From Apostichopus japonicus (Eukaryota; Echinodermata; Holothuroidea; Aspidochirotida; Stichopodidae): DNA of 64,000 nucleotides. The position numbers and the translations under genes are program-made. Shown one piece after another: positions 1 to 64,000 of this stretch. The notes beneath the pieces were generated by a model. The model saw only the letters and a program-made list of their open reading frames with translations. It was not told where the DNA came from and did no database searches. The stretch spans positions 27,388,984 through 27,452,983 of the forward strand of contig NC_092564.1 of NCBI RefSeq assembly GCF_037975245.1. Reading direction: 5' to 3'. Position 1 is the stretch's first letter, and each line of letters opens with the position of its first letter.

Positions 1-720
1 GTTCCACTCTGACATTTTGAAAGACTCAGTACATACAGAGAGTACTCTTTGGGGCTGACTAACCAATCGCAACGAACGTGTCGGCAAGTTTGGAAGTCCA
101 CTAAGCTGCTTTAAGTTCTGTAGCTGCGATGTTTGGATGAGTCAGCACTCAGTGGTGCATGATGCTAAGATTGATGCGGGACAAACATTTGCTAGCCGAT
201 CGCTGATTCATCCAGCTACTTTAATTATTCTTCCAGGGACCAAAATCCAATCAAGAGAATCTGCGTTGGTCTTCCGTTTTTTTTAGTGACTTGAAAATTA
301 TTAACCGCAGAAAATTCAATTTCTGCTGGACAGCGCAGAGGTCGGGAAAACGTCTCCTCTAAATTGTTCTCACATCAAGTGAGCCGTACCTTATCAATAT
401 TAAACTCATCACTTTAGGTGTTTAAAGCTGGTCTGAGGGGTTAATGCTATAAATTCATTAAAGAATTAATATGCTGAAAATGATTAAATGGAACGACTCT
501 TTCAAACTGGTTTAAATGGGAACTGTTCGCATGGCAACCAAGTCTGTAATATACTTTGTTATTTGTCGTCACTTAAAGGGATGATATCTTAAAACTTTGA
601 AAAATTTTGTTCAAGGTAGTCAGGGCCAGTACTACATTTGTAAGAACCAGTTGTCATGATAGTCTACTAAATACACCGCATATCAAGATAAACAATAAGA
701 ACAGTTCTTAAAGTTTTCTG

Positions 721-988
721 GAAATACAATACACAAGTATTCTAAGCTAAAAACCAGGATTTTTGGAAGAAATTGTAACCTGACGATTCCAAACGGACTG
801 ACTCTGCACTACACGTAATTATAAACTATATCAATAAATGTTTGTAGCAAATTTCAGGAAATACATGTAAGTAATCTAAGCTAAAATATCGGGTTTCTCG
901 GAAGAAATTGTAACCTGACGATATCAAACGGACTGACTCTGCACTACACGTAATTATAAACTATATCAATAAATGTTCACAGCAAATA
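721..988. repeat. Direct duplication, two 137-bp units
   Basis: Copy 1 starts at 721 and copy 2 at 858. Both contain the long shared stretch GAAGAAATTGTAACCTGACG, then ACGGACTGACTCTGCACTAC, then ATAAACTATATCAATAAATG. The copies are nearly identical over their last 85 bp and diverged over the first 50. Confidence 0.9.
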
Positions 989-3524
989 AGTTTTTAATTT
1001 CACAGTAATATCCAAAATTTTGATGGAAAATACTGACAATGGACTCATGAGTCATATGAAATGTCCAATTAGAACACTAAACACAAGTTAACTATATATG
1101 TATGTACCATCTGTAACAAGAAAAATCCACCAGCTTATATATCATATTCCTAAATTACAGAATCAAGCTGTGAACTCTGCTTTAATATCGTTTGTCATTA
1201 ATGTTTAATGCAGCACTCTCCAGTTGGTCGATCAGCAAGTTTACCTAACGTACCATGTCTTACTCAAGATATGAGAGACATTAATCATGAAAATTACAAT
1301 AAGAGAGCCCATCCTCTTACATGTTTTTCACCACATGAAGCTTCGTCAGCCGATATTAACGACTTTGTTTTGACTGTCAACATTTTCATGACCCAGACAA
1401 GTTTTCATTTCTAACAGCAGAAATAATGACATGATGTTAGTGGGAAAACTGGAAATTTTCAAAAATTTCCAACTTTAATTTAATAAGTTGTAAACTCATA
1501 GCTGATTGGTCTAGCTCATTGACTACATTGTTACGAGATCTTAGCCCCAAATAGCCAAAGAAAAACTGATCAAAAAAATAACCCAACATAGCTCTGCTTT
1601 AATACTGTATATAATCCCTTCTTTCCACCCTTTTGGTCTGTGAGAATATTGATCTGCTCTTGGGATGGCATAAAAAATGCTATATCCTCGTAAAAAAAAA
1701 TAATAAAAAAGAGAAAAACCTTGTCAGAGAATTCTGTAGTCAATAAAACTACTACGAGCAGAATTGGCTTTTATTATTTCACAATGTTAAAGCACACATA
1801 TGGCAAAGCATTTGAGATGGTTTATTATTCTTCTCAGCTCAACATTCAAGTCACAATGGGAGGATCTTCTCATGTAGGCTGCCGAGTGATTGACGGGTAA
1901 TCAATCAATTAAACATGGTCAAAGAGACATGGAGGGTTTACATTTCATCACACCATGGATATTACTCCCATGTACAGAGGTAGCCAGGAAAATACTAATG
2001 ATATTAAACTTCATCTCATATTCGTGGCGATGAAAAGGCAAATGCAAGGTTGTTGTCACAGTGGGGTTTCCTTCAATGGATGGTTCGGTGCATACGTATA
2101 CTATCGAATTGGTGATTTGGAACGTACTGTACACGTTGAATGGGTCTGGTCTTCTACAGTAATATCCTACACACTTTGGGGTTAAATAAAGGGTTGTGTA
2201 TCACTTAATAAATATAGGGTCATTCCAAAACTGAAGGGTCCAGTTTGTGACAGTTTTGGGGGTACCTATCACACTGAGAATCAGTAAGACCATTTCTAAG
2301 TTATTATGTATTAAGTAATTACTTGTTGTAGTGTGCCTTTTGTTCTGTCTTTTGGCAAGGAATGCTTGCGCATAAGGAACTCTTTATTTTAGAATGGATA
2401 AACCTTATAAAATTTATGAATTTTCCAAACTTAAAAGAGGTCAAACATGTAGTTGAATTCTGTGGGTTACATGGACACTGATGTAAGAATGTTGCAAAGA
2501 TGGACCATTTATCTAAATTGAATGTCCCTGTAAGTAGTACAAAGCAGCCCATAGGCTTCACTTGTTATTTAATTAATAGAATCTTTACTTTAATTGGTCT
2601 TCCATAGAACTTGCCTACAAAAATTTAATAATGTAACCAAGGTATGCAGGCAACTTAATTGAATGAAATTGTTAGTTATATCGTAATTAACATGTAACTC
2701 TTAGTGCAAATGGCTTGGAGACTTACCCGATGGATTTGTTTCATTAATGCAAACGAGACATCGAATATATTAAAACCCCTTAAGGCACTTGCTTCATAAT
2801 TAACACAAGTTCTCAATAATACAAAAAACCTGAGTATACTTCTTGATGTTGTTATGTAAATGATTGGAGTAATTATGCAGTGTTACAATCAAAATTAATA
2901 GTCATGTAGACAAATAATAAACTATTGCTATCACAAAATTAAAACCATATTGTGATGAAGTACAAGCTATTCTGTACAGTACAGTATCAGACAGGAGCCT
3001 CGACTGTCAATTCAAATGTTAAAATCAGAACTGTTGGTTGATGCCTTTAACCGATACACAGGAAAAGAATTCTTTGCGGATGGATAGCAAAAAAAGTAAA
3101 AAAACATTGTTGTTATTGTGCACTTGTGGTGTTCAAATGCTAGGCTACACAGAACTCCAAGCAATTGACCAATTTCTTTTTGTTTTATTTTTCCCCTCAC
3201 ACTTTTACATCAAGGAGTTTACATGAACAACTCTTTCGAACATCCTACTTTAACCATTACTCGATAATGTTAAAATATGCAAATTTGGGGTTGAATTTTA
3301 TCAAATGCAGTAAACTGTCCTCAACAAACTTTCCTTTTTCCTAAATTTTCCTCCACTGATCATGATCCTACAATGCATTCCTTTAAGATATATCCCTTTA
3401 CACAATTCAATGTGCAAATAACCGTTTCATGATTTTTTATGATCTACCATGCTGGGGCTTTTAATTGTTATGCTTGTGTAGCTCCAGACATCAATGACGC
3501 CAACAATTTCAAATTGCTGTCTGA

Positions 3525-3606
3525 GTAAATATATATATATAGATATAATATATAAAATATATAAACATATTTATGTGTATATATATATTTACATATAGAT
3601 ATAGCA
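3525..3606. repeat. TA-rich microsatellite
   Basis: Interrupted (TA)n with short TATG and ATAA variants, inside the talin intron. Confidence 0.85.
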
Positions 3607-3934
3607 TTTATATGTGTTCAGTTTGTAAGGTTGAATCGAAATTTGAGAGGACATTTACAGCTGTAGGGATTATGTAATAAAACATGAAGGTATGTATTTT
3701 CAGTTTAATTTACGTGTTTTTATTTCATGAAATTCATATGAAGGATGCAGGGAGAGGCAGGATCAGGAGGTGATCATTGAATCTCACCCATTAAAGGAGA
3801 CACAAAGAACCCAAACATCATTACTGGATATCTAAAGATAACTGTCATGAGCAACTTACCCCAAACAACTAAGAGTAATCTTATTCCATTTGGGAGATAT
3901 GACATATTTAATGTTCCCCTCACATCCACGGTTA

Positions 3935-3990
3935 AAGACTTTCAGCAAGTCTAAATATGACATCATTGAGCCACATATGTGCTTCATTTT
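3935..3990 (+). repeat. Dispersed repeat family A, copy 1
   Basis: Core reads AAGACTTTCAGCAAGTCTAA, ATATGACATCATTGAGCCAC, then ATATGTGCTTCA. Similar copies occur at 7338-7395 and 57606-57660. Weaker similarity continues to both sides (for example CATGACCTAATGATG near 4088 and CATGGCCTAATGATG near 7486), so the full element is probably several hundred bp long. Confidence 0.65.
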
Positions 3991-4914
3991 GGGTATGTTT
4001 TTAATTATTTTACTAACAATGTTTAGTTTCTGTAATTAGAGATTGGTTTTGCAAATGTGGATTCTAAAATACTGAAGTTTTTTTACATGACCTAATGATG
4101 CCACTAATTACAGAGTCAATACTATTAACATTTTCAGGCTTGAAAATCTGTCAAATAAGCTAAAGATGATGGTTTGGTGCAAGTATGTGTCCTCTTTGGG
4201 TACGCTTAGAAATGCAAAGAATGCAATGAAAGTTAACATGTAATTGTAATTCAATCACAAACCAAACCATCAAAAGACAGTAAAATTTGGATACAAAAAA
4301 GTCCAAAATATCAAAGGAAAATAAAACAATAGCTTCCTAAGGGGACACATTTTATATCTCTATTTTCTGCAGAGATTACAGCTGGTCAAGTTGGTCGGGG
4401 TTGTGCCGATCCAGCAGGGATCAACCACAAAAAAATGTCAGATTGCTGTAAATGCCTAAATTTGTAAGATAAAGGCTAGCAAACTTAGCCATTTACATCA
4501 AAATCTGTTTGACATATCGAGCAAAACTAGGATCATTTTCATCGGCCTATTTTCCTCGTTGGAATATATCACACTTTTTTGTGTTCTTGACGTCATGTGG
4601 TTTGATGGCCATGACCTAGACTATTTCTCCCGAGACGAAACATTGAACGTTTGACTGTCGTTAGAATTTTTGGGCTCAATCGTTACTTATCAATTCAGTA
4701 AATGAACAGGATGAGACGGCTCATCACTATACACCATCCATCTTCATCAGAGATTGCATCTTAGTTTCTCATCTTTGTTCATCTTCAATTCCTCTCAGCG
4801 TATGACGGGTGAGATGCTACCATCAATCAATGGGAACTCAATAGCTCTCTGCTCTGTAAGCAGAGCATCATTATATATTCATATCTCAGATATCAAAAAG
4901 AGAGAGAAACTCAC

Positions 4915-4989
4915 CAGAACGGTCTTCACCGATCCATCTAACATTTTGACCCTCAGTGGTCGGATCTTCTTACGGTACTCCAGGATATC
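4915..4989 (-). CDS. TLN: Talin coding exon 3 (F0/F1 boundary)
   Basis: A 75-bp phase 0/0 exon encoding residues 81-105: DILEYRKKIRPLRVK then MLDGSVKTVL. In vertebrate talin the matching stretch closes F0 and opens F1. Acceptor cttag|GAT and donor CTG|gtgagt. The next exon, expected to begin near VDDS, was not found in the remaining 4.9 kb. Confidence 0.94.
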
Positions 4990-7900
4990 CTAAGAGACGA
5001 GATGGAAGAAAAGGAGAGATAAAGAGAGTCACATGTTTTTTTGGGGGGAGGGGGGGGGTTTTGTGATGAAATTATTAAAGGAGATTTGTAAACCTTCAAT
5101 TACCTTGTGATAAAGATTTAACATACATGTATATGCATCATGATAAACGGCCATTTGACATTTCAGAGTATTAGATTCAGAATGCTGAGGAAAAGAATTG
5201 TTACCAAAACGTGTGCAAAGTGTTGCCAGGTGCCATTTTTATAAGCTGTGTCGATTGGGAGACATATATATATTGGTAGTGGTAAAGATGAGACCGTTAC
5301 AAGAGAAGAGAAGTGAATCAGCTCTGTCATTTCAAATCTTTTGAGTTATTTAGACTTTTATGAATGGCAAGATCTTATGTTATTCTGAATGATTCAATAT
5401 ACACTGATATTTAACTGTTGTGAGTGTATCCTTCAAATTGTCACACTGGGTTCCCTCCAAATTCCCCACAGAAAAGTATCCCCCACTTCCCATGAGCTTT
5501 CCCCCCCCCACCCCACCCCACCTACCCCTTGAGAAAGTAACTTAAGACACCTTTCCCTTTTGTTTTTGATTTGTTAAATATTTTAAATAAATCACAGCAT
5601 CGCTGAGTTACAAGAAAATTTTTCAGTGTGTTGTTATTTTCTATTTTTTTTTTTTTTTTTTGAGCACGTTTCAGGTTTTAGCAATCAATCTTGATGAAAC
5701 CAGCAAGATGACGACATGTGATTGATCCAGGTTTGAGGGCTGCTGTACGGTACGTCACACACACAATACACAAGCTACATACAGTACTTGCTGAGGCCTG
5801 CCTGCCAGTAAAATTTTACCATCATACTGTGTACTGTGGTTTAGGGATGCAGCTCTTCACCATGTACAGTGTATCACGCAAAATGGAACGAGAAATCCGT
5901 TTCAACCTCAAATCAAATCTTAAACTACCTTTCTACCAGCAAGTTCAAAGCAAACCACGATCTGTTGATGGATGACTAGTTTCATCAGATTAACTCTCAG
6001 ATTCCTGTTCCTCATATTCTATGTTTTTACAGTATGGAACCTTACTTTTTCAGTTGCGTGGAAATATTAATAATAATCAGTTTACATCGTGCTCAATTCC
6101 TTTTGACTAGGATTGCAGTTACCGCGTTCACTGCAATTACCTGTTTACTTGGGAGCGCTTTCCACGCATTGAACGCAGTCAAGTCTATTTATTTCTGCAG
6201 AGGTGAGAGGTCCACTGTTTAATAGCTGTAATTCTAGTTAATGCTATTCACCTAGAGTCACAAAAGAAATTCGATCAGAATAAAATGACAAAATCAGACA
6301 TGGAACTGACAAAATCCTAAATATATGTCCTGATGGAGCTCTAAACTATGATGGTTTTTTAACTATTTGTGCACATAATGACATCTCAATGGACTACAAG
6401 TGCAATTACAATAACGTAAAACCTCATATTTGAGCTCTACGTATATTCTTCTCAAAGCAGGAAGCATCTTTCAAGATGAACTTCAGCATTTTCTCTCATG
6501 TTCCCTTAATTACTTTCACGAATACCAAAGCCGCCATTCTCTGGCTACTGTCACGTTTTCGACACTTACAGTGCATTGACGTGTGTAAACGGTCTTAAAA
6601 TATTCATCCGTCTCCAAGATGATCAATGTAAGCCACAGTTAAACATGGTGATCACCTTAAAATATATAATCAGGTCAACGTATCCATTATTTATTGGATC
6701 AATTAAGGAGTTCAAAATAGACTGAAGGATGTTCATTTCTGGTGAAATAGCAGTTTCTTTGATTAATGAAGATATTTTTTATTGTCTCCCAGTAAACCCA
6801 ATACTAATGCATGGAGTTCTACATGGGAACTACAGACACAGTGTAATATTTGGAGGAAAAAAATTAAAAATCAATATGAATGACATCAAAATGTGATGAA
6901 AAATCAGGTACATACTGCTTCTCTGAGCATGTAATGCTCCAAAGTCTTCCCAGATTCCAGCCATACTCCTTTCTTCGGGTCTTCATCATGGAGGAAAAGG
7001 CCATACTCAGTGGCTGTGAAAGAAATTCCAAAACGTTTATTTTTACGTGTAAACATGCAATCATCAACATGCTATTGCTATAGAGGGATATTAACTAGGT
7101 TGGAAAAATGTTCACTTAGCACTGGTGATAATACTATTCATGATTGCCCATAGGACAGCCAGCTTTGTTTCCATGTTTTAATGAGACACAGGCCCCACCA
7201 TCCATTGTTATTGGTCTATCAAAGTGACAGAGATAATTGTCATGACGGACTTCACCTTAATAGCTACAATGTACTTCAATCAGAAAAAAAATCTTCAATT
7301 GGGTGATATCACAGGTTTATGCAGTAAGGTTTTAGGCAGAAGACTTGGTCAAGTCTTAATATGACATCATCAGGACACATGTGCTTCAGTGTTTCTTGTT
7401 TTTCTTTACTTACTTATTTCAATTGATGTTTATATTTCCATAATGGATGCAAACGAATGACTGTAATCTATTGAGGTCCCTAAACATGGCCTAATGATGA
7501 CATTGGTTTCAGTGTCGAGGTTGTTTAATATTCAGGTCTGATCTCACATGACCTTTAAACTACGGAGGGAAAAAAGGGTTCTTATACTCAATAGGGTACA
7601 TCAACATGTCAAATATGAAGTCAAATTTGGCTTCATTCTTAAAGTTTTATCATGTTTACAAGGTTTTTGGACTTTGAGCTACATTGACCTTTGACCTACA
7701 CAGAAAACAATAGGGCACTTCTAATCAATAAGGTGCGTCCATGAACGACACGACCCTGTGATGACCTCAAATGACATTCGACCTCCACAGAAAACAACAG
7801 GGTGCTTCTTCTTAATAAGGTGAATCCATGTACTACATATGAAGCTCATCCACCTTCCAGCAAGGAACCAAAATTTGAACTTGACAACCTTCCCATTTTC

Positions 7901-10900
7901 AACGTTTCTTTTCAAAGTTTCTTTTCGACACTGAGCAAACATTTCCCCTGCATACCAAACTTCATGCAGATAACAAACAACGTAATAAAATCTGTCCCAC
8001 ATGTTCAATTTAAACGTCACTATTAATATACTGGGGAATTTGGTCAAAGTCTTAAGTTTCACTTTAGTTTACAATACACTGGCATGTTGACATGTGCTCT
8101 TTAGGAGATAATCTCTAACATCCCTCATATACACTATTGAAGGCATTACAGCAAACAGAACTCTCAAAATGTCAACTTTCGTCAAGCCTCATCCAACAAA
8201 TTACACATCTAAAACAGACACAGCAACAGTGCATTGCTTGTGGCAGTTCAAAGTACACCTAGTAGACCAAGTTACTGTAGTAAATAACTATGATCTATCT
8301 GAAGCCTGGACTTTGAGCACTGTACTGTAGAACATAGCCTCAACTTTTAGCAAATAGGTGTAGATTAACAAACAGAAGACAACGTTTGTATTCAACTTTT
8401 ATTTTCAGTTACATTTATCGGGTCACACTATGATGCACCTTCATAATACATGTATAAATAAACCATGCAAGTAAACCAGCCAGGCAGCCTATTATATTTA
8501 GCATGATTACCCTGGTAATAATAGCATTACCATATCGTTGTAATGTTTTTCCATGGTAAATAGATAGCTACACCCAAGCTATTGGCTTTTTCTGCTCCCC
8601 ATCAGATGTACAGTAAGTCAAAAGTTCAGTACCGTAGTATACATTCATTGTAATAGTGCATAGTGCTAGGGGTTTCCTCAATGTACATTATCACAGTACA
8701 GTACCTTCCACAGTACTTAACCTTCAGAAAAGGTTTTACTTGCTTTTACACACGCATGATATTATGATACTGTGATACTACAATGAGTAATTAACATTGG
8801 TGGTTTGAAGACACTGTAACGTCATGCCTGAATACAGAGCACATTCAATATGACCAGTGAAATGTACAGGGAATAATTTACCCAGTATCGCATCACAAAA
8901 TGCTATGCAAAATGGGCAAACTACTAAACAAACTGTGTAGAGATGTACAGCATAGTAATGTTTGCACATGTACTGTACAGTACAGGAACCATAGTATTTC
9001 ATAGGAGACAAAGCTCAGAGTCTTTAAAACTGCTCTGCAAAACTTGAACACTGAAATTATTCTCTTGTTCATGGATTTTAATGTACTGTATACTTTCAAA
9101 TGTAATCAGTACCAAACTAACATGATAATTAATATTGTATTCAAGGTATCTATGTAGGTACATAAATGGGAGAAAACTGGAATAACTTGTCATACTAAAA
9201 CCAGCCGTATATATACAGTATGTAAAGTAATACCTGCAATTTTATATTAATTATTGTACCCAAGAATAGAGTGCAGCAACACTGGTACTGTACATCAACT
9301 TTGCAGAGAGCAAAATATATGACACAACATGGGCGTGAACCAGCAAATAATTTGTAACACAATTGAACGCGCAGGACATGATTTTATGGAACATAACATT
9401 CACTTGCTGTTAGAATACATCCATCACAATTATAATGATCTAATCATATATATATATGTCAAAATATATGAACTGATGTTTCATTTACCCAAAACACATG
9501 TCAAGTCGTACATGTTTTCAAAACATTTTCTTAACATTTTATTGGGTATTTAATATTAATGCCATTTTTGGGGGGAAAACAAACCAGATTTCAAATGTCA
9601 TTCTGGTTGATGAACACAACAATGCTACATGGGTAAAGTTATACTAATTAGTCAAAATGATATAATTTGGTAAAGACGTAATGACTTCTTGTTGTTGAAA
9701 ATACTGTAGCTACAAACGTGAGAATGATGAGACAATGGGCCCTATGGGGTACATCTACACAAACTACCTGCCAAGTACTGCATGAGATAAAAGGATAAGT
9801 TGCCATGTTTGAGATTATACGTCGCAAACGCACCAGTCCCTTCATCCAATTACAGTTCTGCAGCTAAATAAATTTATGGGCAACAAATTCTTAACATTTT
9901 GCAAACCAGTATCCATAATTAATACCTTACAATTCATTCAAGACCAAAAAACAAAATAATACAGCCACATCCCCTTTCCAATAATTTGGGAGCTTTCTTT
10001 CTAGGTAAAAATGTATTGACAGAGTTTATGTGGCAATCATCATACTGTACATGAAGGGAAAACAAGCTTCATGGGTACCACCACATCCTCTTATTTTGAC
10101 AAGTTTGAGTTTATTTGGCTACTAGTATTGAAAATAATTGAAGTTCTTTCCTGTTTAAACCGAAAAACTTTCACTTTAAGGAAACCGTATTGACATCTGT
10201 CCACTGATAGCAATAGATATTTTGGTCACGGACCAATTGGGACTGAAAACTGAATGGGTCAAAGAACCGAGCTGGTACCCACAAAAATACTACAATAACA
10301 AGGCCATACCAAACAAAACAAATGGATTGGTTTGTTGTACTTTGCTGCAGTACAGTAAGTTACTATGAACATCCCACACAGTCGGAAGTACTGCCAACCT
10401 GCAGTATACATTTGCCAATCAGCTGATAATGGCTATGATGATGCTAACCATGTTATGTACTTTCACAATATAAAGGCAACTAGATGTTGATGTTGCAGGT
10501 AGACAATTGTACTTTAATACATTTGGCAACTCATCCAAAAAGTGCTTTATGGTCATACGTTAACTTCTGCTGTACAAATTTCCTGGAATGTGAATTTTAT
10601 GTATACCTTCAAGAGGCTTAAACAATTAACATTTTCATGATCTGTAGCAATTGACATTTTTGCGTTTCAAAATAACTGAATTTTAATTATCGATTATACC
10701 ATTATTTTTTCAATTTTCTCACATATTTAATGAAAACAGGCACACCGCCCTCTAAACACTAAAAATGCAAACAAATGACATTTAGACACCATTGAAACTA
10801 CTGTACAGTATAGCCAGTTGAATTTCTTGCTATTTTACCATTAGTTTAGCAGCTGGCTGAACACTGTTCATATAAAGTAACTACTTCTCATGAAAACGTT

Positions 10901-11594
10901 AAGTATATTTCTCAAAATTATTGAGAACCCATGTACCAACATAGAACCTAAACTAACGTCAACCTTGGTCATGTGTACTTTAAGGCAACTCCAAGCACAT
11001 CTTCAGACTGGTAGATTTGGGAGAGCGAGAAAGTGAGAGGTGAACTAGAATTGGGTCAGTGGGCAGATGTTACTAATTCTTGTAAGGAAGATGGGAAATT
11101 TATGAGGCAGTATGAGGAGAGAGGAGGCACATAAATCCTCCAACCATGTGCACCTCCTCCACCAACATAATGGACAGGTCTCCAAGCATGCACCACCTAT
11201 AACCATACGGTACCTACCATGTTCCCTGTGAACAACATGTACAACTTACTGTACATGTAAGCCATGGAGAAAGCTAAAGTCGGGCTAAAATCCAGATAGA
11301 GAGATCCACTGGTATTGTGGTTATAATAATACAAAAGATGCAATCAAAAGACAATGGAACGAATTGCTGTAAATTGGGCTCTACCAGAGCTGCTGTTCCT
11401 ATATATGGTGGGATGCTACACATGCAACATAATTTGTAGTCATATACTGTACCTTGGCCTTGCATCAAGGACGCTTCTGGTATCTTCTCTCGTATCATTC
11501 GGCAGACATCAAAGACCATAGTGGCAGGCTCAAACTGCATGGTCTTTGTGCTATTGGCCGACACAATGTTAATCTTTAACGACAACAGCGCCAT
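4915..11594 (-). CDS. TLN: Talin, 5' part of gene (coding exons 1-3, residues 1-105)
   Basis: Talin is the large cytoskeletal adaptor that binds integrin beta tails, vinculin and F-actin at adhesions. Three exons read on the minus strand: 11453-11594, 6916-7013 and 4915-4989. All have consensus splice sites and matching phases (1, 0, 0). Joined, they give 105 residues that follow the talin N terminus closely: KTMQFEPATMVFD with CRMIREKIPEA (F0), then YGLFLHDEDPKKGVWLE and HYMLREADILEYRKK, then RPLRVKMLDGSVKTVL (start of F1). The remaining FERM subdomains and the rod, more than 2,000 residues in the family, must lie below position 1. I found no further talin exon in 1-4914. The start ATG has A at -3 and G at +4, and an acceptor 29 bp upstream implies a separate noncoding first exon. 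Identification is firm; which paralogue, if there is more than one, cannot be told. Confidence 0.93.
6916..7013 (-). CDS. TLN: Talin coding exon 2 (F0 domain)
   Basis: Encodes residues 48-80 (TEYGLFLHDEDPKKG, VWLESGKTLEHYMLREA). The DPKKG-W-LE core is a hallmark of talin F0. Acceptor ttcacag|CC and donor GCA|gtatgt. Preceded by an intron of about 4.4 kb and followed by one of about 1.9 kb. Confidence 0.95.
7338..7395 (+). repeat. Dispersed repeat family A, copy 2
   Basis: Contains AGACTTGGTCAAGTCTTAAT, ATGACATCATCAGGACACAT, GTGCTTCAGTGTT, matching the copy at 3935. It lies in a talin intron. The flanks also share TTGGTCTATCAAAGTGACAG with a related stretch near 57505. Confidence 0.65.
7545..7870. 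repeat. Degenerate tandem repeat, about three units of 90-140 bp
   Basis: Three related blocks begin near 7551, 7689 and 7777. Each has a 'gacct(c/a)cacagaaaacaa(t/c)aggg...cttct...aataaggtg..tccatg' pattern. I recall similar 'ttgacctttgacct ... aggttcttct' repeats from marine invertebrate DNA, but the family name is not established here. The minus-strand 113-codon reading frame over it has no gene-like content. Confidence 0.6.
8868..9100 (+). repeat. Dispersed repeat family B, copy 1
   Basis: Begins AATTTACCCAGTATCGCATC, AAAATGCTATGCAAAATGG and continues through CAGGAACCATAGTATT to AAAACTGCTCTGCAAAACTT. A diverged copy in the same order lies at 34455-34680. A short inverted piece is at 46640-46695. 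Confidence 0.65.
11453..11594 (-). CDS. TLN: Talin coding exon 1 (F0 domain start)
   Basis: Encodes residues 1-47 plus the first base of codon 48, from MALLSLKINIVSANSTK to SLMQGQ. The F0 ubiquitin-like fold begins here. The ATG context is caccATGG. The donor is AAG|gtacag. A likely acceptor (ttttgag|GAAG) sits at 11623/11624, so about 29 bp of 5' leader share this exon. The next exon completes the split codon as Ala48. Confidence 0.93.
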
Positions 11595-14500
11595 GGTGAC
11601 GACGCAGTCTTTGCTTACGCTTCCTCAAAATATCCAGACAGTAAAACTAATGGTGGAGAAAAATACTAGAGGCACCTGTCACAGAAAGGAGAAGAAGAAG
11701 AAGAAAAAGTGTAGATTTGGTTTTTGAATGAGTTAGAATGAAAACTTTTAAGCACTTTTTGTAACAGGCCTCAAATGCAACACTACAGTAAGAACTGTAG
11801 AGAATTTTTTTTTCCGTTCAGTCTAGGTTTAAGTAGCATATATCATCATACTGTGCTACAGTCAAAGTTTCTAGAACTTCCTTCAGCGACTAAGTATCAG
11901 ACAGTCTTCTTTTTTTATAAATTGTGTCAAACACAATAGAGGACATTGTACATTGATATTAAGTCTGACATGAGTTTACTATTCTCAAAACCTTTCTTCT
12001 TGGAATGGGTCCAACCTGCTGCTAAAAACCCTAACTGTAACCTTCAGTTACAGGCTCCTCCCATTTAATAATTGTCATGTACTTCAGACATAACACATAT
12101 ATGCTTAACCAGCACCTTTTCCATGTTTTCATGTTTTTTATCTTTCAGACAAGCATATGCTACACTGTAACTGTCACTGATCTATGTACAGTAGGTACTG
12201 TACATATATACAAGCTGACTTCACTCAAACCTCAACTATGCAAAACATCAGCATCAAAGTAGAGGTGAAATTCCTACAGATTACTATATTACTACAGTAC
12301 AGTACAGTATGAAAACAAACATGTTCTGTTATGCTCAGCATACAGTGATTTATGGCAATATGGTTCATACTGTCTGTCAACATATACAGCACATCACACA
12401 AATGCAAAACCTATGTTTGACTGACTGAATGGTGGAAACCAATCAAATATGGACATATATGTATTTATGCAGCATACTGTACCATTTTGTTCAACATGAA
12501 ATGTTGGTAGCCTATGGCAGGTACAGTAGTGTAGCAGTGTAAGTCAAGGTGGAGTAAACATGCTAGAATGAATATACAGTATACTGTACATGGTACATGT
12601 ATATATCTATATAAATTTACATTATTTAACTTAATGTTGTAAATGTGTTTCATGTTAAGTAAGGGCATATAACTTCTATTGATAGTGTAAATGTTAAAGT
12701 ATGCACAAACAACGCGTCGAAATTTAACCCTAGTAGTAAGTCACAAATGCAAAAAATATCATTACTTAGTAGTACCGTAGCCTCTGTAGACCTCTTGGTG
12801 TGTCAATTCCTGACCAATGAGGTAAGCACTAGCGCCCACTGTTTCCAACCATGGGTGGGAAAGGTGACTGCCATTGAATCACCACAACCAGCAATAACCA
12901 CATATTGTATTGCTTTACTTTTCATCATTCTGTGAACTGTGTGTCAATAACATGACCTGAGCCTCAGGCCAAAAACCTGAAATCAGTTTTGTGTATAGGC
13001 CTTTTGTCACTCTTTCCACATTCCAATGGTAACTGAAAGATGAAAATGCACACACAGGAGACCTGTGTAAAAATACTGAACAAAAAATTATCTTTTTTCA
13101 GTGTCAATTCCAAACAATAGCAAAGAAGCATTATTATCAAAGGAGAGTCTAGAGGGTCTTGCAGAATTTTTTTCTGAATCCACCTAGAAATTACAGCACA
13201 CAAAACAAACATGGTTATTTAGGAATATTATAAGCATTACCATAACTACAGTATGTTCAACCAGGGAACACTCTTTGCAGTTAAATTACACAAAATATTT
13301 TGAAGGGTGATGGCTTCTACTGTAGTACCAATATACTCTAATTCAAACAAATGGTGAACTGTGGGGATTGTAAAACTGTACACTCCTGACCTACAATACT
13401 AGTACATAGTACCATACTGTGTATATCAAACTGTAAACTTAGCTAGCGTATCAACTAAACTATGCAAAGTATTTACCGACTCCATGTTTTCTTTAGTCTA
13501 CCCGACTACAGATTAAACTTCTTTGTCAAACTACAGAATGGATGTAAAATAAACAAGCAAGGCCCAACCCATTTGTAAATACAATTACTGGATCAATCCC
13601 AACCACAAACCAATCATTCAGAGTGGTCTGTGTTAACTGTGTACATATCTTAATTTCAAGTCCAATGCTTGTAATTTCAGTTTTACTAGTTTGTACATAT
13701 GCAACAATTCAACACATAAAATTTGTCGGTCACAAAATTTTGCAGCATGTGATAAAGCCGACCAACAGATTAATTGAAATCACCAAATCACACCCACCCT
13801 AGAGCAACCAAATGAATCTCTTTGAATTTTACAGTATTTAGATTCCTTCCCCTTCTCTAAAATAACAACTTCAATTCAATTATGTGGACATGAATGTTAC
13901 GTGTCCTGGTCAGAATCAGGCACAGTTGTACACCAAATGCAGGTTTTAAGTGTGCAAAACATTGCTGTACGCTGCATTGCGGAGTATATATACATCATAT
14001 TGCATACACTTAATGACCTGAACAACAGTAAACCAACTAAAACCATATAACCTACTGTACTGTAGGAGACTTACTGTACACTGTATACAGGGGTTGTATA
14101 AACTATTGTCCTACTGTAGCCTTTGAACTATTTGTCCAATGTATGATTGGAAATTAAATGACACAATCAAACTCTCATGCCCCACGAGTCTAACAGTGTT
14201 TTGACGAACTATAACATCTAATTAATAAAGCCATTCAACTAATCACCGACGAATAAAACAAAGCACAAACACCTGGGAGTAACAGAAAATTAAAGAACTT
14301 CTCCCTTTATCCATACAATATCAGATATTTGGAGGGAATATATGTCTATTCAAACTCCCTACATCCGTTAAAACTCCATGAATAACTCTACACAACTTAC
14401 TTGCAATATGAGCTATGATGTACAAATAAGGCAACTGTCCTGTGGTGTGACTACGGGAGTCGGAATGAGAATCGATGACACAAGACTAATTTAAGAGTAG

Positions 14501-16746
14501 CCCCAGTGAAGTTTTTCCTGGTATGTAAGGTATTCCTAGGAGCACAGGAGATGCGAGGGAACTAATCGTGAGCAAGCACTAATCCACACAATGATTCACA
14601 GTCAATTCAAATCCACACAGTAGCAACGAGAAGATTTGTAAATCCATCAGTTTTTTTTTTTGTGTTTTTTTTCTGACCTCTCCCAATCCTATCCAACATT
14701 TTGCTCTGTTTTGCTCCTCTTTTAACCCTTGTTCTTTTTCTTCTAAATAAATTCACCAGAAAATTTGGTGTCAGAGAGAACTGCTTTTAAGATTGGAAAC
14801 AAACTTTAATTTCATTAACAAAATTTTATGAAATTTTATCACCTACTTTTTCTTAGGTTTTACACAGTTTACTATCAATATTATTATTTTTTTTCTCCTC
14901 TCTGTGTTTAAACTTTCAAGACACAACCCTTCCTCCTCCTGGCCTTGAAATAAAAAAAAAATGTCCTTTAAGTAAATTTTACAGTAGAGTACGCAGGAGT
15001 TGATTATCACATTGAAGGCTGTTAATATCATTAAGGAACAAATTGAAGATGCCCACATTATCCCTTTTCACAGCTTTGTGCCTTGTAGGTGAGAATTGTT
15101 GGCAATGGCTTCATCGAGACCAAACGGAGGGAATTAAGATATATATGATATCATATTTACAGTGCAAATACCTAGGGACTTCAGCCACTGATGTATAGTA
15201 CACAGAGTGTGATTAAGTCAAGGATGAATCATACAGGAGATGTAAGGCAATGTCAGCAGAGGACAAAACCCTGAAGACCGACTGAAAACAGAGCCGTTTT
15301 GAGACAGTAGTACAGTAGTCTACAACATACTACACATGACCATTAATGTTGACACTTCTACATAACATTTACACATTGGTGACCACAGAGCCAGACAACA
15401 TTTGAATGTAAGGTTTTTCTTTCATGGAAACCTCAAGTGAGATGAACAAGGCATCTTTTTAATATACTTTCTCATTAAAAAAAAAAATAAACTTTCAAGG
15501 TGAAGCTGCCTCACCTCAGGATGTTGTTATCATTAGGAGATAGCTTCATATATACTTTACATGTTTGCAGTAATGTTACTAGAGAAAACAAGTTTGCGTG
15601 CAGATCGAACACCAATTGCGTTTATTTATTGTATGAGCTATTTTTACTAAATGTGTAGTTGTAAATTTGCGATCGTATCGCTGCATATACTCTGAAAATA
15701 CTCTACGCAATATATAAGGCAGGTGCCATCCAGTGCCCTAGCTTCTCTGTTTACAGGGTCAGCCCGCCCCACCCCTCTTCTTGACCACCCTGCCCCTATT
15801 TCAACCGACTTTCACCGCCCTGCAACTTTCAACCGCCTTATACTTCCCTACTTACCAACTAAGTAGTAGCTCCATGCTTTGACCTTGCAGGGATTTCACC
15901 AACGACCTACTCTTCAAAAATCCCTGTACCTACAGTGTGCAGATCTCGCTAAATTCCACACAGTTCATTAATGAATGTATATATATGTAGGAGTGTTCAA
16001 ACTTCGGAGTTTCAACTGCACAGTGCACATGCGCAAATCCTGAAAGCCTGTGATAAAACGATCATATCGCCGTCTCAAGTGTATCTTGGAAGAATCATTT
16101 CTTGCATTTATGTTAGCGGTCGTCCTGGTCTAAAAATCGTAAGAATGCTGAGCTAGGTTTGTGTATTTTCCAACATGTAACATGATTGCTTGTTGTCATA
16201 CATTGTCATACATACCTCATTACCTATGTGACAACAAGGCTTAAGGTTTACATATATTTGAGTGCACACATACGATAGCCTATACTGCAAACTTCACTAT
16301 GTCTACACATGGAAAATAATGTTACAACTAGTTACACTTAAACCAACATACTTTGAGCACTGAAGGTGCAAGAGTGTTTGCAGACAAGACACTATTAGCC
16401 AATCAAATCACAGGAAATTTTGAAACCATCATTGGCTAATTTTAGCATGAAAATCTGTGTAATTAATAGCTATGTTAGCTTTGCACCGAAGCAACGTGCA
16501 TTTGATCGTTATGATTTTATTTCTTTTCAAACAATCATCAAACAATCAAGATTTTGCGTCCCTGGCTAAAACACTGAATCCTGGACGCAGAAACCTGCAT
16601 TCGTAACAATGCTGTGTTTGTGTCTGGTTGTTGCCTTGAGCAGCCTGACGTCTAGAAGTGCAACATAAATTTTATTTAAAAATGCTGCATAGATCTGTAT
16701 GACCGTATATATGTATATGGTACCCCAGATGAACTCAACCCTGTAG
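11595..16746. other. Talin 5' intron or upstream DNA, no gene recognised
   Basis: Apart from about 29 bp of talin leader (11595-11623), nothing coding is visible. The stretch is rich in self-complementary CTGTACAG / TACTGTAC words (for example near 12296, 12573 and 14055). If the proposed first exon near 22.9 kb is right, this is the first intron of talin. Confidence 0.4.
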
Positions 16747-16848
16747 ATCTATATTGTAATGAACAACATTGACAACTTGCCAACAAACAATCGATTCCTA
16801 TGGTATAGTATATATGTACCTCAACAAGTAATATCATATGGCAAACTT
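16747..16848. repeat. Inverted partial copy of the 208-bp unit (left palindrome arm)
   Basis: This stretch is the reverse complement of the first ~100 bp of the adjacent tandem unit. It meets it with no spacer at the CTTAAG centred on 16848/16849, giving a palindrome of roughly 190 bp. A few mismatches and a short deletion at the outer end separate the arms. Confidence 0.9.
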
Positions 16849-17889
16849 AAGTTTGCCATATGATATTACTTGTTGAGGTACTTATATACTATATGGTAGG
16901 AACCGATAGTTTGTTGGCAAGTTGTCATTGTTCATTACAATAGCTACAATATAGGACGAGGGATAAGATAAAGGGGGTGTGGGGGTGGGGTGGGGGGGAC
17001 TGATGCTATACTTTCTCTCTGAGATTACTGTTATACCTCTGGGGATGTTATGAGTTAAGTTTGCCATATGATATTACTTGTTGAGGTACTTATATACTAT
17101 ATGGTAGGAACCGATAGTTTGTTGGCAAGTTGTCATTGTTCATTACAATAGCTACAATATAGGACGAGGGATAAGATAAAGGGGGTGTGGGGGTGGGGTG
17201 GGGGGGACTGATGCTATACTTTCTCTCTGAGATTACTGTTATACCTCTGGGGATGTTATGAGTTAAGTTTGCCATATGATATTACTTGTTGAGGTACTTA
17301 TATACTATATGATAGGAACCGATAGTTTGTTGGCAAGTTGTCATTGTTCATTACAATAGCTACAATATAGGACGAGGGATAAGATAAAGGGGGTGTGGGG
17401 GTGGGGTGGGGGGGACTGATGCTATACTTTCTCTCTGAGATTACTGTTATACCTCTGGGGATGTTATGAGTTAAGTTTGCCATATGATATTACTTGTTGA
17501 GGTACTTATATACTATATGGTAGGAACCGATAGTTTGTTGGCAAGTTGTCATTGTTCATTACAATAGCTACAATATAGGACGAGGGATAAGATAAAGGGG
17601 GTGTGGGGGTGGGGTGGGGGGGGACTGATGCTATACTTTCTCTCTGAGATTACTGTTATACCTCTGGGGATGTTATGAGTTAAGTTTGCCATATGATATT
17701 ACTTGTTGAGGTACTTATATACTATATGGTAGGAACCGATAGTTTGTTGGCAAGTTGTCATTGTTCATTACAATAGCTACAATATAGGACGAGGGATAAG
17801 ATAAAGGGGGTGTGGGGGTGGGGTGGGTAAGGGACTGATGCTATACTTTCTCTCTGAGATTACTGTTATACCTCTGGGGATGTTATGAG
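16847..17889 (+). repeat. Tandem array, five copies of a 208-210 bp unit
   Basis: Units start at TTAAGTTTGCCATATGATAT: 16847, 17055, 17263, 17471 and 17680. Each contains ACTTGTTGAGGTACTTATAT, GTTTGTTGGCAAGTTGTCAT, a GAGGGATAAGATAAAGGGGG box, a G-rich GTGTGGGGGTGGGGTGGGGG run, then CTCTGAGATTACTGTTATAC. Copies differ at only a few bases, mostly in the G run, so the array is young or homogenised. The 61-codon minus-strand frames repeated in it are a by-product of the unit. Confidence 0.97.
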
Positions 17890-17892
17890 TTA

Positions 17893-17920
17893 AACCCCCC
17901 CCCCTTTATCTTATCCCTCT
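17893..17920 (-). repeat. Inverted fragment of the 208-bp unit at the right edge
   Basis: Reads as a C run followed by CTTTATCTTATCCCTC, the reverse complement of the unit's GAGGGATAAGATAAAG plus G run. The array therefore ends, as it begins, against an inverted piece of itself. Confidence 0.8.
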
Positions 17921-20900
17921 GCCTGTACCTCTCACATCACAAACCACAACAAAATCATCTAGGTAATTGGAAGTGGCTTTTTGTATTCAGTACACATTTC
18001 AATAAACCTACAGTAGCTAGCATGTATTACTCGGAGTAAGATTGCATTAAAGTCAAACTAAGTCAATTCACATCCCTCTTGACATTTTAAAAAATTGTAA
18101 AAGGTTAAAGAGGAAGTTATATTAATGAATTTTAATTGACTATCGACAGTTAATTGCCAGACGTTTCTAGTACCGGTACTAATCCAATCACAATAGTGAA
18201 GAGTAAAACTTGAACATATATCCAATCTAGTTTCATCATTTGAATGAAACCTTGACGCGACGAGCTACAGTAATCAGTTTATCGCATCTTAAAATTTGAT
18301 CAAAATCAGTTCCAACAAGAGCTCTGCTTGAAGTTTGAATACTCCATCTCAATACCGAAATTCTTCCCCCTCTCCCTCATTGGATGCTAAATTTAAACAT
18401 CAACAGTCATTCATTACTTACCACACACAGTGCAATGTACTGAACACTGTGTTGTACTGTACACAATGCTGCGATATACTATTAAAGAACTCTCCTATGG
18501 CTAATATCAACTATCACACCTATCCATGATGCTGGCAGTACCAAAGTGTCAGTCTAAATTTGATATCCTATTTGCAGGTATGTGTAGACTATCATCTTCC
18601 AGTGTTACAGTACCTCTATATTATCTTCATTCATGCCAGTTTTTAACGACACTACAAAAGTCAGTCAGTGACTCGACCTTCTACCATTATAATTTACTAA
18701 TACAGTATCAGATTATCAAAATTCAGTTCAATTTCTATTCTAAACTTTGTTAACGTACAGACAAGACAATGCTCATTTGCTTTAAAAGTAATTAGTTTAT
18801 TTGTAAACTATTGAATTTGGATAATTCACTAATCCGATTCCCTACACAGATGAAATCCTTTCAAAGCAGATTACTCTCTCTTTGACTACAGCGCACATTA
18901 AACTGTTGACAGGATACCACGCTAAAATTAGCTTGACCAGTCCAAAAAAAAACCTTTAAATAGTTGATTTGTTTTCACATGTAATTAATAATCAATTAAA
19001 AATGTATTTGGACCAAAGTATCCAATCAATACCTGCTAATTAAGTTCATGTAATGATTTGGTGAAAACTTCTCAGCCAGGTTTCTTACTCTCTGCAATTG
19101 TTATTTAATTTTGACACACACTTAACAGGTTTGGTGAAATCACAAAACATTACACTGTTATTCAAATTAAACATCATTTGGTTACATGTAGAACTAGAAG
19201 AGGGACTGACACGGATACAGACTCAACTTTGAAGATACATTTACTTTTCCATTTACTAGTTTCTCCCTAAAGGGTGCCAAGCTAATAAAAGTGGGCAGTA
19301 AGGTTATGAGATTATCTTGGGGTGGGGTGGGGGGGGGGGGGGGGGGTAATGAGACGAGGTGCAGAGAGGTTAATGGGATGACAGGAAGTCTGGATTCCAT
19401 TCCAGGATACAACTGCATAGCCTGCTTGTGCCACTGCATATCATGTTCCATACTACTCAGCCATACAGCAACGGTCAGTTGACTGATGTAAGATTCTTCA
19501 AGCATATTTATTGCCTTAGTCAACAAGGTTACTTTAAGCCCTGGCAAGAACCATAATGGATTGTATGGACTATGGTAGGTTACACTTTCAATATGAGGTG
19601 GTATGTTGTTGGCTATTTCATTGCTTACGAATGTATTTAAATATAGAATTAAGTGAAAATAAATCCTTAAGTTACTTACAATGTAAATTGCCAAAATGTA
19701 AAATGCCAAAACCTTGCCAGAGTACATGTATACACAGTTAGTGTCTTTTCAATTTCAATTTTCTAATTCAATTCCAATTGTTTATATCTTCGTATTTCAA
19801 CCTAAATCTGTCCACACTTCACCGAATATGTCCATTAAAATCTCAAAACGAAACTACCAGATTCAAACTGTTATTGATGTTAACGAGAAAGACTCTGTGA
19901 ACAAACATTAGATAACAAAGAATAGACCCAGAAGGTCCAGGACTCACCAGAGTGCCCAGACCCTCACAACAATGGCAAGGTTCCTACAGTAGGCTTCAAG
20001 CATTACTGTGCATAATGATTCGTTCCTGTCTGGTACACCCTACTGTACCCTCTGTTGGTAAAACCTACCGTATACTTGAATTACAAGTTCCAAGTAGTTT
20101 ACAGTTCACCACTATATATGAAATCAAGCAGTTGACACTGTCACACTACAGTACAGCAATGGGTAGAGTACAGTATGTGATTGTAATTCAGGAAACTAAC
20201 TGTTTCCTGTTTGCCTGAGATAGCCACCACCGCATCTCTTTACGGAAGGAATTTTACAGTGTTTTAAATTTATGGGATACATGGAGGCAACCTACTGTAT
20301 CTATACAGTCTGAGCGGAATGTATTAACATGTCATTTGCACACCGCTCATCCCCATGACCAATCAGAGAACACATGAGATATAGACATTTCAATGACAAG
20401 ATATCGATCTGTCATTTTTGTAACCACAATCTATTTACTTCACATATGTATACTTAGGAACCAGATCATTTCTTACCATTTCAACTTGACATAAACTAAG
20501 CAAGGTGATTGTACAGTACTTGAAACTTTTGACAGTTGTTTCTGTGTTCAAGGTTACGTACTACATAAAAGAGAGCACTTGATATAATTTTGCTAGCATG
20601 GACTACTTTCTATCCTTCGGTCCCATATTAATGAGCAGGAATTCATGGATCCAAACATGTCAACGTTAATGTCCACAACATAGTCTTCAATAAATGCAAC
20701 ATGAAGAGTTCTCTAGAGTTTCGTTTAAAGCTATCAGCCAGTCCCGTTCTTAACACCGCGAGAGTGATTAAGTTGTCTGGAGCATTTTCTTCATGACATG
20801 GATGGTACTCAACCTTATGCAATGTGCCAAATATGAGGAGCTTTGAAAGAGTTTTGCTGCCCCTGACATTTAGGAATGAATATATGTATGCAGATTCTCA

Positions 20901-22488
20901 CTTTTTAACACTTACAGTAGCTTGAATACAGACAACCACTGCTTTGTCAAATTTATATCTTGAATGCGTAAAAGATCAGCTTCATCTAGGGATATACTGT
21001 ACCGTAACTGAAGAAGAAGTAGTAGTAAATTCTTGGCAAGAAGAATTTTTTTCAAACTAAACATGAGTTGCAACCCCCCCCCCCACTCCCCCATGCACCC
21101 GAGTTATGATTTTGACACAAGGCAGTCTTACAGTGGGGTCAGCTTATGGTCTCATCTACACTCATTTGCATAGGTAACATACTGTACATGATGTACGTAC
21201 CTTCTTGAAACATTTACAAAGGTTAATTGGGAGAGAGTGGGCTTGCTGTACACTGGTAACAACAGTGAATATTAACTTCAGTGATAAAATACCTGCCAGG
21301 CAGAACCAAATATCTTATTATTATTATTAGTCAAATGCTTCAAAGAAGACCATAAGATGAACTTACTTCATGTCAATCTTAAACGCATTAGTAAATGTGA
21401 ACCAACATATTGTAGGCCTAAAACCAGTTTGACAATCTGCACTGATGAGGCACTTAGCAAGACCAATACCAAGATGGGTGCATGGGGCTCCTTATGACTA
21501 TATTTGGGCTACCTAACTTCATGGCCACAAAGCCAGTTGGGTTAGCAACATTCAAAATTGGCAACTTTCTTCACCGCCTAGTCAACTAAATTCATGGTAT
21601 AAAATATGATCTAGTGCTTGTTGTACAAGTGTACACAGGACAATTTCAACTGAAAAAAGTTGGTAATTATTATTAAGGTTAGATTTCATCCAACATGGTT
21701 ACATACAGGCACAAGCACTTTAAGCATTGTAATCGGGTCTGAGTGTTTGTGTCTTCAGTTTTTTTTCTCTCTCTATAGGGTCCTTGATGGGGACTTAAGT
21801 GTCCCTCCTGATCCTTTTTTCTACTAAACTACAGGAATGCTGTACTCAAAAGCCATAGAATTTTTTTGGCCAGTGACGGCAGACCATCATGCATAAAGTT
21901 CTCATTTGACTACTCAAAAGTGTATATTACATGCCAACCTTACACATCACTAGTAGGACACCTGTGTCAAATCGTACAGGGTACAGGTAGGACCTTTGCA
22001 ATGCCATCTGCGAATTAATCAAGTCACACATGCGAAGTCAGCAGCACCATTAGCAAAACTCGAAGGACTGCACGTCAACAGCCACATCAGGGGCGATTTG
22101 TGCAGTACCACACCAAGACCAAGTCTATGCATGCAAGTTCTGCAACACAGCCTTCTTTTTTTTTTATTTGCCTTGATGCCTAAGTATTGACTAGCATGTT
22201 TCCAAATAAATTGCTAGCACACGGTTTCATGCATATCAATTTGGTGGGGAAAATGATAATTCATTTCAAAAATTAAGGATGCTACTGCAAAATAATGCAC
22301 TGGCTTCTAAAATTCTATCCACATGAAATGTCAGAAATGTTTTGTGATGTAGGCCTAGTAACTATTAATTATGCCAACAAGGCCTTAACATTTATGCACT
22401 TATAGTTATACTTTTAATAGCAAGGCCGTCTGGAAGCACATTACGATAGTGTAGTTTGTTTCTAGTAGTAGTGTATTACCATTAGTAT
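17921..22488. other. Talin 5' intron or upstream DNA, no gene recognised
   Basis: No exon could be supported. Contains a poly-G run at 19328-19346, scattered CTGTACAG-type words (near 18447, 20147 and 21178), and AT-rich sequence. The 177-codon minus-strand frame at 19194-19727 is low-complexity and matches nothing I know. Confidence 0.4.
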
Positions 22489-22760
22489 TAGCATTACTAT
22501 TAGGCACAGGCTTTAGGGTAGGCCTAGGGTAGCCTACGGAAGATTCAACAATGTTTACAAATTTGTTATCAGGCTACTAATATATCAGGACAAAAAGCCT
22601 TACAGGCTGCTTCTTTTGCAAAAATTGTCCAACACTGATATGCCTCGACACTTATTGTTAACTTTGATGAAGCCTCACACACAGTATTATTAGTACAACT
22701 AGAAGTCGGACGGTAGGCCTAGGACTGGAGGCCTAACGTTAGGCCCTAGCCTAAGCAGAC
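22489..22760. other. GGCCTA/TAGGC-rich cluster
   Basis: Dense overlapping TAGGCCTA-like words: GGGTAGGCCTAGGGTAGCCT, GGTAGGCCTAGGACTGGAGG, GGCCTAACGTTAGGCCCTAG. Similar clusters lie just upstream of the XYLB start (41585-41790) and upstream of carrier exon 2 (63055-63690). Function is unknown; it may be a young short repeat. Confidence 0.6.
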
Positions 22761-22891
22761 TATGAATTAATAACATAACTTAACAGTTACTTTTAAGCCA
22801 TCCGTTGAGTTCATCATAAGATCCATTTTAAGACACCCGAGTAATATATCATGATTACAACTTAGAAATTGCCATTCACAATGAAACTTAC

Positions 22892-23100
22892 CCGAGAAAT
22901 CCCATTAAAATCACAACGCGGAAGATATCCTTTCAACTGGCAAAAGCAATAGTAGTTAGTACATAACTATATGTACCGTATATGTACCACTGGTTGGGGA
23001 AATATGACAGCAATTAACGATACCCTTCATCATAGCTCTGCACCGGACTACGTGTGGGTTGGGTTAAAACATAGGCCGTCTGATTCCAACCACTCACAAG
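22892..23100 (-). other. Candidate noncoding first exon of talin
   Basis: On the minus strand GGGATTTCTCGG is followed by a strong donor, gtaagttt, at 22891/22890. The stretch above it contains more CG dinucleotides than its surroundings. A leader exon is needed because talin coding exon 1 has an acceptor 29 bp before its ATG. The upper edge is arbitrary. This is inference from splice signals and composition only. Confidence 0.3.
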
Positions 23101-23250
23101 AAAGAAATCAAAATGAAACATAAACAGCAGAAAAAGTAGGGTAGATACTATTTGATTTTTATTTTGAATTTATGTTTACTAAATTTTATTTCAGTTTAAA
23201 TAAGCATAATATTCCCTTTTTCGCTAAACGTTGGAAAATACCAATTGTTG

Positions 23251-23258
23251 TGACGTCA
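23251..23258. promoter_or_regulatory. Palindromic CRE-like site (TGACGTCA)
   Basis: A perfect 8-bp cAMP-response-element palindrome, about 360 bp upstream (minus-strand sense) of the candidate talin leader exon donor. CREs are typical of animal promoters, but one site can occur by chance in a window this size. Confidence 0.3.
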
Positions 23259-23419
23259 CATCAACTTTTCCGTATACAGCGACTAATATTTGTTTACATT
23301 TTTACTTCTTTTACTCTATCTTCTACAATAAAAGTCCAAACGGCAAGAAATGAGTCGAAGTTTCGGAGATCTATACCAGTTATTATCGGACAACTCTTCT
23401 GTCCCCAAATTTCCACAAA

Positions 23420-26400
23420 ATTCTAGAAATGGTAATTACTCCAACATTTATTCGAAAATCTACTTCTTCCAGAACTGAACTGAGTCAGTGAAATATACAA
23501 AAGTCGTAATTTTTCGTACAATTCCCACTTTTTCTAATATATTTCGACTTGGTTCTCGTTATTTTGTCAGTCTATGTCACAAAACAAAAGTTTTTCGACT
23601 CGATTTTAATAATTTCGAAATTTTCTTAAAATTGTAACTGATTGCGAAGAATTAAGTATACAAACAAAAGTAAATACAAACAAAACTATGCTGACGGCCA
23701 TGGCAGATGGTGCTTAGTCATTTGATCTTATGTTATTGTTAAACTGCATATTTGTTGTTGATTAATTGTATGAACTTTCACAAATAATTTTCACTAAGTT
23801 ACAACACCATGCCTTTTAATTCTTGTTAGTTTATCAAGGTTTCTATATCAACTCTGTTAGTCCATCTTCAGCTAATTTTCTTGTGATTTTATGTTATGTT
23901 TTCACTCATTTCGGTTAAAAATGACTAGCGGATCAGATTTGATGAACAATATTGTTCCAATTCGGTTTAATCTGTCAATTTACACTTTATACTGCATGGT
24001 AAAAATTTAATCTCGATGGTATATGGGAACATTAACGTGCCATGTTCAAATGTTCACGGAGATATGTCAATAATGTTCCTGCAAAGTGTTGAATTGGTCA
24101 CTTATAATTTCTACAAAATGCAGAAATATGTCGAATTAATTACTTCTTGACTTTAGACAATTAAAATTTTGCAATACTTGTCACGTTCTTCCCAATTTAA
24201 CAATTTTTCTGGAAAAATGTAGTCTTACCAGTCCATTTTTTAATTTTTTTATTGGATGTATGGGCGTGTGTGTGTGTGAATGTAAGTGAGCAAGTTATCA
24301 ATTTCTTAAAAATTATCGAAATGACAAGATTCGGTAACAATTTTCTGCATTTTTCATAAAATTAAACATTTAACTCCACAATCTATCATTTTGCGCGAGT
24401 CTTCACACCCTTTAAATTGTTGGGATTTGGTTAGTACTCAAGTTCAGCGGTGTGAGCAAAGGAGGGGTTGGGGCACTCCCCCACCCACCTCACCCATTCC
24501 CCCCCCCCCCACCATCACCATCAGTTGGGAATCTTGAATATTGTGGAATCTGGATGACAAGCGGATTCGACGACCTCAGAGCTGCACATAAATTCCCTCA
24601 CTCGCCATTGGTCCTCCTTTAAAGGTTCAGGCCGCGATGTAAATAGCTCGAGGAAATGTTGAAATTGCCCCCCCCCCCGCCCCTCCCACTCTCTTCCCCC
24701 TCCCTTTCCCTGAAGTTCTGTACACGCCACCGCTCATGTTCTTTTGGAACTATATGAAGACTTGATGGATTAATAAATTAACAAACTGTTCTATTTAATG
24801 CATGCCTTATTAGATCGTAACATGTATACGGTCCCTTAACGTTTCCATATGATAAGCTAATATAACATTTATAATGTGTCTTGATGGGCCTATGTTGGTT
24901 TCACTAACTGTTGAAGCCTGTTTTTTTATCAACATTTGTTTGAGATGATATAAGCAAATTAGAATTGCATTTGCCTGCAAATACGCAGTATTGTAATGCT
25001 TACATAGTATTAGGAAGAACTTTTTCGGTTGTTCATGGTGTTATTTTTTTGGCGGACAAAACACCAGGTACAAAGTGAGGGCGCTTGTGAGCGCCGTGAC
25101 AGGCTCTGAATAAGTTGGCTACGCAGCTAGCCTCTGAAACTGTAAATGTACAGAGACTATGTGAAACTTTAAGTCTCAACGTCCAGTCATGTAGGTATCA
25201 CTAACTTGGCCAGTAATGCCAATATTGTAGCGCACGCTCACTACAATAATTAACCCAATATTTGTCTTTACAGCGTTTCACGCCTATCGACGGGTAGTGA
25301 CATTCTACAAGGGAGCTGTTTTTTTATTTCTTTATTTCTTTCTTCATTTATTTAACATTAAAGGGTAATCTCGGTTAACGTAAAGCTTATCTCCCCGAGG
25401 CCCTAAAATACAATGCACTGAAAAGTAGAATAAAGATAAACTAATCACAATAAGAACAATAAGAATACAAACGATTAATAAGATGGAAATTGAAAGAAAA
25501 AAATACATTAAAATTTGACAGCGGCAAAAAATGTAACAAGGAACAATCAATGAAATTAGTTAAAGTCCTGGATAAAACGTTTAAACGGATAAAACTCACT
25601 AATAAGTTCACAGAGGCACCGGCGTGAATCGGTAGTGCTTAAACTACACTACTACCCTGCATCAATTTCAATTTTCAACACTCTTATTTGAAAACATTAT
25701 CAAAGCAAAAGGGTTATTTTCCATGTTTTGTATAACTTTTTTACCCCCTTCAATTAAAACATAAATATCGGAATGACAAAGCCCGAAAATTCTTGAACAT
25801 AAGATTGCTTCAAGTGCAAAATATAGCACCAGATTGCATCTAAGGACCCTTAATGAACCAAAAATTTCTCACCCCCACCCTTTGATCCCTCCCCCAGGAC
25901 GGCATTCACATTGTGCCCCCTAATAAAGTGCTGTGCCCCCCCCCCCCAGATTGAAATGTCTGGCGACGCCACTTGTGATTGGTCAGTTTATTTGCCAGCA
26001 AGCCCCATATTTGGCTTCATTTTGATATCAACTGATATGAGAACTTTCCGAGCAATATGACGATGTGTATATGAGGGTGAAAGTTTCCAGATTTACCACA
26101 AACAGCAGCAATTGGGGGAAAATATGGAAAATTAGAAATTTTTACTTAGTTTGGCTACTAATTAGAATAATTAAATTTTGTAAACATAAGTGTCTTTGGA
26201 GACCAGATTGAGATGTTGGGGGGGGGGGTCTATTTGGCAAAATTTGTGCAATTCTTGCAATGGTGATTATCCCAAAAAACTAAAAAAAAGTTCACAGAGA
26301 TCATTAAATGAATTTAAATGTATGTATGCGTGTGTTTGTATATGCGTATGTATTTATGCACGTACGTTGGTATGTATGAAAAAACATACATATGTATTGG

Positions 26401-28228
26401 TGTTGCAACCGGCATTATTACACAGGCTTGAGTATGCTTTACATGCTATCAAAAATATAAAATGGAGAAAGACTTAATTATTGCTGTATAAATCTCTTTA
26501 TTTAACTCTTATATGTAATTCATTTCATTTTATAAAACATTTGTAATTAACATTGTTATATCAACTTCATACGTACTTAGGTTAAATTAATCAGCAATTC
26601 AGTGACCTGGCAGTATAATTTCCAACCAATACAACACTACTTTCTTCACCAATCTAATAAAGAGTGGACATGCTCAAAGCAGATTGAAACTTACCATCAT
26701 TTAAGAATTAGCAACTGGGCCTTTCAGGGGTAGGGGGTGGGGCGGGAGGGGTGGGGCACAGGAGGGGTGGGAAGATGAACTCCTTCCATTTTTTCACACT
26801 AATATTTATGAACAAATGCATCCACAATATGGACTCTCCCCCTTCTCTTATCCTAATTACATACAAGTTCCTTAAAGTTTCATATTGCACTAAATATTTT
26901 AAGAATTCTTTTTTGAAATGTGAAGTGCTGACTACATGTTTATGATTTGATATATAGTAATACCAATAACACAACCAAACACAAAATTAGATTGACTGGT
27001 ATGGTGTTTGAATTGCTTAATGCAAATAATTTCACAGAGATATTTTGGTGAGAAACCGTGGTAGATGCAGCCATGTACTAAAGTAATAATTTTGAATAAA
27101 AAAGTTAAAAGTTAAACGTTTACGCTATCAACGTTACGCAGAATGTGGGCCACATTTTCACTTACACGGCAAGAATGTTACCAAATACTTCCTCATCAGA
27201 GGGTAGCTCCTTGAAGAAATATTCATATTGGTTACTTGAAACTGAATAGTTTATTGTAATTTAAGACAAAAAAAACCCCAATACTACTTGGATTTATCTG
27301 GGCCTCTATTGTCCTATTCATGATGTCTGATTATTTCCAATATTCATATATGCATAGTACAGCTTATGTACAATGTTTTAGGTTTTATGTATATAGAGGC
27401 ACATAAGGTTACAGGTCCAAGCACCTTGCATGATAATAAAAGAACACATTGTTAAGTCCATTAATATAATAAAATTATAAAAATTAAACTAAATTATCCA
27501 GTTATTCATACTACCTGGACAACCTACAGGCCAAACTTGTCCATGTAGGTGTTGACGTAACTGAGATCTAAAATATGGATACTATGTCATTTTAGAACAG
27601 AAGCAATAAAGCAAATCATAGAATATTGATTCAATTTACAGGACATTAAAGCATAGTTCTTTGGCACAATTCTGGCAAGAAAAAAAAACAAGGTATATTT
27701 AAAAAACAAATTCTTTTCAAAGGTAACCTATAACTGCCTCTAAAAAGGAACTTTCAGAAAGACTTTTGAGAAGGTCTTGGCTCGACAAATTCTTCCCAGT
27801 GACATTGAGAAAGGTTCAAAATAGATGACATTACTGTCACCTGATTGGAGTGGCAGTGGAAACAGGTAATTGAACACCACAAAAGGTGACCATTTGTTAT
27901 CTTCCTAGCAAATTTTAGAAACAATACTGATTTACTTGAAGCCAGAAGAGGTAACAAGAAAACAGCAGTAAGTTAGGTATATAGAAAACTGAATGGCATA
28001 AGAATGTCTCAACATTAAGAATATAACTTTAGGGGGGGGGGGGGGGAAAGAGAAAATTTTGCTGAAATCTTTCATTTGTCCTGGCCCTTAAATTTACAAC
28101 ATGAAGTTTAGTTTCCATTCTTGAAAGACATTCCAAATTTATAAAAAAAAATAAAAAATACAATGATTATATTTGATATGAGGAAGACCGAGTCATCAGC
28201 GTAATCATCTTAATTCTGAAAGAGACCA
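23420..28228. other. Intergenic region between talin and XYLB
   Basis: No gene supported. Contains old dispersed-repeat debris: C-rich stretches with 'gtctggcgacgccact' at 25958-25975 and a related piece at 24440-24740, tetranucleotide-like TGTA repeats at 26318-26395, a G-rich run at 26726-26775 and a poly-G run at 28032-28047. The XYLB 3' untranslated region must begin at 28228 going down. The clearest AATAAA on the minus strand below it is at 27250-27255, about 1 kb from the stop, so the cleavage site is uncertain. Confidence 0.5.
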
Positions 28229-41220
<12,992 letters not shown>

Positions 41221-41584
41221 GATGTTGTTTCTACATGGAAAGTGTGCCTGTAAGAATTAAAGTTTGAAATAAAGAAGAAAAGCAAGATGTTAATTATGAT
41301 TAACATTATCTGTGCTCATGAAGCACACAATCATTAAATCAACTTCAGGAATCTAATGTTAGGAAGTACAGTGTCACTGTGTAAATATGTAGCCACCGAT
41401 CCCTACACCTTAGACACAACAGAAGTACCCTCCTACAGTTCTACAGCTCAACAAATTAGCCTATGCATCCTGTAACTCAGTGTAAGATTACCTATGGCTT
41501 ACCTGTCACAAACTTGTTGGATGAGAGTTTTGTAATAGTAACAATGAAATAATTTTGCTAGACCAGACCAGGTTTAAGTTCTGA
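41221..41584. other. XYLB 5' leader and proximal upstream
   Basis: Twenty-seven bases of leader (41221-41247) follow an acceptor. A strong donor GACAG|gtaagc on the minus strand at 41503/41502 could end a noncoding first exon, giving a 255-bp intron. No TATA box was assigned. Confidence 0.35.
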
Positions 41585-41790
41585 GGTTAGGCCTACAGTA
41601 GGTCTAATTTGACCTTTACAGTAAGTTACAACTAACAACATGTTGTTAGGTGAGGCCTACAGCCTAGGTTAGGAGTAGGACTATAGGCTAGCTCTGGCCT
41701 AAGAACGAACTGAGAGAAACTATAGTCTTAGCCTCATAGGCTTTCTTGAAGTAGAGTTATCTCATTGCCCACAGAAGGTAGCCTACCAAG
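41585..41790. other. GGCCTA/TAGGC-rich cluster upstream of XYLB
   Basis: Contains GTTAGGCCTACAGTAGGTCT, GAGGCCTACAGCCTAGGTTA, GACTATAGGCTAGCTCTGGC and GGTAGCCTACC within about 200 bp. It starts about 365 bp upstream of the start codon. Same word family as 22489-22760 and 63055-63690. Confidence 0.6.
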
Positions 41791-43284
41791 ACGGTAATAA
41801 TATAAAGAAGGGTTTTAACGGTCTAACACTCCTTCTGTGTACAAAGACGTTTCCGAAGTCGGCATACACTTGAAAGTTGATCGAGGGGCGTGAAAATGGT
41901 AGCACAACTTAATTATTGCATACATCACCACAATACTATCAATGGCAATGTAAATCTATCTGGTTACATTCATTGGCATCCAGTAGAACGAATCAATTGT
42001 AAAGAAACGGACTCCTTGAAAAAAATCAGCAGATAGGCACTTTGCAATGTTGGTTGCTTTCTTCCTGCTGAATCTGTTTACTCCATAAATATGACAAGAG
42101 GGTGGGGGAGAGGGAGGGGTTCAGTTCATGTACCATCTTACAAACAGAACTGACATGCTTTAAAACATATTGATGTCTAAATCACTTTTCGTGAACTATT
42201 CAATTTCCATTTCAGTACTGTTGATGACAAACAGTTCATTTGTTGGGGTAAGGGTGATATTAATGAAAGTTCCAACATGTACCTGCAAAGTGCACCAAAA
42301 CTAATGAAATGAACAAAGAAACAGAAGACAACAAAGGTGATTTTATACTTCCAGCAATTTATCTCATGTAAAAGATTTATACGTAACATAGCATATTACA
42401 CAACTTTGCAGAAAACTCCACACCAAATTGTTTGCAATTACTAGCTGAATTTTTTTCTTTTTTTATAATTTATTTGGCATTCAAATGAATTAAAATAAGG
42501 AAGCTGCTTTGATTCACCTTTTTTCCTTACAGATATCTTTGTATCAGCTGTAGCCTAGCTCATAATTGTATGACCATCTGCATAATAGGCTACATTAAAT
42601 AGTCCATATAAAACAGAAAAGACAAAAGGAAGGAAAATTCTACACATGCAGAGTTAATGTTGAAATAAACACAGGAGCGGTTAAAACGTACAAGTATAAC
42701 AGTGTTAGATGTTCAATAGTAGAAAGACTAGTAATCAGTAACAACTAATGATATAAACAACACCAAGATAAATGACCAAACAGTTTGAGTCAAATGTCAT
42801 GTGTCAACACCCCCAACCCCCCCCCCCACCACCCTGATATATGCTGGTAAGTCAGATAATTGTCACACATAAGTTTCAACAAGCCTTTGACTGCCCTTCC
42901 AAAGTCAACCCACACTGAGACACTCAACTGTCTATTCTGACACTCCTCAAAGCCTGGGAATATTTTTGAAGACCAGCCTGCCAGTAAAATACTTTGGAAA
43001 ACTTCTAGCAATTTTTACGTACCAACATTTGGGCCAACACTGTTGACCATTAATATTGAGCAGTAGGTTGCACAATGCTTGTAAATGTTAGTAAATAGAC
43101 CAGCAATCTCTAATAAGGGTTATCATCAACATTGAGAAATAACACTGGGCAAGCAGTAAGACTTCTTATCTAATCCAGACAGGAGCAGGAGGATTTACTA
43201 TTCAAATAATGATGTTGATGATGATGTCAAAGTCTTGGAATCACTAGCAATTACCAATCTGTGATATGAGGCTGTGGTTTGTAT

Positions 43285-43351
43285 GAGTAACACGGAGTGT
43301 TAGTGTGACCGGGTATAGTGTGACCGGTACCGGTATAGTGTGACCGGGCCT
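43285..43351. repeat. Short repeat of TAGTGTGACCGG
   Basis: Three units of '(t)agtgtgaccgg(g/t)' at roughly 20-bp spacing. The middle one contains the palindrome ACCGGTACCGGT. Confidence 0.75.
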
Positions 43352-44099
43352 TAACACGGAGCAAGCACTAAAGACTCTCAACAAATGTGATATCAAGGTA
43401 TAAATATGATGAAAAAACACCTAAATAGCAAATTGAATGAAAACCCTTCTATTTAAGTTGAAATTCCCAATCAATAGTATATATCAGTATGTCAGAAATA
43501 TATTGATGAATATAACCATAGCTATTACAGTTAAGCATTGCTCCTTAAACATAGACAAATGTTAGTAATGGCAAGCAACCTTATAAGCCATGTTTCACAA
43601 AAGACATGAAAAAAGCATAAGAAGCAACTTGACAAACTCATTGAAGTATGTCAGAGATGAAACAACAGTTAACAGCAAAAATGATACAGGAAAATAAAAA
43701 CTCTGCAGAATATTTGCATATATGGACAAAGCAGTTTGTTAAGTCATTACATAAAAAGCCAGAGTATAATTCATCACAACTCTTTAATGAACTTGGAAAC
43801 TGCATTAGTATCACTGAGAAGACCAGTCCAAACAATATGAAAGTTGTAAGGTAGTCTCTCTGAAATAATCTTCTAACTAAGCACTGAGAAAATTGACACA
43901 ATAAGCTATTGTTTGTTAACTAAAACTGCAATTTGTTTTTTAAACTGAGAGGGATTTTAAACAGTTTTCAATCATTAAAGATACAAATATAGATACCCTT
44001 CTATAGATCACATTTCAAACAAACTGTTCTCTTTTAGGAGTGATTTTATTGGAATTAGAATAAATACTCATATGGTTTTTTCTTCATTAAAGATATCTA

Positions 44100-45310
44100 C
44101 AGATATAACATCTTTCTGGCAGTAGTGTTTATCAGATGAGATATTGCAACAGCTCATCCAATGACTGCTCAGGTACCTGATGGTGATGATGAGCAATATG
44201 ACCCTTTCCAGTATTGGTGATGGTCATACACAACTGGGGTAAACAGAACTGTTGATGATCACTGTAACTGCTCATATATCTTGTGGTGATCAATATATTA
44301 CTGCTCCGCTATGTGGTGATGGCCATACACAACTAGGGTACACAGTGCAGTTGCTCATCACTGTAACTGCTCATATATCTTGTTGTGATCAATATATTAC
44401 TGCTCCGCTATGTGGTGATGGCCATACACAACTGGGGTAATGGGGCTGTTTATGATCACTGTAACTGCTCATTCATCTTCTTGTGATCAATATATAACTA
44501 TTGTTTATCTATATAGTGATAATTAATATTCATTTGTTGTACCTGCTCATCCATCTTGGGATACTCAATATATTACTGATATAACTGCTGATCTATCTGA
44601 TGATGATCAATAAATTTAACCGCTCATCAATGTGTCTAGTGATGATCGATATTTAACTACTATCAATCTTTGTCTATTGGATAATGATCAAGTGTAACTG
44701 CTCATCTTTTTTGTGATGATCAATATATAACTGCTCTTCTAACTGGTTAACTTATAACTGATACGGCTGCTCACTTATCTGTTGATAATCAATATGTAAC
44801 TACTCTTCTAACTGGTTAACTTATAACTGATACGGCTGCTCACTTATCTGTTGATAATCAATATGTAACTACTCTTCTAACTGGTTAACTTATAACTGAT
44901 ACGGCTGCTCACTTATCTGTTGATAATCAATATGTAACTACTCTTCTAACTGGTTAACTTATAACTGATACGGCTGCTCACTTATCTGTTGATAATCAAT
45001 ATGTAACTACTGTTACTGCTCACTTATCTGTCGATAATCAATATGTAACTACTCTTGATGCTCATATATCTGTTGATGATCAATATGTACTTGCTATGAC
45101 TGCCCACCAATCTGAAAGAAATTAATTGCAGCTGCTTTTATCAATGTATCTGTTCACTGATTTATTGATAATCAATATACAACTACTTTAAACTGCTCAT
45201 CTACCTGTTGATGATCAATATATAATTGCTGACTGCCCATCCATCTGAAGTAAATCAATTGTAACTGCTGTATCTGTCTGATTTTATTGATGACGATCAG
45301 TTTAGATAAC
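44100..45310 (+). repeat. Degenerate minisatellite with an embedded 69-bp array
   Basis: Over 1.2 kb the phrase 'gatgatcaatatataactgctcatctatctgttgat' recurs with many changes of length and sequence. Inside it, about 44733-45008 is a nearly perfect array of four 69-bp units (ACTGGTTAAC at 44742, 44811, 44880 and 44949). Another pair of units of about 104 bp lies at 44250-44440. The short plus-strand reading frames are repeat by-products. Confidence 0.9.
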
Positions 45311-45738
45311 TGCTGGAATTGTTCATTTATGTGCTGATCCCTTCAGCCTCATCTCTTAAATATTCATCATCAGTAGTTATGATCACAGGGCCTGTACAAG
45401 TTGAAATGTCAGTGGACATCTACCGACAGTTATCAGTGCATGTGGAAGACTGTGACCAAACTTCAATCCATAGCAAAACTGTGAAAGTAAAATACAGTAA
45501 AAGTTTGATACCTTTGTTATTCATGTTTTAGTGGTTTAGAGGTAAGATAGTGTCACTCAAAGACGATGATGATGATAATACAATGCCAATTAACTCTTAA
45601 CAGTGTTTTCATGACCATAATAAAGATATCTGTAACTGATGATCAAAGGCTGAAGAGTTAATGGAAAACTTTGTTGAGTAAGCTTCCTTTCCAATTTCAG
45701 TGACTGGTGATCTCAAATGATCATTAACTTCTATCTAT

Positions 45739-45743
45739 TTATA

Positions 45744-45796
<53 letters not shown>

Positions 45797-45842
45797 ATAT
45801 ATATATACACACGTATATATATATACACACATACATACACAC
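45739..45842. repeat. TA/TG microsatellite
   Basis: (TA)n followed by (TG)n, (TA)n and ACACAC stretches, about 100 bp, just below the carrier's stop codon (minus-strand sense: in or near its 3' untranslated region). Confidence 0.9.
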
Positions 45843-46121
45843 TCCACTATCATGGAATAGGTTCATTTTCCCATCTGTAAGAAATCGGAAGAACTAGTAA
45901 ATTACATCAAATTTCTCATACACAAAATGTTTATGGTTTAAACAGCTTCTAAATTATTACTTTCAAGAATTCAAACAGTTGTAGCCAGAGGTCTCATAGC
46001 TAGATGGAAGGCTATCCAATTATGCATGAATGTTACACTGCCAGGTTCAGTATGTTGTCAATAAAGTTATGACAGCTTTACTACTACACATACCAGGATC
46101 TTGTTTCATCATGTATGTATA

Positions 46122-46290
46122 CTATGATTGGTGTGCAGGGTTTCTGAACTTTGGCAGAAAGAGGCCGAATTTAGTCTCTACTCCGGCGAACGTTGCAACG
46201 GCCAGTCTCAGTCCCCCGATGTGATCAGGATTAATTGGTGGCAGGTCCGCAGGATGTGTCGGCAGAACAACTTCAGACCCCTCTGGACGT
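46122..46290 (-). CDS. SLC25A12/13: Carrier exon 16 (C-terminal tail, stop)
   Basis: Residues 604-659 and [78 protein letters not shown] is the conserved amphipathic tail. Acceptor ctttag|ACG at 46290. The same acceptor plus 21 exon bases is repeated three more times upstream. Confidence 0.95.
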
Positions 46291-49200
46291 CTAAAGTAAA
46301 GACAAATAAAAGAAACAAAGTCACTTCAGACCCCTCTGGACATCTAAGGTATAGACATGAAAAAACAAATTCACTTCAGACCCCTCTGGACGTCTAAAGT
46401 AAAGACAAATGAAAGAAGTAAAGTAACTTCAGACCCCTCTGGACGTCTAAAGTATAGACAAATTAAAGAAACAAAGTAACTAACTAAAGTAAAATAAAAA
46501 CAAAGTGTAGATATCATTTATATCATAATTTAGTGTTCCAATTTTGTGTAGTAGTTTTGAAGGCTCTGATTTTTGTTTCTTATATAAAACATAAGGTTTC
46601 TGTGGTAAAAAAATTTCTTTGCACTTATATAGCAATTTGCTCAATTCTGCATTGCATTTTGCAATGCGACACTGGATAAATTATTCCCTGGCGACACATT
46701 TATACATCATTGTAATGTCCTTAGGTCTGGTCAGTTAAGGTGAATCAGCTGGTTAACACTGATCCAAGTATTAAAAGGCCTAGGAATTGTAATGGCCAAT
46801 GCACTTGGACTGATCATTATATACCAGTAGTAAATACTGATAAAGCAAGTCTGTAACAAACCATTTGAATGTTTAAGCATTGTGCAGTTCAGATAAAGTT
46901 CAATAAGCTCGAACAATTAAGAATGTATTATAATTGCCAAAAGTTAACAAAACATCAGAGCAGAATACCTTACACCTGATATCACACACTTGACAAATAC
47001 AAACAAACAAACCATGCTACAAACATGTTAAGAAGTATAGTAGCTTCTTTGCAAAGAATGATAGAACTATATCAGAGGAAGACAAGAATTGTTATGTACA
47101 CCTTTGAGCTGGTACACAAGAGGTTAACACTAAACGATTGAGGAGGAATGAATGTATTAGAGATTGTGACTTACTTTCCTCCGAAATCAACGTAGAGAAA
47201 TCTTTGTAGTAGTTCATAGGTGAAGAGAGTAACACCAAACTGTGGGGAGGACCGGAATATACGAGCTGAAAGAGAGAGAGCAATAATAAATATGAGACTG
47301 TAACGAATAATGTCATAGGAAGACAAAAATACAAGCAATCAAGAGAAAGAAGATTTAAATTGCGATTGAACTCCTGAATTAATGACATTTCCAGTCACCT
47401 TCTAAAGGGAAATTAAGTTTAAACCAAGGCATTCATATACTTTCTTACTAGAACAAATTAATTTGTCTGAGTTATGATTTGTTTTTGTTTTGTACTATAA
47501 CCAATTACAATGACCATTTGTAAAGGCTTCAACACTTCTTGGCAGCTTTCTTACTGTCCCAGCGTTTCCAAATCTGCCCACAAAGCATTGCACAAGAAGA
47601 GACCATTTTAGGTCACAAATTTCTCACTCACCTGGGCCACCTTTCCAAAATGCCCTAAAACCTTCCTGTTGCAGAATTTTCCTTGCACAATCAAAGACTC
47701 CAGAGTAGGTAGTCTGGCCAGCTCTAGCCACGACTTGTAGCCTTGTTTTGATAACATCCGCAGGAGTGGTGAAGTATGCAGCTGGTGCACCTATGACAAG
47801 AACGAAATCATTAACAGTTAAAACCCAGATGCAGAGAAAAAAGCAAGATGAGGGAAAATCCCTGACATACTGTGATATATTTAGTATTAGCAATACCAAT
47901 TGGTTCATATTAGCTATGTTGAATATAAACATTGTTATATTAGTATATAATACAAGTCAGACATTCATCTTACTTGAAATAATCTCATCTTGATCTAAGC
48001 TGCCGTGGAGCAAACCAAGTCAAGTACTAAGCAGTCTGCCCAATTTGGCAAAAATCATTTCAGATGTTTTAATAGACATACTTCAGCACTTATATTTTGG
48101 CATATCAATATTTTCTCTATGATGTGGTAGTTATTCGGGTCTCATCTTTGTTCTTGTGACAGAGAAAACCTGGATCGATCATACCACAGATGCACCACCC
48201 TCTTTGTATATGTCAAATTGTTAGGGGTTGGGATTCTTCATAAATGTCAAATTCTACGTAAATAGCCCATTACCAAATCAATAAGGAGACACTCTGGTCA
48301 GGTGTTACTTTATATTACCTGGCATTTTCAACTACAGCAGTTGGACAAATCAGACAACAACACCAAAATAAAATCTTCAATCATTCTCCTGAGTTTATGA
48401 GCACTACTGCCATAGACAAAAACATCTTCATATTAGCAGTGACGATGCACTTAGTAATGATATCGTATATCACTCATAAATGACCTTTGAACTTTCTAAT
48501 TCCTGGGCGATCCAGCTCAAGAAAGCACTTGTGAAAATTCGCTAACAGCATGTTGATTATATCAGTCACCTTTAATACCGATTGTAATGCTACATATCAT
48601 GCTGTTGATTCCCTTAGAGAGATTCCAACCATGAAAGCTAACATAAACTTTGACCTGTAACTGAGGAACTTGAGGATAAGATCCTCTTGAATTTTGCTCT
48701 TTACCTGCAATAGTACCAGCAACCAATAGTGATGTTGGAGAATTATGGCCGTCTTCATCAGCAAACTTTGATTTCAAGTGAGCATACGCTGGGAAGTAAA
48801 TACCAGAAAAGGGGATATCTCTCAGGAAGCAGGCACGAGCACCCTGCAAACATGAAAGTGAATTGTAGGGATAATTAATGAGTTAATACATATTCATGAA
48901 ATCATAATCTCTTGGGTGTAAATTCCGGTCAGATTAAAGGATCCAAAGTAATGAAAACTTACAGAAGAACACCAGAAATAGATGACAGATAAGCTACTGC
49001 TAGAGCTTCTCGTTCTCCTCCCCCTCTCGTTCTCCTCCCCCCTCGTTCTTCTCGCCCACTCGTCCTCTCGCCCACTCGTACTCTCGCCCACTCCTAGCCA
49101 TTTCTCAAATGCAAGTTGCATTTTAAGGGTCCTTCCCTCATCACCCTCCTTTAACCCAATTTTGTCCTCTCTTGCATATCCATGTTCATTTAGACCCATC

Positions 49201-52200
49201 TGTCATTTTCTTTCCACTTAGTAAGAACAAATTTTACACCTTTGTAACTCTGAAACTACAATCTCCTCCACCCCTCTCCCCTCCCCCCCCCACCCGCCCA
49301 CACACACACAAGGTATCATTTATGAAGGAAGACGCTCACTTGAAGTAGGGCTTTACTTACCTTGTAAAGACCGAAGAAGCCTAAATCTCTCATGACTGAG
49401 ATGGCACTGACCCTCGGTCCTGTCTGAATCTCACCAGCAACCTGTAACCTAATCTTGACAATCTCTAAGGGATTAGTGAAGACGACTTGAGAGGCACCGG
49501 CCTGGAGAAGAAAGAAGATATCAAGATGCTGGTTATGGTATGAAATTGAGAGGCATGAGGCTTATGAAACAGAACCTTATTAACAACATTACTGCTTTAG
49601 TTGTGGATGTAGACTGTCTTACTATATTCATTGCTCTAGAAATTAGGGCCTCCACATTTCGCTATACAAGCAGGTTTAAAATGTCCAAAATTCAAACTTG
49701 GTCGCAAGTTTGTGATCCATATTTTGTTGTTTTGTTGTTATCTTTTCTCTACCCTATCTTGAGAATGTTATGTGAGCAGTACAATTCCAAAATATGTGGG
49801 AAGACTCTAATGAGAATGGACCACACATCATTAAAAACAATCCTTTGGTAGGAATCACAGTTTACATCTACACATTTCAATGAAGAAAACTGGCAATACC
49901 ACCTGTCACTGACGTGTACAGTAGATTTCTTCCCAAGCAGCATTAGAGTCTCAACTCTCAAGCACCATTTAATACAAGTGTTCGTTATGAATGTTATGTA
50001 AATTAACTGTCGTAACAATTCTGTATTTCTATATCAAAGAGACATAAATCTCCAGGTAGAATATTTATCCATATGTTTACTTTCTTTGATGTTAATACTT
50101 GAACCACTCTGGGGTCAAAGGGTCGACGATTGAAGCCAAGAAGAAAGTATATCACTTACACAAGAACCTGCCAGAATTTCCCCTGCGAGCACTATTGAGC
50201 CATCTGTTGTGCGGAGCCTGTCCCGAATAAAATCATTCATTGTCAGCTTGATGGCTTTCTCTGGGGCTACCCCAATTATCTGAGGAGGCAATCCTTTAAA
50301 ATTGGAAACCAAAACAAAATCATATATTCAGAATTATGAATTCATGTGTATACAATAGTAATTACTGTACCCAATATCAACCCTTACTATTCAATTAAAT
50401 TTATCCACCATGTACAGCTTTGTATGACCCTGACAACAAACAAACGTCCATTTGCAATTTGTTTTTATTAATCATAGGCACAAATATGTAGTACAGCATA
50501 ATGTGTTAGGCTACATTATGAAATGCAGCCATATATGTATATATTTAATGTAGGACCATCGATGTCTTACAACTGCTTACGTTCCATATAGCCTTACATA
50601 TATATCACATGTGTTAAACTGTATTCAAAGCAGCTTGTTGCATTTGCAGTAGTATTTCTCTTGCTGTCAAATACGGTAGTACAAAAAAACTATTCTGTTA
50701 GTTTCTTGTATCAATAATGCAAAATATTTGAAAATTTCTGTTGCTCTTCAAACAGTAGCTTTGCCCTACCACACATTCCTAGGAAAGATCCCTAGCCTAA
50801 CCTTCTACAAGGAAGAACCAGTGCTATAATTGCCAATTATTTGTCAACACTGACCAACAGCTAACTACTCTTGCAATCTCTTTGACAGAGAGAAAAATCT
50901 CATTAACTTCACATGAAATCATACTTGCTCAAGTGACTGGAGTAAAACTGATAAAAAATGGAATTGGTTATGAAAAAGACAAACAGCTACTTTACAAATA
51001 GCCTTGGTTCAGATATCACCATGAAATGACCTCAGAGCAACCATTACATCCGTCTTTTCTGTGTAGAACGTGGATTTGTAAAGTCAAGCATTTTTTAGGC
51101 ACATTCCATGATTATGTGTTCTTGTTTTAGCCAAAATGTTACACACTCTACAATAAGACATAAATCATTTTGACATAAAATAAAACTGTTAGCAAACTTC
51201 GTATCCACTAGAGAGCCTGTGTAGGAGAATGTGTAAAAGTAAGTTGGCCTGACGTTTTGATCCTAGCAGGATCTTCTTCAAAGGCTAAATGATTTTTATA
51301 TTTTTATTTAGCCTTTGAAGAAGATCCTGCTAGGATCGAAACGTCAGGCCAACTTACTTTTACACATAAATCATTTTGCTAAGCTTAGAACATGAATAAT
51401 TCCCATATAGTAAATGTATTAGGCTATTATTCCGCATTAATGTTATCAAACTGGGAGGAAAGGCAGCAGAACTGTTCCAATTATAGAGGTCTATTTTCTC
51501 TTTTCTGGATTAACACGTGATGGTGCCTTACCCCTGTAAAGGCCGAGAAGGCCTTCATGCCTGATCACTTTAGCGAAACAATCAAAGCTGTTTTCATACA
51601 TGAGTTCACCAATAAACCTGCCGCCCCTCTGGTTCTGGATTCTGGTTTTGACCAGATCGATTGGATAAACTGCAGTAGCACCACATGCTGAGAAAAGAAA
51701 ACGAAAATTGCAAAATGGAAATGTAAGTAAACAATGAACAATGGCAAAGTGGGAGGATTATAAACCAGAATTTTTTTTTGCCAGAAAGGGATTTCAAACC
51801 AAGTGGTGATTACTCTTTCAATTTCTAAAAAAAGACAAAACTAACACAACAACAGCAACGACAAAAAAAAAGACCATCAATATGATTCAAACTGAACTAC
51901 AAAACAGATTACTCTTTTCAAGTTCCAAAAATATAAGATGTAACCATGCATCATGATAGCTGCTTAGAGTACCCTTCACTTACCACCAGCAATAGAACCT
52001 AGAGTAAATCTGTAAGCTGTTTCTAAAGTCTGTACCATAGCTGTCCTGTCAACCTTAGCTGCCGGTTGCTGAACCTGTAAACTAGCGATTAAATCTCCCT
52101 TGGGGGCGATGCTCTCAATGTCTTCGTGTGCGAGGCGACTGTAAGGCAAACGAAAAAGCATCTATAGAGTTGAAAAAGTCAAAAACGATGGATATGGTCC

Positions 52201-55200
52201 CAAACATTTCAGGGTTTGTTTAATAGAAAGTTGTGGATACAGTACAATTCTTCCAGCTACATATAAATTTGCTTTTTTTTCTGGAAATGAATGAAAGTAC
52301 CTCAACATTTCTTTTAATATTCACAAAAAACAAAGAAAAAAACTTCTCCCTTAGGTTAACGTAAAAAATAAATGAGTAGACACTGTACAACATTGCAATA
52401 CTATATGGTTTATTGGACACAACCATATTTAAAAAGGCCTGTCAAGAACAAAAGTAAGAATCTAGTTCTAGAAATATGTGACAACAGAAAGGAATCTAGT
52501 GTCGTCAATATGTGTTCTCCATACCCAATGCTGTTTAATAGGCTGTTTGGTTAGCACAGTGAAAGCAATCATTTCAGTTCATGCAATTTATTTATTTATT
52601 TTGGACATATCAGAAGAACTGAAAATGTTCAGGTCAAAGTTTTTCTTTGTTTTGCCCAATTCCCCAAAAGTAACTGGAAATGAATTACAAACAACCATCT
52701 TGTCCTGTCACAAATAATATACCTTTACTACAAAAGGACAATATCTAGGACACTTCTATGATTACCTTTAAATTTCTAATAAATTCAACTGTTAAAACCC
52801 TACTGACTCCTCCAACTAGGGCACGGTGGCAATCTCCATGCCAGAATTGAACAAACCTAACCAGTTACATGGTTAACTACATTTTTTGTTTCCAAATTTC
52901 TTGATCAACTTGGTTGGCATATTTGGAAAATTTTCATGATATCCTATTGCCTGAAAATTTCTTTCTAAAACCATTTATGATATCTGCATGACTTTTAATG
53001 ACTACTAAATTTGACTAAATATCGATGCAGTGTACGCAATGACCTTCCCTGACACTTGCTGAGGACACTACACAAGGAACCCCGGGAGTTGCAGTTGCAG
53101 CTTGTTCAAGATATTCTCTGCATATTTAATTGGAAGCAAACCCATCGGCAGCAAATACAGAGGTCATATAAAGCTCAGACACCACCCCTGTTCACTCACC
53201 CTGTAGATTTACCCTGGCAACAAAGGTGGAACAATATGTTGACTTCTAAAGGTGTAATTTGACTGTATTCCTGAGCAGCATGCAGGAACTCCTCTGAAAA
53301 CATGAAAACAAAACACTGACATCTGTCATAAAAGTCATCAGTATTTGTAAAGTACTTTCATAGTGGTTTTGAATTGACAAATTAATTTCGGATATCGACA
53401 GGTTTTTTAATTCAGACAATTCAACAGCTCAACGAGGGAAAAACTGCTTTGAGGGTGGCAGTGACCACGATTGACCATTCTTAGACTTTTTAGCAAATTT
53501 TGAGTCAATACCGTTGAACTATAAGAATGAAAATGTCACCCCAATATTCAATACAGTTGATATCTCATTATTTGCAAAGGAAATTTGATATTTTGGGGTG
53601 CACATCATATGTTGTCATATTTCCCAAACAACAATGGTATCCAAACTCTAGTTTTAGCATGAGCTTCATCAAACTGGATGTCTATGTTTAATATCACATG
53701 CCGTTTACTGAATCTGAAAATCTTCAAGTTTACTTTATACTATGTAAGGACATAGTATATATTACTTCTAGCTCCTCACCCCTCCCCCACCCCCACCCAA
53801 AAAAAAAATTGCTGTTGTCATTTTGTGCTTTCTACCACCTCTGCTTCTCAATTAAATTTGTTATACTGCCCTATCCATAGTACTATGATGTACATAAACG
53901 TAAAGCACAGCCCACTGATGTAGATTTGGACAAAATGAGGTGAATGAATATGTAGTATGGCAAAAGGTCAAAGTGCAAACTTTTCAAAGTGCATTATCTG
54001 TAAACATGACTTCTTATCAACTGATCAAGATTAAAATTCAGTAGCAACTTGAATTTCCATGAAATTACTGATAACAGTAAGATCAGAACTTACATTCAAA
54101 CTAATTCGTGCTCAAAGGGAGAGATTTTGGGTAGCTTCGTAATTAACTGTTATGCCCTCTTATATAAATATATATAAATGTAAAATATTTTGTGGGCAAA
54201 ATTTTGACTCAAGACGATATGTCAAATAGGTGTAATACGAACGACTTTACACATTGGTTTGTTTCCTACATAGGTATACGAGTAGAAGCCATCAAAGTAA
54301 TAAGGTGATACAACTTGCATAACGGCTCGTACCAATAAAGAACTATGCCATTAAATTAATAACAACTTAAACGTGTTTGTTTTTTAGTACCAAGTCCGTA
54401 ACAATCTTATGATTCATTAGACCAGTCAAACTTACTGGGAATTTACATTAGCCATTGACGTACACAGGCAGTTCATTATGAATCAAACTTCTTTGTGTCT
54501 GCACGTTAGAAACGATTATTCATTAACTGTTCTGTTGGACTTTCTAGATTTGTTGAAACTTTTTGGACAGGACATCCAAATGATGTTCAAAAACCAAACT
54601 TGCCAGTTTCTATTACCATGACAACATTTGATTCCATATTAATTTATCCTTACCTTTTGTGACCGAGACTCTATGGTCTCCCTTGGTGATCGATGAGTAG
54701 ATCCTTCTGATAACTTCCATGTTATTAAGCAGAGAGTTAAAAGCATTAAAGTATGGAAAACTGACCAGATGTTTAGTTTCACCTCCAGCCACCTGTCGAG
54801 AGCAACACAATAAATAGAAAACTGACCAAGTGTTTAGTTTTATTCTCTTCAGCCACTTGTAAACAGGAATGTTATGTCAAGGAACCCCTCTTTCAAGGAA
54901 TCAATTTTTTTTTTTTTTTCTGAATTTCCAAAAGAGAAAGAAAGATTTTATACTAGTAACATACCATTGCAAGGAACAAATGATTTCTAGAGGCTGTCTT
55001 GGAAAAATATAACATAGGTTTGACAAAAATTTATTCCAACAAGGATGCTCATTAACAGAGGATATTTAAAGGAATAACAAAGGCATTATTCCTGTAATAT
55101 CCACAAAATTCAGCAGGTGCTTTGATTGTCAAGTGCAGATACAATAACAGTGCATTGTAACATATGATGTCTGCATAACTGGAAAGATGACATTCAGAAA

Positions 55201-58200
55201 GTTGTAAAGAATATTTGCTGTATAGAAAATATCAGCAAGTAAAACAACTGCTAAATTCAGCTTTAAATATGAGCTTCATAAAGTAAACACATCAAAATGT
55301 TTAAAATGTGTAATGATGACAAATTGATTAAAACTTGATGGCTACTATTATTTTAGAAAAGTTGTGCGGACAAAATAATCATGGGAAATAATATGCAATA
55401 GCTTACATATCATAATAGGATCATCACCCAAAATATACACACCACAATTAAGTCACAACAGAAAGAATAGCCAACACAACAACCAAAGAAACCCAATACA
55501 AAGTAAGTATTAAAAGAGTACATTGATCTTACAATAAACACACATGACATAGTCTTTGTAAACACCAAGCATAGTGTCTTTACAATAAAACATCCAAGCC
55601 ATACTTTCATAAACGCTAATATTGAGACAAAAACATGAACTGGATTTACCTTTTTTCTCTGTAAAAACTTGTGTTTTCACTACAAAATTCATTTGCCCAA
55701 CTTTTCTTAAGACTGCATGAAGATGGCAAAATTAAATTACAAAATTATATCCCTACCTTTACAAATAATCTGTGATGTCCCAATAAAATACAAAAACACT
55801 ATATACAAGGATAATGCTGTAACAGTAAATTAAAATCACTGTATTTTTATAGACAGAGCCTAGTGTTGTTACAGCAGTGAAAATCACATAGAATTGCCTA
55901 AACAACTTGTGCTGCCACAGAAACAACAACCATGCCCTACTTTTATAAAGTACCTCAGGACAGTGCCAGTACAGTAACTTGCAGCAACATGCCCCACTTT
56001 ATGAAAAGGGAAGATAGGGTTGGTCACCCTAAATTCCATCATGCCCTACCCGTCTGACATGATCAAATTGAACCACTGGAAACAAAACCAAATAACTGCA
56101 AGTCCCAACAAACTCACCAAATCACCATGGAAACACCGCATGCCACGTCAAACAATTCAAAGGAAGCTTAACTTACATACAGAATGTTCTGAGCCACATA
56201 GTCAGTTATCAGATGGCTGAAGATGGTGAGCATAATGTGTCTGAACTCTAACGCAGTGACTGCGCCTTTACATTTCTCATCCATGTCCATGAATGCCTGC
56301 CGGGCATGTTCTGCAGCTATACCCTGCAGCATTGAGGGAGCCACACGCAATAAAAAGAAAAATAAGAAAATATGACAAATGTCAAATGAAAAAGGATTTT
56401 CATCCTTTTTTATCTTCCTTACCGATACTAAATTATCCTCTACGAAGTCAGTCACCATGTGACCTTTAATAGTGGTCATAATTTTGCGAAAGTCCAGTGC
56501 TGTTATTCTACCGTGATTTGAGCTGTCAAAACGGACAAATGCTTGCCTTGCGTGTTCTTCTTGAACGTTCTGTAGGATGCAGTCAAAAGAAATCTCAGTA
56601 GCAAATGACATTCAATTTCAAGTATTCATTAACATACATGAATGTAAATTAATTGTGATGATATTCAATGTAAATTAATTGTGATGATATTCAACGTTTT
56701 CCTTTCATAAAAGGAATAGTAATAGCTGAAGTAAGTTAACAATCAATATAAACAGTTCATATCAAGAATAAAGTGGTCAATTACCTTCCCAACTGGGATA
56801 AGTCACAAATGTTAGTAAAATTTGAAAGTGAGAAACTATTCTGTGAATTAAGGATCTTTTGTACAACATTTGTAAACATTACTTAATAAACACCCCATTA
56901 ATGATCATTTCAGGCTTCCACTGAAGACAAAAAAAATTGAAAAAATTTGTATCACGATACAAAAAGTAATGAGGGTGTGGATTTTGCCCAAAGATTCAGT
57001 ATATTTTCAGCAATTTTTCTAAGCAGTTAACTTCAGCCACCAGAAAATCCATTCAATAAAGTTTAGAACTTGCAACATTTCAGAAAATTGTTATTTTGGT
57101 TTGTTACACACTTTCGTTCTTTTCATAAAACCTACACATGGTCCCTGCAATCAGCACAGTGTCTCAGCCAAACAGGTTATTGAGTCATTAACAAGTTTCT
57201 GAATGAAGATTGTGGGTGTTGTAGGCTTCTGCTTAACCTGTGTATCTAAACAAATGTTATCAGTTCCTAAACACTCTCGTCAATAATTAACTGTGATCGT
57301 GACAAAGGATGGACAAATAGTGAGAAACAATTGTCAACCATTCCTACAAGATAGCTTCAAACCTGTATGAATAATGATGATATTAGGCATCTAATTCAAC
57401 TTTCTGCATGCGCAACTATATAAAATAAGCATCTTAAATTGATGGCACATATTTTTTTTTATTATTGCACTGAAAGGTAACACAAACCCAACCCAACTAT
57501 TGTTGGTCTAAGTGATAGAGAAAACTGTCGTGAAGAACTTCCACAAACAGTTATAAAGAAAAAACTCTTATTAATTTCAGTATGTTTATCACAGAGTCCA
57601 ATGTAGGAGACTTAACTAAGTCTAAATAGGAAGTCACCGAGCCACATGTGCTTCTGTGTTTTTAAAAGTCCTTCTTTATATTTTGCAAATGATTATTTTC
57701 TATAAGAAAAATGTGTTTTGCAAATGATGAATCAGAAATAGAAAAAAAAAGGTTGCAGATCCTACTGATACTAGGACATCCGAGCTTTATAAAATGACAG
57801 GGCCCCAGACACGACTTGTAAAGTACAATACCCCTTTAAGTCAAGAGCAGCTAAACATCTCTAACACATAGAAATCTTAGACCCTTGATAATGGCATAGC
57901 TTGTAAGCGAGGCTGCAAATGAAACAAAGTTACAACTGTTATCCATATCAATCAACTATTATCCATATATATCAGTAAGGCAGAAGCAGATCAATTGGAC
58001 AAAATGCAGGTATGCACAATGAGAGGATTAAAAAAATTAACTTTGCAAGGGAAATTCCAATTTTTTTTCTCAAAATAGTCCACAAAATGAGTAATTATGG
58101 TGGCATCCTCCTCCTTTTCTTTTAAATTGTGCGATTATTTCAGTTATCTTTTCATGTTCTGCTTGCTTGCACAGAGTTGTATGAAGGACTGAGGTAAGTA

Positions 58201-61200
58201 GTTTCTGCTAACGTTAGTGTACCACCTAGGGATTAGCAATGGAATGTCATTGAAGATATAACCTTGAGCTATCTAAGGTATGTATAGCAGATGCTGGTAT
58301 AGTGAGCCTATGTGTCTACAGCAATACAAGCATTCAAACCAGAGAAATGCTTCTGCATGGCTCTTTACTGGGTATGCATGGATGATTCTGGGTTTATCTG
58401 CCATGGGTTTGCACAGTATTTTATGAACTGAAATCCTGATAGAAACAATCATTGGGACTTCAGGTAGTTGCAACTTACCCCTCCCCTCTACCCTCTCCCA
58501 CAAACAGACAGTACATAATTAATTATTTGTTAATCATTTGATCTGAGCATTTACTGGGATTGAAGAATTTCTTTTGGTGGGACAGGTTCTGGTAGAAACT
58601 TGGTTGAAGAGGGAGTTGTGGGGGTAGAGGGTGGGAGGAGACACTGCACTTTTTATAGTGACTTTTATAGAGAGAAATTGCGTTCACATAAAAACAACTG
58701 GGGGTAGGTCTAAAATGGGTTGGTCCCAACATTACCTGTAAAAATTGTGTAAACTCTTCATAAGATAGTTCCTTCTTCTTGTTTTGCCCAAAGTGAAGAC
58801 GAACAAACCGACAATCGAAGTTGAAAGGGATCTCCTTATGGACTTCTGTAGCACTATATACACCTTTAAACTCATCTGAGGGGCATCAAACAGAGATAAT
58901 CTAATTCACAGATCAGTTTAGTACACAGCATGTGATGATAAGTCACATTTTCATGTAGGTCAATGGCAATCAAGTCTCAAATGATCAGCAAACACAGTAT
59001 ATTGTCAATACAATTACCATATATCTGCCACTCATTTCTCACCAAATGACTCATTTTCATACATTTCTATCTTGTTCAGTGTACCACACAAAAAATGAAA
59101 ACAATTCCTTTTTTTTCAACTTTCTGTAGCAATATCCTAGCAAGCTAAAATTTAGAGGCAATATCTTCATTACAAATCCATGTATATCAAAATTGTAAAT
59201 TATATCCAATTTGGATAAATAGCTATTTTTGACATAATTACTTGGATAACAATTGCGTTATTGGCAAAATGTTTTTGAAGTAATGAATTATGCAGTTAGT
59301 ACTGTACATGTTGTGAAAGGCTTGAGTAATACAAAAATACATACTGTCTCCATTTTGCACAACAATTTGAGGTTTATGTCTATGTGAGCTTTCAAATACC
59401 AACAAATTGTTAGGTTTCTGCACACTTGAGTAGCAATAACACTAATCAGCATAGCATTGTGCTTCAGATACCACATCATCCTTCCTGAGTTACACGATAA
59501 GAATTGTGGTATTTATCAAACAGGAAAACAGAAGGAAGTGAAGGATAGGCTTCTTGCCCTAATTAAGATACATCTGTTGACATTAGTTCACATATCTGAT
59601 CTACTATGTACCTTGGTCCAATTAGACACAGCAATACATCTATTAACATTGAACTAGTAGTGGGAATTTGATGCTTCCAATGCTACAAAGTACAAACTAA
59701 AAGATATTCTTTTGTTTAAGTGTCATTGAGTATCCTCAAATATAAGAGCAAAGTCCATTTCACATCAAAACAACATTGAAAAATAAACAGAGAAAAATCC
59801 TGTGAATGATTTCCAGGCAAATGTAGATATTCATTAAATGCCACAACAGGATTTTATCAAAATTTAATCAAATTGAGCTGTAACTAATAGATGTGTCTTA
59901 TTAACCCCAAACAGACACTTTCTTGGCTACACTATACAGAGACAGGGTGGCAAAAAAGGACATGTTGACCTATTGAAGCACAAACAGGTACATTGCGCTA
60001 AAAATGTAGGCAATGAAAATATTACCAAACGAAATGAAACCCGATCCATTTGTATCAAAGAGCTGGAAAGCCACCATGTGAAGAGCATCCGGCGAACAAA
60101 GCAAGGCTTCAAACGCCTGAAATTCTATGAATGAAATCAGTCTGTAGAGAGAAAAAAAAATTGAGAATTTATTCAGGGATATTGACACAGCCAAATGATG
60201 TCTAAAAGACATTTGTGAGACCAGGATCATGAATACAAATTATGTTGCTACAGCAAGAGCTCCCTGCACTTCTGCAAGTATCATATCTCTCTCAAACAGT
60301 ATACTACTTCACCATGTCTATATCCTCTAAAACAGCATTTCACATTTAACAACTGGCTATAGCCCTTGATGTCATATCCCTCTAAACAGGATTTCACATT
60401 CAACAACATGCTATATCCATACATGTGTCATATCATGAAACAGCATTTCACAACAGCAATCTAGGCTATACCACTGCATGTGTTATCTCCAGGTAACACA
60501 GCACTTCACAGTAAACAGTAAAATGCCATACTCCTAAATGAGTCAACTTAAATCTTTAAATGTTATTGTGTTTGCATTGCTATTAAGCCTGCAGTGTCAT
60601 AGTACTTGATTATGAGACAGTCAAACTGTTACTCAAAGAGTAAACACTTCTGATCATAACATCAACATTAGAAAACATGAAAAGATTCTTTCTTGACCTC
60701 ATGCTAAGAATTCTGTACGTTTGTACAAATAAACAAGTGTGTACAGGTTAGGCTAGTGTTTTCTCTTGCACAAATGTATAAATAGAGTTGTGTCACAATT
60801 CTGTACCCATGTCATACAACATAAAACACAGAATTACTAAAAATGACTCAAATAAAAACACACAATGTAGTTTCCACACAATAGATGGTAGACAAGTCTG
60901 CTTGGTAACTGCCTACTAATCACATCCAGCAATTAGCCATGCAGAAACTCTGCAAGGATGTTAGCATCCCAATTAATATTTTACTATTCTGCAGTGTAGC
61001 ATGCACCATAATTTAGGAAAATAAAAAAGAAGTTAAAACAAATTCATGTCCTCACTTTCATTTAAAAATTTTTTATTCCACTAACCTCAAGATAGCTGTG
61101 AGTAACCAAACTATATTTAACAGCAACTAGTCATTCTGTCTCTACCCTCAACTTAAAAAATCCTCAAACAACAATTGATGGCATGATCCAATCAAAAGCA

Positions 61201-62698
61201 AAACCTCTTAATGCATAGGAGGTGATGACTTATGGGCCAATTCACCTTCTCCTATTAAACCAATCTATGCCCTTTTACCTGATACCCTGTGAGATCACAT
61301 TGCTCCCCTTAAAAGGCAGTGCAAATGGTGTACTTGAATCAAAGTCGACAGGTACAACTTATATTTGAAATGGATGGTGTACTGTACCTCACGATGCCAT
61401 CATACACAAAGGCTGTTATCTATTTTAAAGCCCACATGTTTCAAATATCTTTCTCTTTTTCTCCTCTTCTGGTTAGGTCTTCCTCTTATTGTTTTTTTAT
61501 AAGGCCCCATTGTCCAGCAGTCTATGTGACAACTGTACTGTCTTAGCCAATGGTACAGTAATAGAAACAGACGTTCTAGTGGGAACACAATACATTACAA
61601 AGATTAAATACATCTAGTATCCTATTCACCTGTTTATTGAGATGTACTGTTTGTAATTAGATCTTGTATTCTGTCCACCTACTTCAAATAAGTCTACAGC
61701 AGTTTCCTTTACTGAGATGTACCGTATGTACTTTAAGTAGTGAAGTGTTACTATGACGATTGTGTGTTCCTCTAATAGAGCAGATGTACCGTACCCAAGT
61801 CATGATCTTTCATATAGTAAAGCCTCTACACATTCTCTGTTGAGAAGTATTCAGAGGGTTACTAGGCAGGAATGTCATTTTCACTCTCACTCGGACCACT
61901 TACCCATCTTTCGTCTGATCCACCACTCCAGCCAGGAGCTTCATTGTATCTGCATTGTAATTCCTCTCAGCTTGCATTCCCAGATAACCCCGGATGAAGT
62001 CCTCTGAGGTCATAAACTGCTCCCCTTTCTTCTCAACGCTAGCATTCTGGATTGAAACAAACCGTTCGCTTGTGAAATTCAAAAGAATACTAGTGAACTT
62101 GTATGATAATATACACTCAAATAATAGATTAACACCATATACCTGCCTTATGGACTGCAGAGGTTATGTGAAAGCACCTAAGCTGAATAAGATTCTGTGT
62201 CTCTCTCTCTCACAAGACCACCAACTCAGACCCCTAACCCCGCAGAGACTATGAAAACACCACCACTGTATAGATAGATACTTGGGCATGATCAGTGGCA
62301 CTGTGAATTGTATGAATATGCAATGATTCAGTATGTAAATGTACTCAAATAATGAATATTCAGTTATTCAAAGTGCAAACGTATACATGTCTCTCTAGAC
62401 CTACACACAGCATTGCCTGATAAGTAAATCGGACTCAATTTCCTTTGCGATCTTTGTTTCACTACTTGCAGAACACTGTGGTAAAATACTGAAAATTTTA
62501 CTTTTCAGTGGTTTCTAAAAGGGGTTAGTATTTATTGTGGTTGTCGGCTTAGCGTGTCACTTGCAGTTACTATGATGCTGAAGAGATTAATTGCTTTCCA
62601 TCCCTCACACAACCCTACTCAGAGAAAATGTCATAGCATACCTTTTGAAAGATTTTCCTCAATTCTCCAGCATCCGCTCTTTTAATCAGATGCAGTGC
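46122..62698 (-). CDS. SLC25A12/13: Calcium-regulated mitochondrial aspartate/glutamate carrier (aralar/citrin), exons 2 to last
   Basis: Inner-membrane antiporter that exports aspartate for glutamate plus H+, supporting the malate-aspartate shuttle. Its N-terminal EF-hand domain faces the intermembrane space. Fifteen exons join in frame to 1,980 bp (659 residues plus stop, counting one of two alternative exons 6); vertebrate proteins have about 675. Numbering from exon 2: canonical EF-hand DQTKDGLISFIEF (62-74, ligands D62, T64, D66, E73), degenerate EF-hands to about 280, then three carrier repeats with PIDLVKTR (339-346), PLEIVKIR (438-445), PADVIKTR (530-537), and a tail ending at residue 659. 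The first exon with the ATG was not found; alignment at KRAD and the EF-hand predicts about four codons. Notable: duplicated exon 6, quadruplicated last acceptor. Whether it represents the ancestor of both SLC25A12 and SLC25A13 cannot be decided. Confidence 0.96.
46270..46480 (-). repeat. Fourfold tandem copy of the last exon's 3' splice site
   Basis: On the minus strand each unit contains a T-rich tract, CTTTAG (or CCTTAG) and ACGTCCAGAGGGGTCTGAAG. Exon-start positions are 46446, 46393, 46343 and 46290, spaced 53, 50 and 53 bp. The 46343 copy reads ATGTCC. The unit spans intron and exon sequence, so every copy carries a usable-looking acceptor. Confidence 0.93.
46640..46695 (-). repeat. Dispersed repeat family B, short inverted piece
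   Basis: Contains CATTTTGCAATGCGACACTG, GATAAATTATTCCC, the reverse complement of the left end of the copies at 8868 and 34455 (approximate match). Confidence 0.45.
47175..47265 (-). CDS. SLC25A12/13: Carrier exon 15
   Basis: Residues 574-603 plus two bases: [53 protein letters not shown] is the end of the carrier domain. Acceptor tttcag|CTC, donor AAA|gtaagt. Confidence 0.96.
47632..47790 (-). CDS. SLC25A12/13: Carrier exon 14 (carrier repeat 3)
   Basis: Residues 521-573 plus one base: [53 protein letters not shown]. Third signature PADVIKTR. Acceptor tcatag|GTG, donor CAG|gtgagt. Confidence 0.97.
48705..48843 (-). CDS. SLC25A12/13: Carrier exon 13
   Basis: Residues 475-520 plus one base: [46 protein letters not shown]. 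Follows [18 protein letters not shown]. Acceptor ttgcag|GGT, donor CAG|gtaaag. Confidence 0.97.
49003..49095. repeat. Pyrimidine-rich short tandem repeat
   Basis: Imperfect units of 'tctcgttctcctcccc' passing into three 'ctctcgcccactcgt' units, in the intron between carrier exons 12 and 13. Confidence 0.85.
49361..49501 (-). CDS. SLC25A12/13: Carrier exon 12 (carrier repeat 2)
   Basis: 141 bp, phase 0/0, residues 428-474: [47 protein letters not shown]. Second signature PLEIVKIR. Acceptor ctccag|GCC, donor AAG|gtaagt. Confidence 0.97.
50160..50293 (-). CDS. SLC25A12/13: Carrier exon 11
   Basis: Residues 383-427: [61 protein letters not shown] is diagnostic of the aspartate/glutamate carriers. 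Acceptor tttaaag|GAT, donor TGT|gtaagt. Confidence 0.97.
51183..51365. repeat. Dispersed repeat family C, copy 2, with a 60-bp-arm hairpin
   Basis: Arms 51231-51290 and 51306-51365 pair at 59 of 60 positions around a 15-base AT-rich loop. The arm contains GGCCTGACGTTT, GATCCTAGCAGGATCTTCTT and CAAAGGCTAAAT. The outer flank (51183-51230) and arm match the element at 40612-40915 in opposite orientation. It has the shape of a foldback miniature element. It lies between carrier exons 10 and 11. Confidence 0.9.
51532..51687 (-). CDS. SLC25A12/13: Carrier exon 10 (carrier repeat 1)
   Basis: Residues 331-382 plus one base: [52 protein letters not shown]. First PxDxxKxR motif at 339-346. Acceptor tctcag|CAT, donor GGG|gtaagg. 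Confidence 0.97.
51984..52138 (-). CDS. SLC25A12/13: Carrier exon 9 (linker and start of carrier domain)
   Basis: Residues 279-330 plus one base: [52 protein letters not shown]. Leads from the last EF-hand into transmembrane helix 1; AYRF-LGS-AG is the family signature. Acceptor ttacag|TCG, donor GTG|gtaagt. Confidence 0.95.
53200..53293 (-). CDS. SLC25A12/13: Carrier exon 8
   Basis: Residues 248-278 plus two bases: [31 protein letters not shown]. The end departs from the family's DILFQLADLYEPRG: Asp becomes Asn and ADLYEPR becomes CCQGKST at the same length. Acceptor tttcag|AGG, donor AGG|gtgagt. An internal CAGG|gtaaat could act as an alternative donor but would break the frame. Confidence 0.88.
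54654..54792 (-). CDS. SLC25A12/13: Carrier exon 7
   Basis: Residues 202-247 plus one base: [57 protein letters not shown] is nearly invariant in the family. Phase 0 start fits either exon 6. Acceptor cgacag|GTG, donor AAG|gtaagg. Confidence 0.96.
56177..56323 (-). CDS. SLC25A12/13: Carrier exon 6b (alternative EF-hand 5 exon, duplicate)
   Basis: 147 bp, phase 0/0, 49 residues: [49 protein letters not shown]. Aligns to exon 6a without gaps, 23 of 49 identical, including EHARQAF and TAL-FR-IM. Loop positions 1, 3, 5 and 12 are D, K, K and E, so the lysines would oppose calcium binding. Acceptor gctgcag|GGT, donor TAT|gtaagt. The reading frame is intact and the splice sites are good, so a pseudo-exon is unlikely. 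Confidence 0.9.
56324..56422 (-). other. 99-bp stop-free intron between exons 6a and 6b
   Basis: Begins gtaagg and ends ctgcag. Intron bases 13-34 (plus 56389-56410) form a 9-bp AAAAAGGAT/ATCCTTTTT hairpin closed by a GAAA loop. A possible branch point (TTTGAC) lies about 41 bases from the donor, ahead of a TTTTCTTATTTTTCTTTTT pyrimidine tract. It is 33 codons long with no stop in the exon frame, so retention would also keep the frame. Confidence 0.8.
56423..56569 (-). CDS. SLC25A12/13: Carrier exon 6a (alternative EF-hand 5 exon, ancestral-like)
   Basis: 147 bp, phase 0/0, 49 residues: [49 protein letters not shown]. Closer than exon 6b to the single vertebrate exon (HAKQAFVQRDN, GRVTAIDFRDIMVTI). 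Loop positions 1, 3, 5 and 12 are D, S, H and D. Acceptor cctacag|AAC, donor TCG|gtaagg. Only 99 bp separates it from exon 6b. Confidence 0.94.
56632..56695. repeat. Two-copy direct repeat
   Basis: AATGTAAATTAATTGTGATG then ATATTC occurs twice in a row, about 60 bp upstream (minus-strand sense) of exon 6a. Confidence 0.85.
57606..57660 (+). repeat. Dispersed repeat family A, copy 3
   Basis: GGAGACTTAACTAAGTCTAA, ATAGGAAGTCACCGAGCCAC, ATGTGCTTCTGTG. Diverged from the copies at 3935 and 7338. Located in the intron between carrier exons 5 and 6a. Confidence 0.55.
58736..58875 (-). CDS. SLC25A12/13: Carrier exon 5 (EF-hands 3-4)
   Basis: Residues 106-152: [47 protein letters not shown]. Family pattern IPFNWD-EF-LHFG...EFTQFL. 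Acceptor cctcag|ATG, donor CAG|gtaatg, phase 0, as both versions of exon 6 require. Confidence 0.95.
60026..60141 (-). CDS. SLC25A12/13: Carrier exon 4 (EF-hands 2-3)
   Basis: Residues 67-105 plus one base: [39 protein letters not shown]. Completes the calcium loop with Glu73. Matches [20 protein letters not shown]. Acceptor ctacag|ACT, donor TTG|gtaata. Confidence 0.96.
60285..60560 (+). repeat. Degenerate tandem repeat, about four units near 64 bp
   Basis: Recurring '(a)aacag(c/g)atttcaca(tt)..aacaac..gctata.cc....tgt.atatc' at roughly 60-70-bp intervals, in the intron between carrier exons 3 and 4. Confidence 0.75.
61904..62046 (-). CDS. SLC25A12/13: Carrier exon 3 (EF-hands 1-2)
   Basis: Residues 20-66 plus two bases: [44 protein letters not shown]. 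The last seven residues open the only calcium-binding loop known to be occupied in the family. Acceptor atccag|AAT, donor TGG|gtaagt. Confidence 0.96.
62642..62698 (-). CDS. SLC25A12/13: Carrier exon 2
   Basis: 57 bp, phase 0/0: [19 protein letters not shown]. Corresponds to VALTKRADPAELRTIFLK in human citrin, where the same exon boundaries occur. Acceptor cccaag|GCA, donor AAG|gtatgc. Contains no in-frame ATG, so an upstream coding exon is required. Confidence 0.9.
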
Positions 62699-64000
62699 CT
62701 TGGGATGGAAAAAAACAAAATACATAAATAATAGATGATGCAGCTGGTGTCAACTGAGAATTCTTTTCATCACATGGATGTACACAAAAATTAAATACAC
62801 AACATTAAACATATGATTTCATGACCTCTACCCTACCTAGTATGCATAAACAAACAAGATGCATACAGAACACACAACAAGAACTTGTGTGTTCATGATA
62901 ACAACAACGTGAAGCTCGTCTTCAATCATAACTTGCATCGGAAGGATTCAGTCATGTGGAATTACACTTAAAGAACTATAATCAAATCGTGTGGACTCGA
63001 TCCCTATGATATTACCTTAGGTCCAATGATTACCTTGAGACCTAAGTAACAGTTCACAGGTTAGGCCTACATAAAAACAAAGAAATATGTGGTTGAACTT
63101 CTACCACTTCAGAGTAGGCCAAACTAATCAATACAACAATGCTATAAAGTTTGGTCCTTAAATTTATCCCTCAATATGTACTGTCAACCTTAGCCACTAT
63201 TCGACCAGAATTAAAGCTTTCATCAAGTTATATACTCTGCAATGATAAAGCAAGCTTGCAGAGCTGCAGTAGAAACAAGTCAAAATATTTGGCAGTTTGA
63301 AGGAAGTGAACTTTCTCAGATACAGTGGAATCCTACAAAATCACAAGGCAGCATTAGAAACAGTTGACACTATTTGCACACAAACGTGTATAGCCTAGCG
63401 CTAGATGTGCTAGGCCTTGTACTGAACACAGTCAAGTTAAATTTACCTAAAGTGTACACTTACAATTGTTTCCACTCATCTCCTTTTCAAATTCTACAAA
63501 ACATTTTCACTTGTGGTAAAATACAAAGGGTTGTGATCAGTTAATAAAAGTTAAAGCTGTAACTGTAATGTAAGGGCTATGAGTATGAGCAACTACAGAA
63601 ATAGTAGTAGCATTACTTCAGGCATCAGGCTAATAACACTGGGCCTACTTAGTAAGTATCGGGTAGGCTAGGCCCAGTTTACTAAGTAGGATGGTGACTT
63701 CGAAGTTCGGCCACTTAAGACTTAAAACACCCCAAAACTAAATCTTCTGGTATAAATCATTTGAAAATATACTTCATATGGTGGGAGAATTTTGTTATAG
63801 TACGATACACGGCCAAACTTTCTTTCCTGCAAACTGTTTTCACGTTGTTTTCCAAGAAGATTCTTCGTGATTGTGGAACTGGTATTTCTTGCTAGAGTAT
63901 TGCGAAGTTCGGACGCGCAACCCACAGTGTGGCGATGGTGATAAAATTGGGGGCGCAGTTGCTTTTTCAGTAATTATAACAGACTTCATAGATCTTCGTC
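62699..64000. other. Upstream of carrier exon 2; first exon not resolved
   Basis: A short start exon ending in phase 0 is expected here or beyond the window. One candidate is ATGCCTGAA|gtaatg on the minus strand near 63623 (three codons, phase 0, weak donor). Another, ATG...AATT|gtaagt ending near 63466, has a strong donor but the wrong phase. TAGGCCTA-like words cluster at 63055-63120, 63391-63415 and 63638-63690. The CG-containing stretch 63700-63960 may be promoter-proximal. Confidence 0.35.
63055..63690. other. GGCCTA/TAGGC words upstream of the carrier
   Basis: Includes GGTTAGGCCTACATAAAAAC, GTATAGCCTAGCGCTAGATG, GTGCTAGGCCTTG, CTGGGCCTACTTAG and GGGTAGGCTAGGCCCAG. Looser than the clusters at 22489 and 41585. 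Confidence 0.5.

Follow-up and report, generated by a model that had tools for sequence, protein, structure and literature searches.

Two tandem versions of exon 6 encode alternative forms of EF-hand 5 in an aspartate/glutamate carrier gene of a sea cucumber

Tandem mutually exclusive exons are a well-known kind of gene arrangement. For alpha-tropomyosin, it was proposed that exons 2 and 3 cannot be joined because the branch point of the downstream exon lies too close to the donor of the upstream one, and this was established by experiment. In OGDH, exons 4a and 4b are mutually exclusive, and exon 4b encodes a site essential for calcium activation (accessible part of PMC9177970); in COQ-2, exons 6a and 6e are mutually exclusive, and the swap, as tested genetically, changes the substrate choice of the enzyme (accessible part of PMC8659336). 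The human aspartate/glutamate carriers, aralar and citrin, have been characterized structurally. As described in the accessible part of PMC4250520, EF-hands 4-8 of these proteins form a largely static dimer interface, and none of the five binds calcium. EF-hand 5 itself has a closed form and participates in dimerization; its entry helix is fused to the exit helix of EF-hand 4.

Here we report on a pair of tandem exons, 6a and 6b, in the aspartate/glutamate carrier gene of the sea cucumber Apostichopus japonicus. Both resulting isoforms are already annotated in NCBI records, and no paper discussing them was found in searches of open-access papers. Nor did we find in these searches, with subscription papers mostly outside the scope, any report of an alternative exon 6 in an aspartate/glutamate carrier; the accessible part of PMC12162812 contains nothing on such an exon.

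The DNA analysed (the window) is a 64-kb stretch of the genome, corresponding to bases 27388984-27452983 of contig 4 of the assembly, and the positions of the relevant features in it are given in Table 1. Exons 2-16 of the carrier gene, running from 62698 to 46122 on the minus strand, are separated by GT-AG introns and joined into a single open frame of 659 residues plus a stop codon with either 6a or 6b. The model with 6a is identical to NCBI protein P0002, and that with 6b to P0001, letter for letter from residue 22. Exon 1 (the first 21 residues of the NCBI proteins) probably lies outside the window, because no six-residue piece of the first 20 residues is encoded within it. Both isoforms matched EF-hand families and Mito_carr in Pfam, and P0001 aligned to the structure 4p5w including its C-terminal domain. 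Judged from these matches, the product is an aspartate/glutamate carrier composed of an EF-hand regulatory domain, a mitochondrial carrier domain and a C-terminal helix. Its 61-66% identity to vertebrate carriers (two 31-row alignments) suggests transport of aspartate and glutamate under calcium control.

Table 1. Positions of the carrier gene, its exon 6 pair and associated elements in the window
Feature	Position	Strand	Basis
Aspartate/glutamate carrier gene (SLC25A12/13 type), exons 2-16	46122..62698	-	exon-by-exon match and splice-consistent model
Exon 5 (140 nt), common to both annotated isoforms	58736..58875	-	gene model and match to NCBI proteins
Exon 6a (147 nt, phase 0), EF-hand 5 in the form typical of the family, included in isoform X1	56423..56569	-	
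Intron between 6a and 6b, 99 nt	56324..56422	-	
Candidate branch point TTTGACA for exon 6b (A at 56382)	56380..56386	-	best of four candidates, simple consensus of our own
Pyrimidine-rich tract between candidate branch point and exon 6b	56349..56370	-	extent read from sequence
Exon 6b (147 nt, phase 0), EF-hand 5 in a divergent form, included in isoform X2	56177..56323	-	
Exon 7 (139 nt), common to both annotated isoforms	54654..54792	-	gene model and match to NCBI proteins

When exon 6a was compared with the whole assembly (671.6 Mb), only two places matched, exon 6a itself (E 1.5e-26) and exon 6b (8.8e-9). A similar comparison with the whole of isoform X1, in which the best candidates were scored, produced 33 matches, 15 in the carrier gene and 18 elsewhere. 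The latter (28-59% identity) were confined to the carrier domain and were read as other mitochondrial carriers; the same comparison gave no match to the regulatory domain outside the carrier gene. This is the sole gene of the SLC25A12/13 type that we found in the assembly.

Several other features of the window were recorded. A tandem repeat of about 53 bp (4.1 copies, 46269-46481) spans the acceptor and the first bases of carrier exon 16, so that the intron-exon junction itself is repeated (identical 16-nt junctions start at 46403 and 46300); the NCBI isoforms use the last copy. A 208-bp tandem repeat (5.0 copies, 99% match) occupies 16847-17893. On the minus strand, Pfam matches were obtained for the C-terminal domain of an FGGY carbohydrate kinase at 29510-29806 and for the talin F0 domain (FERM_f0) at 11277-11624, the latter representing an N-terminal talin exon. 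ORFs at 37836-38219 and 39252-39659, also on the minus strand, look like exons of the same FGGY kinase and gave no Pfam match; we take the kinase to be xylulokinase-like.

As the sequence-only reading had recognized, 6a and 6b are adjacent homologous exons of equal length and phase with intact splice sites. Each is preceded by AG and followed by a GT donor (gtaagg for 6a, gtaagt for 6b), has no stop codon and is in phase 0 at both ends. The two align without gaps, with 23/49 residues and 74/147 nucleotides identical. Among the 15 introns of the gene model, the one separating 6a from 6b is the shortest, the next being 296 nt. This short intron is in frame and stop-free, so its retention would keep the frame, and a 147-codon ORF spans the whole pair.

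NCBI isoform X1 (P0002) carries 6a only, and isoform X2 (P0001) carries 6b only. Each has 680 amino acids, and the swapped 49 residues (174-222) are the only difference between them. Alternative isoforms in annotation of this sort are normally built from aligned transcripts; the records for X1 and X2 were possibly made on the same assembly as the window. Searching a protein collection with the 6b region yielded 6 candidates and one match, isoform X2, 100% identical over the searched region. Since proteins between about 360 and 1150 residues long were eligible in this search, one with both exons could have appeared; no spliced protein of that kind was found in it.

A search with a 100-residue piece produced a single candidate, P0121, a 155-residue protein from a separate 4150-nt contig. 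P0121 is an unspliced genomic reading of 6a, the intron and 6b; it agrees with the window throughout the 131 codons that the pair occupies, whereas three codons immediately before these, in intron 5, are different. Because of these three codons, the contig is a separate sequence from a different haplotype. The sequence-only reading would have been contradicted by the lack of any 6b product or by a pair confined to this assembly; as far as the records allow, isoform X2 settles the former point in its favour and the P0121 contig the latter. Exon 6b from a further species was not among the matches to the protein collection (X2 for the 6b region, P0121 for the 100-residue piece). This absence is weak evidence, because the search needs shared exact words and the collection was clustered at 90%. 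It is the one observation in line with 6b being a pseudo-exon or an assembly artefact, an explanation that we regard as scarcely credible in view of the haplotype differences of the contig that holds the pair, the annotated 6b isoform, the intact splice sites and the codon-level constraint described below.

One exon or the other in each isoform is thus what the annotation contains. How joint inclusion would be avoided is a separate matter. The reading frame does not enforce exclusion: with 6a and 6b included together, the frame of the exon 2-16 model stays open, giving 708 residues. There is also no sign of mixed spliceosome types, the introns being GT-AG with ordinary donors and all sites looking like those of the common spliceosome type. 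In the 6a-6b intron, the best branch-point candidate has its A at position 41 counted from the 6a donor, which leaves 58 nt to exon 6b. The pyrimidine tract is likewise far from exon 6b (84% C/T at -26 to -50), and 81 nt before the acceptor are without AG; another intron of the gene has 125 such nucleotides. With a distance of only 41 nt between the 6a donor and the best candidate, direct joining of 6a to 6b would be sterically disfavoured, and the short 99-nt intron may in this way help mutual exclusion. We put this forward as a proposal only, since two weaker candidates lie farther from this donor, at 60 and 72 nt, and would escape the block.

Alternatively, 6a and 6b could be included together to add a ninth EF-hand-like unit, in which case the pair would be a cassette duplication and not a mutually exclusive pair. 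Two exons of 147 nt in phase 0 do stay in frame when joined, and a 99-nt intron may be long enough for splicing. Joint inclusion is nevertheless improbable, considering that the NCBI isoforms hold one exon each, that the sole other protein found with both exons, P0121, reads through the unspliced intron, and that the best branch-point candidate is so close to the 6a donor.

Pairing between introns was considered as another basis of exclusion. For intron 5 with the intron between 6b and 7, and for the 6a-6b intron with the latter, the best ungapped helices were matched by 58 and 57 of 60 shuffles, respectively, and both were rejected. The helix between intron 5 and the 6a-6b intron scored 36, which none of 60 shuffles equalled, and consists mostly of an A-run paired with a T-run. 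In larger sets, 4 of 300 shuffles of both introns and 7 of 300 shuffles of intron 5 reached this score, and another intron scored 35; we consider this pairing unconvincing. Intron 5 also contains a perfect 26-bp tandem duplication (56641-56692), about 70 nt upstream of exon 6a.

Exons 6a and 6b differ at 73 nucleotides, of which 24, 13 and 36 are at codon positions 1, 2 and 3 (third versus the rest, P = 5e-5). The Nei-Gojobori estimates are 0.38 for pN and 0.94 for pS, so that synonymous sites are saturated. A recent duplicate or an allelic artefact was ruled out because of this saturation and because only the 6a and 6b places in the assembly match exon 6a. In simulations of neutral divergence, all 73 differences were left free, or 10, 20 or 25 synonymous ones were assigned to 6a. 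At 73 differences, 23 identical residues were kept in 0/5000 runs, and in 0/2000 runs at each of these four settings, and neutral drift of 6b was therefore rejected; had the differences numbered only 37 in total, drift would reach 23/49 in 84% of runs. The open frame of 6b is by itself weak evidence, because some 7-11% of sequences carried neutrally to 73 differences also remain without stops.

For comparison with the family, we used 118 other carriers (the best 120 of 1621 homology matches minus isoforms X1 and X2). Nineteen columns of the exon were defined as conserved, that is, shared by 12 or more of 13 echinoderm and hemichordate-like rows as well as by at least 90% of all 118 carriers. 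Exon 6a keeps 18 of the 19 and exon 6b keeps 14, against an average of 3.7-5.1 in neutral runs, and four of the five changes in 6b are exchanges among I, L and V. The view that the second copy diverged under selection, which the sequence-only reading had based on its intact frame, was therefore upheld on other grounds: the excess of third-position differences, the conserved columns kept and the failure of neutral runs. Together with the branch length given below, these comparisons showed exon 6b to have evolved fast but under protein-level constraint since the duplication.

In a 20-row, 49-column tree, 6b grouped with 6a and carrier P0003 (support 73/79; 88% of 200 bootstrap trees). We took P0003 for the carrier of another sea cucumber; its identity to isoform X1 is 87-88%. 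The grouping would fit a duplication within the sea cucumber line, although it is drawn from just 49 columns and includes a long branch: that of 6b is at least 1.2 (1.22, or 1.49 as the program lists it), the median end branch being 0.053. By direct count among the 118 other carriers listed, 6b was closest to the exon of the starfish Acanthaster (29/49), and all 118 were closer to 6a than to 6b.

The rate of 6b raises another explanation, namely that both exons are used and the choice between them is functionally neutral, 6b being a tolerated, slowly decaying duplicate that is retained solely for its compatibility with the fold and used at a low level. Relaxed constraint of this kind would account for the much faster evolution of 6b than of any other copy in the tree and for its 13 residues found in none of the 118 other carriers compared. 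It agrees poorly with the excess of differences at third codon positions, with the 14 conserved columns kept and the mild nature of four of the five losses, and with the lack of any stop or indel in 6b. We consider functional neutrality unlikely, although of the explanations opposed to a role for 6b it deserves the most weight.

Loop positions 3, 5 and 12 of EF-hand 5 are S, H and D in 6a and K, K and E in 6b, as the sequence-only reading had stated from the translations. It had gone on to suggest that these differences could change the calcium response, which the analysis did not support. EF-hand 5 of human aralar and citrin is calcium-free in the structures described in the accessible part of PMC4250520. 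In the EF-hand loop consensus, position 3 must be D/N/S and position 5 must be D/E/N/S/T/G (quoted in the accessible part of PMC9177970); compared with the 12-residue consensus, neither version matches, as 6a fails at position 5 and 6b at positions 3 and 5. Furthermore, other carriers have the same residues: P0014, a carrier grouping with hemichordates, also has K at positions 3 and 5, and those of starfish, brittle star and crinoids have E at position 12. On these three counts a calcium switch in the loop was rejected, and despite the differences at positions 3, 5 and 12, an effect of 6b on calcium binding at EF-hand 5 itself is very hard to credit.

A separate observation concerns EF-hand 3, whose loop (residues 117-128 of P0001 and P0002) is encoded by 60056..60026 and 58875..58871 on the minus strand and fits the full calcium consensus. 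The same was true of 15/15 echinoderm and hemichordate-like rows, both isoforms, P0003 and P0014 included, and of 0/105 other carriers compared, mostly from vertebrates, whose six commonest loops end in N. Carriers of the former group may bind calcium at EF-hand 3 besides EF-hand 2, unlike human carriers.

The structural setting of exon 6 was examined with the solved relatives found by sequence (4p5x, 4p60 and 4p5w). In the alignment with 4p5w, with citrin numbering based on a chain offset of 22 as read here, the human stretch homologous to exon 6 starts at residue 157, so that exon positions 20 and 37 correspond to Gly176 and His193. A citrin mutation table places Q159X and G176V in exon 6 and ends this exon at c.615 (accessible part of PMC3777997). 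Gly176 belongs to the interface and leads to disease when mutated, and a water-mediated contact links His193 with Asn652 in the C-terminal helix (accessible part of PMC4250520). The equivalents of both residues are kept in 6a and 6b. Differences are found around them: positions 191-192, beside His193, are KG in 6a and FS in 6b, the fused helix starts with NVQE in 6a and GIAA in 6b, and the exon ends differ too.

Structures of the two isoforms were predicted from 31-sequence alignments (mean pLDDT 72.8 and 73.3, pTM 0.46 and 0.47). Because these overall values are modest, only local structure was compared. The same elements were predicted over residues 165-223 in both isoforms, with one helix end shifted by one residue, and block pLDDT over residues 171-220 was 81-90 with 6b and 83-91 with 6a. 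The two versions are thus predicted to fold alike. Because Gly176 and His193 are kept, the flanking residues differ and the local folds are alike, we favour a role of the swap in the geometry of the dimer or in coupling to the C-terminal helix, which is more likely than an effect via the calcium loop. An influence of the exon choice on dimer contacts, also suggested by the sequence-only reading, seems plausible.

We propose the following explanation. A tandem duplication of ancestral exon 6, which encodes EF-hand 5 of the regulatory domain, would have occurred on the line of descent to this sea cucumber, and 6a and 6b would now be spliced singly into carriers differing in just 49 residues. Calcium binding at EF-hand 5 would not be altered by 6b. 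Instead, 6b would change the rigid dimer platform of EF-hands 4-8, the helix that is continuous with EF-hand 4, and the neighbours of the conserved histidine (His193 of citrin) that touches the C-terminal gating helix. In consequence, 6b might shift the coupling of calcium at EF-hand 2 to the opening of the carrier, or determine which isoforms pair. Taken as a whole, from tandem duplication through one-at-a-time splicing to a structural effect of 6b that does not involve the calcium loop, this explanation is probably correct, with appreciable room for doubt. A more far-reaching and distinctly tentative idea is that one gene, by exchanging EF-hand 5, makes two carrier types with a retuned dimer platform and a retuned docking of the C-terminal gating helix, and that splicing thereby sets the calcium sensitivity of the malate-aspartate shuttle or the dimer partner, perhaps in a tissue-dependent manner or according to a metabolic state such as dormancy.

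If so, splicing may tune a key mitochondrial transporter via one regulatory exon, and the natural swap of a single EF-hand offers a ready-made pair of proteins for testing the regulatory contribution of the EF-hand 4-8 platform. The carrier pair resembles 4a/4b of OGDH in that alternative exons serve a mitochondrial metabolic protein, and the OGDH swap affects calcium activation. The gene is a different one, however, and exon 4b of OGDH has a calcium-binding motif (accessible part of PMC9177970), whereas neither version of carrier exon 6 fits such a loop, for which reason the effect of the carrier swap would be structural. Exons 6a/6e of COQ-2 are likewise alternative exons of an invertebrate mitochondrial metabolic protein, and there the property switched was identified by genetic tests (accessible part of PMC8659336), whereas the effect in the sea cucumber carrier is inferred. 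Steric exclusion similarly has an experimental basis in alpha-tropomyosin, whereas the branch point between carrier exons 6a and 6b is predicted. Vertebrate aralar (SLC25A12) and citrin (SLC25A13) share with the sea cucumber carrier the family, the domain order, a homologous exon 6 and the presence of two versions per animal. Humans have two carrier genes with tissue-specific use, and the vertebrate carrier proteins compared show a single version of exon 6, whereas the sea cucumber has one gene with two versions of this exon. If the proposed explanation is true, splicing within one gene does in the sea cucumber what gene duplication does in vertebrates.
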